A DNA stretch of 64,000 nt from Siphonodentalium dalli (Eukaryota; Mollusca; Scaphopoda; Gadilida; Siphonodentaliidae): assembly GCA_032622095.1 (NCBI GenBank), contig CP136061.1, forward strand, positions 67,769,127 through 67,833,126, read 5' to 3'. The position numbers and the translations under genes are program-made. Position 1 is the stretch's first letter, and each line of letters starts with the position of its first letter. The notes under the pieces are model-generated. The model searched no databases. It was not told the origin of the DNA and saw nothing but the letters and a program-made list of their open reading frames with translations. Shown here piece by piece: positions 1 to 64,000 of the stretch.

Positions 1-2
1 TG

Positions 3-77
3 CCGTCTGGAGAGTTTGGCGGGACCAGCATCCCGTCTCGATTTGCTCAGTCTACCCTTGATGCTATAAAGTGGTAG
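3..77 (+). CDS. possible 3' end of a reading frame entering from the left edge
   Basis: The frame starting at base 3 is open from the window edge to a TAG at 75-77 (24 residues, beginning PSGEFGGTSIPSR). The stretch is GC-richer than what follows, which fits an exon end or the end of a retroelement ORF. It is too short to assign to a family and could be chance. Confidence 0.2.
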   Translation, partial: PSGEFGGTSIPSRFAQSTLDAIKW

Positions 78-559
78 CCGCGGGCGCTTATATATAGAGT
101 TGTTTTTATGAGCCATCAGGCCCCCGCGGCAGCGGTCGCTGGCGCGACCTGACTGCCTCGATATCAATTTGAAAAAGGGGTGACGTTGCTTGAATTTTGT
201 GTTTCCCAACAGGTCTTAGACAGTGCCGTCCGCCTCCCCCAAGCCCACCCACCCTAAAAGTTATTTTTCCTATAGTGTTTTTGAAACGTGTCTCTTTGTG
301 GTGTCATTCTTTTGGTATGATTTTTTACTAAATAACGGGTATGTTAGAGTTACATTTCTTTGAATTTTACAATCGAAACATATTCGCATGCGATGCTGAG
401 TCACGCGGGACACGGCAAACTAAATCGCGCGCAAATTGGCTTGCGATTTTTCAGCATCCCACCCCATTTGGCATGCGATAGCGTTTGTACTAGGTGCGCA
501 GCGACGTAAGAGCTTGGCGCAATGAAATCGATCAATGTTATTACAATGTCAATTAGAAT

Positions 560-562
<3 letters not shown>
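78..562. other. unassigned sequence, GC-rich then AT-rich
   Basis: Bases 78-240 are GC-rich (several CGCGG and GGCGC strings) and include TTTCCCAACAG at about 202-212, which resembles a splice acceptor. No supported ORF follows it. The rest is AT-rich and featureless. Confidence 0.4.
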
Positions 563-650
<88 letters not shown>

Positions 651-666
651 GAGAGAGAGAGAGAGA
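563..666. repeat. (GA)n microsatellite
   Basis: About 100 bp of nearly pure GA dinucleotide, with two G insertions. The reading frame through it (ERERER...) is an artefact of the repeat. Confidence 0.98.
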
Positions 667-699
667 TGTTTATTTCTCCAAATAAGGAGACAATATGGT

Positions 700-762
700 A
701 CTATATATATCTATATATATTACTATATATATCTATATATATATATACACACACACACAAAT
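700..762. repeat. (TATATC)/(TA)n followed by (CA)n microsatellite
   Basis: Imperfect TATATATC units run into TATATATACACACACACA. A compound simple repeat next to the GA tract. Confidence 0.95.
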
Positions 763-2550
763 AAACTGGTGGCATATATACACAATACAATTTAACTTTA
801 GAAGGCTCATTTGATGTCGTTAGTTTTTCTAAAGTAATCCCGTCCATCAAACGGTGTCCGTACGGACATGTCGACTTAATTCCTCAAGTAGCAATTAAGA
901 CACCAGGAGGTCGGATGACTTTAGAGCCACCATATTGAAGACTGGAGAATAGAATTTGTTTTAACCCCAGCCGCTTCGATGTCGTTTGTATTGCTAAACT
1001 ATTATTATGTGATAAACGGATCACAAATTCGTCGCAATTATATACGAAGTTTATTAACCTCGTCAACTAAATTCGATTCGAACCTCGCCTGTAAGGTATC
1101 AACAAGGTTTACAGGTGAACGACATCATATAAGTTTTTCTATATACTTTCTCTGAATGGTGGAACGGTAATGGATCTCCGATTATTGACGCCAAAGCATC
1201 ACCTAAGCAAATTGACACTAAATTCAGCTATTGTCATCTATTTTGACGGAAAAGAAAACAACCATCAAAATTCAAACTTAAAATTGACAGATCAATGGGG
1301 AATGGATCGATTAATATTGCAGTACAGTTAATTATGTATACGACAAGGAGTACCCCAACAAGGACAACAATCATAGACGTCTATCATGACTAAGGTTAAA
1401 AGTTCCAAAATATAAGATATTGGGTAAAACAGGATAACATAAGAATTTGAGTAAGTGCATGGGAATTCTGCCTATTTACAATAGCGATTCCCTCACTTGG
1501 ACTCAGCGATATAATTTATGTAATTTTGATTTAACTTTTTGTTACCACTCAATGGGAGCTCGCTGATCATGTCACGTAGTCATGCATGCATTTCGCTAAC
1601 AACAATAATTGGATTTCTTTACAATAATATGAAAAAGGTATCCTGACATAAAATGTGAGTAACATCGTTATATTTATTTTCACACATGCGATATGTACGT
1701 ACTACTGAAGCCCAAAAAAAAATTTCATTTGTTGTTAATTGAAGCTGAATAATTATGATCTGATCACAGATGTTATATTCCAAATAAGTTTCTACGCAAG
1801 CTTGAACGCAAAAAAATCTCAATTTATCTGGCTCTATGAGAAACTAAGAAACTAATAATATGTTGAAATACTGATTCTACTGATTCTACTGATTCTAAAA
1901 CGTCTGAGGGTGCGAAGTTGTATTTTGTGTTGTTAATGTTATCTGCGCTCAAGTTTCGTCCTTAGGGTTCGGCTCCTCTCCTAATTTCGCGAGGTATACA
2001 AAACTCGGTGGGGGGGGGGGGGGGGGGTCTCTTATCCTCGAGGGAGCGAACTATTTCAACTAGCTAATAATCCCTGCAACTATACAACTATATCTTGTTA
2101 GTTGGTGCCAACTATTTCAGGTTGTGATAAATACCATGGGTCTTTGTCGTTTTCTTTGGTTACTCTTAGGTTTCCATTGAACAGTTTTTGTTTGTTAGTC
2201 ATTTATGCTTCCGAGTGTCTTCGTTCCATACCGTCACGGTCATTGCAGACGGCCAAATTTACATAATAACCACCGACTTATATGCGTGGTACACACCGCC
2301 GGATTATGACACGGGTGTAATGATGAGGACGATTGAGTTGCTGTGAACACATGGTCCTGGACAGGAGACATTTTTCTCTAATCAAAGTTTTCACAGGTAT
2401 TTGCTCTAGTTTACATTATTAATTAATATTTCATTTAGGGAAATTGGGAAAAATATTTGTTTCTGTTTCCAAATTGCAAACCATTAGGGTCGGTTGACCG
2501 ATAAGACTTAAAAACAGAATTCTCAACACGATGCCTGTATTCAATTTAGT
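763..2550. other. intergenic; no gene seen
   Basis: AT-rich with only short chance ORFs. It contains a short tandem CTGATTCTA x3 near 1871-1898 and an 18-base G run at 2010-2027, a likely slippage and sequencing-error site. No protein family, RNA gene or long repeat is recognised. Confidence 0.6.
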
Positions 2551-2552
2551 GT

Positions 2553-3045
2553 ACCGTACGTACATATATGTGAACCGCCATATCAATTTATCAAATCCAG
2601 TCGTAAGTCGGGATTTTTTTTACCCTGTGCCAATGCATTCTCTTCTATATGCGAGTCGACCATAGGTCGCCTCGCATATATAAGAGAATGCATTGGCCTA
2701 ACAATTTTTTACAACTTTAATAATTTTTTCTCGTATTCTTTAACAATTTTATAATTTCACACATACAGAGCCCCAGACAAACATGAGCAGACGACACTCT
2801 TCTATATGCTCTATATATGTGTGGGGCTCCCTGCAGGGTAATGGGTGTTTTTTATTTTATGTGCTAAAAATTTTAAGAAACATTTATTTTTTTTAAATGA
2901 TAAAAAATTGTTAGGCCAATGCATTCTCTTATATATGAGAGGCGACCTATGGTCGACTCGCATATATAAGAGAATGCATTGGCACAGGTAAAACAAATCC
3001 CGACTTACGACTGGATTTGATATGGCGGGTCACATATAAGGTACA
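2553..3045. mobile_element. foldback element with two inverted 69-bp palindromes (copy A)
   Basis: Two copies of a 69-bp palindrome (2629-2697 and 2915-2983, ends GCCAATGCATTCTC / GAGAATGCATTGGC) lie in opposite orientation. Their outer flanks are also inverted repeats: TCCAGTCGTAAGTCGGGAT on the left matches ATCCCGACTTACGACTGGA on the right, continuing to about 2553 and 3045. The 217-bp middle is AT-rich and includes the recurrent TTCTTTAACAATTTT string found in other copies. No coding capacity. Related copies lie at 4.4, 17.5, 35.7 and 39.04 kb, so this is a mobile non-autonomous family. Confidence 0.85.
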
Positions 3046-4382
3046 TGTCAACATAACATTGTTTTCTGTGCATACCTGTATCTGGACGTATAGAAGTGTC
3101 AGTTGCCGAACAATATGCTCTGCTAGGGGACAGACGGGTGACAAACATGACATGCAGGAACATTGTGTGAAGAATTAGTTTATTTTGATAATAAACGCTT
3201 TTTAGTGCTAATTATTAGTGCCTCTAAGTCATTTGAGGACAACGGCACATATCCCATGACATTGTCCGCGTCTTGTTACCTATATATGTGCACCAATTTA
3301 CCCACATAATGTCTGAGCTGATAATAAACGCTCATTCTTAATCATGCAATTTATCAGTCCCCCTTTAAATAATCTGGGATCGAAGGCGCTAATCCCATCA
3401 CATTTCCCTGACCATGTAACCAATGTGTACCAATTTTCATACATATATTCTAAGCTGATAAGGAAGCTCCTTTTTTGATCATGTGCCCCTTTAAGTCCTC
3501 TGAGGTAAAAAATGACGGGTGACTAACGTGACATGCAGGATAATATTGTCAACGCTTCACCGCGGCACCACTGATAACGATATAAAGAAAGCCGGCAAAC
3601 GGTGCGCGGAATGTATGACGGACGCCGCTGAAATACATCTTTTGAGAAGGTAACGCAATGTCTCAATAAAAATATATTTGGGAAATGCGTAAAATCTCAG
3701 GTTGTCTTGTACGGATTGGCCTATTTCGCTTGTCGTATTCTAAGATGTGCCACATGACATGCTCAATTATTTTTACGGAATCGGACGCAGGCGTGATATA
3801 TTTTGAAACGCGCCAAAATCGTGACAGATAAACAGATGTTTTCATATAGATAGAAAATTAATTTTGCCGTGTTGTTCGACATCTGCACTTCTATAGCAAT
3901 GTTTAATTTTCCACACCAGTCACTGAATTCATTCGGGTCAACGGTAAAGATTCGCGTGACAAACACATGCGGGCGAGAATCAAAATTTATGTGCGCAATT
4001 GTCGACATCTAGTGGAAAATATTAGCCGTAATTCTGCTGAAACGGTGATCTGTAACCGTTCAACGGATACGTCCTGTTAATTGTGAAAAATGTTTTCATT
4101 GCAAGAAACGGAAACATGTGGCTGTGCAATACAGAAAATATTGCGTTACTTCAATTCGTACCCACTCCCACTCGGAGACGTGGCCCACGTAAGGCCGCAA
4201 TTAATTGCGCACGTGGCTTTATTTATTTGGTTACACGCGGTCAAAAGCAGGTTTTCTGGTATTAATGTCTAATTTGAAATTTCAATGCAGCAAAACTGTT
4301 TCCAAATGACAATCATTCAACGTAGCCATGTCATCCTGCCAACGAACCGTTCCTGCAGACATAACGTATATAAAATTTGATC
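3046..4382. other. intergenic; diverged internal duplications
   Basis: GACGGGTGACAAACATGACATGCAGGA near 3133 recurs diverged near 3514 (GACGGGTGACTAACGTGACA...). AATAAACGCT strings near 3190 and 3326 resemble the ATAAAGAGCG motif family in reverse. Short ORFs at 3663-4272 show no recognisable domain and are probably chance. Confidence 0.45.
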
Positions 4383-4640
4383 GCGAACTTCCTGAAATTT
4401 TGCGAAACCCTGTGCCAATGCATTCTCTTATATATGCGAGTCGACCATAGGTCACCTCGTATACATAAGAGAATGCATTGGCCTAACAAATGTTATATTA
4501 TTTTTTTATAATTGTTAAAGAATGTAAGAAAAAATGATAACAAAAATCGTTAAAGAATGCAAGAACAATTGATAAAAAAAAAAGGATAAAAATTATTAGG
4601 CCAATTCGCTCTCTTATATATGCGAGGCGACCTATGATCT
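4383..4640. mobile_element. double-palindrome element (copy B), 3' half truncated
   Basis: A complete 69-bp palindrome (4414-4482) is preceded by CCTGAAATTTTGCGAAACCCTG, a flank shared with the 17.9- and 35.7-kb copies. It is followed by an AT-rich spacer with GTTAAAGAATGTAAGAA units. Only the first ~40 bp of the second palindrome (4600-4640) survive before unrelated sequence begins. Confidence 0.85.
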
Positions 4641-5540
4641 GTTGAGCGTAACCTTCTCTATTTTGGTTGTCAGTATCTGCTGCCACCGTTGGGACAGGAT
4701 TGCTAAACATCCATGTTGTTTTTGGAGACCATTATGGAGGACAAATGTATAGTTTTCAAAATTGTGTCAGGATTTTCTAAATCCATATACTGATCGGCAT
4801 AACGCAATTTCGTCGATAATAGAAGCCATGTAGAAAGTCTGTAATTAATAATCCGCTGATCACGTATTCAATTCAATTTATGATAGATAGTATTCACCAA
4901 GTAAGGTTTCATTATGTAGCTTTCAGATGGATTTGCATAACCTGCCAATATCATATATTAGCATCTGGAGTGCTTCATCGTCTATACCAAGGCGTCATTT
5001 CTATACAAATTCATGGATTTATTCTTTTGCAAAACCCTGCGTCGCTCTGTATTCAATTTGTCCCTGTGCCCAAGACACAAAATTTATGTTGTGCCATAAT
5101 TAGGTGGCTCTTATATATATGCTAATGTGCATATATAACTCGTTCATTCACTGTAGAAGCCCATTTTCAGATGGATTTCTGCTTGAGAGCCCGACAGGCA
5201 GCGACATTCATGACCCTTCTCGGATCAGTTATCCTTTCTAAGCCCTTCCATGTCTCGCATGTCCCCTTCAATGCAGGCTTACGTTCTTATAGCATAAACA
5301 ACTGGCATTGCCAGATTTTAATTAAAATAAACGAGAGGCCGTCAATTAAACACACAATTATAAACACTATTGAAATAAGGAAGGAAATACTAAATACTCA
5401 TGAAGAGTAGTTTCTTTATGAAAACCCCTTCTTTACTAAATACTCATGAAGAGTAGTTTCTTTATGAAAGTTCAGATAATAAGTTCAACAAAGGACCATA
5501 ACATTTCTCACCAATGCATGGTAATCCTTCTGCACTAGTA
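4641..5540. other. intergenic with a short 46-bp-period tandem
   Basis: No supported gene. A 35-bp string (ACTAAATACTCATGAAGAGT...) occurs twice, at 5389-5423 and 5435-5469. ORFs at 4880-5125 and 5171-5410 lack recognisable domains. Confidence 0.5.
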
Positions 5541-5906
5541 GAGGCCCCACCCCCTTTTCGTACGCCATATTCCATGCCCTGTTATGAGGTACGCCGTATT
5601 CCGGCCCCTCTGTTAGGAGGTATTCGGTATTCCAAAAATACCGGTATTCGTACACCGACCTTCGACACCTTCCAAAAAATGATCATAATAATAATATAAA
5701 TGCGATTTTTGTCACAATAAATTCACGGTTTGACATACAGATCGTCGATCATCGTCATTTTAAACGTGGACATTGCGGGATGACCGGCGTTCGTACGGCA
5801 ATAGATAATTTATCCGGAAAATTCCATATGGATGTTAACTGGTATTCCGTATTCCACCCTCTGTGTTAAGTGGTATTCCGTATTCCAGGGGGTGGGTGGG
5901 GGCCTC
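5541..5906 (+). mobile_element. GAGGCCCC-ended MITE, copy 1
   Basis: Termini are GAGGCCCCACCCCC and its inverse GGGGGTGGGTGGGGGCCTC. The interior is rich in GGTATTCCGTATTCC and contains ACCGGTATTCGTAC. Flanks CTAGTA (5535-5540) and ATAGTA (5907-5912) match at 5 of 6 positions, fitting a 6-bp target duplication. An inverted, shorter copy lies at 24,656-24,892 with a perfect 6-bp duplication. The ORF inside is not a gene. Confidence 0.85.
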
Positions 5907-5912
5907 ATAGTA

Positions 5913-6395
5913 TCAACGTCTCTCTGTCATCTTTTTTTTTCGTGAACACTTCTCCAAATGAATAAAAGACTATTCCAATGTATATAACTGGGTGAGTTAA
6001 ACCACTTAGTCGATAAATGGTTAATATTTCGGTGATATATCACCAAGTGGGAGGACGTATCATGCATACATGTTTTCTCATACGTGGAAGCAATATACAT
6101 ATTATGGTGTTCTCATCAAAGTTTTACAAATGTTAATATGGAAGCGTTAATACCAGCATGATTCTTAATATATTGGAAGATGAATGTCAAGTATATATAA
6201 TCACTCATTAGTATATTACGGTGTATTTTAACCCGTTCTATACTAAATGGATTCTTCAGTTCAGTTATAAAAGTATATATTGGAATGATCAATTATTCAT
6301 CCGGAGGGATATTTTTAGGAAATATAAACAGACGACATAGAGATATATCATTCATTAGTACGCCCATGCTAGTATTAATGTTTACATTAACCTTT
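5913..6395. other. intergenic; first copy of a local direct repeat
   Basis: Bases ~6234-6314 (ACTAAATGGATTCTTCAG... to CATCCGGAGGGAT) recur at ~6491-6557. No gene seen. Confidence 0.5.
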
Positions 6396-6498
6396 TCATT
6401 ACTAAATAGGGATTAAGGGGGGGACCATTCGGTCCTTCCGACAATCCCGGGCTAACCCCCCGAACCACTCATTCTCTCTCTCTCTCTCATTACTAAAT
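6396..6498 (+). mobile_element. extremely 5'-truncated retroelement tail with 12-bp target duplication
   Basis: A 79-bp insert (6408-6486) lies between two copies of TCATTACTAAAT (6396-6407 and 6487-6498). The insert holds two consecutive stem-loops (GGACCATTCGGTCC, then CCCGGGCTAACCCCC) and ends in a (TC)n tail. The same two-stem tail follows the retroelement ORF at 34.4 kb and occurs at 13.15 and 57.49 kb. This is what a target-primed retroelement leaves when only its 3' end is copied. Confidence 0.75.
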
Positions 6499-6946
6499 GG
6501 ATTCTCCCATTCAGTTATAAAAGTATAGCTTGATCAGTTATTCATCCGGAGGGATGTTCATGAAATATAGGCAGATGGCAGACATATATATACCAAGTGT
6601 AGAAGTATTCTTATACATGGATGTGACGTGTTCAGATATTAAGTTCAAAATGCTCATTATCTGAACATTTTCTAAGGGAATCATTGGGTGTTAAGTAAAG
6701 AACGGGATTTATTCAGTGTCCTAGACCTACATTATAACAACAACATACAAACATTTAATTTAACAGTTTTTGCTGTCTTCTGCTAGAAAACTATTGAAAA
6801 CCGATCGTGCTATATATTAAACTAAACCATTTACACAAACGACTGCCATTTTGTTATTGAAAAATGAACACAAAAATTATTGCCGTCACTCCAAAATCAT
6901 CGAAACTATATGTAATAAATTGATAGAAATATAGGATATGAAATGA
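6499..6946. other. intergenic; second copy of the local direct repeat, otherwise nothing
   Basis: The repeated string TTATTCATCCGGAGGGAT is at ~6538-6555. The remainder is unassigned AT-rich DNA. Confidence 0.5.
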
Positions 6947-7066
6947 GTGTTTCTCTCATATGATATTTATGAAACGAGTCTAAGAATTTTCAGTTTTCTC
7001 GAGCCTCCGGCGAGAGAAAACTGAAAATTCGTGACGAGTTTCATAAATATCATATGAGAGAAACAC
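6947..7066. repeat. 120-bp inverted repeat (hairpin)
   Basis: GTGTTTCTCTCATATGATAT on the left pairs with its complement ending at 7066, through CAGTTTTCTCG / CGAGAGAAAACTG near the centre (about 7006). A few unpaired bases interrupt the stem. Probably a foldback element. Confidence 0.9.
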
Positions 7067-8731
7067 GAATTACATATTCTATTTATCATATGACACCTAT
7101 AAATTGATTATGATGTCCAAAACGCACACAAATCACTAAATAGCTATATGACATCGGCAGCAAAAGGTTAATGTGACGTCACTTCATTGCACCGGAAGCC
7201 CAATTACACCTGGTGAACTAGCAGAAATAATATGCACGCGAAGATATAGTACGCTATCTGTTCTCAGTTTGTGACATTATATCGTATGTTTATTATATAA
7301 ATACGAATTACATATTCTATTTATCGTATAACAATGTCCAAAACTATATATTTCAAGATTATAATTGCGAGAATTTCGACATCGCGTTGATTCGTGTATT
7401 TGACGCGCACGAATTTGATCTGCATTTAGTCAGAGATGCGGCTCGGCCCCCGGCTGCCATTCAGCCAATCAGAACACACTTTTTGTCAACAAACCAATCA
7501 AATTATCGGAAGGTGATATGAATTAGTAATTGATATGAAATTGATTTATGACATAGTTTCCAACGTAAATAATGATTGAGTCATATGATAAAATTAAATA
7601 TGAAGCATTTTGGTTCCATTCTTGACTAGACAATGGCTCAATCAGACTACGTCGTTCCACTCTGCAAGCCGTCATGGCGGCGAACATAAGAGAGCGTCGG
7701 GGCATCATAGCGCCAGCGTCCAAATCAATTGACAAAATGCCTACGCCGTGGTAGATCGACGAACAAATTTAAAGATACACAATCCGATTCGATGGTCCTC
7801 ATATCAGATTCCAACAACAGCAACAACAACAATATTTCTTGAAATGCCGCTTCATTAATCAGAATCGATTGATCGCCAAAACATAATGCTAACCACGTGA
7901 CTGTCAACTATAGTAAAATATTGCTCAAAAAGTGTATTATATCAACATTTTGTTCAACGCATTTTGGTGTCGAACGCATGTCGGTCGGCATTCGTCGAAT
8001 ATTTTCCAGGCCGCCAAATATTCCAGGTGATGAAAAATAACAGATTTCAAATATCGATATCTGATCACTCTGAGCTTTGATGTGTTGGTTCCTCGACTCA
8101 AATCAAATAGTTTTACACCCGAACCCAAAGAACTAGTAATTTAGGAGCGTTAATTCGGGTTATGCATCTTTAATGTATTATTTTAGTGTTCACTTATTCG
8201 TAATAAAGCTGGCGCACTATACGATTACGGCACTCCAGTCTTGGATTGAGCATGTCTAGTATAGTTTATTTGATCCTCTAAATTTATGTAAAATATTAAC
8301 ATTCTTGAGCATTAATAAATTCCAGAAAACAAGAAATAAAAAGCCTTGGCTGCTGTTAATCACGCATTTTTGTTGCTTAAACGGGGGGGGGGGGTCGGGG
8401 AAAAATTACAGAATACAATGACCGGGTGGGTGCGTGTGACCGAGCCCGAAATGCAGATTTTTTCTGATGTCATGTAATTTTTTTCCAAAATCATTTCTAA
8501 GACAAATTACAGCTTCAAAATAAAATGAAACAGTCAGATTCATGTATTAGTGCATGCTATAGCCTTATATACAAGTGAGGAGGGCTCTATATTTAAATTT
8601 GTTGTCCACAATTTCTCCCTTTAACAGTTGAAACCATGGGGTGGGTCCGGTTTTGGTCGAGGAAAAAAAATCCATTCTCATCTTTTCTCATAGTTTATCA
8701 TGGCTTTTTAAATTTATTATACATAGAGGAT
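7067..8731. other. intergenic; no gene seen
   Basis: ACGAATTACATATTCTATTTAT occurs at ~7067 and ~7304, suggesting a duplicated hairpin flank. A perfect CRE palindrome GTGACGTCAC lies at 7173-7182. A G run of 10 lies near 8385. ORFs at 7523-8128 have no recognisable domain. Confidence 0.5.
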
Positions 8732-8879
8732 ACCTGCGTGTTTTGCGTGAATACCAGAAGTATCTCATTCGTGGACACAGTGAGATACTGGAATCACCAC
8801 GAGGCCATGAGTGATGATTCCAGTATCTCAGTGTGACCACGAATGAGGTAATTCCGGTATTCACTCAAAACACGAAGGT
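8732..8879. repeat. 148-bp hairpin with ACCTNCGTGTTTTG ends
   Basis: The left arm (CGTGTTTTGCGTGAATACC, CTCATTCGTGG, GAGATACTGGAATCA) is mirrored by the right arm down to GGTATTCACTCAAAACACG. The loop is about 10 bp. Overall design resembles the hairpin at 37,854-38,007, which also has AATACC and CTCATTCGTGG(G/A) parts, so the two may be diverged members of one family. Confidence 0.9.
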
Positions 8880-9473
8880 TTTCTTTTTATAATATGCGCT
8901 ATTTACTAAAATAGATCGAGGAATTAATTCAAAATCGAACTGATTCCGATTTGATATAAAGATGGATGAATACCAACACCCGTCCGATCTATGGACGGAC
9001 ATTCCATGTATAGCACTCTACACTGCCAATTTGTTAAGTGTTTCGACCACTTTGTTACACCATGTTTACGAACTGGTGATTTGCGCAATAATAACGTTCC
9101 AGATAAGGCTCCAGATTCAATCTCAGAGCATTTAATTTTCAAAATTTTCCGGGGGAAGCCCCCCTCCCCCCTCCCGTACTCTTCTCCCTCAAGCCTTCGG
9201 GAGATGCCTTCGGCATCTCCAGCTGGGATACTACTCGCCTCGACATTTTGTAGGAGAGCTACTCGCCACATTTTAAGGGGAGCTCCTCGTTGTTCACCAG
9301 TGATTTCCCACATGGAGAGGACTGGAACTGTGTTTATTTAATCAAATTGATGGTGTTTTTACTTTATTTTTCACATGCACATATTTTAACCTATTGCTAA
9401 TAAGGGACACAACTATCCTGTTAAAGTGGGTATTTTAACTTTATAACCTTAAATATTTGGGCTTTTAAAGGTT
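8880..9473. other. repeat-like stretch with overlapping ORFs on both strands, not convincing genes
   Basis: Bases ~9135-9235 hold TTCAAAATTTTCCGGGGG and a short inverted GGAGATGCC / GGCATCTCC, which look like part of a dispersed repeat. Frames of 129 aa (minus, 8924-9313) and 116 aa (plus, 8991-9341) overlap almost fully. Neither shows a recognisable domain. Confidence 0.35.
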
Positions 9474-9836
9474 TTGTCACTGGTTTTGTTGGCATATTTT
9501 TCAGCCATGTGCTTTGTTTGTTTATTTTTTGTGGGTGTATTTGATCAGCGTTCTCTCAGTTCCGGTGCAGACACAATGAGATACCCTTACCCTGCCAACA
9601 ACACATTATTTAGTAGAATTTACAAGATTTTCATAAATTTTGAGGGTGGGTGTCCCAGACCTGGGTGGAAAAAACTTACGGTTCCGGTGGGTGTCCCAGA
9701 CCTGTGCGGAAAAAACTTACGCTCCCTGGGTGGTGGGTACCCAAAACTGAAAAACACAAAATTTCCACCTTGTATCCGTAATATTTTCATGACCCCCCCC
9801 CCCCCCCCCCCTGGCTTAAACGGGATTTGTTGGTGA
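9474..9836 (+). other. open frame with internal duplication and poly-C, probably non-coding
   Basis: GGGTGTCCCAGACCTG is repeated at about 9649 and 9687, and a poly-C run follows at about 9794-9812. The 120-aa frame has a hydrophobic start but ends in proline from the C run. No family is recognised; I do not regard it as a gene. Confidence 0.3.
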
Positions 9837-10059
9837 CCATCTTAATACTTGAAAAACTAATTGACGTCCCTCGTTAAGTGGTATTTTAACCTCTAGTCTC
9901 AATGAGCAGTGGTGGCCAAGCTTTGATTTTAATTTATTAGGATATTCCCAAATTCGAAGGCAATCAAAGACTAATACATGTACGTATCACATATATTACG
10001 ACTAACACGGAACGTTTTATTGTGCTATTTTTATATGTGTTCCTAAATTATATGGCCCG

Positions 10060-10600
10060 ATTCGTCATCTCAGGTTTAAACATGGTCTGTGAGTCAGCAA
10101 AATCCGCGGTTTAAAGCCGCGACCGCAGGTCTAAGTGACACATTCGTCATCTCTGGTTTAAACCTGGTACAGCCAGACTAGTGGTTTAGCAGTAGTGTCT
10201 CTGTATCGTCGAGATAATTAATCGTACTTTCCTAATGCGGATCGCCTCGTTTTACTGATTGCGAAAATCAATAATTACGACAGCGACCATATTTTGTTTG
10301 GAATTTTATAAGCGAGAAGCACTCACACCTATAAAGCGTGTGGGGATAAGTTTTTGTCAATTTCGATATATTGTTTGCATTTTATAAGCTTAACCGGCAA
10401 CTAAACCATCTAATTCGGTGGCCCAGCTAAACCAGCTTTTCAGCTTTTCCGAGGTTAAACTTGAGATGACGAATCCGTCTTTTCTTCGTCGCGGTTTAGA
10501 ATTGTCAAACAATCGATCAAAGGGTGGAGCTGTAAATTTATGTCGAGTGAGGGCGTGTCTAAGTGGCGGCTGCCGACTGGTGTTATCATGTCACAGTTGA
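10060..10600. mobile_element. left-end copies of the GGTTTAAAC/GATGACGAATC element family
   Basis: ATTCGTCATCTCAGGTTTAAAC near 10,060 and ATTCGTCATCTCTGGTTTAAAC near 10,141 face the inverted GAGATGACGAATCCGTC near 10,463. Bases ~10,345-10,480 (GTCAATTTCGATATATTGTT, ACCGGCAACTAAACCAT, CCAGCTAAACC) recur diverged at ~12,195-12,402. No ORF. The arrangement fits non-autonomous elements nested in or beside one another. Confidence 0.65.
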
Positions 10601-11639
10601 TTCATTCGCACGGGAGCTTTGCTCAGATATGGACAATATGACAACTATCTTGTGGTTTGTTTTTTTTTTGCTTGTGGCAATCACAAATACTGGTGTTTTC
10701 TACGAGTTCATTTGAATAGTTCAACGTTTTAATTTTGACACCAAAACGATGCTACTGCATGACCAAATATGCTATACACATAGTTTGCAACCCTAAACTT
10801 ATATTGCTATATGAGTCAAATTTGATAACTTATTTTGATGTAGATCATGCCACAAAGTTCTACTCTGGCTCCGCCCATAAATTCCCATAATATTCCACCA
10901 GTTCAAATTCTGGGAACTTTTTGATTTTCTGCATGACGAAAAATGTATTACATTGAAAAAAACGCAACGCATGTAATATATTTCTTTATTAAAAGCTGTG
11001 TCTCTGTATGGTTGCCCACTTCAAACAGTTGAGATGTCGCTTCTGGTGTGCACTCATAAGCAAATTGCTTTTACTTGACTGACCTCTTGGTCCAGGATTG
11101 ACTCGATTATGGAACCTTTATTCAGCATCAGAGGAGCCTGCGACAGGAGCCTGCGTCGTGCACATTTGCGCACATTTTGATCATTTGAACATTTTAATTA
11201 AAAACAAATTTCATTAAATTTAAAACAAACAAATATTAATATAAATTTTAAATATTGTTTCTTATTAGATACAACTCCTTACTCAATTTAACAACACAAT
11301 TTTTTTAATTTAAAAAAAAATTAAATTTATCTTATTTTTAAATCAGTTTTAGAACAGTTGCGAACAGACAAACGGACATACAGATATATAGCTCCTATAC
11401 CCTTTAATATATACAGATATACATGTAAATACACCAAATTGTGTCTTTGCGGGTAAAGTATCTTGCAGAAAATCTATCACAAACAAAGTGATAAACAGCG
11501 CGTGAAACTCGTGTTGAGAGACAGGCCCTTTGTCAGATTGATTTAAACCCACAAAGAGATCGGATTAATGGTACATGAGCGATACTTATTTCTCAATGAA
11601 TACATCCAATGAGCGTGCACGCGTTCGCGATAATTTATG
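10601..11639. other. intergenic; one fragment shared with 38.8 kb
   Basis: Bases ~10,848-10,935 (CTACTCTGGCT, ATATTCCACCAGT, CTGGGAACT.TTTGAT) resemble ~38,850-38,930 (CCACTCTGGCT, ATATTCCACCAGT, CTGGGAACTATTTGAT), a dispersed repeat. The rest is AT-rich with no gene. Confidence 0.5.
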
Positions 11640-11850
11640 ACATGTCAATAACCATTATATCGTCTTGTCTTTTGGTCCGATAGGTAAGATAGTAGTTTGA
11701 CTGTATGTTCATATCACCAAATCGAGTTGTCAATTAATTGGTAACTGGACGACAAAAACGCCCACTTAGACCCGGTTTGGCTGGACCGCCAATGTAGGTT
11801 TAAACGAGGTTTAAACTCGGAGGTTTAAACCGGAGATGACGAATCCGGCC
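11640..11850. mobile_element. right-end copy 1 of the GATGACGAATCCG family
   Basis: CCCACTTAGACCCGGTTTG, CAATGTAGGTTTAAAC and GAGATGACGAATCCGGCC follow one another. The same order recurs at 13.23-13.44 and, more diverged, at 14.40-14.60 kb. Confidence 0.65.
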
Positions 11851-11984
11851 TATGACTTCAATGCGCTTTTGTGTGGAATATTAAGACCGCACGATAACAT
11901 TTGAAGTATCTGCTGATCTATGTCGATCCCCAGAACGGGGCGAAACAAATGCGAGCATGATTTATGATTTGAACCCATGCACCC

Positions 11985-12045
11985 CATCATCATCATCATT
12001 ATCATCATCATCATCATTATCATCATCATCATCATCATCATCATA
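11985..12045. repeat. (ATC)n microsatellite
   Basis: About 60 bp of CAT/ATC triplets with rare TT interruptions. The minus-strand poly-Met frame is an artefact. Confidence 0.97.
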
Positions 12046-12194
12046 TATTTGACGGAACGAGCCTGACCGACTCTTAGTTCCGGTACTTACATATTTTACA
12101 ATAACAATATTAATTTATTAAAGTGTTCATGTGAAGTCTGTTTGGTACTTTATACTGGTGAAATGATAGTCCACCAATTCCTTAAATTGGTTTT

Positions 12195-12402
12195 GTGTCA
12201 ATTGCGATATTTTGTTTGCGATATATATCCTTAAACCGGCAACTAAACCATGTAATTCGACGGTCCAGCTAAACCATGATGTAATTCGACGGTCCAGCTA
12301 AATCATGATGTAATTCGACGGTCCAGCTAAACGATGATGTAATTCGAAGGTCCAGCTAAATCTAGTTTTGGGAGGCCAGACCTGAGATGACTAATCCGTC
12401 TT
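12195..12402. mobile_element. second left-type copy of the same family, with 29-bp tandem x4
   Basis: Homologous to ~10,345-10,480. It contains four 29-bp units starting at 12,251, 12,280, 12,309 and 12,338 (TGTAATTCGACGGTCCAGCT core), then GAGATGACTAATCCGTC. The tandem expansion is absent from the 10.4-kb copy. Confidence 0.7.
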
Positions 12403-12606
12403 TTCTGAACCACGTGGGCGGCGCTGTGTATAATACCAATTGGTCGCGTGCCCATAAGGTGAGAGTGGCAAGGAATCTTTATTGTCTTTCACAAAACAAT
12501 AGCTTTAATAAATAACGCAACATAATTATTTTCTTTTTGCGATCACAACTCTACTAAGCAACTCACTAAGACAAGTCAATCCCGACACCGGTATTTATGT
12601 ATTCAA

Positions 12607-13205
12607 TCAACTAAAAATATCCTCTTCTCTATCATTACAGGTCCTACAACACCATGGCTCAGCTTCTTCTTCCTTCCACCACTCCCTCTCAACGACTCCA
12701 ACAACACATCCAGAACAAAAGAAAAAGACCAAAGAAAGAGAAAAACAGACTGACCTAAACCAAGACACTGCCATCACCCCCAACATTAGTAACGACATCA
12801 ACAACACCCATACAGATCCTCCATGAATACAGCCGAAGGGATGTAAGCTATCTGAGAGACGCCCAGATAGCCCATCCCGTCACCACACATCATCAATCCT
12901 CCTAACGACAACAACACCTCCTGCAAGCACAAGACCAAGACAAAGACCAAAGACCAAGACCAAAGACCAAAGAAAACATCAAACACGTGACCTGCTCGTC
13001 TTTTGGAATGGGGTGGAGACTTTGCTTCCTGCCACGGTGGCATGAAACCCATACTCAATAGGCAAACACCTACTTGTTATCAAACACACACAAACTCAAA
13101 CCAAACAAACGCTATTCAGCGGCATTATAGCATTCAAACGTGGGTTGTAGGAGAGGGCGTACAGCCCTTTCAAATCTTCCCGGGAATCATCCCAAACTCC
13201 AAATC
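12607..13205 (+). pseudogene. decayed retroelement remnant (ORF1/gag-like plus 3' tail)
   Basis: The plus strand carries a lysine-rich run (AAGAAAAAGACCAAAGAAAG, reading KKKTKER) and a GAGAGACGCCCAGNTANCC string. Both have counterparts in the longer ORF at 33.55-34.41 kb, but here the frame is broken by stops. Bases ~12,993-13,205 match 57,334-57,551: TTTTGGAATGGGG, CTTTGCTTCCTGC, GGTGGCATG, GTGGGTTGTAGGAGAGGGC, and the tail AGCCCTTTCAAATCTTCCCG. I read this as a 5'-truncated, mutated copy of a family whose autonomous member is outside the window. Confidence 0.55.
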
Positions 13206-13440
13206 ATCAATTGATTCATTCTCACACGAGCGTGCATGTGCTTGTTTGCGATAAAATGAGGGCGTGACAACAATAATTCTACTGACTTGCTTCTCGTCCG
13301 CTTGGTAATTGGGTAGTTTGATTGCATGCCAATCTCATAGCCACTGAACGACGACAAATGGCCACTTAGACCCGGTTTGTCTGGACCAGCAATGTAGGTT
13401 TAAACCAGAAGGTTTAAACTAGAGATGACGAATACGGCCT
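13206..13440. mobile_element. right-end copy 2 of the GATGACGAATCCG family
   Basis: CCACTTAGACCCGGTTTG, CAATGTAGGTTTAAAC and GAGATGACGAATACGGCC repeat the order seen at 11.64-11.85 kb. Together with the 10.06-, 12.2- and 14.4-kb pieces, this suggests nested or tandem insertion of one family. Confidence 0.65.
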
Positions 13441-14399
13441 TTGAGTCTTAAGATAAGGATAACAAGATAAATTGTATGTACAAATCGGAGGTAACATATT
13501 TTACAATCAATCTCTGAAGAACTTTTGGCCGAATATAAAACAAATCACATTTAATTTAAGTACATAACATATCAATATTTTATAAGTTAAAATAAGATTA
13601 TCCTAAGATTACCCTGCCTATTAACCTTTTAAAGTACCAGAATCATCAGTATAATTTCAATTTATTAGTAAGAAAAAAATAATATTAATGATTGAATTTC
13701 ATATTTACATTATGTACTAGAATAAAGTATATGAGCGCTTTTCTGCGACTAGCCAAAATGATAGTAACCAAATAATAATAATTGAAAGTCAAATGCTAAA
13801 ACTGCGGTGTTCTACAATCCAGTTGTCCAGAGACCTCATTCCCTATTATTTGAAGGACCTTTTGTCATATATCACACGATTAAATCTGGGTACCTCTGAA
13901 ATTGGATTCAGAAAATTAATTTGGTGTCTTTCCAACTGACTAAATCATGTAAGCACTTATGTGACAAATTATATATGCATATATTATATAAGTGCGTGAA
14001 TATCCTGGATATAACGATGTACAACTTACTTGAATACACGTGTACATGTCATATATGTAGTTTATTCTAACAGGTGTATACCTTACAGTATATCATTTGG
14101 GTGATATGAAATTCAATGAGGTCGTATTTCAATATTAATGAAGCAAGTCATTTATTTTCATTATGAGGTGGCACAGATTGACATAGGAAGCTATGCGCAA
14201 ATCAAATAATGAATCCATCTGTTGGATACTAAATTAGTGGTGACGGCCGACGGGCTTACGGAACTATGTGAATAAGAATTAAATTGTTTTTCTTAAATTG
14301 CCGCTCCATGATTCCAAGATAATGATAGTTTCCTGATGCCTAATTATAACCGGAACCCCACTCACGCAAAAACGTCGACATATGATTGCATCAATTATT
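13441..14399. other. intergenic; nothing recognised
   Basis: AT-rich, no ORF of note, no repeat that I can match elsewhere in the window. Confidence 0.5.
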
Positions 14400-14610
14400 A
14401 CGCAGGATACTTCATCTTTGAGCAACATGACGTCATGGAGCTTGTCAACTTGTTAGGTTGATTGTATGCTTATCTTATCGAATCAGTTAGTTACTGATCG
14501 AGCACAAACGCCCCCTTATAGACCCGATCTGCCTGGACCCCCAATGTAGGTTTAAACGTACATGGCTTAAACTCGGAGGTTTATATTGGAGAAGTGTCCG
14601 CCTTACAATC
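14400..14610. mobile_element. right-end copy 3 (diverged) of the same family
   Basis: CCCCCTTATAGACCCGATCTG, CAATGTAGGTTTAAAC and AACTCGGAGGTTTA resemble the 11.8-kb end, but the terminal GATGACGAATCCG is lost. It includes the perfect palindrome CATGACGTCATG (14,426-14,437). Confidence 0.55.
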
Positions 14611-16414
14611 CCGAACCGTCGGACTAATGAATCCTCGAACTAATGAACCCTCGTACTAAAGAATCCTCAGATTAACGGGCTGAGCTCACATTTCTCTAAT
14701 CTTGTTCCAGGAATTTTAATGTTCCCATTTATGGATTAAAGCAGCCCAATGCTTCCAGTTTTCAATGTATAATTGAAAAGGATGGTTTACACATCCTAAT
14801 TACAAGAGTATATGTGTGGGCAATTGTTTCTTCATGAATAAGGAAGGTGCGCTATTTATAAATGACACATTTATGACATGTGTAGATATCTTTTGACTAC
14901 ACGAATTCGAGGCCTCGAATTAACAGCAGTAACGACAAAATCCCGTTATCCCTTAATGGATGAGATGACTAAGGTACAGTGATACACATCTAAAAAAAAA
15001 AATATTCTTTTCCTATTGCGACGTGCGAGAACCGATATGAGTATCAATTTGTATTAACCATCGTTTATATCATTCATAAACTTCGTGGTGGGTATAATAC
15101 ACCATATACAAATTAGTAGAGTGATTTCCCCTGGGACCCCCAATCTAGGATCAGCATAAAAAATCCTGGCTGCTGAATAGTCATTGATATATATGGATGA
15201 ACGGTGCTCGAAATGTGTTTCCCGACGAGAAACGTCAAATATAGCCACAGGGTGAACGGTTACGGCTGTCAAATTGGCGAGTAATATATGGGAGGGGTTT
15301 GTGGGTTTTTTCTATGTAATATTTTGCTCCTTTAAGGGTAGTGTGACATTTGTCAAAACTGTTGTGTGAAGCAATACGTTGACAAGTACTTTTGGGCACA
15401 TTTTCGTGTGTCTAAAAGGACGTTCTTTAATTTGTCATACACGTACTGGGTCAACCCTTCTCTGCGAATACAGGCAGCGGGATTTGTTAAAACTGAGGCC
15501 TATGTAAATCATTTGGTTTATTGTAACATATAGTAAAACATGGTCGGTTTTCAGAGTTCTGCTCTGAAACCTGTCCCGTGCTCATTATCCCATAACACAA
15601 ATTGAAAACACGAAGCACGCGATACAACATAGTATTTTGGCCAGGAGCCGTCATATAAAATAACAAATTAACCTCTCTGATGCCATTTCTGTTTCTAGTT
15701 GTAGAACCGACATTTGCCATTTTCGGCCTATTTTTGGGCCCATGGATGTGATATCATAATATGTCATATATATCATATATCTTTGGCACCGGACGCCCCA
15801 GATGAACACCAATGCGGATTTGTCGGGTTTTAGCACGACATGGGAGTAAAGTGTGACGTCATTATGGACCACACTCTATATTATGATGCAAAATCGGAGC
15901 AGTATCGGGTCAAACGAAGTTCAATTGCCCCTTTAAGATGGGAAGTTGACAAAAATGCCTACCCTGGCGGTCTGCAGAATTGGTTTTACGAGCCAACGCT
16001 CCCAAATTTCAGGCAATAAATGCATGCTTGTGAAGTGACAATTTAGATTTTCGGTCGATTTTTTCGGAAAAAAATGGGTAGTACGCCCAATGTCAGCCCT
16101 AAGTGTGCCCAGTTCACCTAGCGAATCGTATGGCTTATTTTCTGGGAGTGATATTTACAAGCTATGAAATCGACCACTTGTGTGTACATCGTCATTGTTC
16201 ACTTTGCCAGAATGCAGCTGAAATGGAAAACAATCATGTCAAGATACTTGTTTGGCACATTCAGGTACGGGTGGTGGCAGAAAAGCGTTAATAAAGTCAT
16301 AACACATGCATGTTTCGCATCAAAGTTGTTTATTTTGACGTAAGTATACAATTGGACGCAATTTAATATCGTTTGAACGACTTTCTTATCTTTCTGGTGA
16401 TACGTATATGTGCA
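14611..16414. other. intergenic; no gene supported
   Basis: Short minus-strand ORFs at 15,054-15,272, 15,487-15,720 and 15,651-15,872 carry no recognisable domain. CTAATGAATCCTCG-type units form a short degenerate tandem near 14,615-14,675. Confidence 0.45.
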
Positions 16415-16492
16415 GTATTCTCCACAGAGAACTCCAAACGCAGTTATTATCTCGTCTATACGCAAGAGGGATCCACAGTCTATAAGATTCAA
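16415..16492 (-). pseudogene. coding-like fragment, copy 1 (relative of 16.84 kb)
   Basis: On the minus strand this reads DEIITAFGVLCGEYC, matching DELITAFGDLYGEYC at 16,836-16,921. The upstream part has shifted frame: the DPSC portion of copy 2 is read here as CGSLL. Two copies that diverge mainly at single bases suggest a duplicated exon or retroelement piece with the frame broken in this copy. No family is recognised. Confidence 0.35.
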
Positions 16493-16835
16493 AGATTGTC
16501 GTTATTTATCTGAGGCATAATAAAGGTAACATTCCCATTTGAAAGTAATGGTAATAAATTACTTCTCACTTTGAAAGAAATTGTAACGCTAAAAACGACC
16601 AGTAATGATAAATTGGTAATGCAGTACTTTGCAAAGTAATGGACACATGTGCATACCTTAAATCAAAACGACGTAAAACACCACAGTAAACCAGTTATTC
16701 CTAGATACCTAGATGCGAAGTACACTTTTGTGATAAACGATCAGTAGCCAACGTGTCATGTCATTTACAGTTAATCAATGTATAGTAACAAATAACGGAT
16801 ATAACCAAAATATGGTAATTCATTATAGTTATGTT
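16493..16835. other. intergenic between the two coding-like copies
   Basis: AT-rich with recurrent AGTAATGG-type strings; no gene. Confidence 0.4.
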
Positions 16836-16921
16836 TCAGCAGTATTCGCCATAGAGATCTCCAAACGCAGTTATTAGCTCGTCAACACAAGAGGGATCCA
16901 CAGTTTGCACGGAAAGAACTA
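16836..16921 (-). CDS. short coding-like fragment, copy 2, ending in a stop
   Basis: The minus-strand frame reads ...TVDPSCVDELITAFGDLYG then EYC and TGA (complement at 16,836-16,838). It is preceded on that strand by TTTTTGTAATTAG, a possible splice acceptor, with a stop just upstream in frame, as expected for a final exon. It may instead be a repeat fragment. No protein family is recognised. Confidence 0.3.
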
Positions 16922-17533
16922 ATTACAAAAATGTTCTCACCTTGACATGGTCTGAATAAAAACAAACTGGAATTGCTTCGCGAAGCAGTTCCAGTCTGGT
17001 TTTAATCGAACTGACTTTGACATTAGACCATCTGGTAGAAGATATTGTCTTAAACACACCGGGCACCATGCCAGTTTCATTTTGGGTTTCGTCCATAACA
17101 TAGTTGGAGCTCTATATCAATTATCTGACATTGTCAACAGTTGGAAATACCTTCTCTGACGCAACACCAGTTGGAAATTTCTTTAAATCTATTTAAATTG
17201 TTCTCCTTGTTTGCTTGATTTTTAAAATCAGTAATAGTGGGGGAATTAGTTGTTTTTAGACGAACAGTGGTATATATTTTCTACTTTTTGGTCAAAAGTG
17301 TTGTCTGAAATGACCATCAGTTGGAAATTTTCGAGCCTAACGGTGGTCAGGTTGAACAGTTTCAAGAGACGGAAATCTGGAGGTACCAGCTAGAAAATTC
17401 CAACCTAAGCGGGTACAGATGAAATTGCGCGATCGTGGGAGTTACGTGTGGTTCAGTTGTAAATTTTAAGGTGCAACAGAGACCACATAGCTACATCCCT
17501 GCATGTGCATGCACTTATTTTATTTGTATCTGA
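16922..17533. other. intergenic
   Basis: A small hairpin GGAATTGCTTCGCGAAGCAGTTCC is near 16,970. AGTTGGAAAT occurs three times between 17,140 and 17,320. No gene. Confidence 0.5.
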
Positions 17534-17975
17534 TTAACCCTTTCATGCAACATTAAAGACACTGTGCCAATGCACTACCTTATACATGCCAGTCGACCAT
17601 TGGCCTAACAATTGTTTTAGAATGTTTTATCAATTGTTCTTACATTCTTTGATAATTGTTATAAAAATTTTATAATTTTCTCTTACATTCTTTAACAATT
17701 TCTATCATTTTTTATTATTTTATATTACATTCTATGACAATTTTTATCATTTTTCCTTTATATTCTTTAACTATTTAAAAAAAATTATCATTGTTTCTCA
17801 CATTCTTTACAACTTTTTATCATTTGTTTCATATTTTTCATACTGTTTTAACAATTATAAAATATAATATAAGCTTTGTTATGCCAATGCCTATGGTCGA
17901 CTCGCATATATAAGAGAATGCATTGGCACAGGGTTTTCGCAAAAATTCAGGAAGCTCTCGTAATGAAAGGGTTAA
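17534..17975. mobile_element. TTAA-flanked double-palindrome MITE (copy C) with expanded AT minisatellite core
   Basis: Ends are TTAACCCTTTCAT and ATGAAAGGGTTAA. Partial 69-bp-type palindromes lie at 17,566-17,604 and 17,883-17,927. The 278-bp core is a degenerate tandem of CTTACATTCTTTAACAATTT units. TTAA followed by CCC at both ends fits piggyBac-type ends and TTAA target choice (established for that superfamily). No transposase is present, so any piggyBac link is inferred. Confidence 0.8.
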
Positions 17976-18028
17976 CATTTTCAGCTGTACATACCCACAG
18001 TCATAACATTGGCGCGATCCCCACACGA
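17976..18028. other. short linker before the minisatellite
   Basis: Unique 53 bp; CACACGATCGACC leads into the first repeat unit. Confidence 0.5.
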
Positions 18029-20000
18029 TCGACCTAATTATTCATACGATTATATCGGAAATGGTCGACTGCATTATTCATACAATGATATCGGAAATGG
18101 TCGACCTCATTATTCATACAATCATATCGGAAATGGTCGACTGCATTATTCATACAATGATATCGGAAATGGTCGACCTCATTATTCATACAATCATATC
18201 GGAAATGGTCGACCTCATTATTCATACAATCATATCGGAAATGGTCGACCGAATTATTCATACAATCATATCGGAAATGGTCGACGCATTATTCATACAA
18301 TCATATCGGCAATGGTCGACCTCATTATTCATACAATCATATCGGAAATGGTCGACCGCATCATTCATACAATCATATCGGAAATGGTCGACGCATTATT
18401 CATACAATCATATCGGAAATGGTCGACTGCATTATTCATACGATCAAATCGGAAATGGTCGACCTCATGCATTATTCATACAATCATATCGGAAATGGTC
18501 GACGCATTATTCATACAATCATATCGGAAATGGTCGATCGCATTATTCATACGATCATATCGGAAATGGTCGGCGCATTATTCATACAATCATATCGGAA
18601 ATGGTCGACTGCATTATTCATACGATCAAATCGGAAATGGTCGACCTCATGCATTATTCATACAATCATATCGGAAATGGTCGACGCATTATTCATACGA
18701 TGATATCGGAAATGGTCGGCGCATTATTCATACAATCATATCGGAAATGGTCGACTGCATTATTCATACGATCAAATCGGAAATGGTCGACCTCATTATT
18801 CATACAATCATACCGGAAATGGTCGACTTCATTATTCATACAATCATATCGTAAATGGTCGACCGCATTATTCATACAATCATATCGGAAATGGTCGACC
18901 TCATTATTCATACGATCATATCGGAAATGGTCGGCGCATTATTCATACAATCATATCGGAAATGGTCGACATTCATACAATCATATCGGAAATGGTCGAC
19001 CGCTTTATTCATACAATCAAATCGGAAATGGTCGGCGCATTATTCATACAATCATATCGGAAATTGTCGACCTCATTATTCATACAATCATATCGGAAAT
19101 GGTCGACCGCATTATTCATATAATCAAATCGGAAATGGTCGACGCATTATTCATACAATCATATCAGAAATGGTCGACCGCATTATTCATACGATCATAT
19201 CGGAAATGGTAGACGCATTATTCATACGATCATATCGGAAATGGTCGATCGCATTATTCATACAATCACATCAGAAATGGTCGACCGCATTATTCATACA
19301 ATCATATCGGAAATGGTCGGCGCATTATTCATACGATCATATTGGAAATGGTCGGCGCATTATTCATACAATCATATCGGAAATGGTCGGCGCATTATTG
19401 ATACTATCATATCGGAAATGGTCGACTGCATTATTCATACAATCATATCAGAAATGATCCACCTCATTATTCATACAATCATATCGGAAATGGTCGGCGC
19501 ATTATTCATACAATCATATCGGAAATGGTCGGCGCATTATTCATACAATCATATCGGAAATGGTCGGCGCATTATTCATACGATCATATCGGAAATGGTC
19601 GATCGCATTATTCATACAATCATATCGGATATGGTAGACGCATTATTCATACGATCATATCGGAAATGGTCGGCGCATTATTCATACGATCATATCGGAA
19701 ATGGTAGACGCATTACTCATACGAACTTATCGGAAATGGTCGATCGCATTATTCATACAATCACATCAGAAATGGTCGACCGCATTATTCATACAATAAT
19801 ATCGGATATGGTCGGTGCATTATTCATACGATCATATTTGAAATGGTCGGCACATTATTCATACAATCATATCGGAAATGGTCGACGCATTATTCATACA
19901 ATCATATCGGAAATGGTCGGCGCATTATTCATAAAATCATATCGGAAATGGTCCACCTCATTATTCATACAATAATATCGGAAATGGTCCACCTCATTAT
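18029..20000. repeat. 2-kb minisatellite, ~36-bp unit, about 55 copies
   Basis: The unit is close to ATTATTCATACAATCATATC followed by GGAAATGGTCGACCTC. Variants are 33-39 bp, ending GACCTC, GACTGC, GACCGC, GACGC or GGCGC. Because 36 is a multiple of three and the unit is stop-poor, several frames stay open for hundreds of codons (up to 383) on both strands. They jump frame wherever a 35- or 39-bp unit occurs. Frames also share segments out of phase, which argues for satellite DNA rather than a repeat protein. Nearly all units keep a GTCGAC/GTCGGC core. Confidence 0.97.
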
Positions 20001-20099
20001 TATATGATCTTGTCCGGAGCACCAAGAAGACTATCTGCCATGGTCATGCCCATATACAATACGTTTCATTCGTATACAGGTTTATCAATTTTGTATCAT
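20001..20099 (-). repeat. fragment of a dispersed repeat also at 35,538-35,627
   Basis: TATGATCTTGTCCGGAGCAC, CTATCTGCCATGGTCATGCC and GTATACAGGTTTATCA match the complement of 35,538-35,627 with few differences. At 35.5 kb the same piece leads into a 69-bp-type palindrome. Here such a palindrome lies on the far side of the minisatellite, so 17.5-20.1 kb may be one composite element. Confidence 0.85.
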
Positions 20100-20587
20100 T
20101 TCACCCAAACCTTGGGTGTTTATTTCACACCACTTTCTGGGATAACCTGTGTGTCGATTGAGAACCTGCGTGCCAATTGAGGAGAACACGCGAAGGATTT
20201 GTGTAAATGTTAGCCCAAACGACATTTCGAAGTAACGACTGCTTTGTTGTTTATTTCGAGGAATAATACCGCATCATATGAATTCAGCCCAAATATATTG
20301 ACAGGTGTCAAGGGTCTAACTCTATACTGAGCAATAAAAAACTAATATAATACATACCGAGTATATTTAATTTAACGCCAATGGGTCGTTTATGTGCGTT
20401 TAAGAGTGTATTTATGCTTAAAGCAAAGTGAAATAACGATCTTAAAATGAATTGGCCGGTATATTTTATTAGTTATCAGGGTTACCAGGGTCGTAGTTGC
20501 ATAAATTACAATATATTTTTATGCTAAGATAATTGCGTGGTAATTTGTTTGTTAATGGATTGATCGGTGATCATGTTAACACAAATC
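20100..20587. other. intergenic; nothing recognised
   Basis: AT-rich, no ORF, no repeat matched elsewhere. Confidence 0.45.
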
Positions 20588-20634
20588 CCATATATGGAAA
20601 TTCCAAATATGGAAAGTGACTTGCGCATGCGCAA
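20588..20634 (+). promoter_or_regulatory. candidate promoter cluster: two CArG boxes and an NRF1-type palindrome
   Basis: CCATATATGG (20,588-20,597) and CCAAATATGG (20,603-20,612) both fit the CC(A/T)6GG serum-response-factor box exactly and lie 15 bp apart. TTGCGCATGCGCAA (20,621-20,634) is a perfect 14-bp palindrome containing the NRF1 consensus. All three sit in 47 bp, in otherwise featureless AT-rich DNA. A 47-codon ORF with a hydrophobic stretch (20,659-20,802, plus) begins 25 bp later, but I cannot say that it is translated or a first exon. The target gene, if any, is unknown. Confidence 0.5.
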
Positions 20635-20923
20635 AACAGATACAATGGTCTAATTCCAATGCCGATGACAATCGAAGCGGAGGCGATGTGCATTTTAATT
20701 CTTTCATTACGACTGTTTTGGCGTCCTAATCTATTAAAATATTCTTCTATATCTTGGAAGGTGTTCTGGAAGGATTATTTCAATATGTGTATATCGGATT
20801 AACCTTCCAAAAAGATGAGTTTGACGCCTGTATTTCTTGGCATGAATATTAACGAGCGCTCGTCTGCAAGTATAGGTCATCTGGATTCGGAATTGGCGTG
20901 TTTTTGTGAAAATGTCAAATTCA

Positions 20924-21290
20924 ATTTCTTCCATCTAAAACATAATTACGCGCTGGACTCGGTCATTTTAGGAACATATATGTATTACACGCACATACAC
21001 CAAGTCTCAGCCTAAAAGTTTGAAAAATGACAGTTTTATCGACATAAATCGATGTTAATGGTTATTATTTATGGTAAATTCCATGTTAAATTTTATCATT
21101 GAAAAAAATTCATTTCTTCCATCTAAAACATAATTGCGTGCTGTACTCTGTCATTTTACGAATATGTAGCTATCCCACCAACACACTCCAAGTCTCAGCT
21201 TAAAATTTTGAAAAATGACAGTTTTATCGACATAAATCAATTTTAATGCCAATAATGGCAAATGGAGTGTTAAATAAATTTTAGGCCAAT
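20924..21290. repeat. tandem duplication, period 188 bp
   Basis: ATTTCTTCCATCTAAAACAT through AAATGACAGTTTTATCGACA occurs at ~20,924-21,105 and again at ~21,112-21,290 with scattered differences. Small ORFs here lack domains. Confidence 0.85.
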
Positions 21291-21480
21291 TAGGGCCCTG
21301 CGAATGTTTTCTGACCTGTTCTATATTGGTCACTAGAGTTCATATTTGACCGGTTACACCTGATAATTATGCGACAGTATAGTCGCGTTACTTTATAGGT
21401 CAACATTGGTCATTATCACCTGACAAATTTATTTTGGTCTATCGTATCAACCCCTATTTTCTCCCGCGCGTAGCCTGACT
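21291..21480. other. short unassigned stretch
   Basis: Recurrent ATTGGTCA strings; no gene. Confidence 0.4.
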
Positions 21481-21815
21481 ACCGCTATTCTCAAAGTAAT
21501 TGACCAGAAAAACGGGGTGATACCCCGGTCATGGCCACGGTGATACCGGTAATAAACGGTAGCTGTATCGAGGCGGTCATGGCAGTGGAATTACGGTATT
21601 GGGCGATGATACCGCGGTCTTTTAGCGGGCACCGCATTAATTTTTTTGAATACCGCAGTGATTTTCATGGAACACTTTGAGGGGAGGTATTTACTCCCAC
21701 ATACGTTAACAAGCGGTATCAGTACCGCGGTATTGGAGGATACCGCGGTATAGTACCGCAGTATTAACGGGGTGACACCACGTTGCTGGTGGTCAATTAC
21801 TTTAAGTATAGCGGT
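21481..21815. mobile_element. inverted-repeat MITE with GATACCGCGGT-rich interior
   Basis: ACCGCTATTCTCAAAGTAAT (21,481) pairs with the complementary end near 21,815, through TTGACCA.. / ..TGGTCAA. The interior contains many GATACCGCGGT and ACGGTGATACC strings. The CAAAGTAATTGACCA string is shared with the hairpins at 22.68-23.15 kb, so the two families may have related ends. Confidence 0.8.
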
Positions 21816-22677
21816 AAGTGTCAACATTGGTCATTATCGCTCCACTAATTTGTATCGTTTCATCGGTATGAATTCCATATCCAATTATCCACATATAACC
21901 AACCCAACCTCTAATCCCGGTCCAATTTATTTATTTCTTTCATCGGTATATTCACGTAACGTAATATTTTATCACGTGATATTTGTACTTATATGTCTAT
22001 GGTATTACTATAGTATACTGTATACGTATATCAATTGCTATTCCTATCTATATAATCCTGGTGCCATCTATAGAGATAGATAATTTAAGACTCCCCCCCC
22101 CCCATTTTACATCATTGCTGCTTTAGTACAGTCGCGATGCAACATCGCTCCACTAATTTATGTCAGTTCATCGGTACAAACCACTTTTTCTCCGAGTCCA
22201 TATAACCAACCCAACATCTTATAGATGACTATTCTGGCACTATATAGAGATGACTAAGATTCTGACACCCCCCCCCCCCCTATTTTATAGCCATGTTGCA
22301 ACAGTAGAGTTCAGATGCATATTATGTCAACATCGGTCGTTATCGCTCTACAAATTTATATCGGTTCAACCCTTAGTTCCCTGTATCGCCCACCCCTCCC
22401 TCAGTTTATTTTTTCAGTTGTATTATAGTCTCATTACGTACACATTTTATCTTTTCTAACTTTTGCTTCAACGCGTTGAGTTCCGCTGCAGACAATATAA
22501 AACTGACAACATTTTGAAATGTAAGCAGGCTTCAAACTCATCTTATCCAAGAAAAACTCTGGTTACATAAGAAATTTGTGTATAAGGTGTACGCGCATTT
22601 GTCGCGTTAAAAACAAAAGGTCCCAAGTCAAGGTCCAAATCCCCAACACACTGATGTGAGGTTTAACTCCATCTACA
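21816..22677. repeat. degenerate direct repeats with poly-C runs
   Basis: TATCGCTCCACTAATTTNTNTC-TCATCGGTA type strings occur near 21,828, 22,145 and 22,340. CATATAACCAACCCAAC occurs twice, and CTATAGAGAT...GACTCCCCCC / GACACCCCCC twice. This is an imperfect duplication. ORFs at 21,772-22,083 and 22,250-22,459 are not supported. Confidence 0.55.
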
Positions 22678-23152
22678 TACAGTAATGTCCAAAGTAATTG
22701 ATCACTTAACCACAGCAAAATAATGGGAATTTTTTCATGATTTTAAATCCTGAAAAATTACCCATAATTCTGCTGTGGTTAAGTGGTCAATTACTTTGGG
22801 CATTACTGTAACCAATATAAGGATTTGAGGTGTAATAATAACTCAATCCTCATACAGTAATGTCCAAAGTAATTGACCACTTAACCACAGCATAATTATT
22901 GGTAATTTGTCAGGATTTTAAATGCTGAAAAAATACCCATAATTCTGATGTGGTTAAGTGGTCAATTACTTTAGGCATTACTGTAACCAATATAAGGACT
23001 TGAGGTGTAATGATAACTCAATCCTCATACAGTAATGTACAAAGTAATTGACCACAGCTGAATAATGGGTAATTTGTCAGGATTTTAAATGCTGAAAAAT
23101 TACCAATAATTCTGATGTGGTTAAGTGGTCAATTACTTTGGGCATTACTGTA
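22678..23152. mobile_element. three hairpin MITEs in tandem, 175-bp period
   Basis: Hairpins at 22,678-22,810, 22,853-22,985 and 23,028-23,152 each start TACAGTAATGTCC or TACAGTAATGTAC and end GGCATTACTGTA. Stems carry AAAGTAATTGACCACTTAAC and loops are AT-rich. The 42-bp link between them (ACCAATATAAGGA..GAGGTGTAAT) is repeated too, so the array arose by tandem duplication rather than three independent insertions. TA at both outer ends fits a Tc1/mariner-like target site. No transposase. Confidence 0.9.
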
Positions 23153-24384
23153 ACCAATATAAGGATGTGAGGTTTAATGAGAACTCCATCCACATAACTA
23201 ATAAATATGTGTGAAAATTAAACCAAAAAAAATAAATTCCATGATGGCGTCCAATATGGACTGCCTAATTCTGCTCCAAAACATGTATATTGAATATATG
23301 GTTGTTTATTGGGGGAAACTGATTATTTCAATGATATTTTCATTAACTGCATGGGATCCAAAACCCGACTTACGGGAGCTCGCTTCGTGCACGACTGTAT
23401 CTTAAGCATATGTGCATATTTAATGAGCCAACAATTGGAATCCAAATAGAGAAGATTGGCACGTCGACCCTGCGCATAGACATCATTGATGATCTCTATG
23501 GGAATCAAAATTGACATTTAATAGACAATTTAGATTAACCGCAATAACTTAAGGAATCTCTAATTATGATTAAGCCCAATGAGAATGCAATAAGACATTT
23601 CTTAGTACCCTTAACCGCAATTACTTCCCATTGCACTTTAACACAATTAATATCTCTCCCCCCCCCCCCCCCCCCCCCAACAGCTTATCAATACCACTCA
23701 GGACAGTGGGTGTTTTTCCTCAATTAATTGAATTTCTTGTTAGTGACCATAAATCTATACCTTCGGTTTTGCCGAATAACCGAACAAATGTTGTCAACTG
23801 TTTCCACGTTTATTCTCACTTATACCGTGTTTATATCCGTTTTATCCTATTTGTTGTTATGTATTGCATTACTTTGATAAAGTCTGCGCTTGTGTTATTC
23901 TCACAAAAGGTAATGCGTGTTTACATTTCACAATTCCGCCTTACAGTCTGCGAGTGCGACGGAAAAAATTTCCACATGTCCGAGCGCCATTGGCATTGAT
24001 TCCTTAAATACGAGACTATTTAATCGAATGAGGTCAAATATTCGCATATAACTTGACTCATATGTTATTCTGCACAATTCTGGCCAGTGCCGACTTTCAT
24101 TTCGCATTACTTTCGTTTTTATCGAAATATAACCGTTTTCTATGGAGATTCCCATGTAAATTTGTTCAACCAAAAAAATTCATAGTTTTGCCAATTTCAA
24201 GCTAGTTTAATACTTTATAGCATGGTCAGGGCATAATCTGGCCTATCGAGTGATGGTAGACGTTCCTTCAGTGTGCACAACAAATATTTGGTCCCAACGA
24301 AGCAGGCTAAAATCCTGAAATTTGTCAATTGACTTTGAGTGTGAAGAAAATATTCATTTAAACTTCCAAAATTGGTTGAAATAT
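23153..24384. other. intergenic; poly-C run at about 23,660-23,678
   Basis: Several short ORFs (23,211-23,405; 23,631-23,999; 24,215-24,427) show no recognisable domain. ATTCATAGTTTTGCCAATTT.. near 24,178 is a partial copy of the repeat listed next. Confidence 0.45.
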
Positions 24385-24565
24385 GCTCAACAACATTCAG
24401 TTGAATGGTGACATTATTTATAGTCACCGACTAACTTCCACGATGAATAAAATTTGTTTTTATTGATGACAATTATGTCGCGAGTCATAAAAATGTTAAT
24501 TTTCTGAAGAAAAAAAATTCATTGTTTCGCCAATTTCAAGCTAGTATTGAGCATGGTCAGGGCAT
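24385..24565. repeat. direct repeat, copy 1 (copy 2 at 24,948-25,115)
   Basis: ATTCAGTTGAATGGTGACAT, TCACCGACTAACTTCCACGA and CCAATTTCAAGCTAGT recur in the same order 560 bp downstream. The GAGGCCCC MITE lies between the copies. Confidence 0.85.
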
Positions 24566-24649
24566 TACATATAATGATTAAGATTGCTAAAGAACTTAAA
24601 TAATGAAATGGGAAACTTTTACTGACATCTGGTAAGGATTGAGGAGCAG

Positions 24650-24898
24650 ATGCTAGAGGCCCCCACCCCCACCCCCCATGGAAGACGGAATACCACTTAA
24701 CACAGAAGTTGGAATACGGAATACCATATGGAATACATAAAAATATATGAAAACTTCATTTTTTGGAAGGTCGGCGTACGAATACCGGTATTTTTGGAAT
24801 ACCGAATACCTCCTAACAGAGGGGCCGGAAATACGGCGTACCTCATAACAGGGCATGGAATACGGCATACGAAAAAGGGGGGTGGGGGCCTCATGCTA
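24650..24898 (-). mobile_element. GAGGCCCC-ended MITE, copy 2, with perfect 6-bp target duplication
   Basis: The element body 24,656-24,892 is bounded by ATGCTA (24,650-24,655 and 24,893-24,898). Termini GAGGCCCCCACCCCC / GGGGTGGGGGCCTC and the interior ACCGGTATTTTTGGAATACC match copy 1 at 5,541-5,906 in inverted orientation. It is about 130 bp shorter, lacking part of the AT-rich middle. Confidence 0.9.
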
Positions 24899-24947
24899 TG
24901 GAGCCTCCGAGCCTCCCAATATATTGTCTGCTCCACATCTCAATAGA

Positions 24948-25115
24948 ATTCAACAACATTCAGTTGAATGGTGACATTATTTATAGTCACCGACTAACTT
25001 CCACGATGAATCAAATTTGTTTTTATTGGTGACAATTTATGTCGCGAATCATAAAAATGTAAATTTTCTGAAGAAAAAAAATTCATTGGTTTGCGAATTT
25101 CAAGCTAGTTTATAG
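24948..25115. repeat. direct repeat, copy 2
   Basis: Diverged repeat of 24,385-24,565, ending in TTTCAAGCTAGTTT. Confidence 0.85.
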
Positions 25116-25840
25116 CGAACATGGGAACCAATGTACAATTTATGCCATTTAGGCACACTTCAGAGTGAAATCTGGGCTTATATTTCGGCGAGAATCCAAA
25201 TCTAGATTCTCGCAAATTACCCTGGATTCTCATGAAAAAGTATATATGGATTCTCGCAAAATCAGATGAAATATATGCCCTAGTGGAAATATAGCAAATC
25301 GTTTAATGCTTTAGATATTTTTTTTTCGGAGATTTATATATATGTTTAAAGACATATTATGGAATTTTTCGGGAGCGAGAAATTGATAAGTTAGTGCTCA
25401 GGCACTTTTCCAACGTGGGGAATGTTATCATTCTACTAACATCACTAAAAATTTCCAAAAAGATCTACCACACCACTTCATATAGAACATCGTCTGAACT
25501 ACTCCAAATTGTAAATATTTACATCTCGATTCGGGGCGCAACTATCGGCTGTAATTAAACAAAAATCATTTTGCCATCGAGAGTCATTGCATTTAACTAA
25601 TATATAAGAATGACGTTGTGTAACATCCATTTGGATTAATATTCGTAACAAATAACTACTTTGAGAAAGATTATTATTAATTTCTATTTATTTGATCACT
25701 CTGCCCGGTGTCTGCCGGAGTGTTTCACATCACTTTAATCAAGGAAGACTGTTAAGAAAAACTGCATTTCAAGACCACCAAACAACTTTCCTTTTTAGGG
25801 CCACCACATCTTCCAAATATGTACTTCTTCCATTTTGCTA
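25116..25840. other. intergenic; small inverted pieces
   Basis: GCTTATATTTCGGCGAGAAT near 25,173 is partly mirrored near 25,250-25,282 (ATTCTCGCAAAATCAGATGA). The ORF at 25,692-25,913 is unsupported. Confidence 0.45.
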
Positions 25841-26016
25841 TCAAAGACCGAAAAATGTCGTTAAACTAGAGATCCAAATACCCCCTAAGGGCCTCTCTAT
25901 CTTGAGATATTAAAGACCGAAAAATGTCGTTAAACTATAAAGACCGAAAAATGTCGTTAAACTAGAGATCCAAATACCCCCTATATCTTGAGATATTATA
26001 AAGACCGAAAAATGTC
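25841..26016. repeat. short tandem of TAAAGACCGAAAAATGTCGT units
   Basis: Four closely spaced copies, two followed by AGAGATCCAAATACCCCCTA. One more unit lies past the SINE (~26,333) and a diverged one at ~27,791, so the SINE and satellite were inserted into or expanded within this repeat. Confidence 0.85.
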
Positions 26017-26336
26017 ATTAAACTATTAATTGTTGTTGCTGTTGTTTATTAGGGTTTATCGTCATTCTAGCCGCTAGGCCACACACGACGTTGTCAATTT
26101 TACGGGTGGAGGAAAGACCACGCAGAGGCTCAATTTCACCGGGAAGTTGTTCCACTGCGTGTAGAAACCACCGACCCCCGGAAAGCAATTGACAAACTTG
26201 CCCAGATACACGATTCCGGTCACCCTCCCTATGGTGGGGTTAGAACCAGCTTCGTCAGCGCTGGACGGCCTGGGACGACGTAATACACCTGGCACTCTAC
26301 CGACTGGACCACCGGGGGCCCCTATTAAACTGTTAA
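26017..26336 (-). mobile_element. tRNA-derived SINE, full length, with 13-bp target duplication
   Basis: The body (26,030-26,323) lies between ATTAAACTATTAA (26,017-26,029) and ATTAAACTGTTAA (26,324-26,336), matching at 12 of 13 positions. Read on the minus strand, it begins GGGGCCCCCGGTGGTCCAGT. The pol III A-box-like TGGTCCAGTCGGTAG is at 26,298-26,312 and the B-box-like GGTTCTAACCC at 26,237-26,247, with ~50 bp between as in tRNAs. A ~200-bp unique body and a (CAACAG/CAA)n tail follow. It is transcribed by RNA polymerase III and mobilised by a LINE (known of SINEs). The exact family cannot be named from sequence alone. Confidence 0.85.
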
Positions 26337-26417
26337 AGACCGAAAATGTCGTTAAATTGTAAAGTTTGAGCTATTGCCATGGCTTTGTCGTCCGTGTGTA
26401 TGTGTGTACGTAAGGCG

Positions 26418-27705
26418 TCAACAATGCAGGCTACAGGTCGTACCTTTGGTCGGATCATTATGAAATTTGTCATAGCTGTTGACATCAACATTTAGACCAG
26501 ATTATTAATTTTGGGATCATTCGGAAAAAAAACATGGCCGCCAGTGGCCATCTTGGATTTCAAAATTCAATCCATTAGCACGGGCTACAGTTCGCAATGT
26601 TTGTCTGATCATCATGAAATTTGTCAAGAATGTTAATAATGACATGTAGATGGGAACGAGTCCTTTTGGGGTCATTCGGCCAAAAAACATGGCCGCAGCA
26701 GCCATTTTGGATTTTAGTCTTTATATGACTAAATCTTTAGCACGGGCTACAGGTCTTAACTTTAGTCTGATCATCATAAAATTTGTCATGGCTGTTGAAA
26801 TTGGAATGTAGATGGGAACGAGTAATTTTGGGGTCATTCGGACAAAAAACATGGCCGCCAGTGGCCATCTTGGATTTCAAAATTTAATCCATTAGCACGG
26901 GCCACAGGTCGTACTGTTTGTCTGATCATCATGAAATTTGTCATGGATGATAATATTGACATGTAGATGGGAACGAGTAATTTTGGGGTTATTCGGCCAA
27001 AAAACATGGCCGCCAGCAGCCATCTTGGATTTTACTCTTTGAATGACTAAATTCTTTAGCACGGGCTACATGTCGTACTTTCAGTCTGATCATCATAAAA
27101 ATTGTCAAGAATGTTAATAATGACATGCAGATGGGAACGAGTCATTTTGGGATCATTTGACCCAAAAACATGGCCGCCAGCAGCCATCTTGGATTTTACT
27201 CTTTGTATGACTAAATTCTTTAGCACGGGCTACAGGTCGTACTTTCAGTCTGATCGTCATAAAATTTGTCAAGAATGTTAATAATGACATGTAGATGGGA
27301 ACGAGTCATTTTGGGATCATTTGACTTAAAAACATGGCCGCCAGCAGCCATCTTGGATTTTAATCTTTGTATGACTAAATTCTTTATCACAGGCTACAGG
27401 TCGTACTTTTAGTCTGATCATCATAAAATTTGTCAAGAATGTTAATAATGACATGTAGATGGGAACGAGTCATTTTGGGGTCATTCGGCCAAAAAACATG
27501 GCTGCCAGCAGCCATCTTGGATTTTACTCTTTGTATGACTAAATCCTTTAGCACGGGCTACAGATCGTACCTTTAGTCTGATCATCATGAAATTTTTCAT
27601 GGCTGTTGAAATTGGAATGTAGATGAGAATGAGTCATTTTGGGGACATTCCGACAAAAAAACATGGCTGCCAGCGGCCATCTTGGATTTCCAAATTCAAT
27701 TCTAA
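26418..27705. repeat. satellite of eight ~163-bp units
   Basis: Unit starts (AGCACGGGCTACAGGTCGTA) at about 26,418 (partial), 26,580, 26,741, 26,896, 27,060, 27,224, 27,389 and 27,552. Each carries TTAGTCTGATCATCATAAAA, ATGTAGATGGGAACGAGT and AACATGGCCGCCAG(C/T)(A/G)GCC ATCTTGGATTT. Units diverge by many single bases, so the array is old. The ORF at 26,517-26,705 is within one unit and not a gene. Confidence 0.95.
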
Positions 27706-28060
27706 ATCTGTCCATTCATTGCTCATCACACAAATTTAACTTCTTCTCAAAGTTGAGCTACAGTGTCATTGACACTTTCATTTGAGACATTAAAGAACGA
27801 AATATGTCGTTACACCATTAATGATCATTAATACATAATTTGTGTTTATGAAAGTCTGGTACAGACAGTTTGTTTCCAGTACATATTCATTGGAACGTAA
27901 ACAATTATTCTCTGACAAATCATGTTAATATTGCCTTTCGTTACTGGTTTCCTTGACTCACATATCTCTCACTTCTTAATACTTATAATTAAAACAAATG
28001 TTCTGTGTTTTGTGTCACTTCTTAATAGCATTCTGTATTCTGCTATTGAAAAGAAAAACA
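27706..28060. other. intergenic
   Basis: One diverged TAAAGAACGAAATATGTCGTT unit near 27,791, otherwise nothing. Confidence 0.5.
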
Positions 28061-28370
28061 GTTGTAGTATACCTTAAAGGTATGAAGGCCTTGGTGGGTA
28101 TCATGTGAACATATTTCCACCGCTACAAACGAAATAATATTCAAATATAGACAGACTTTGTTAATATACAAATGAGAAATATCTCATAAACATTATGTTA
28201 TAGTCGTAAATTTGCCGACTGTTATGTAAACAAAGCATAACAAGTTACTTTCCTGGTGTTTCTTTATATTATGATGGTAAACATAAAGAGCGTTCTTTGT
28301 TGCTCAATTCCTTATTTGGAAATAATAAAGAGCGTTTATACCATTTGTGTGTGATTAGCCAGTAGCATTA
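28061..28370 (+). repeat. dispersed repeat carrying ACCTTAAAGGTATG and paired ATAAAGAGCG motifs
   Basis: It starts at TATACCTTAAAGGTATGAAGG and ends ATTTGTGTGTGATTAGCC. ATAAAGAGCG lies at 28,283-28,292 and 28,325-28,334, 42 bp apart, either side of CTCAATTCCTTATTTGGAA. An inverted diverged copy occupies ~36,950-37,260, sharing TATAGACAGACTTTGTT, GTTATGTAAACAAA, AATAATAAAGAGCGTTTATA and TTTGTGTGTGATTA. No coding capacity. Confidence 0.8.
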
Positions 28371-28599
28371 TGCTGCCTTCTATAACACAATCAGACTCTT
28401 GTTTAGGTAAAATTTAGTAGGTCTTTATGTAAGCATGATGTTTAAGGGATTACAGTGCTCATGAAACAACAAAACTCTATCGGAAAGCCACCCCTATTGT
28501 GATCACAATAATCCAAGTCCCATAAAAATCGCGTAATAATTAAGCCGAGAAATAAATAAATAATACCGCCACCGGTTGTCGGCTATCTCCGTCGCAAAA
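28371..28599. other. upstream region of the THAP exon; nothing recognised
   Basis: AT-rich, becoming more CpG-rich towards 28,560. Confidence 0.4.
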
Positions 28600-28621
28600 C
28601 CTCGCATGACGTCAAGCGAGG
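28600..28621 (+). promoter_or_regulatory. palindromic CRE
   Basis: A perfect TGACGTCA (28,607-28,614) sits inside a near-perfect 22-bp palindrome with CCTCGC and GCGAGG arms, about 345 bp upstream of the THAP start codon. CREB/ATF dimers bind this motif (established). Its use here is inferred. Confidence 0.5.
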
Positions 28622-28892
28622 TAAACTAATTAAAAACACGGAATCGGAGTTATTTGTGTCTACCTATATGACGATGGAAAATCCGGAATAGACATCAGCT
28701 CGTGAGCGTGATGGAATTATTGCGGGGCATATCAATAGCATTGTGTACACATGGTTAATTGTCATCGCGCGGTGAGTTATATTTACTTGTGATTTGTCTT
28801 AAGCGCTGTTTGGAAAGTTATTGTTTTGACAAAAAAACTATAGAAGGCCGATTGAGCGGGGTAGGTAACACTTTCGTGTCAAAAATAAAGCT

Positions 28893-28900
28893 TATAAAAA
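28893..28900 (+). promoter_or_regulatory. TATA box upstream of the THAP exon
   Basis: TATAAAAA, 66 bp before the ATG at 28,966, a usual distance for a short 5' leader. No other good TATA box lies between the CRE and the ATG. Confidence 0.5.
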
Positions 28901-28965
28901 CATGAGCAGGCATGTGAACTCTATTCGGGCGCGTGTTCACGATGTTGTTTTAATTTTCCGTATAT

Positions 28966-29184
28966 ATGCCCCGAGTGTCCCGTATTTACAATCATTCATT
29001 CGTAACATTGCCATATAAATGCAGTGTTTTCGGCTGTGGCCGGTCTAGTGACTCTCAGTTAGGTATAATGCTGTATTCATTTCCAAACGATGATCGTTTA
29101 CGTGCCATTTGGCGGGATTTCTGTGGGAAACCCATTGCGCAATCATCAGAAACCGATTACATATACCAAATAAAGAGCGTTTAA
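28966..29184 (+). CDS. THAP-type zinc-finger domain, N-terminal exon or truncated gene
   Basis: The frame starts MPRVSRIYNHSF and contains CSVFGCGRSSDSQ, then YSFPNDDRLRAIWRDFCG. This is the N-terminal half of a THAP domain: the C-x4-C zinc pair near residue 19, the F-P before a helix, and the invariant tryptophan at about residue 49. THAP domains are DNA-binding C2CH fingers of animal transcription factors and P-element transposases. The distal Cys-His pair and AVPTF-like end are absent. The frame stops at 72 codons in TAAAGAGCG-type sequence, so either a splice donor lies before about 29,140 or the gene is truncated by a repeat insertion. The start is supported by the TATA box at 28,893. 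Confidence 0.6.
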   Translation: MPRVSRIYNHSFVTLPYKCSVFGCGRSSDSQLGIMLYSFPNDDRLRAIWRDFCGKPIAQSSETDYIYQIKSV

Positions 29185-29560
29185 TTTGACAAGTCAGTCA
29201 TGGTTACGAATACATACAATTGCAGTTAAAGTGGAGAGTATGTTGAATAAATCACGATAACAACTATTCTTAGTCGATTCCCCATTTCCTTCACCATGGC
29301 TCCATAAAGAGCGTTCCATGTTAGGAGTTTTCCTAATATGGTACGAATAAAAAGAGTTTAATAAAGCGGAAATTGCTATGACTTGGAAGGATATATAAAT
29401 CATGCATATCGGAAGTTCGTGTACATGTATTGACCTGTATTGGTGTAATCAGTAAAACAAATCACGATGACAACTGTTCTAAGTCGAGTCCCTTTACCTT
29501 GACGCAATAAAGAGCGTTCACTATTACGATATATTGCGAATAAAGAGCACTTGAATATGT
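29170..29560 (+). repeat. duplicated module with paired ATAAAGAGCG motifs
   Basis: ATAAAGAGCG lies at 29,170, 29,304 and 29,507, and variants ATAAAAAGAG and ATAAAGAGCA at ~29,347 and 29,540. AAATCACGATNACAACTNTTCT precedes both the second and third sites, so a ~200-bp unit is duplicated. Each unit holds a pair of motifs 33-43 bp apart. Confidence 0.75.
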
Positions 29561-30383
29561 GATTCCATATTAAACCGGATTATTATCCCTCCTTCAAAAA
29601 GTGTTATATATGATTGGATGTTTATAACCCTATTGTTATGCGTAATTGCCACATAGAGGTCGATTTATGACCTGGATATTCAATAGACCGCATCGCTAGA
29701 GTGCTAATTTAATAGGTCAATAACGATGCATAGATGTAGTGAATTTCCATCAGTGACAGTCGGCTAGATTGTTTTGGGGTGGGGGAAGCAATATTCCGAA
29801 ATATATATAAACACCATATTGCCCAAATAATTACATGATTCATAACCAAGGAAAAATGAACATATCATATTGGTAATGAATGACTTGATTATAATTGATT
29901 AAATCCGACAGCAATAAACCAATTTTGTGTTGTGTTACCGCGTTACGATAATTAAAACGAAACGCTCTTTATTGACACACGACTAATGGCATCTGGAAAT
30001 TGGAATGTTTACGAGATGATAATTGCCTAATAACTGTGCAAGTCTTCGCGTATATATGCAATCTTGATATGCATATATAATATAACTTGGACTATTCCGG
30101 TAACGAAAAAATATATATAAACACGAGCACGCGTTTATATAGATAAATGCGCGCAAAACTGAATAATATACGGGCATGGCTTTATAGTAACAACACATCG
30201 CGATACATATAATAATAGTAATAATAACACGATAAAGATCGACATTTAATTACGAGAAAGGCGATGTTTCGGCGAAGTTTTGCATTCGCAGTGTGATAAC
30301 GCGACAATCGTCAAAGGCCGCGATCGACTACATGCAAACTTAAAATACCGCCGTCGCGTATCTATGCGTTGTCAATGAGTTAC
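29561..30383. other. intergenic; AT-rich, no gene
   Basis: A single reversed motif CGCTCTTTAT is at 29,963-29,972. The minus ORF at 29,983-30,198 has no recognisable domain. CpG content rises from about 30,230. Confidence 0.5.
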
Positions 30384-30453
30384 CACGTGATCGATCACGT
30401 GCTATGCTTCTGTTTACATGTGACAATCACGTGATCGGGCTGATGATCACGTG
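30384..30453. promoter_or_regulatory. cluster of four CACGTG E-boxes
   Basis: CACGTG lies at 30,384, 30,396, 30,428 and 30,448. The first two form an 18-bp perfect palindrome, CACGTGATCGATCACGTG. All four lie in a TCACGTGA or CCACGTGA context, which bHLH-zip factors of the USF and MITF/TFE type prefer (established). The surrounding 300 bp are locally CpG-rich. Target gene unknown. Confidence 0.5.
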
Positions 30454-31524
30454 ACTTCGTCTACAACAAAATCTTCGGCTAACTTCGGAATGTTTTTGAA
30501 TCGTTATAAAAATAACGATTGGCGGCCGAATATTAGATTATATGCGCCCAATGGACATTTTATATATATATTATCGGTATATTGAAAGAAAATAATATTG
30601 TTTTTTTCAGGACCGTATTCCTTTAAGGGATAGTGATCGTATATTTGAACCAAAATGTATGCGTTTTAATAATGATCTGTTTACGGTGTTTGGAACAAAT
30701 ATTTTCGACAACTAAACCCTCTCGTCCCTTTAATATAATTAATATAACATCCCTCATCCAATAATCTCCAAATTGCATATCTAATTTCAATCCTAGTTAC
30801 ACGTCACACCGCCCCTCATCATTTGCCAATTGTACACCCTTTTTTGCTGCTTCTGTTGCAACTGCTCAATTTCTTTAAAAATTATTGAAAAAATGGTCCT
30901 CTGGCCTGCGACATTTACCTCCGATTTAGTTTTTTCGATCATCGGTCCACACCAAAATTGAGCACACGTCCCTATATAATATACCTATTTAAACCGAGTA
31001 TACACGGTGGTGTAATAGAAGAACCATTAATTTAACCGTAACCGTAGCATATTTCCACGTATACGTGTACGTTTTCACGACAAATCCCCGCTGATCTGTT
31101 ATTAATGAACCAAACAATTAACATGTCAACACACTCTGGCCCGCCAATGCTACAGTGTATAAACGTAACGGGGCAAATATGCATATTATATTGACAGCTA
31201 ACGAGAACATTCATCACCAATAATCTGCTCACCCCTTTCAGTCGATACGATAGAAACTAAACGATTTGTTACTTCTAATTACCCGTACTTAATTACACTA
31301 CTTGCGTGTTAATAAAGTACGACACCCCCCCCCCCCCCCAATCACAACTAAAGGTGAAACATGGGATTTAGAACATTAATATTCACTCTTACACAGTTCC
31401 ACATCCAAGGTGTGTCTTGTGTAATCGTATGTCAGTTGTAACGTTGTGAAACCGCAACCGAACTGAATTATTCTATTGCTAAATAGTTCATGGGTGACCT
31501 GATGCATGCATCTTAGTTTTCTTG
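30454..31524. other. intergenic; poly-C run near 31,325
   Basis: A reverse CCAAT (GATTGG) is near 30,516 and CCTTTAAGGGATAGTGATCG near 30,620. The minus ORF at 31,032-31,232 is unsupported. No gene. Confidence 0.45.
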
Positions 31525-33552
31525 TATATCATCGTGTTGTACAAAATAAAATCATCGTCGGAACTGGCTGAAAGTGACACAGACGAGTAGTGCTAATTTG
31601 AGACTCCGGAACCGACATGTGTATTTTACAAAACGTGCGCCAATGTCATAAAATCCGGTACAAGAAATAAAAATAACCAAGTACGGAAACGTATCTGAGT
31701 TATTATCTACGTAACGGGTAATTATAGATCAGTGTATCACATGAAAGGCGGAAGCAACACGGGATATGAGCGTGGTGATGTATAGGAATATTGGAAACAA
31801 AGCTCCTGCATTCGATTGAATAACTCCCGATCAGCGATCAGCCAGTACATAGGAATCAGGGAGCTAAATGTGTGCTAGAGTCGGGGAGCGAGTACACCGT
31901 GGAATTGCTAAAGGTGAAGGTAACTGAAGAATGACCTTCATCTGATACATGCGACACGTTATTAAAGGATGACATCGCGTTTATTTGATTTGTACATAAT
32001 ATCTAAATAATTTAAACTGGTGAATGAATGGGGGAATGGATTTTTGTGAGCGAGATATTTATTTAACTAGCTGCTGTAGTTCTGGGTTTTTCCAGATCAA
32101 ATTTGGCTGTGAGGTAGCCCTGTCGTAGACTTGGTGATTTATTTTAAAAAGTAAACACATGACCTATGATTTTTCTTGCATTTTCGTGATAAACTGGTGT
32201 CAATCTAGCTGGGTAAACATCACTGGTATGGCCTGCAGGCTTCAATTCAGTGAATTTGGCCGAAACGTTAACACTGTCGCCTATATATGGGAAACCATTT
32301 AGTTCAGTGATTCCTACACCTGTCTACCCTCATATACACCATATATTGCTGTCAGAGCGTTTCGTATGAAACAAGTGGAATTGGATCAGTTTCAGACCAA
32401 CTCCCGAAAACGTACTCACAAACAGTGTCCGCGCTGGACCAAAATTTACTTTTGCCAAATAATTTGCAAAATGAAATATTTTTTTGCCAAATTCTGCAAC
32501 CTTGATTGAGTCTTATGTTTCGACACTCGCGGTTTGATATCGATAAAAAAGCATACTCTCATCTCTATTACGGTTTATCATACAACAATAAACCAATCAC
32601 CGAACAATATAATGGTAGAAGAGTTGCTTCACCAGAAGGGAACATCACAAGAGGATTAGCTATGTAAACGCCACCATCACACTAAATAGAGGTAATCCCT
32701 CCACCCATCGATACAAATGGTATATATCAGATTAACTGAATCTTAACGGAGGTGTTAACTTTTGCGAAACCATATAAAACACAAATAATATAATTCCATT
32801 GTAATAATTTCCTAAAATGAATGGTAATGATTGACCGATATTTTTCAACTTTATTGAGAAAATAAAAAGTGACTTGCCAAAACTTTTGCCAAATGAAAAT
32901 ATATTTTGCAAAATGTGAATTATTTTTGCAGCGCGAACCCTGCTGACAAATCCATACAAAATCCTTATGAGTAACCTATATGCATGAAAGTTACCAAATA
33001 TATCATTTTCATTTTTTTCATTAATTGTCATGTTTTACTTTTGTTGCCGCATTGTACTTTGTTTGGTGATTCATCTCCCAACATACACCAGACCAGAAAC
33101 CTAATAATGCTCACGACCCCTTCAGTATTAAAAACATCAGATCAGAAACCAAATAATGCCACGACCCCTTCAGTATTTATTTATTGAATCATTTATATTT
33201 ACAGGATGTATAAATGACATCGCAGATTATGGCAAGGAATGTGAGCATAAAAAAGTCTCCATTGAATCAAGTGAAAACACTGGAAACAGACATCCGACCA
33301 AACGACATTTCCATTGCAATCCGTTCCAGAGTTTAGAATTCGCCCGTTTCAGACCATGCTTAGTATTCCGTGTAATTTCGCCTTTTGTTCTGGGTATATT
33401 TCAAGTGTCCCAGGAATAAAGAATTCTTGCTTCAATCATTCTTGCTTCCGGCCACTCAGGGGAAGGATCGTCTGCCGAGCGCTCCGCGCTTTGTCCCTTG
33501 AGTGGTTCGTGACTTTTTTTGTCAGACTTGGTTTTGGATTAGGCTTAGTCCA

Positions 33553-34407
33553 ATGGACCGAATACCAAGCCAAGTTTGCAACGCTTTGGAGGGCTTCCAA
33601 TCGGCCTATTGTGTGCTTTGGTCTATCCATGCACATAAGGGTCGGTCGGATGTGGCCTTAGAGTTCAGTGTTGAACCCTCAACCAGCAGCGGTCCGGAGA
33701 AGACTAACACCAAGACCACAGCTGGAGGGGCTTCACAGAAAGAGAAGAAGAAGAAAAAGAAGAAGAGTCCGGGACACCGTCGCAGGGATGCCGAAAGAAG
33801 GGCCAGGTGGATTAAGAGGAAGGCTGAGAGACGCCCAGCTACCTCCCACTTTGTCCTCTCTGGACAGCACCCTGGACAGGACCCACTCCCGGATGCCGCA
33901 TCCACTGACCTGCCATCCCAGAGGCCGACTGAGAATATCCAGACAGCCTCTGCAGTGGATGCGGAGTCGATTGTGATAACACCCCCACTACAGGAGCCGA
34001 CTGATGTCACCCCGGCGGTTCCTGCGTTGGAACAGTCTAACGCCGAGATGGGACCGGATACTCCACCACAGAGGGAGGACTCTTTCACCGTCCCTGAGAC
34101 GCCGAGGTACGAGCCGGAGTCTCCACCACCCAGGGAGAGAGAACCACCAGACATTGACCAACTGATACAAGATTTAAAGGACCGGATCATCGAGGAACAT
34201 CATCAAGGAACAACCCATCAATTCACAAAGGCAGAAAAAGAACTCATCTATAACCGTATCATCTACACGGAAGACGACGCCTTGGATCCGGATACAGTTG
34301 AGATCAGAATTCACCACTCAGACACCAGCACATCTCCCTCGGATGCCTCTTCGTCAGCACCACCTCCGACGAAGAGGCACAAGAAGAAAAAGTCAAAGAA
34401 ACGTTAA
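33553..34407 (+). CDS. ORF1/gag-like protein of a non-LTR-type retroelement
   Basis: 284 codons from the first ATG in a frame that is also open upstream to about 33,502 without an ATG. Residues ~63-94 are strongly basic (KEKKKKKKKSPGHRRRDAER, then RARWIKRK), followed by a proline/threonine-rich acidic middle, a short DIDQLIQDLKDRIIEEH helix, and a basic end (KRHKKKKSKKR). There is no RNA-recognition or zinc-knuckle motif. This composition is common in ORF1 or gag-like proteins of invertebrate retroelements (inference). The AATAAA after the stop (~34,439) and the two-stem tail (34,460-34,515) match the 3' tail family seen at 6.4, 13.15 and 57.49 kb. No reverse transcriptase is present, so this copy is incomplete. 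Confidence 0.5.
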   Translation: MDRIPSQVCNALEGFQSAYCVLWSIHAHKGRSDVALEFSVEPSTSSGPEKTNTKTTAGGASQKEKKKKKKKSPGHRRRDAERRARWIKRKAERRPATSHFVLSGQHPGQDPLPDAASTDLPSQRPTENIQTASAVDAESIVITPPLQEPTDVTPAVPALEQSNAEMGPDTPPQREDSFTVPETPRYEPESPPPREREPPDIDQLIQDLKDRIIEEHHQGTTHQFTKAEKELIYNRIIYTEDDALDPDTVEIRIHHSDTSTSPSDASSSAPPPTKRHKKKKSKKR

Positions 34408-34520
34408 AGAAACTAACAATTGGTTTTTTTTCTTTCTGAATAAAAGCTGAAAATGAGGGGTTAGGGAAAGGGTCACTCGACCCTTTCGAAGATCCCGGGG
34501 TTAGCCCCCCAAAGCACCTT
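34408..34520 (+). repeat. retroelement 3' tail with two stem-loops
   Basis: GAATAAAAGC precedes GGGTCACTCGACCC and then ATCCCGGGGTTAGCCCCCC. The arrangement matches the 6,408-6,486 insert and the ends at ~13,150 and ~57,490, so it is probably the shared recognition structure at the 3' end. Confidence 0.7.
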
Positions 34521-35537
34521 ATCATCATATCACCAGAAACATAAGACTCAATCAAGGTTGCAGAATTTGGCAAAAAATATTTTCATTTTGCAAATTATTT
34601 GGCAAAAGTAAATTTCGGTCCAGCGCGGACCCTGTTTGTGAGTACGTTTTCGGGAGTTGATCTGAAACTGATCCAATTCCACTTGTTTCATACGAAATGC
34701 TCTGACAGCAATATATGGTGTATATGAGGGTAGACACGTGTAGGAATCACTGAACTAAATGGTTTCCCATAGGCGACAGTGTTAACGTTTCGGCCAAATT
34801 CACTGAATTGAAGCCTGCAGCCTAGGCCATACCGGTGATGTTTACCCAGCTAGATTGACACCAGTTGATCACGAAAATGCAAGAAAAATCATAGGTCATG
34901 AGTTTACTTTTTAAAATAAATCACCAAGTCTACGACAGGGCTATCTCACAGCCAAATTTGATCGGGAAAAACCCAGAACTACAGCAGCTATAGTTAAATA
35001 AATTTCTCGCACACAAAAATCCATTCCCCCATTCATTCACCAGTTTAAATTATTTAGATATTATGTACAAATCAAATAAACGCGATGTCATCGTTTAATA
35101 ACGTGTCGCGTGTATCAGATGAAGGTCATTCTTCAGTTACCTTCACCTTTAGCATTCCACGGTGTACTCGCTCCCCGACTCTAGAACACATTTAGCTCCC
35201 TGATTCCTATGTACTGGCTGATCGCTGATCGGGAGTTATTCAATCGAATGCAGGAGCTTTGTTTCCATTATTCCTATACATCACCACGCTCATATCGCGT
35301 GTTGCTTCCGCCTTTCGTGTGATGCACTGATCTATAATTACCCGTTAGGTAGATAATAACTCAGATACGTTTCCGTATACTTGGTTATTTTTATTTCTTG
35401 CACCGGATTTTATGACATTGGCGCACGTTTTGTAAAAGACACATGTCGGTTCCGGAGTCTCAAATTAGCACTACTCGTCTGTGTCACATTCAGCCAGTTC
35501 CGACGATGATTTTATTTTGTACAACACGATGATATAT

Positions 35538-35710
35538 GATACAAAAATGATAAACCTGTATACAAATGAAACGTATGGGCATGACCATGGCAGATAGTCT
35601 TCTTGGTGCTCCTGACAAGATCATATAGAAAGAGTTTGGATGGCTGGTGAAATTAAAGAAGTATTCAACCTTCCATGATTGGAGCTTCCTGATATTTTGC
35701 GAAAACCCTG
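35538..35710 (+). repeat. dispersed repeat leading into a palindrome
   Basis: Bases 35,538-35,627 match 20,001-20,099 in inverse. They continue to GAGCTTCCTGATATTTTGCG, a string that also precedes the palindromes at 4.4 and (inverted) 17.9 kb. This links the two repeat types as parts of one longer element. Confidence 0.8.
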
Positions 35711-35878
35711 TGCCAATGCATTTTCTTATACTCTTATATTCGAGTCTCACATAGGGAGCTGGCATATATGAGAGAATACATTGGCATAACAATTTTCACC
35801 ATGACCGTGTAAGCCAGTGCATTCTCTTATATATCCAACGGGAGACTCGCATGTATAAGTGAATACACTGGCACATGA
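35711..35878. mobile_element. diverged double-palindrome element (copy D)
   Basis: CCCTGTGCCAATGCATT (35,706 on) opens a degraded palindrome ending ATACATTGGCATAAC. A second runs from GCCAGTGCATTCTC (35,812) to ATACACTGGCACAT (35,875). The loops differ from the 69-bp form (CTCACATAGGGAGCTGG; CCAACGGGAGACTC). Confidence 0.75.
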
Positions 35879-36286
35879 TCTTTAACGATGCACCAGCGCG
35901 GCCCCCGTGATGAATGCCACGGAAAGACTAATTCAAGTCATAAAATTTATTAAAAAATTTGGTCCCGACTTTTTTCAACGGACATGAGAGGCTTATTTGA
36001 ACCTACATATTATGCTTACGTAATTTGGAAGCAGGTGTGGAATAGGACGACAAATACACGAAATATGAATCTGGAGATTTTATTTACTCCGAAAACAACT
36101 TACCAACGTCATAGCAATGTTTCAACTGTTTTCAATTATTCCCATAAAAATAAAAATAAAACGCTCTATGTTTTTTACCATATCAGGAATTGACTAACAC
36201 TCTTCATTGAACCAAGATGAAGAAACGTCGGGACCCGATCGTTCTAAATTATTCTACTTTAATACGTTTTATGTGGTATATGAAAT
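35879..36286. other. intergenic
   Basis: Reversed AACGCTCTATG near 36,160 followed by TTTACCATATCAGGAATTG is a half-module of the ATAAAGAGCG family. The ORF at 35,984-36,193 is not supported. Confidence 0.45.
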
Positions 36287-36949
36287 AAATACACATGCAG
36301 AACGACACGATGTGTAAATGGGTTTGTCGATACAGCACGAGTGCCGTATCGACAAACCCATTTACACATCGTGTCGTTCTGTGTTTATTACACGCTTCGC
36401 GTCCTAGAATCCGTGCATTAAAAATACCTTACAGGATTAGAAGGTTTATTTAGGCTCATACAGGGCGTGTTTGTCATGTGTGATGATTCTTTTATTTAAA
36501 TAGTTCCAGTTTCATGGTTGAGACGAACGTCATGTACGTCATTTTACGTCAACGAGATGCGTATGGAACGTACGTTCCATACGGATTTGAAATATGGAAC
36601 AGCAATAACATTGTACTTCTAGGAACAAGCGTGTAATAAAATTAGTTACCATATTTATCTACTAGCTCATCGCCGGAACCGGACCAGGATATAAAAAAGT
36701 GATAATAATATGGGGTTCAAACCACCACGGGGCTTTAAAGGCACGGGCGGCGTTCGTTGCAGAAATATTCATATTTGTTCAAATTGCAATCAACAGAAGG
36801 AATGTTAAAATATATATAGTTTTGCTCATATGCCAAACATAATGAGCTCATAAATAGTATATATTGTCGTCAAGATGTACGATGGTGTACGTAAACAAGA
36901 ACCTGCTCGTGTTACAGAAGTTTTGCTTCTGTTTACATGACACAGCGCA

Positions 36950-37260
36950 ATTATATTGGTTAATCACACACAAATGATATAAACGCTCTTTATTATTTCC
37001 ATATCAGGAAAACAGTAACAAATACGGCTCTTCGTGTTTACCATATCCGGATCTGAACAAAAGCCAGGTTTTGTAACGTTTTTTGGCTTTTGTTTACATA
37101 ACAAAGGAAAAATATTTGACAATAACATACTGTTGATGCCATATTTCTTATTGGTATAAGAACAAAGTCTGTCTATATTTTACTATTCTTTCTGTTTATG
37201 GCGGTTTTTGACGGAGCTGAATATTTAACAGCATACACACCGCCAACGGCGCCCGTACCT
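36950..37260 (-). repeat. inverted copy of the 28,061-28,370 dispersed repeat
   Basis: TAATCACACACAAATGATATAAACGCTCTTTATTATT (CGCTCTTTAT at 36,985-36,994), a degraded second motif (CGGCTCTTCG at ~37,025) and GTACCTTTAAGC at ~37,254 mirror the 28-kb copy in order and spacing. Confidence 0.75.
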
Positions 37261-37393
37261 TTAAGCATGAAATAATAAAGAGAGTTTATTACTCAATTCC
37301 TGAACTGGTATGAATAAAGATTGTTTTTATTATATGCTTCCCCATTAAATAGTGGGAAATTGCCGTGGCGTAGAGCGTTATATCCATCGCCTG

Positions 37394-37463
37394 GACCGAC
37401 TCGATGGATAACACTGACCGACTCGATGGATAACACTGACCGACTCGATGGATAACACAATAG
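37394..37463. repeat. 24-bp tandem x3
   Basis: GACCGACTCGATGGATAACACT, three consecutive copies, the last diverging at its end. Confidence 0.95.
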
Positions 37464-37853
37464 TATTACTTTTTCGGAGATTACTTCCGGTTTATAGCGG
37501 CGAATCACATTAAGTTTCAAAGCGTATCAATAACAGCCGGACTATTGTTTTAATTATTGATTTTCACGGTTCATAAACTGTTATTTAATTGTTATAATGT
37601 TAACTCATTTGTTTTAATATATTCTTATCACTAAATTATGTATGCATTAATTTTCTCGCATCATTTCAGAATAAACAATGGGGACTATTTCTTATGGCGG
37701 CTATGCTCGATATTTGTCATTCAGTGGTGAGCAAATCAATTGATGGAATGTAAACAAAATGCAAATGTCGAAGCTTTCTAACAATTTGAAGTGAACTGTA
37801 GGACAAAATTAGCAGTTTTGGTGCGGTTTATAGCGCATATAATAAAAAGAAAA

Positions 37854-38007
37854 CCTACGGGTTTTGGTTGAATACCCGGATTATCTCATTCGTGGGTGCA
37901 AGGAAGTACAGAATTTCCACTCGCGGCTTGCAGCCGCTCGTGAAAATTCTGTACTTCCTTGCACCCACTCATGAGATAATTCGGGTATTCAACCAAAACT
38001 CGTAGGT
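37854..38007. repeat. 154-bp hairpin
   Basis: ACCTACGGGTTTTGGTTGAA to AGAATTTCCACTCG is mirrored down to TTCAACCAAAACTCGTAGGT. The loop, GGCTTGCAGCC, is itself a small palindrome. Similar in plan to 8,732-8,879. Confidence 0.92.
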
Positions 38008-38425
38008 ATTCTCTATTTATTACACGCTTGTTCCCAGAAGTACAGTGTTATTGATGTTCCATATTTAAAAATACGTATGGAACGTACGTTCCATACGCAT
38101 CTCGTTGACGTAAAATGACGTACATGACGTTCGCCTCAACCATGAAACCGGAACTATAAAAGCATCATCACACATGACAAAACTCGCTCTCTATGTGCCT
38201 AAATAAACCTTCTAAGTCTGTATTTTTAATGCACGGATTCTAGGACGCGAAGCGTGTAATAAACACAGAACAACACGATGTGTAAATGGGTTTGTCCATA
38301 CGGCACTCGTGCTGTCGCGGAAGGATAGAACTCGAGGCACAAGCGCCTCTCTTTCTATCCTTCCGTGACAGCACGAGTGCCGTATCGACAAACCCATATA
38401 CACCTAGTGTCGTTCTGTGTATGTA

Positions 38426-39036
38426 TTGTATTGACTTCTGTAATTTGTTTTCGGAGTAGGCCTATATTAGAATTATATAGTTGTATTGAGCGTATATATC
38501 GGCCCATATTGTCCATATACTAAACAATTATACGTGTGGTCAAATGAGTCATGTTAAAATTCGTTTGAATACTTGACAGAAATTGCATCGAATTTACCAG
38601 GAAATGGTGCTTGGGCTTGACTCCATCCTGATAATGCGAATGAAAGTGTTGGAAAATCATCCAGGTACATGTGTTGGGTTGTGCTTTAATTTTATCTTTG
38701 ATTCTTTTTGCCTATTATACGATGGCGCTTGTATTGGCCAATATTGATAGCCTAAGCGGGGTAATCGAGCGAACAAAATGGATTTGAAATGAGTTTAAAT
38801 TGTTATTGTGATCTACAGACGAATTTCTGTCAGTCACCCCACAAGATAGATCATGTCATGCATCTCCACTCTGGCTAACGCCCGTGAAGATCATATTCCA
38901 CCAGTACAAAACCTGGGAACTATTTGATGTTCTGACCATGAGATAGTGTTTGGACCAATAATTGAACGTCGACATGTGGGGTGCACTATATTTGGTAACA
39001 CCACTTCAGAAGTTTGTATAATCAAATACTCAGATG
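38426..39036. other. intergenic; one fragment shared with 10.85 kb
   Basis: CCACTCTGGCT..CATATTCCACCAGTAC..CTGGGAACTATTTGAT near 38,867-38,930 resembles 10,862-10,928. Otherwise nothing. Confidence 0.5.
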
Positions 39037-39438
39037 CTTAACCCTTTACCCAACAGAAGGGCCCTGTGCCAATGCATTCTCTTATATATGCGAGTCGACC
39101 ATAGGTCGCCTCGCATATATAAGAGAATGCATTGGCTTAACACATTAAAAATTATAAAATTGTTAAAGAATGTAAGAAAAAATGGTAAAAAGTGTTAAAA
39201 AAAGATTTTTTTTAGGCCAATGCATTCTCTTATATATGCGAGGCGACCTATGGTCGACTCGCATATATAAGAGAATGCATTGGCACAGGGCATAACTGTA
39301 ACTATCACAATGTGGTCAAGGAGCCGGTTCCAATGATATCCATATTTGTATAGTTCTATTGAGACAGACCGAAGATATTTTAGGCTGTTGAAGCTTTATT
39401 TGGCCGGTTTTGGCCGGTTTGTTGGGTAAAGGGTTAAG
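39037..39438. mobile_element. TTAA-flanked double-palindrome MITE (copy E, best preserved)
   Basis: Ends CTTAACCCTTTACCCAACA (39,037-39,055) and TGTTGGGTAAAGGGTTAAG (39,420-39,438) are perfect inverted repeats with TTAA just inside. Two intact 69-bp palindromes (39,068-39,136 and 39,216-39,284) face each other around a 79-bp AT-rich core (GTTAAAGAATGTAAGAA). TTAA target choice with CCC ends points to piggyBac-type mobilisation in trans (inference). The right third (39,285-39,419) is unique sequence including two GGCCGGTTTT units. Confidence 0.9.
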
Positions 39439-39850
39439 TATCAACATAACTATATATAGACCCAAAACTGACAATAACATTGGCTCTCATTAGACTGATA
39501 CCTTATTTCAACAAAGATCTCAATATTTATTGATGACTTTTAATTTCTCACACCCCACTGATTTAGCATGCACTCCTCTACTACATGTACAATTCAACCC
39601 ACAAATAATTGTCTGCAGCTCATACGTAAGTGTTCACATAAGTACCCCCACCAGGCGTAGTGGCGTCCCACCGAACATATTAGTATATGGGCTCTAATTA
39701 CCCTAGGTGTCACCAGAAAGGGGAATTGCAGTGACCACCATATTTATGTAGACCAACTAATTTCAGGATCCAGTTGTTGCCGTCAATATAGGCGGGAGAA
39801 TATGATTTTTTTTCACATTTTGCTCATGCTGCCCAACCTTGTTTTATGCA
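39439..39850. other. left flank of the giant element; nothing recognised
   Basis: AT-rich, no gene. Confidence 0.5.
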
Positions 39851-39889
39851 TGTTTCAGCAGCATGATTGTGACTCTGGGTTATGTATGT

Positions 39890-40128
39890 GTGGGACCCCC
39901 TTTTCCTATAGGTCTATGGCTCCATAGTATGGCAACGCCCCCTTTCCTATGCTTTGTATGTGTATATGGCCCCATAGTATGGCAACGCCCCCTTATTAAT
40001 TATTATATATCGCTCCTCCTTCCCACGTAATTTCTGGAACATTTTTTTTTTCTGGAAAATTCTGGAACATTTTTTTTGTTCTGGAACATTTTTATTGTTG
40101 TGGAACAATCTGGAACATTTTTTTTTCT
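39890..40128. repeat. subterminal repeats of the left arm
   Basis: CCATAGTATGGCAACGCCCC occurs twice (~39,922 and ~39,972). TCTGGAACATT(T)n occurs four times between 40,030 and 40,128, plus a variant. Repeated short motifs just inside the ends are typical transposase-binding candidates (inference). Confidence 0.8.
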
Positions 40129-40131
40129 AGT

Positions 40132-40385
40132 AAAATCCATAATGTATTCGTGTAATAAAATTCATACTTGTCTACGGCCTCTTTAAAATTATATAACTGT
40201 AAAGTCCCAATGTTAATTTCACACGGTACACACATAGGCTATCATAGCATCTATCTATTTACCATTCTCCACGCATAGAATTTAGGCAGTTAAAATCATT
40301 TATTTTTTGTTTTCTACAACATTATAGTAAATCCATGATGTATTCGTGTAAGACAATTCATACTTGTATATGGCCGTTTAAACTA
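40132..40385. repeat. direct repeat in left arm
   Basis: AAATCCATAATGTATTCGTG..AATTCATACTTGT at ~40,133-40,183 recurs at ~40,330-40,380. Confidence 0.8.
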
Positions 40386-40436
40386 ACAGTGCTGAAGGCA
40401 GACGCACCTTGGTCTGTTAATTAACTTCTAAGCACG

Positions 40437-40898
40437 TTGTATTATGCACCCGCTGCTGGGCACAGGGCTCTCAAGCTAATAACACAACATATAACCATTG
40501 CTGGAACATTCTCCAAACAGAACAATAACAGAGCATCATACAGTGATATGTTTTCATATACAACACTGATCCACACACTTTCTCGAAGCTTCGTAATTAA
40601 ACACACGTTTAAGTCATTAACTGCCACGATACAGATAACGACAGCATCTCTCTACATATTGAATATTATCGGAACCTGTAATCGAGGGCTATGCAAATAT
40701 GGGTGTTTAATCTGTCATTACTTTGCTGAACGTATAAGACCACCATTTCATACATTCCCCTATTTATATCACATAAAGCACAACATTTCTCAACCGACTA
40801 CATATATGACTCAATGTGGACCGAAAACCAGACGTGTTACCATCTTACGCCATAGGCATACTCATAGATCCATTGCACTCAACAGGTCAGAATGGTAA
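40437..40898 (+). CDS. hypothetical 153-aa ORF, left arm
   Basis: Starts MYYAPAAGHRALKLITQH. It is cysteine- and histidine-containing (RGLCKYGCLICHYF) with no recognised domain. The right arm has the same frame with one substitution (Q to H in ISQPTTY). Almost all of the first 63 codons are also open on the opposite strand (61 aa, 40,442-40,627), so only one of the two is likely to be real. Frame conservation between near-identical arms is weak evidence of function. Confidence 0.25.
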   Translation: MYYAPAAGHRALKLITQHITIAGTFSKQNNNRASYSDMFSYTTLIHTLSRSFVIKHTFKSLTATIQITTASLYILNIIGTCNRGLCKYGCLICHYFAERIRPPFHTFPYLYHIKHNISQPTTYMTQCGPKTRRVTILRHRHTHRSIALNRSEW

Positions 40899-41245
40899 AG
40901 CAATCTCTTTGAACCCCCATGAATAACTAATTAAAATATCTTTCCTGTTTGTTTCTGTGCTATAACCTTTCACAGTACAGTCTTGTGTGCACCCACGCTA
41001 TGACACCATTAAAGGGGGACACTGCACTCACGGTGGGGAATATTAAAAGGGTAATCTCGGTATGTGCAAGTTAAGGGGAACACAATGCACTCTAAAGGGA
41101 CACATGCATGGCACTCATTATGAATGAATGTTAAACGGCAACAAAATTGTAATTGGCCACTTACCTTCAAGTTAGATGTCACAAATTATGCATGTACATT
41201 CGATGTACGAATCAACACTGTAGGAAATGAAGGTATTGATTTGTT

Positions 41246-41312
41246 ATTACTTCAGAAATGGCTCATATAGCATACAAAGCATTTGGGTCACATACCTTAA
41301 AGGTACATGGCT
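41246..41312. repeat. first TTACTTCAGAAATGG..ACCTTAAAGGTAC module, left arm
   Basis: One ~65-bp module: TTACTTCAGAAATGGCTCAT, then GGTCACATACCTTAAAGGTAC. TTACCTTCAAGTTAGA lies 90 bp to its left. Further modules are at ~42,018, 42,341, 42,672 (altered), 43,168, 43,308, 43,438 and 43,668 (altered). Confidence 0.8.
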
Positions 41313-42005
41313 TCTGTGCAAGGGTGTTTGTGAATAGATTTAAAATGAGCATATGTTACCATCACTTCGTAAATTTACCTATCTATCCATCTTAAAGCAT
41401 TTATGAAAAATGTAGGGACACCAAGCATTATACATTTTCACAAACAGATGGGCACTAAACAGACCAGCGAGGCACTTGCTCTCACAAAAGCTAATAACAC
41501 ATAATCTATCCATTTCTGAAAAATTCTTGGCCCGTGTGAGTTAGCAGAAAAGCGTATTAAACTCGAAGCAGCCAATACTAATTATACAACATATGCTTAC
41601 AGAGCATAACCCATGCAATTTAACTATCACAAAAGTTATACCGCGAGCGGCATGAACCCTGAATACATACTGACTCCCTATTATGTATCCCTCCTAATGG
41701 TCAACTGTTATGGTACAATTGATTAAATCATCACTAACAGTAGTTAAGCTTTTTCTCTAAATACCCCTTTAATATCTGTAATCGAACTATTAGGAATCAA
41801 TCAACGCCTTGTCAATAGATATTTGAACATTTCAAATAAAGTAAATCCCACACACAATTTCTCGAAGCTTCGTAATTAAACACATGTTTAAGTCATTTAA
41901 TGCCACGATACGTCTGTCATTCAAATGCATGCTCCTAATGGCTTCTGCATCTGTACGTGGAGACTGAGAGATAAACAAAATTAATGTTTCTGTAGAAATT
42001 AAGGT
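41313..42005. other. left-arm stretch without gene
   Basis: Contains CTCGAAGCTTCGTAATTAAA near 41,861, a duplicate of the same string inside ORF-153 (~40,581). No ORF of note. Confidence 0.5.
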
Positions 42006-42680
42006 TTTCTAGTGTGTCACTACTTCAGATATGGTTCAAATAACATACAAATCACCGCATTTTGGTCACATACCTTAAAGGTACACGTCATTTATGCACT
42101 TAAACCTAATTCCGCGTATACATCAACAAAAACGCTCTTTATTTCCCAAATAGTTTGAATGTACCTAGTTTTAACAAAGATTTATGCAATCTACATGCTT
42201 TCATTCAAATAAAATTTACGACAACAACATTGTAACAGACTATCCACTTACCTTCAATTTATAGGTCATATTAGCCTGTGCATTTATGGGAGACAGACAT
42301 ACATAATATAATGCATTGGCACAGTGTTACTGATAATAATAAGGTGTCACTACTTCAGATATGGTTCAAATAACATACAAATCACCGCATTTTGGTCACA
42401 TACCTTAAAGGTACACGTCATTTATGCATTTAAACCTAATTCCGCGTATACATCAATAAAAACGCTCTTTATTTCTCAAATAGTTTGAATGTACCTAGTT
42501 TTAACAAAGATTTATGCAATCTACATGCTTTCATTCAAATAAAATTTACGACAACAACATTGTAACAGACTATCCACTTACCTTCAATTTATAGGTCATA
42601 TTAGCCTGTACATTTATGAGAGACAGACATACATAATATAATGCATTGGCACAGTGTTACTGATAATAATAAGGTGGCAT
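42006..42680. repeat. two tandem ~340-bp cassettes, left arm
   Basis: Each cassette holds ACTTCAGATATGGTTCAAAT, CATACCTTAAAGGTACACGT, CGCTCTTTAT (42,133 and 42,473), CACTTACCTTCAATTTATAG and AATGCATTGGCACAGTG. On the minus strand the third and last-but-one read as donor-like AAGGTATGTGACC and GAAGGTAAGTGG. The copies differ at only a few bases. Confidence 0.92.
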
Positions 42681-42749
42681 TACTTCAGAAATGGTTCATA
42701 TAGCATACTATTGTACCCATGGTCACATACATTAAACGAACACGTCACT

Positions 42750-43030
42750 TAAGCATTTAAACCTAACTCAGTGTATCTATCAATAAAACGCTCTTTATTT
42801 TCAAATTTGTCTGAATTGTACTAAATTTACATTTAAAATCAAGCATTTAAACCTAATTCCGTCCATCCATAAATAAAAAACGCTCTTTATTTTCAAAATT
42901 TGTCTTAATGTCCATCGTTTACTAAATTTATATTTAAAATTAAGCATTTAAACATAATTCATCGTATCCATAAATAAAAAACGCTCTTTATTTTCAAAAA
43001 CGTCCATAGTTTTAATAAAGATTTTTGCAA
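42750..43030. repeat. three ~97-bp tandem units with CGCTCTTTAT, left arm
   Basis: AAGCATTTAAACCTAA(T/C)TC..AATAAAA(A)ACGCTCTTTATTTTC, with CGCTCTTTAT at 42,789, 42,881 and 42,982. Confidence 0.9.
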
Positions 43031-43159
43031 TCTACATGCTTTCATTCATATAAAATTACCCAGTGTGTGTTAGACAACAACATTATAACATATTGGCTTT
43101 CAAGTTACATATGCATGTGCATTCGATGCACGAGACAACATTGTAGGAAATGAAGGCAT

Positions 43160-43560
43160 TGATGTGTCATTACTTCAGAAATTGTTCATACAATTGACCG
43201 TATTTTGATCACACACCTTAAAGGTACACGTCACTTTTGTCTATAATCACACAAAACATTACACATATAGGGTTCAACATGTCCACCGTAGTAAGCTTAT
43301 TTACTTCAGAAATGGTTCCAATAACATAGTATTGTACCGGTGGTATCACATACCTTAAAGGTACACGTCACTTTTGTCTATAATCAGACAATACATTACA
43401 CGTAGGGTTAAACATGTCCACCGTAGTAAACTTATTTACTTCAGAAATGGTTCCAATAGCATAGTATTATACCCGCGGGGTCACATACCTTAAAGGTACA
43501 CGTCATTTGTGTCTATAATCAGACAATACATTACGCATAGGGTTCAACATGGTCACCGAA
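43160..43560. repeat. three ~131-bp tandem units with ACCTTAAAGGTACACGTCA, left arm
   Basis: Each unit has TACTTCAGAAATGGTTCCAA, ACCTTAAAGGTACACGTCA, TGTCTATAATCAGACAATAC and GTTCAACATGTCCACCGTAG. The first unit carries 41 bp (~43,160-43,200) missing from the right arm. Confidence 0.9.
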
Positions 43561-43654
43561 GCAACCTAATCCAAAAGCAAAGAACACCCATTACTGAGTC
43601 CCGCTGTTACACACAACACAATAACTCGGGATTAAGGTCTTCTAGTGATGAGTT

Positions 43655-43933
43655 ATGGTTGTATACTTTAGAAATGGTACCTATAGCATAATATTGTACC
43701 ACATTGATGCACATCACGTTTCATGTGAATTACATGAGCAGGTAACTCAATTCTCTGCATTTCGAATGGAGTTGGGTATTTTTGTATATTATATACAGTG
43801 TTATTTAGCTTACAAATGGTTGTTATTTTATATCAATATGCCAGTTTATGTCACAGACAAAATGCGTGCTCACTCTTCACATAGACTAATGTGTAAGCAG
43901 TTGTATCATTTAGAATGGCAAAATATGGTCTAA
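43655..43933 (+). CDS. hypothetical 92-aa ORF, left arm
   Basis: Starts MVVYFRNGTYSIILYHIDAH. It is hydrophobic in the middle (FVYYIQCYLAYKWLLFYI), suggesting a possible membrane segment. Its start overlaps an altered repeat module. The right arm keeps it with one substitution. No family; could be chance. Confidence 0.2.
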   Translation: MVVYFRNGTYSIILYHIDAHHVSCELHEQVTQFSAFRMELGIFVYYIQCYLAYKWLLFYINMPVYVTDKMRAHSSHRLMCKQLYHLEWQNMV

Positions 43934-44804
43934 GTCAGTCGTATTAGCTATATATGGCCACTTACCGTTCAAGTTATAACCCCATTAAAACTATGCTTCA
44001 AATGTAAATTATATGTAACTTGAATATGATCGGTCCCCAGGCCCTTTTTAGGTCATAGGTTCTAACCGACCATCGTTCATACTCGAACGCTTGTGTATAT
44101 GATAGATGTGGTAATGGTAGAGAGAGCTAGTTAGGCAGGCCGTGAGATAGGTACACCCACTGCCTACATCAATATATATATACGATATACATGCACTGGC
44201 CGCAATGGGTTCCCGTTACTAGCCTATAGACATGAAATATTAAAGTTATACACCTTCATCAGCGCGCTCTTAATGAGTTTTGAATTGGCATATGGGTACG
44301 AATCCAAACCATTCGGATGTAATTTATCGGAATGCCAATCATAACAATCTGTACAGAGAAAGCTAGTGGGAACGATACACACTGTTTGCGTAATTGACTA
44401 GACACATGGCGGTAAAGAAGCACCCTGATGTATCAAAGGTATATTTCAAGGATTTTTAATCGGCAACCAATTATTGAATATATTTTTGTTGGGCATGGTC
44501 ATATGCACCACTGTGTTTCATATAAAACAAATAGTGGGTGGTTAAATCACCGAAGGCCAATATTCCCGATGGTAAGTTATTTTTAGCATATGGGATACAT
44601 TTATGACTAAATCGGTTATAGGAAATGAGGTAAATTGCACTTTATTATTTAAAAGGAATAACGCTATACAAGCTTAAACACACAAACCATGGGTTTTTAT
44701 CAACTTATTACGTGTAGCATATTTGGAGTTTAGTTATGTTCATCAAACACCGGCAATTGACACCTCTGTCTGGATATTTATGTTATTACGATTGGGTCCC
44801 GTGT
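43934..44804. other. downstream of the 192-aa gene, left arm; no gene
   Basis: On the minus strand TTGAACGGTAAGTGGCC lies near 43,957-43,973. TTTATTATTT near 44,642 is the likely poly(A) signal region (AATAAA on the minus strand) for the 192-aa gene. Confidence 0.4.
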
Positions 44805-45383
44805 TCACCCTTTTTTAGTCGTAAGCGAATAGTCTCCATAGCTCCAAATCGTTCCGAATGTCCAAACTAATTCACTATTTAATTCTGAAATAGGTTTAGT
44901 TGTGCTTACAATGTAATCCAAAACTAGTTGTTCATTTAACATCTTTTCAATAGTGAAAATAGGACAAGGTTCCCTCATAATAATGTAACCATAAATTGAT
45001 GTAACTTCTTCGAATTCCAAACTATAGTCATTAAAAACCGTGCTACGGTATTCAGCGAAGCGGGCAAAGTTATCACCGATAAGTACACGAATCTCATATA
45101 TGTCTTTTTTAGTAATACCACTAAATATCCAACAATCAGAAAACAGTTGATCCAAAGTATCCAGTAAGGTATCTGTTTCAAATTCTGATCTCTCCATCAA
45201 AGCATTCAATCTCTTTCTACCATCATCAAAATTTCCTTCTAGAAGTTCCGTAATTATTATTTTACTCTCCCTTAAGAACCATGTATGTTGTAATTCTGTT
45301 TTGATGTCTCCATGTATCGTTGACGCGTTAACTAACTCCTTGTAAATTTTCTCAAGCATTTCTGTGGGTAATATTTCCTCCAT
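44805..45383 (-). CDS. hypothetical 192-aa protein, left-arm copy
   Basis: Starts MEEILPTEMLEKIYKELV, which resembles the first helix of an F-box (LPxExLxxI), but no complete F-box or other domain is clear. The rest is acidic and helix-rich (TELLEGNFDDGRKRLNALME; LLDTLDQLFSDCWIF). No signal peptide or transmembrane segment. It is the longest non-repeat ORF of the element and is intact in both arms, differing at two residues (D/E in LFS(D/E)CW and S/C in IW(S/C)YGD). Upstream on the minus strand TATAAATA (45,550-45,557) lies about 170 bp before the ATG. I do not recognise the family. It may be an accessory or regulatory protein of the element. Confidence 0.6.
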   Translation of the reverse strand: MEEILPTEMLEKIYKELVNASTIHGDIKTELQHTWFLRESKIIITELLEGNFDDGRKRLNALMERSEFETDTLLDTLDQLFSDCWIFSGITKKDIYEIRVLIGDNFARFAEYRSTVFNDYSLEFEEVTSIYGYIIMREPCPIFTIEKMLNEQLVLDYIVSTTKPISELNSELVWTFGTIWSYGDYSLTTKKG

Positions 45384-47400
45384 AATTCCTAATTTACAAA
45401 ACCATCTGTTTATTCGAGTAAATCCGCTAACTCACATGTCATTGGGCATGAGTTTCTCATATAATTAACACAATCGGTTGTTCGTACCCATACCTAGTGA
45501 GCTTTTGATCTATAATAGCTAACGGTAATGTATTTAGTTCTTATTATAATATTTATAACCAATCAAAATCCGTTGCTGAATTTAGCTATACGAGGACAAA
45601 CGGAATGATAACAGCCGTTCAACAACTTGGTATTCCAGTCATAGTCATAGTTCATTTCATATTATTGCTCTAAAATCTCCATTACATGTAGAAAATAAAG
45701 AGCCCATCTGATGTAGACTAGTATATAAGTGCTTAGTGATTTATTTTCATCAATTATATGTATTGTTACTCCTTTAAATATAGTCTGTTATACAGAGGAT
45801 ACATCGCCCATGTGACAGTATCGTGTCGCGAAAGGTCTATACAAGTATATAAATGCGCGTCAGGTTTATGTATATGTCCCTGTTTCTTAAAGCAAATCCA
45901 GTACATATACGTGCGTTGAGACACGTGCAATTGCCACTAGTAAATCACGTATAAAAGCTCTTTACTGCATAGTCAAACTGTTGAGTTTTCACACGTATTC
46001 TATGTCGTTTTTTATGGACTATATACGTGGTATATGTCAGTATATACACGAATGTAATGTAATCACGTATTAATTTCATATATTCTTCTCAAAACAACTC
46101 AGCACAACGCATCAATTCTGATGTCTATGGCGGTTCAAACAGTGTACACTTTCAGTGTTGTTACCATTTGATGCATACCATAATCATTTATGCATAATAA
46201 CGCGGGTCTACATCGTTGCTATATACCTATATACGTCCATATTTCTTAAAGTATAGTATCTATACGTACATCATGGCGTATATTAAACCCCCTTTCACTG
46301 GTAAATCACGAATAAACGCTCTTTATTTTATAGTCAACTAACCATTTATACATACACGCTGCTCTATGGTGGTCTGTTGTGTCTTACCATTATATGTAGA
46401 AGGTAATGTAGTCAAATATGTATAAGTCTGATTTTGTGTCAATGTGCCTGTTATTAATCTCATCAATTGGGTCATTTATAAGTCGTCAAACATGATGATT
46501 TCTAATCATCTAATAGGTATTATAAAAAATGCCTACTTCACAAATATTCTGAGTGCATTTCAGTGTATATTTCGTACTCTGTAAAAACGTGATTTGACCG
46601 CTAGTGATGTAGTGAAATAACCTATTTTATAGTTGTCAAATACGTACTAAAAATATTGTCAATTTATGACTCATCTAATGAATTTTCCACACCTAGTGTC
46701 TACAATATGTTTATATATTGTGACTCATTACTACGATTGCAGTATGTCCACGTATGTCAGATATTACATAACCTTGATAACTATGTTTAGAAATACCTGG
46801 TATATGAGATCATATTGTAGCTGACAGAGACTGGAATGCGACTTGCATCTACCATCACGTGCGTTCGAATGACGTTACATGTACGATATGAGCCATTATA
46901 TGTGTCGATGAGGTGTTATATCAGTATATTCATGCAATATTCGTAAATGACAGCAACATATCTTTTCCCTCCCATTATCAAGCGAGATTTTGTGGTTAGA
47001 TGACAAACATGGCATTTCGAATATATATAGCCTATTGGATACTTACTTCAAATGCTAAAATTGCCTCTTCAAAATAGTTAAAAGCACACATTTTTATTTC
47101 GAATTTCATTGTTTACGGTTAATTTTCTGTTATGAAATTGGTCCTTTTATAAACGCGTATTACGTAGTTACAAAAAGCCCTAATTGACAAACATTTTAAG
47201 TGCTATTATGACTATATTCGACGAATAAAAAAAACGCCATTTGACATAGTACAACAACGCGAAATGACTACTTTTTTAAACGCGAATTTGAAACAAAACT
47301 AATATACAAAAGAATTTTAAACTAAAATTATAAGTTTGGTTGATGTATAGTTTGGTTGACAGCATTTTCACACACAGAAGCGTTATGATAAAGATTCACC
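45384..47400. other. left-arm stretch without ORFs
   Basis: Two kb of AT-rich DNA with CGCTCTTTAT at 46,318-46,327 and relaxed motif versions near 45,707 and 45,955. It is as well conserved between the arms as the genes are, so arm identity alone is not evidence of coding. Confidence 0.5.
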
Positions 47401-47552
47401 ACGCACACAGAAGCGATCTTATACGGTGTAGCGGTATGTTACAGAGTTATCGTTCTTTTCGAGGCTAAAAAAAGCGCAGGCCGGCCCCTCCCTCTCCCCC
47501 GTTTTAAAAGGGGTGGGGTTAAGGGGAAGCGATCGAGCGTCACGAAAAAAAT

Positions 47553-49241
47553 GTCATAGAAGAAAAGTATAAGGCAGAGGAAATGGATGAGGGAAACGAC
47601 ACAGTATGAGGGGTAATGGAGTGTGGGACAGGGGGATGGGATGATATGACCGTGTATTAATTGGAGATGATAATGGATTAGGTAGTGTACACTGTTCATG
47701 GTTTTTAATATATGAATTAACATAAAGTGACGAACTTAGGAGGCTAGGAAAAGCCACTCTATATAGGTGTATACATGTATATGGTGCAAAAGGGGGAAGG
47801 AGATGGGGAGAGCGTGAGGCAAGAAATTGTGGGAGAAGGGTATAATTTGGAGAAAAACATTGAGGTGTAAACCTTACTTTCCTAGGAAAAAATTGGGATT
47901 GTTGTGGGTAGAACAGAGGTAAAATAAGAGTTGTATAAAATGGAAAAGGGAGACATTAAAAGCATGAAAGGTGCTTATGGGAAAAGGGTAAAGGGGGGCA
48001 GTGGGAGAGTGTACAGAGGTGTATATCGAAGAGTATAGGAGGCTAAGAAAAGCCACTCAATATAGGTTTATACATGTAGATGGTGCAAAAAGGGGAAGGA
48101 GATGGGGAGAGCGAGAGGCAAGAAATTGGGGCAGAAGGGTATAATTTGGAGGCAACATTGAGGTGTAAGCCTTACTTTCCTAGGAAAACATTGGGATTGT
48201 TGTGGGTAGAACAGAGGTAAAATAAGAGGTGTATAAAATGGAAAAGGGAGACATTAAAAGCATGAAAGGTGCTTATGGGAAAAGGGTAAAGGGGCACTGG
48301 GAGAGTGTATATAGGTGTATAGCGAAGAGTATAGGAGGCTAACAAAAGCCACTCAACAGAGGTTTATACATGTGTAAAATGGGGAAGGCGATGGGGAGAG
48401 TGAGAGGCAAGTAAATGGGTGCAGAAGGGTATAATTTGGAGAATACGTTGAGTAGTAAGCATTACTTTCCTAGGAAAACATTGGGATTGTTGTGGGAAGA
48501 ACAAAGTGTTTAGAGGTACAAAAGGGGAAGGTAAACAATAATGAAAGGTGGTTATGTGGAGCAAGGTAAATGGGGTATAGGGTAAAATACATAGAGGTGT
48601 ATAGCAGAGAGCTGGGTTGGGGAACATGTACATAATTAAAGTAGATGAGATAAGAATAATCATTGAGTATATACCTAAATCATATGAAATGTGGGGGTTT
48701 TGCTTTGGAAGGAGAGGGGTTACCATGCTTGCAGACAGTAATTATGGGTAAGAGCCGGCAAGGGGCTTAAATGGTATAGAAAATAAAATGGCACCAGGTA
48801 GAGGGAGTGAGAAAAGAGGGCCATATGGGTAAAAGTATAACTAAATCATATGAACTGGGTGGAGGGGAGAAGAGATGGGTAAAAGGGGACACACATATAT
48901 ATATATATATAATTTAGGTGTAAGCAGTTGATCGAAAACATAGGGGATGTAACGCGACAAAAGAGTAAACATAAAGCAGAGAATGAATGGAAAGTATTAC
49001 ATATATGTGTATGAACTTGGTGGTTTGTGTATTAAGGATACAGTAGTAAAAAGGAGAACACATGCAAAATGGTGTAAACTTATAGGAAATGACAGGGACA
49101 TAGGGCAAAGAACATGAATGATGCACAAAGTAGCACAAAGATGATGGCTAAGAAGTTCGGAAGGGAGGGGGTTATATTGGGTAAGGGTAAAAGTAGAATT
49201 GTGGTAAATATGTAGAAAGGTTATGTGTAAAATGGGGTGAA
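47553..49241. repeat. purine-rich core of the giant element with ~299-bp tandem
   Basis: The plus strand is rich in A and G and very poor in C throughout (GGGGAAGGAGATGGGGAGAG and similar). Tandem units start GGAGGCTA(A/G).AAAAGCCACT at 47,739, 48,038 and 48,334, giving periods of 299 and 296 bp. The third is partial and decays near 48,610. Later sequence (48,610-49,240) keeps the bias without clear repeats, and includes (AT)n at ~48,897-48,911. The many minus-strand frames (rich in S, P, L, F, H) come from the bias and are not supported as genes. Confidence 0.9.
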
Positions 49242-49349
49242 ATTTTTTTCGTGACGCTCGATCGCTTCCCCTTAACCCCACCCCTTTTAAAACGGGGGAG
49301 AGGGAGGGGCCGGCCTGCGCTTTTTTTAGCCTCGAAAAGAACGATAACT

Positions 49350-51244
49350 CTGTAACATACCGCTACACCGTATAAGATCGCTTCTGTGTGCGTGGTGAAT
49401 CTTTATCATAACGCTTCTGTGTGTGAAAATGCTGTCAACCAAACTATACATCAACCAAACTTATAATTTTAGTTTAAAATTCTTTTGTATATTAGTTTTG
49501 TTTCAAATTCGCGTTTAAAAAAGTAGTCATTTCGCGTTGTTGTACTATGTCAAATGGCGTTTTTTTTATTCGTCGAATATAGTCATAATAGCACTTAAAA
49601 TGTTTGTCAATTAGGGCTTTTTGTAACTACGTAATACGCGTTTATAAAAGGACCAATTTCATAACAGAAAATTAACCGTAAACAATGAAATTCGAAATAA
49701 AAATGTGTGCTTTTAACTATTTTGAAGAGGCAATTTTAGCATTTGAAGTAAGTATCCAATAGGCTATATATATTCGAAATGCCATGTTTGTCATCTAACC
49801 ACAAAATCTCGCTTGATAATGGGAGGGAAAAGATATGTTGCTGTCATTTACGAATATTGCATGAATATACTGATATAACACCTCATCGACACATATAATG
49901 GCTCATATCGTACATGTAACGTCATTCGAACGCACGTGATGGTAGATGCAAGTCGCATTCCAGTCTCTGTCAGCTACAATATGATCTCATATACCAGGTA
50001 TTTCTAAACATAGTTATCAAGGTTATGTAATATCTGACATACGTGGACATACTGCAATCGTAGTAATGAGTCACAATATATAAACATATTGTAGACACTA
50101 GGTGTGGAAAATTCATTAGATGAGTCATAAATTGACAATATTTTTAGTACGTATTTGACAACTATAAAATAGGTTATTTCACTACATCACTAGCGGTCAA
50201 ATCACGTTTTTACAGAGTACGAAATATACACTGAAATGCACTCAGAATATTTGTGAAGTAGGCATTTTTTATAATACCTATTAGATGATTAGAAATCATC
50301 ATGTTTGACGACTTATAAATGACCCAATTGATGAGATTAATAACAGGCACATTGACACAAAATCAGACTTATACATATTTGACTACATTACCTTCTACAT
50401 ATAATGGTATAATGGTAAGACGCAACAGACCACCATAGAGCAGCGTGTATGTATAAATGGTTAGTTGACTATACAATAAAGAGCGTTTATTCGTGATTTA
50501 CCAGTGAAAGGGGGTTTAATATACGCCATGATGTACGTATAGATACTATACTTTAAGAAATATGGACGTATATAGGTATATAGCAACGATGTAGACCCGC
50601 GTTATTATGCATAAATGATTATGGTATGCATCAAACGGTAACAACACTGAAAGTGTACACTGTTTGAACCGCCATAGACATCAGAATTGATGCGTTGTGC
50701 TGAGTTGTTTTGAGAAGAATATATGAAATTAATACGTGATTACATTACATTCGTGTATATACTGACATATACCACGTATATAGTCCATAAAAAACGACAT
50801 AGAATACGTGTGAAAACTCAACAGTTTGACTATGCAGTAAAGAGCTTTTATACGTGATTTACTAGTGGCAATTGCACGTGTCTCAACGCACGTATATGTA
50901 CTGGATTTGCTTTAAGAAACAGGGACATATACATAAACCTGACGCGCATTTATATACTTGTATAGACCTTTCGCGACACGATACTGTCACATGGGCGATG
51001 TATCCTCTGTATAACAGACTATATTTAAAGGAGTAACAATACATATAATTGATGAAAATAAATCACTAAGTACTTATATACTATTCTACATCAGATGGGC
51101 TCTTTATTTTCTACATGTAATGGAGATTTTAGAGCAATAATATGAAATGAACTATGACTATGACTGGAATACCAAGTTGTTGAACGGCTGTTATCATTCC
51201 GTTTGTCCTCGTATAGCTAAATTCAGCAACGGATTTTGATTGGT
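49350..51244. other. right-arm stretch without ORFs
   Basis: Counterpart of 45,550-47,440. ATAAAGAGCG at 50,476-50,485. No gene. Confidence 0.5.
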
Positions 51245-51252
51245 TATAAATA
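51245..51252 (+). promoter_or_regulatory. TATA-like box before the 192-aa gene (right arm)
   Basis: TATAAATA, 167 bp before the ATG. The mirror copy is at 45,550-45,557. Distance allows a leader of about 140 nt. Confidence 0.35.
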
Positions 51253-51418
51253 TTATAATAAGAACTAAATACATTACCGTTAGCTATTATAGATCAAAAG
51301 CTCACTAGGTATGGGTACGAACAACCGATTGTGTTAATTATATGAGAAACTCATGCCCAATGACATGTGAGTTAGCGGATTTACTCGAATAAACAGATGG
51401 TTTTGTAAATTAGGAATT

Positions 51419-51997
51419 ATGGAGGAAATATTACCCACAGAAATGCTTGAGAAAATTTACAAGGAGTTAGTTAACGCGTCAACGATACATGGAGACATCA
51501 AAACAGAATTACAACATACATGGTTCTTAAGGGAGAGTAAAATAATAATTACGGAACTTCTAGAAGGAAATTTTGATGATGGTAGAAAGAGATTGAATGC
51601 TTTGATGGAGAGATCAGAATTTGAAACAGATACCTTACTGGATACTTTGGATCAACTGTTTTCTGAGTGTTGGATATTTAGTGGTATTACTAAAAAAGAC
51701 ATATATGAGATTCGTGTACTTATCGGTGATAACTTTGCCCGCTTCGCTGAATACCGTAGCACGGTTTTTAATGACTATAGTTTGGAATTCGAAGAAGTTA
51801 CATCAATTTATGGTTACATTATTATGAGGGAACCTTGTCCTATTTTCACTATTGAAAAGATGTTAAATGAACAACTAGTTTTGGATTACATTGTAAGCAC
51901 AACTAAACCTATTTCAGAATTAAATAGTGAATTAGTTTGGACATTCGGAACGATTTGGTGCTATGGAGACTATTCGCTTACGACTAAAAAAGGGTGA
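51419..51997 (+). CDS. hypothetical 192-aa protein, right-arm copy
   Basis: The second intact copy of the protein at 44,805-45,383, with E and C at the two variable residues. It is followed by AATAAA at 52,156-52,161. Downstream on the same strand lie all the donor-like cassettes of the right arm, so if transcription continues past the stop those would form spliced 3' sequence. No recognised family. Confidence 0.6.
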   Translation: MEEILPTEMLEKIYKELVNASTIHGDIKTELQHTWFLRESKIIITELLEGNFDDGRKRLNALMERSEFETDTLLDTLDQLFSECWIFSGITKKDIYEIRVLIGDNFARFAEYRSTVFNDYSLEFEEVTSIYGYIIMREPCPIFTIEKMLNEQLVLDYIVSTTKPISELNSELVWTFGTIWCYGDYSLTTKKG

Positions 51998-52868
51998 ACA
52001 CGGGACCCAATCGTAATAACATAAATATCCAGACAGAGGTGTCAATTGCCGGTGTTTGATGAACATAACTAAACTCCAAATATGCTACACGTAATAAGTT
52101 GATAAAAACCCATGGTTTGTGTGTTTAAGCTTGTATAGCGTTATTCCTTTTAAATAATAAAGTGCAATTTACCTCATTTCCTATAACCGATTTAGTCATA
52201 AATGTATCCCATATGCTAAAAATAACTTACCATCGGGAATATTGGCCTTCGGTGATTTAACCACCCACTATTTGTTTTATATGAAACACAGTGGTGCATA
52301 TGACCATGCCCAACAAAAATATATTCAATAATTGGTTGCCGAATAAAAATCCTTGAAATATACCTTTGATACATCAGGGTGCTTCTTTACCGCCATGTGT
52401 CTAGTCAATTACGCAAACAGTGTGTATCGTTCCCACTAGCTTTCTCTGTACAGATTGTTATGATTGGCATTCCGATAAATTACATCCGAATGGTTTGGAT
52501 TCGTACCCATATGCCAATTCAAAACTCATTAAGAGCGCGCTGATGAAGGTGTATAACTTTAATACTTCATGTCTATAGGCTAGTAACGGGAACCCATTGC
52601 GGCCAGTGCATGTATATCGTATATATATATTGATGTAGGCAGTGGGTGTACCTATCTCACGGCCTGCCTAACTAGCTCTCTCTACCATTACCACATCTAT
52701 CATATACACAAGCGTTCGAGTATGAACGATGGTCGGTTAGAACCTATGACCTAAAAAGGGCCTGGGGACCGATCATATTCAAGTTACATATAATTTACAT
52801 TTGAAGCATAGTTTTAATGGGGTTATAACTTGAACGGTAAGTGGCCATATATAGCTAATACGACTGAC
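51998..52868. other. downstream of the 192-aa gene, right arm
   Basis: Counterpart of 43,934-44,804; donor-like TTGAACGGTAAGTGGCC at ~52,829-52,845. Confidence 0.45.
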
Positions 52869-53147
52869 TTAGACCATATTTTGCCATTCTAAATGATACA
52901 ACTGCTTACATATTAGTCTATGTGAAGAGTGAGCACGCATTTTGTCTGTGACATAAACTGGCATATTGATATAAAATAACAACCATTTGTAAGCTAAATA
53001 ACACTGTATATAATATACAAAAATACCCAACTCCATTCGAAATGCAGAGAATTGAGTTACCTGCTCATGTAATTCACATGAAACGTGATGTGCATCAATG
53101 TGGTACAATATTATGCTATAGGTACCATTTCTAAAGTATACAACCAT
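52869..53147 (-). CDS. hypothetical 92-aa ORF, right arm
   Basis: Copy of 43,655-43,933 with one substitution (M to I before CKQLY). Same doubts apply. Confidence 0.2.
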   Translation of the reverse strand: MVVYFRNGTYSIILYHIDAHHVSCELHEQVTQFSAFRMELGIFVYYIQCYLAYKWLLFYINMPVYVTDKMRAHSSHRLICKQLYHLEWQNMV

Positions 53148-53239
53148 AACTCATCACTAGAAGACCTTAATCCCGAGTTATTGTGTTGTGTGTAACAGCG
53201 GGACTCAGTAATGGGTGTTCTTTGCTTTTGGATTAGGTT

Positions 53240-53610
53240 GCTTCGGTGACCATGTTGAACCCTATGCGTAATGTATTGTCTGATTATAGACACAAATGAC
53301 GTGTACCTTTAAGGTATGTGACCCCGCGGGTATAATACTATGCTATTGGAACCATTTCTGAAGTAAATAAGTTTACTACGGTGGACATGTTTAACCCTAC
53401 GTGTAATGTATTGTCTGATTATAGACAAAGTGACGTGTACCTTTAAGGTATGTGATACCACCGGTACAATACTATGTTATTGGAACCATTTCTGAAGTAA
53501 ATAAGCTTACTACGGTGGACATGTTGAACCCTATATGTGTAATGTTTTGTGTGATTATAGACAAAAGTGACGTGTACCTTTAAGGTGTGTGATCAAAATA
53601 CGGTCTTCAT
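53240..53610. repeat. ~131-bp tandem units, right arm
   Basis: Counterpart of 43,160-43,560. The unit nearest the gene-distal side has lost 41 bp, joining GAAATGAAG directly to ACCGTATTTTG (read in left-arm orientation). Confidence 0.9.
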
Positions 53611-53729
53611 TTCCTACAATGTTGTCTCGTGCATCGAATGCACATGCATATGTAACTTGAAAGCCAATATGTTATAATGTTGTTGTCTAACACACACTGG
53701 GTAATTTTATATGAATGAAAGCATGTAGA

Positions 53730-54010
53730 TTGCAAAAATCTTTATTAAAACTATGGACGTTTTTGAAAATAAAAAGCGTTTTTTATTTATGGATACGATG
53801 AATTATGTTTAAATGCTTAATTTTAAATATAAATTTAGTAAACGATGGACATTAAGACAAATTTTGAAAATAAAGAGCGTTTTTTATTTATGGATGGACG
53901 GAATTAGGTTTAAATGCTTGATTTTAAATGTAAATTTAGTACAATTCAGACAAATTTGAAAATAAAGAGCGTTTTATTGATAGATACACTGAGTTAGGTT
54001 TAAATGCTTA
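53730..54010. repeat. ~97-bp tandem units with ATAAAGAGCG, right arm
   Basis: ATAAAGAGCG at 53,870 and 53,962, and a variant AATAAAAAGCG near 53,768 where the left arm keeps the consensus. Confidence 0.9.
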
Positions 54011-54084
54011 AGTGACGTGTTCGTTTAATGTATGTGACCATGGGTACAATAGTATGCTATATGAACCATTTCTGAAGTAATGCC

Positions 54085-54755
54085 ACCTTATTATTATCAG
54101 TAACACTGTGCCAATGCATTATATTATGTATGTCTGTCTCTCATAAATGTACAGGCTAATATGACCTATAAATTGAAGGTAAGTGGATAGTCTGTTACAA
54201 TGTTGTTGTCGTAAATTTTATTTGAATGAAAGCATGTAGATTGCATAAATCTTTGTTAAAACTAGGTACATTCAAACTGTTTGAGAAATAAAGAGCGTTT
54301 TTATTGATGTATACGCGGAATTAGGTTTAAATGCATAAATGACGTGTACCTTTAAGGTATGTGACCAAAATGCGGTGATTTGTATGTTATTTGAACCATA
54401 TCTGAAGTAGTGACACCTTATTATTATCAGTAACACTGTGCCAATGCATTATATTATGTATGTCTGTCTCCCATAAATGTACAGGCTAATATGACCTATA
54501 AATTGAAGGTAAGTGGATAGTCTGTTACAATGTTGTTGTCGTAAATTTTATTTGAATGAAAGCATGTAGATTGCATAAATCTTTGTTAAAACTAGGTACA
54601 TTCAAACTATTTGGGAAATAAAGAGCGTTTTTGTTGATGTATACGCGGAATTAGGTTTAAGTGCATAAATGACGTGTACCTTTAAGGTATGTGACCAAAA
54701 TGCGGTGATTTGTATGTTATTTGAACCATATCTGAAGTAGTGACACACTAGAAAA
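54085..54755. repeat. two tandem ~340-bp cassettes, right arm
   Basis: Counterpart of 42,006-42,680. ATAAAGAGCG at 54,288 and 54,618; TTGAAGGTAAGTGG near 54,175 and 54,505; ACCTTTAAGGTATGTGACC near 54,348 and 54,678. Confidence 0.92.
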
Positions 54756-55861
54756 CCTTAATTTCTACAGAAACATTAATTTTGTTTATCTCTCAGTCTC
54801 CACGTACAGATGCAGAAGCCATTAGGAGCATGCATTTGAATGACAGACGTATCGTGGCATTAAATGACTTAAACATGTGTTTAATTACGAAGCTTCGAGA
54901 AATTGTGTGTAGGATTTACTTTATTTGAAATGTTCAAATATCTATTGACAAGGCGTTGGTTGATTCCTAATAGTTCGATTACAGATATTAAAGGGGTATT
55001 TAGAGAAAAAGCTTAACTACTGTTAGTGATGATTTAATCAATTGTACCATAACAGTTGACCATTAGGAGGGATACATAATAGGGAGTCAGTATGTATTCA
55101 GGGTTCATGCCGCTCGCGGTATAACTTTTGTGATAATTAAATTGCATGGGTTATGCTCTGTAAGCATATGTTGTATAATTAGTATTGGCTGCTTCGAGTT
55201 TAATACGCTTTTCTGCTAACTCACACGGGCCAAGAATTTTTCAGAAATGGATAGATTATGTGTTATTAGCTTTTGTGAGAGCAAGTGCCTCGCTGGTCTG
55301 TTTAGTGCCCATCTGTTTGTGAAAATGTATAATGCTTGGTGTCCCTACATTTTTCATAAATGCTTTAAGATGGATAGATAGGTAAATTTATGAAGTGATG
55401 GTAACATATGCTCATTTTAAATCTATTCACAAACACCCTTGCACAGAAGCCATGCACCTTTAAGGTATGTGACCCAAATGCTTTGTATGCTATATGAGCC
55501 ATTTCTGAAGTAATAACAAATCAATACCTTCATTTCCTACAGTGTTGATTCGTACATCGAATGTACATGCATAATTTGTGACATCTAACTTGAAGGTAAG
55601 TGGCCAATTACAATTTTGTTGCCGTTTAACATTCATTCATAATGAGTGCCATGCATGTGTCCCTTTAGAGTGCATTGTGTTCCCCTTAACTTGCACATAC
55701 CGAGATTACCCTTTTAATATTCCCCACCGTGAGTGCAGTGTCCCCCTTTAATGGTGTCATAGCGTGGGTGCACACAAGACTGTACTGTGAAAGGTTATAG
55801 CACAGAAACAAACAGGAAAGATATTTTAATTAGTTATTCATGGGGGTTCAAAGAGATTGCT
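54756..55861 (+). other. right-arm stretch with exon-like pieces
   Basis: TTTCTACAG near 54,762 is followed by an open frame reading SPRTDAEAIRSMHLNDRRIV then ALNDLN.CLITKLRE, ending at a stop near 54,930. Its last part repeats the start of the ORF at 56,133-56,318. TTTCCTACAG (~55,533-55,542) and TTGAAGGTAAGTGG (~55,591) bracket ~53 bp with stops in all frames. One more ACCTTTAAGGTATGTGACC is near 55,457. Confidence 0.35.
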
Positions 55862-56323
55862 TTACCATTCTGACCTGTTGAGTGCAATGGATCTATGAGT
55901 ATGCCTATGGCGTAAGATGGTAACACGTCTGGTTTTCGGTCCACATTGAGTCATATATGTAGTCGGATGAGAAATGTTGTGCTTTATGTGATATAAATAG
56001 GGGAATGTATGAAATGGTGGTCTTATACGTTCAGCAAAGTAATGACAGATTAAACACCCATATTTGCATAGCCCTCGATTACAGGTTCCGATAATATTCA
56101 ATATGTAGAGAGATGCTGTCGTTATCTGTATCGTGGCAGTTAATGACTTAAACGTGTGTTTAATTACGAAGCTTCGAGAAAGTGTGTGGATCAGTGTTGT
56201 ATATGAAAACATATCACTGTATGATGCTCTGTTATTGTTCTGTTTGGAGAATGTTCCAGCAATGGTTATATGTTGTGTTATTAGCTTGAGAGCCCTGTGC
56301 CCAGCAGCGGGTGCATAATACAA
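55862..56323 (-). CDS. hypothetical 153-aa ORF, right arm
   Basis: Copy of 40,437-40,898 with Q to H in ISHPTTY. The opposite strand carries an intact 61-aa frame (56,133-56,318, starting MAVNDLNVCLITKLRE). A diverged relative at ~54,850 shares NDLN.CLITKLRE in the same orientation. This makes the 61-aa strand at least as plausible. Confidence 0.25.
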   Translation of the reverse strand: MYYAPAAGHRALKLITQHITIAGTFSKQNNNRASYSDMFSYTTLIHTLSRSFVIKHTFKSLTATIQITTASLYILNIIGTCNRGLCKYGCLICHYFAERIRPPFHTFPYLYHIKHNISHPTTYMTQCGPKTRRVTILRHRHTHRSIALNRSEW

Positions 56324-56624
56324 CGTGCTTAGAAGTTAATTAACAGACCAAGGTGCGTCTGCCTTCAGCACTGTTAGTTTAAACGGCCATATACAAGTAT
56401 GAATTGTCTTACACGAATACATCATGGATTTACTATAATGTTGTAGAAAACAAAAAATAAATGATTTTAACTGCCTAAATTCTATGCGTGGAGAATGGTA
56501 AATAGATAGATGCTATGATAGCCTATGTGTGTACCGTGTGAAATTAACATTGGGACTTTACAGTTATATAATTTTAAAGAGGCCGTAGACAAGTATGAAT
56601 TTTATTACACGAATACATTATGGA

Positions 56625-56875
56625 TTTTACTAGAAAAAAAAATGTTCCAGATTGTTCCACAACAATAAAAATGTTCCAGAACCAAAAAAATGTTCCAGAA
56701 TTTTCCAGAAAAAAAAAATGTTCCAGAAATTACGTGGGAAGGAGGAGCGATATATAATAATTAATAAGGGGGCGTTGCCATACTATGGGGCCATATACAC
56801 ATACAAAGCATAGGAAAGGGGGAGTTGCCATACTATGGAGCCATAGACCTATAGGAAAAGGGGGGTCCCACACAT
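56625..56875. repeat. subterminal repeats of the right arm
   Basis: Inverse of 39,890-40,128: A-run plus ATGTTCCAGA units, then two GGGG(C/A)GTTGCCATACTATGG units. Confidence 0.8.
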
Positions 56876-56910
56876 ACATAACCCAGAGTCACAATCATGC
56901 TGCTTGTTTC

Positions 56911-57324
56911 GGGTTAGTCCCTGTGGTGTTTATCAGTCTAAGCTTCTAAATAAATTTAACTTTCTCTTCCTTTAGTTTGGAAGAGTTATGTGAGTGGTAT
57001 TGAAATTTGTAAAAAGTTGCCAGATACTAGTTTGAGCTGTAACGTATTTCGTTAATCGTGAACGTATATAGAGCTTATTTCATGTTTTGGAAATGGGCAT
57101 AAAATGTGTCGTTCAAAATAAGCCCATATAGAGCTTTTTTTCAATACGAAATAAGCTCATACAGGTATGATTTGAATTACTTTTTTCATCGACACGATGA
57201 ACCAGATGAACGCTCTTAAGAATTTGTATTCACTGCGGCCCGCGCTATTAAACGGAATAACAGGTATAAGCTCTATATGAGCTTATTTCAGAATCAAATA
57301 AGTACAATATGAACCTATATGAAT
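56911..57324. other. right flank of the giant element
   Basis: Recurrent ATAAGCTCATA / TATAGAGCTTATTT strings between 57,065 and 57,310; no gene. Confidence 0.5.
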
Positions 57325-57560
57325 ATTTAGGTCCGCTTTTGGAATGGGGGGGGGGGCTTTGCTTCCTGCTAGGGTGGCATGTAACCCATACCCCACAAGC
57401 AAGCATCAAATGACTTGAAAACACTCACAACCAAACCCAACAAACGCTCTTCAGCGGCACTATATCACTCAACCGTGGGTTGTAGGAGAGGGCTTACAGC
57501 CCTTTCAAATCTTCCCGGGGGGATCTTCCCAAACCCAAACTCCAAACTCTGATTTAGGTC
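57325..57560 (+). mobile_element. retroelement 3' fragment with 9-bp target duplication
   Basis: The insert 57,334-57,551 lies between two copies of ATTTAGGTC (57,325-57,333 and 57,552-57,560). It matches ~12,993-13,205 and ends in the shared tail (AGCCCTTTCAAATCTTCCCG..CCCAAACTCC). It has an 11-base G run near 57,346. Clear signature of a 5'-truncated LINE-type insertion. Confidence 0.8.
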
Positions 57561-58868
57561 ATATATGAACCTATTTGTAGGAGGATATGTTGGCTTGGTA
57601 TATCTATTTTCATGACTCACTTGTCTCCATTCTTGAATTTTGGAGTATCGGCCTAAAATTGGGTCAACAGAAATTAAAGAGCGTTTTATGTTTAATAATC
57701 ATGATATATGGTACCATTTGGTGTATTGTGATCGGGCAATTTGAAAAGTCACAAAAATACTAAGTATGAACCTCAAAGATATATTTGAAAATTTGGATAT
57801 GATTACTGGCTACAGTTGCGATCAAAATTAACATTGAACACTACGGAGATTCTTGTGTTTTAGATACATTTTCCGTATATATGATTATATATGAATTGAA
57901 ATGTCTAAACAAAATTAATATTATGAAACTCAGGCGCAGTTTGGGAAAAAAGTTATGCGACCAGACTATTCTCATTGGATACCGTTGTGGTCAAAATTTA
58001 ACATTGAACCCCATGGAGAAAATTTCGATATTTTACTCGATCGTTGAAAGTAACATATGTCACTAAACGGCCACGAAGATAGCGCTACTATAGAAAGACA
58101 AGACATTCATTGAAACAATCAGTAATCTAATCCATGCAATATAATCGATATAGTTATGCTTCTAGATACAATATTTGACAAAAGTATGTGCACAATGCTT
58201 TGTAATGCCACTGGTAATATGCAGCCTGTTGCATACGTCAAATGAAAAATGACCACCAAGACTACAGTTTCAAAATGTGACCATATTATAAATTATTGTT
58301 TTATTGATACGTGATATCAACAGACAAGTGATTGATGCCAAATCGTAGATCATAACGAATTGTAATGTCGCGACATGAGTTCCAATATGTCCTAAGTGCA
58401 CTTTTTATTATTTTGAGTAAATCGATTTTCAGGAAGTTTGAAGTTTATGGTTTACAGTGAAAAACTTCATATCGTTGGATACTTTAATGTATTAACTATT
58501 AAATTTATCAAGACCAATCCGCACTAGACTGTTATATCTCTAAAGTTTTGAGAAATGTAGACCTAGGGTGTGAAATTTAGCACTTAGAGCAAAATTGAAC
58601 TAAATATTTGTTGTTGAATACGCGAATTACAGTTCAGACCTTAACTCTATTTTAGGGCAAGGTTGTCCCATGTTCAGAAAAAAATGTCATTTTGGAACTT
58701 AGGAAACGAAGAGTTAAACTATAAGCTCTATTTACCAGAATAACAAATTGATTATCGACTCTTTTGGATGCCCCATTTGTCCCAAGTACACTACTTTGGT
58801 CATTGAGTTTCCAGTATGATGTATGTAAATGAGTACCAACATCATTGTAAACACAATACTACTAGAGA
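57561..58868. other. intergenic; ~185-bp diverged duplication
   Basis: GATCAAAATTAACATTGAACACTACGGAGA near 57,820 recurs as GGTCAAAATTTAACATTGAACCCCATGGAGA near 57,990. TTAAAGAGCGTTTTAT at ~57,674. The ORF at 57,881-58,066 is in the repeat and unsupported. Confidence 0.5.
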
Positions 58869-59330
58869 GTAGAGCTTCACGGTTTTTCGGTATTTAGTCA
58901 TACCGCGGTTTTATTTTTAATACCGTGTAGTCCGTATTGGATTACTTGAATAGTCGGTATATCGCGGCACGCTATATTTTCTTCCTTTAGTCGGTTTTAC
59001 GACATCGAACGTCAACAAATTTAATATACCCCGAGGCAATAACGCGTGCTTGTAAGTAATGAAAGAGAACCAGCGAGACGAAACGAGAACCAGCGATATG
59101 GGAAGATAACCAGCCAGACAAGACGCCCAGAGCAACACTGAAGAAAGTGCTAAGGGTGGATACACACATGCATGTAATCTCTGTAAATGTCGTGTATTTG
59201 TCGTTTTACATGGATCATACAGACCATGTAATATGTGTCGGCTGACAACCCAATCATTGCGGCTATGTTTGACCACAGTGAGCCAAGCTCTGAGCGTGCA
59301 GAGAGTCGTTGACTGAACGAAGTCGTCAGG
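58869..59330. other. TACCGCGGT-rich fragment and an unsupported 119-aa frame
   Basis: TTCGGTATTTAGTCATACCG and ATACCGTG strings resemble the interior of the 21.5-kb MITE. The minus frame 58,917-59,276 lacks a recognised domain. ATTACATGCATGTGTGTATCCACCC in it recurs near 60,673, indicating a dispersed repeat. Confidence 0.4.
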
Positions 59331-60726
59331 CCGCTTGAAATAATTGTTCGCGCGTTAACCCAAATGTTGGACTATCTGTTTAAAGCATTGTCAGTCTTCT
59401 CTTGATTGTTATACCAGTGATGGCTCCAGTATTTCCCCAACACAGGGGCTATGATCCCCAACATGGGGGGGGCTATATTATCCCGGAAGCTACCGGACTC
59501 ACCATTGCATATTTCCTCGACGGGTGGGTGGGGACCCTGGGGCTGACCCCCCCCCCCCCCCACACACACACACACGTGAAGCCACGAAGCCACTCCTGAC
59601 TTATAAATATTGTAGTTGACAGTCATTTCTATCGTGTCTGTTTGCTACGAGTGATTAATCTAATATTCAGCAATTTATGCTATTCATATAATTATGAACA
59701 TAGTATTACAGCTTTAAATTTGAGAGTACAGAAGGTGGTGTTGTTGTGTGTCTTCATTCTGGGAAAAGGGTTGTCTAGCTCTACGAGTTCCCAGCTACGT
59801 CACCTTTCCTCTCTTGTGTTATATATGTATACGCAAATTTTACAACTATGGAATATTTTAAGTTAAACATTTTGTACATTCCAGATAATCGCGGATGATA
59901 CATTCAACTAAATCCCTTAGTTATTCGAAGCTTTCGAGAACCATGCAGACCCTCCCAAATCATGGATTATGGTCCAAAATGTTATAATTCAAGCGTGTAC
60001 AATCTAAACTTGTGACAGTTAGGAACATGTTCAACCTTTGGTTTGAGAAACATATACTGTTATGTAAATTATGGATGAAATATGGGGGGGGGGGGGGGAG
60101 GGTGTCACTCTTTTTAATTTCAACGCCGTACCTGCATTATTTTTTTGGCGCTGTAATGGATATTTGCATGGAAATCCCAATTGAATGGTATCACATGAGC
60201 TCGCTCTGAAACTATCAGAGGAATCTCAATGAACCGATATTGTCTGTCTTAATTTTCCAACGGCCTGTTATTCAAGGCACGAGAGCATCATATCGGATTG
60301 TTAATGGGACATTAAACACTCGTATGCCACAATCACCATAAAAGAGCTTCAAATTATGCACATTTTTTTATATTTTGGATGACCCTGAAATGACGAGAAA
60401 CAAATCAAATATAAAATCGACGGATTCAAATCCACTTTTCAAAATGAATTAAAACTCGTGAAAAACAGCAACAAATATCAGACAGGATTTATTCATTTCA
60501 GCATCTATTATGACTGGCCTGAAATTTCTTGATAGCAGTTAGTTTGATAATGGCTTAAAACTGCTCACTTATCTCACCTATTGACATTATCCGATCGCGC
60601 ACAGGCGACTATATAATGCTATCAATGCCGGATTGGTGTGGCCATGTAAAATACATGGATTTTACATACAGAAATTACATGCATGTGTGTATCCACCCTA
60701 AAAGCATTCATAACAAAGGGCAGCGG
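59331..60726. other. intergenic; simple repeats
   Basis: Poly-C then (CA)n at ~59,547-59,575 and a G run at ~60,083-60,098. Several short ORFs without domains. Confidence 0.5.
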
Positions 60727-60786
60727 CTATTTACCATCGGATGGCAAATAGCGATTCTACCGATATGCGCTATTTACCATCCGATG
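60727..60786. repeat. small palindromes of GCTATTTACCATC(G/C)GATGG
   Basis: GCTATTTACCATCGGATGGC pairs with itself to GCAAATAGC. The same string recurs as CGCTATTTACCATCCGATGG 40 bp on. Confidence 0.85.
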
Positions 60787-60839
60787 GTATTTTAAAGAAA
60801 AACAAATAGCATATCATCACAATACACTCCTATAATGAC

Positions 60840-63805
60840 AATTACTACACACCTTCTTGGTAAATAGGCCCAGTTGACCATCGGTTGACCACCTACAGAT
60901 ATCCTGGGGGGATGGTACGTAAAAAATGACAAATTTTGAAGGAAATTTCGTATAGTTTGAGTATTTAGTGGCACAAGCTGTCGCTTTATGCCCACATAAT
61001 GACTATTCCTACCCGCCTTACAGAAAACCCGGACCAGTTGACCCTCGGTTGACCACCTACAGATATCCTGGGGGGATGGTACGTAAAAAAAATGACCAAT
61101 TTTGAAGGAAATTTCGTATAGTTTGAGTATTTAGTGGCAAAAGCTGTCGCTTTATGCCCACATAATCACCATTCCTACCCGCCTTACAGAAAACCCGGAC
61201 CAGTTGACCCTCGGTTGACCACCTACAGATATCCTGGGGGGATGGTACGCAAAAAATGACCAATTTTGAAGGAAATTTCGTATAGTTTGAGTATTTAGTG
61301 GCACAAGCTGTCGCTTTTTGTCCACATAATCACCATTCCTACCCGCCTTACAGAAAACCCGGACCAGTTGACCCTCGGTTGACCACCTACAGATATCCTG
61401 GGGGGATGGTACGTAAAAAAAATGACCAATTTTGAAGGAAATTTCGTATAGTTTGAGTATTTAGTGGCACAAGCTGTCGCTTTATGCCCACATAATCACC
61501 ATTCCTACCCGCCTTACAGAAAACCCGGACCAGTTGACCCTCGGTTGACCACCTACAGATATCCTGGGGGGATGGTACGCAAAAAATGACAAATTTTGAA
61601 GGAAATTTCGTATAGTTTGAGTATTTAGTGGCACAAGCTGTCGCTTTTTGTCCACATAATCACCATTCCTACCCGCCTTACAGAAAACCCGGACCAGTTG
61701 ACCCTCGGTTGACCACCTACAGATATCCTGGGGGGATGGTACGTAAAAAATGACCAATTTTGAAGGAAATTTCGTATAGTTTGAGTATTTAGTGGCACAA
61801 GCTGTCGCTTTATGCCCACATAATCACCATTTCTACCCGCCTTACAGAAAACCCGGACCAGTTGACCCTCGGTTGACCACCTACAGATATCCTGGGGGAT
61901 GGAACTTAAAAAAATGACCAATTTTGAAGGAAATTTCGTATAGTTTGAGTATTTAGTGGCACAAGCTGTCGCTTTATGCCCACATAATCACCATTCCTAC
62001 CCGCCTTACAGAAAACCCGGACCAGTTGACCCTCGGTTGACCACCTACATATATCCTGGGGGATGGTACGCAAAAAATGACCAATTTTGAAGGAAATTTC
62101 GTATAGTTTGAGTATTTAGTGGCACAAGCTGGCGCTTTTTGTCCACATAATCACCATTCCTACCCGCATTACAGAAAACCCGGACCAGTTGACCCTCGGT
62201 TGACCACCTACAGATATCCTGGGGGGGATGGTAAGTAAAAAAAATGACAAATTTTGAAGGAAATTTCGTATAGTTTGAGTATTTAGTGGCACAAGCTGTC
62301 GCTTTATGCCCACATAATCACTATGCCTACCCGCCTTACAGAAAACCCGGACCAGTTGACCCTCGGTTGTCCACCTACAGATATCCTGGGGGGATGGTAC
62401 GCAAAAAATGACCAATTTTGAAGTAAATTTCGTATAGTTTGAGTATTTAGTGGCACAAGCTGTCGCTTTTTGTCCACATAATCACCATTCCTACCCGCCT
62501 TACAGAAAACCCGGACCAGTTGACCCTCGGTTGACCACCTTCAGATATCCTGGGGGGATGGTACGTAAAAAATGACCAATTTTGAAGGAAATTTCGTATA
62601 GTTTGAGTATTTAGTGGCACAAGCTGTCGCTTTTTGTCCACATAATCAACATTCCTACCGCCTTACAGAAAACCCGGACCAGTTGACCCTCGGTTGAGCA
62701 CCTACAGATATCCTGGGGGGATAGTACGTAAAAAATGACCAATTTTGAAGGAAATTTCGTATAGTTTGAGTATTTAGTGGCACAAGCTGTCGCTTTATGC
62801 CCACATAATCACCATTCCTACCCGCCTTACAGAAAACCCGGACCAGTTGACCATCGGTTGACCACCTACAGATATCCTGGGTGGATGGCACGTAAAAAAA
62901 ATGACCAATTTTGAAGAAAATTTCGTATAGTTTGAGTATTTAGTGGCACAAGCTGTCGCTTTATGCCCACATAATCACCATTCCTACCCGCCTTACAGAA
63001 AACCCGGACCAGTTGACCCTCGGTTGACCACCTACAGATATCCTGGGGGGATGGAACGTAAAAAAAATGACCAATTTTGAAGTAAATTTCGTATAGTTTG
63101 AGTATTTAGTGGCACAAGCTGTCGCTTTATGCACACATAATCACCATTCCTACCCGCCTTACAGAAAACCCGGACCAGTTGACCCTCGGTTGACCACCTA
63201 CAGATATCCTGGGGGGATGGTACGTAAAAAATGACCAATTTTGAAGGAAATTTCGTATAGTTTGAGTATTTAGTGGCACAAGCTGTCGCTTTATGCCCAC
63301 ATAATCACCATTCCTACCCGCCTTACAGAAAACCCGGACCAGTTGACCATCGGTTGACCACCTACAGATATCCTGGGGGGATGGTACGTAAAAAAATGAC
63401 CAATTTTGAAGGAAATTTCGTATAGTTTGAGTATTTAGTGGCACAAGCTGTCGCTTTATGCCCACATAATCACCATTCCTACCTGCCTTACAGAAAACCC
63501 GGACCAGTTGACCCTCGGTTGACCACCTACAGATATCCTGGGGGATGGAACGTAAAACAAATGACCAATTTTGAAGTAAATTTCGTATAGTTTGAGTATT
63601 TAGTGGCACAAGCTGTCGCTTTATGCCCACATAATCACCATTCCTACCCGCCTTACAGAAAACCCGGACCAGTTGACCCTCGGTTGACCACCTACAGATA
63701 TCCTGGGGGGATGGTACCCAAAAAAATGACAAATTTTGAAGGAAATTTCGTATAGTTTGAGTATTTAGTGGCACAAGCTGGCGCTTTTTGTCCACATAAT
63801 CACCA
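60840..63805. repeat. satellite of 18 units, ~164 bp each
   Basis: ACCTACAGATATCCTGGGGG and close variants occur 18 times, from 60,891 to ~63,690, at intervals of 159-170 bp (164, 166, 164 and 166 for the first four). Other unit parts are CACCATTCCTACCCGCCTTA, AAACCCGGACCAGTTGACC, GAAGGAAATTTCGTATAGTT and GCACAAGCTGTCGCTTTATG. Units differ by only a few bases, so the array is recently homogenised. Minus-strand frames up to 222 codons arise because ~165 is divisible by three; they shift at each A-run length change and are not genes. Confidence 0.97.
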
Positions 63806-64000
63806 AAACGGGTCCAAATCGACCTGTTCGAGAAAAGTCGTTCATTTTCAAATCACTTTCGAAAAAAGGCTCCATTATTTCAACCTAAAGTTTTGGACTT
63901 GGAAAAATATTTGTTCTCAGTCAAGTGAAAAGATCTCTTCAAAAAAATCCGCTTATATATCTCATATATTAGTTTACTAATATACGAAAAATTTGCCACT
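63806..64000. other. unique sequence at the right edge
   Basis: The satellite ends abruptly at CATAATCACC; the rest is AT-rich with no feature. Confidence 0.5.

Follow-up and report, generated by a model that had tools for sequence, protein, structure and literature searches.

An apparent near-palindromic 17-kb element with Polinton/Maverick-type insertion marks in Siphonodentalium dalli

Among the closest described systems to the element considered here are the Polinton/Maverick transposons, for which the published vertebrate survey gives intact lengths of 12,723-24,620 bp (mean 16,862, SD 1,678), 6-bp target-site duplications and, for intact vertebrate copies only, terminal inverted repeats (TIRs) of 46-1,447 bp with a mean of 402 bp (PMC8097293). 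As common end motifs the same survey describes (AGT)2//(ACT)2 and (AG)3//(CT)3, besides a third type seen in a single eel, and, as regards virus-like replication and packaging of animal Mavericks, it reports particles as unobserved at the time of its publication (PMC8097293). A duplication length of 6 bp is likewise given for Polintons elsewhere (PMC10045372). Long TIRs are also described for Galileo, a Foldback-like transposon of Drosophila, in which they are internally repetitive in some subfamilies and can account for the bulk of a non-autonomous copy (PMC3573991). Outside transposons, populations of AAV are described as containing both symmetric and asymmetric snap-back genomes (PMC8235507).

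The locus compared with these systems lies in a 64,000-nucleotide stretch of Siphonodentalium dalli DNA, here called the window, to whose first letter all positions refer. Around the element this stretch contains satellites and TIR elements and has a low coding density. A 301-codon open frame lying outside the element had no relative at E ≤0.001 among 2,018 candidates.

Self-BLAST and alignment place an inserted element of 17,048 bp at 39857-56904. Its left inverted arm (7,700 bp, 39857..47556, plus strand) starts with AGCAGCATGATTGTGAC and its right arm (7,667 bp, 49238..56904, minus strand) ends with GTCACAATCATGCTGCT. The inverted-repeat share, (7,700 + 7,667)/17,048, amounts to 90% of the element and leaves only 10% as unique sequence. 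The element termini are (AGC)2//(GCT)2, and a perfect TGTTTC duplication, located by self-BLAST and an end scan and assigned to neither strand, adjoins both arm ends at 39851..39856 and 56905..56910, exactly at the limit of arm homology. Since the first base outside the arms is C on one side and A on the other, arm homology ends precisely at AGCAGC, with the duplication abutting it. Perfect 6-bp matches occurred at a rate of 0.000495 among 400,000 random position pairs from this window. When the 17-base end was sought with up to four mismatches, it was found at three places in the window, namely the two exact ends and a four-mismatch match at 6152. The sequence-only reading had described a foldback element occupying 39851..56910, flanked by TGTTTC, terminating in AGCAGC../..GCTGCT and consisting to 90% of inverted repeat; the flanks, the termini and the repeat share are borne out by these measurements, and the limits prove exact with the duplications included. 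To judge from these features, this looks like a real near-palindromic element, cleanly bounded and with insertion marks of the Polinton type.

Several of these features are shared with Polintons/Mavericks. The target-site duplication is of 6 bp, the length of 17,048 bp falls inside the range published for intact vertebrate copies, and the AG..CT ends consist of a repeated short unit, which agrees with the family in style although not in letters, (AGC)2 being absent from the end motifs published for vertebrates. The 7.7-kb arms, in contrast, are about five times as long as the longest TIR of the vertebrate survey (1,447 bp), and no core gene was recognised, core genes being expected of autonomous copies only. 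Because of the 6-bp duplication, the AG..CT doubled-trinucleotide ends and the size, membership of the Polinton/Maverick family is probable, and the element would then be a variant whose terminal repeat has grown to nearly half of its length. The earlier suggestion of a Polinton-like derivative is thus upheld in part: the duplication, end style and size speak for it, while neither PolB nor integrase, nor a full-length partner or second copy, was seen. The reading that we favour, with some confidence, is that of a non-autonomous element of Polinton/Maverick type whose arms arose by snap-back copying and which was mobilised in trans. Among titles and abstract openings, mostly of non-subscription papers and exclusive of Repbase, there was no Polinton with giant palindromic arms, and the phrase 'non-autonomous Polinton' and its like retrieved no paper from a literature that again consisted mostly of non-subscription papers.

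The two arms are 99.71% identical over 7,658 aligned columns (K2P 0.0029) and differ by 22 substitutions, comprising 13 transitions and 9 transversions, and by four indels of 1, 41, 1 and 8 bp. Counted in 963-bp bins, the 22 differences fall as 3, 3, 4, 1, 3, 2, 5 and 1, spread over the full arm. As the differences are arm-wide while tandem units within one arm are about 7-26% different from each other, the whole arm was copied, or is homogenised, as one block. To judge by the arm divergence of 0.29%, a value with no molecular clock behind it, insertion or homogenisation may have been recent. Within the left arm, a repetitive section (42014..43558, plus strand) is built of 330-, 101- and 135-bp tandem units, several of them with a CACATACCTTAAAGGTA core that had 0 matches in viral contigs, and is mirrored in the right arm at 53244..54746 on the minus strand; the 330- and 135-bp units are present in both arms, the 101-bp ones being recorded for the left arm. 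Close to the left end, four TTCTGGAA motifs are clustered within 55 bp at 40032..40086 on the plus strand (175-230 bp from the end, the first one 175 bp from it), with a mirror cluster at 56674-56728. By its consensus alone the cluster resembles a heat-shock element.

Between the arms lies a unique spacer of 1,681 bp (47557..49237, plus strand), delimited by alignment and found in a repeat scan to contain 2.6 copies of a 298-bp tandem unit. Its plus strand is 69.2% purine, compared with at most 54.8% in 1,600-bp stretches starting outside 45501-49800, and has a GC skew of about 0.6; long open frames on the spacer minus strand probably follow from the purine bias. At the inner junctions the arms start with TGA, followed by one mismatch and then a long common stretch. 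This homology is compatible with a switch at short homology and, too short to weigh, is no proof of one. Folding of the left inner junction gave no sign of special structure (z 0.84, with an equally good fold in 163 of 200 shuffles).

Each arm contains one copy of a 192-aa ORF, 208 codons from stop to stop, reading outward, so that the two copies are divergent. The left-arm copy (44805..45383, minus strand) reads towards the left end and the right-arm copy (51419..51997, plus strand) towards the right end, the latter with a TATAAA-like site at 51245 and an AATAAA at 52156. The ORF is a plausible gene because an open frame of at least 208 codons was reached in 2 of 1,000 order-2 Markov arms, and its coding status leans mainly on this length; another open frame, of 157 codons, stands out less, such a length being reached in 36 of 1,000 arms. 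In codon purine-pyrimidine periodicity the ORF frame is not separable from the other frames, and the inter-arm changes, D to E and S to C, are both replacements, a sample of two that gives no sign of selection. Protein searches returned no relative at E ≤0.001 or ≤10 among 84 word-sharing candidates, and none at E ≤10 in the PDB. The best Pfam family, DUF3769 (E 0.062), lies below the cut-off, as does the best PHROGs family (E 0.04), and none of 4 pattern matches in viral contigs and none of 82 in prokaryote contigs was confirmed. A single-sequence AlphaFold model has a mean pLDDT of 39.9. A six-frame Pfam scan (X at stops, E ≤1) of the spacer and the right arm, of which the left arm is a 99.7% copy, matched no Pfam family at all, those of PolB, integrase, capsid, ATPase and protease included; it was run without a positive control and missed the weak DUF3769 match that the ORF gave when searched alone. 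As far as such a scan reaches, the earlier statement that a canonical Polinton gene is absent is supported.

We tentatively propose the following mechanism for the origin of the giant arms. A Maverick protein-primed polymerase, supplied in trans, would copy the element, starting at the doubled terminal triplet. Protein-primed polymerases such as those of adenovirus and phi29 start inside the end and slide or jump back, giving rise to repeated short terminal units. The nascent or displaced strand could then fold back and, starting at an interior point, be copied out to its own terminus, a snap-back event whose product would replace the other end along with its genes and leave the 1,681-bp spacer as the uncopied loop. 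A Maverick integrase would insert the element through a 6-bp staggered cut. Replication would keep the arms alike, so that they would diverge only after insertion, as the even divergence of 0.29% suggests. A snap-back switch would copy a whole arm as one block in a single step, and an asymmetric one would leave a spacer. The analogy is with AAV snap-back subgenomes, in which both halves are derived from the same end and an unpaired part may or may not be present; AAV, however, is a small virus whose genome is single-stranded and whose ITRs are nicked by Rep, whereas the present element is integrated and flanked by a target duplication.

The palindrome has been judged from the assembled sequence, and long inverted repeats are known to go wrong when long-read libraries are prepared and assembled. 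That misassembly or a chimeric read produced it is nevertheless highly improbable in our estimation. The limits of the palindrome coincide with a perfect 6-bp duplication and exclude the flanks, the arms are separated by 22 substitutions, just two single-base indels and further indels of 41 and 8 bp, and the fold axis holds a unique 1,681-bp spacer. An artefactual origin appears unlikely because a fold-back read or mis-assembly is expected to mirror the flanks and to miss a target duplication. Another linear DNA virus that has terminal repeats and carries one gene per arm could also have left the element, as its own integrated genome or as that of a satellite; the extent of the inverted ends, a length in the viral range and the orphan ORF would agree with this, and the AAV genomes document that snap-back forms occur among viruses (PMC8235507). 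We consider this very unlikely, as the clean 6-bp duplication and exact ends would point to a DDE integrase, and the ORF has neither a Pfam or PHROG family above the cut-off nor a confirmed relative among viral contigs. Teratorn differs from the present element in its published size of 41-182 kb, piggyBac-like transposase and 18-bp TIRs (PMC6431247). The 17-base end had two matches in viral contigs, L001 and L002, which a rough estimate, made without a control, puts down to chance. The ORFs of L002 look phage-like by eye.

More weight, within what we still regard as an unlikely reading, is given to a foldback transposon that makes 6-bp duplications and comes from a different superfamily, described or not, in which TIRs grew by tandem repeats and recruited internal sequence and the AG..CT triplet ends are coincidental. 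Units of 330, 135 and 101 bp make the arms internally repetitive in the style of Galileo, whose TIRs are described as lengthening by tandem repeats and recruitment and as being longest in non-autonomous copies, in D. mojavensis only in these (PMC3573991); that the uncontrolled Pfam scan showed no Polinton gene would also suit this reading. Galileo, however, is characterised by 7-bp flanking duplications, TIRs of up to about 1.26 kb and a transposase of the P superfamily (PMC3573991), whereas the duplication here is of 6 bp and no transposase was recognised. The other groups with 6-bp duplications that were compared agree less well than Polintons/Mavericks with the element, as described in the published accounts. 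IS3EU and GingerRoot share the duplication length and were rejected on their ends, TA..TA and, in GingerRoot, occasionally TG..CA, against AG..CT here (PMC10045372). Dada elements, with duplications of 6-7 bp, lack TIRs and insert into small-RNA genes, and TGTTTC matches no Dada duplication shown (PMC3706591), so that this candidate too was set aside. Neither a tRNA nor an Rfam family was matched in the window, a search that a gene interrupted by the insertion might escape. Ginger1 and Ginger2 generate 4-bp duplications, and TDD 5-bp ones (PMC2836005). Under any such assignment the agreement with Polintons in size and end style would have to be chance. Gradual, recombination-driven expansion akin to the growth of Galileo TIRs could nonetheless lead to the same end product as the snap-back route.

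If the preferred reading of a non-autonomous Polinton/Maverick derivative is extended, the element could be a transmissible satellite of Mavericks, which we consider doubtful: a snap-back genome devoid of helper genes, with one end doubled to regain a packageable length of about 17 kb, that would be replicated in trans and packaged in Maverick particles, reinserted by the helper integrase, and would carry a private gene in two copies. With its 17.0 kb the element equals complete Mavericks in length, while no Maverick gene was recognised in it; this may follow from packaging in helper particles or may be due to chance. A satellite of this kind, if real, would correspond, among Mavericks, to the defective-interfering or self-complementary genomes of viruses. 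Virus-like replication and packaging of animal Mavericks have been argued mainly from genes. A single copy is no proof, yet an element that lacks the Maverick genes and combines Maverick-style ends with the appropriate length and a snap-back arrangement would be a fossil of the Maverick replication mechanism and would suggest that Mavericks have satellites.

The 1,681-bp spacer (47557-49237) that separates the two arms of the near-palindromic, Polinton/Maverick-like element at 39857-56904 carries an extreme strand bias, with 37% A, 32% G, 23% T and 8% C, and it contains a 298-bp tandem unit. Close to each end of the element, the TTCTGGAA motif occurs four times, at 40032-40086 and at 56674-56728, an arrangement that resembles paired heat-shock elements. 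Outside the element, the nine bases TCATGCTGC are present in the left host flank at 39824-39832, 24 bp ahead of the first base of the insertion, and, on inspection by eye, recur within the element's right end; their occurrence in both places may be due to chance.

Two further inverted-repeat elements are found in the window. The 4.0-kb element at 31525-35536 has terminal inverted repeats of ~1 kb with 96% identity and encloses a 301-codon frame (33502-34407), for which a Pfam scan gave nothing above the cut-off and a protein search returned no relatives, none of 2018 candidates matching at E values up to 0.001. The other (36332-38315) has ~300-bp arms with 91% identity, and a palindrome is nested at the left end of this element. 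Tandem arrays comprise a satellite at 60870-63805, built from 17.8 copies of a 164-bp unit with 95% matches, an array of 6.9 copies of a different 164-bp unit at 26575-27689, and 55 copies of a 36-bp unit at 18037-20001, across which several reading frames run without stops for hundreds of codons.
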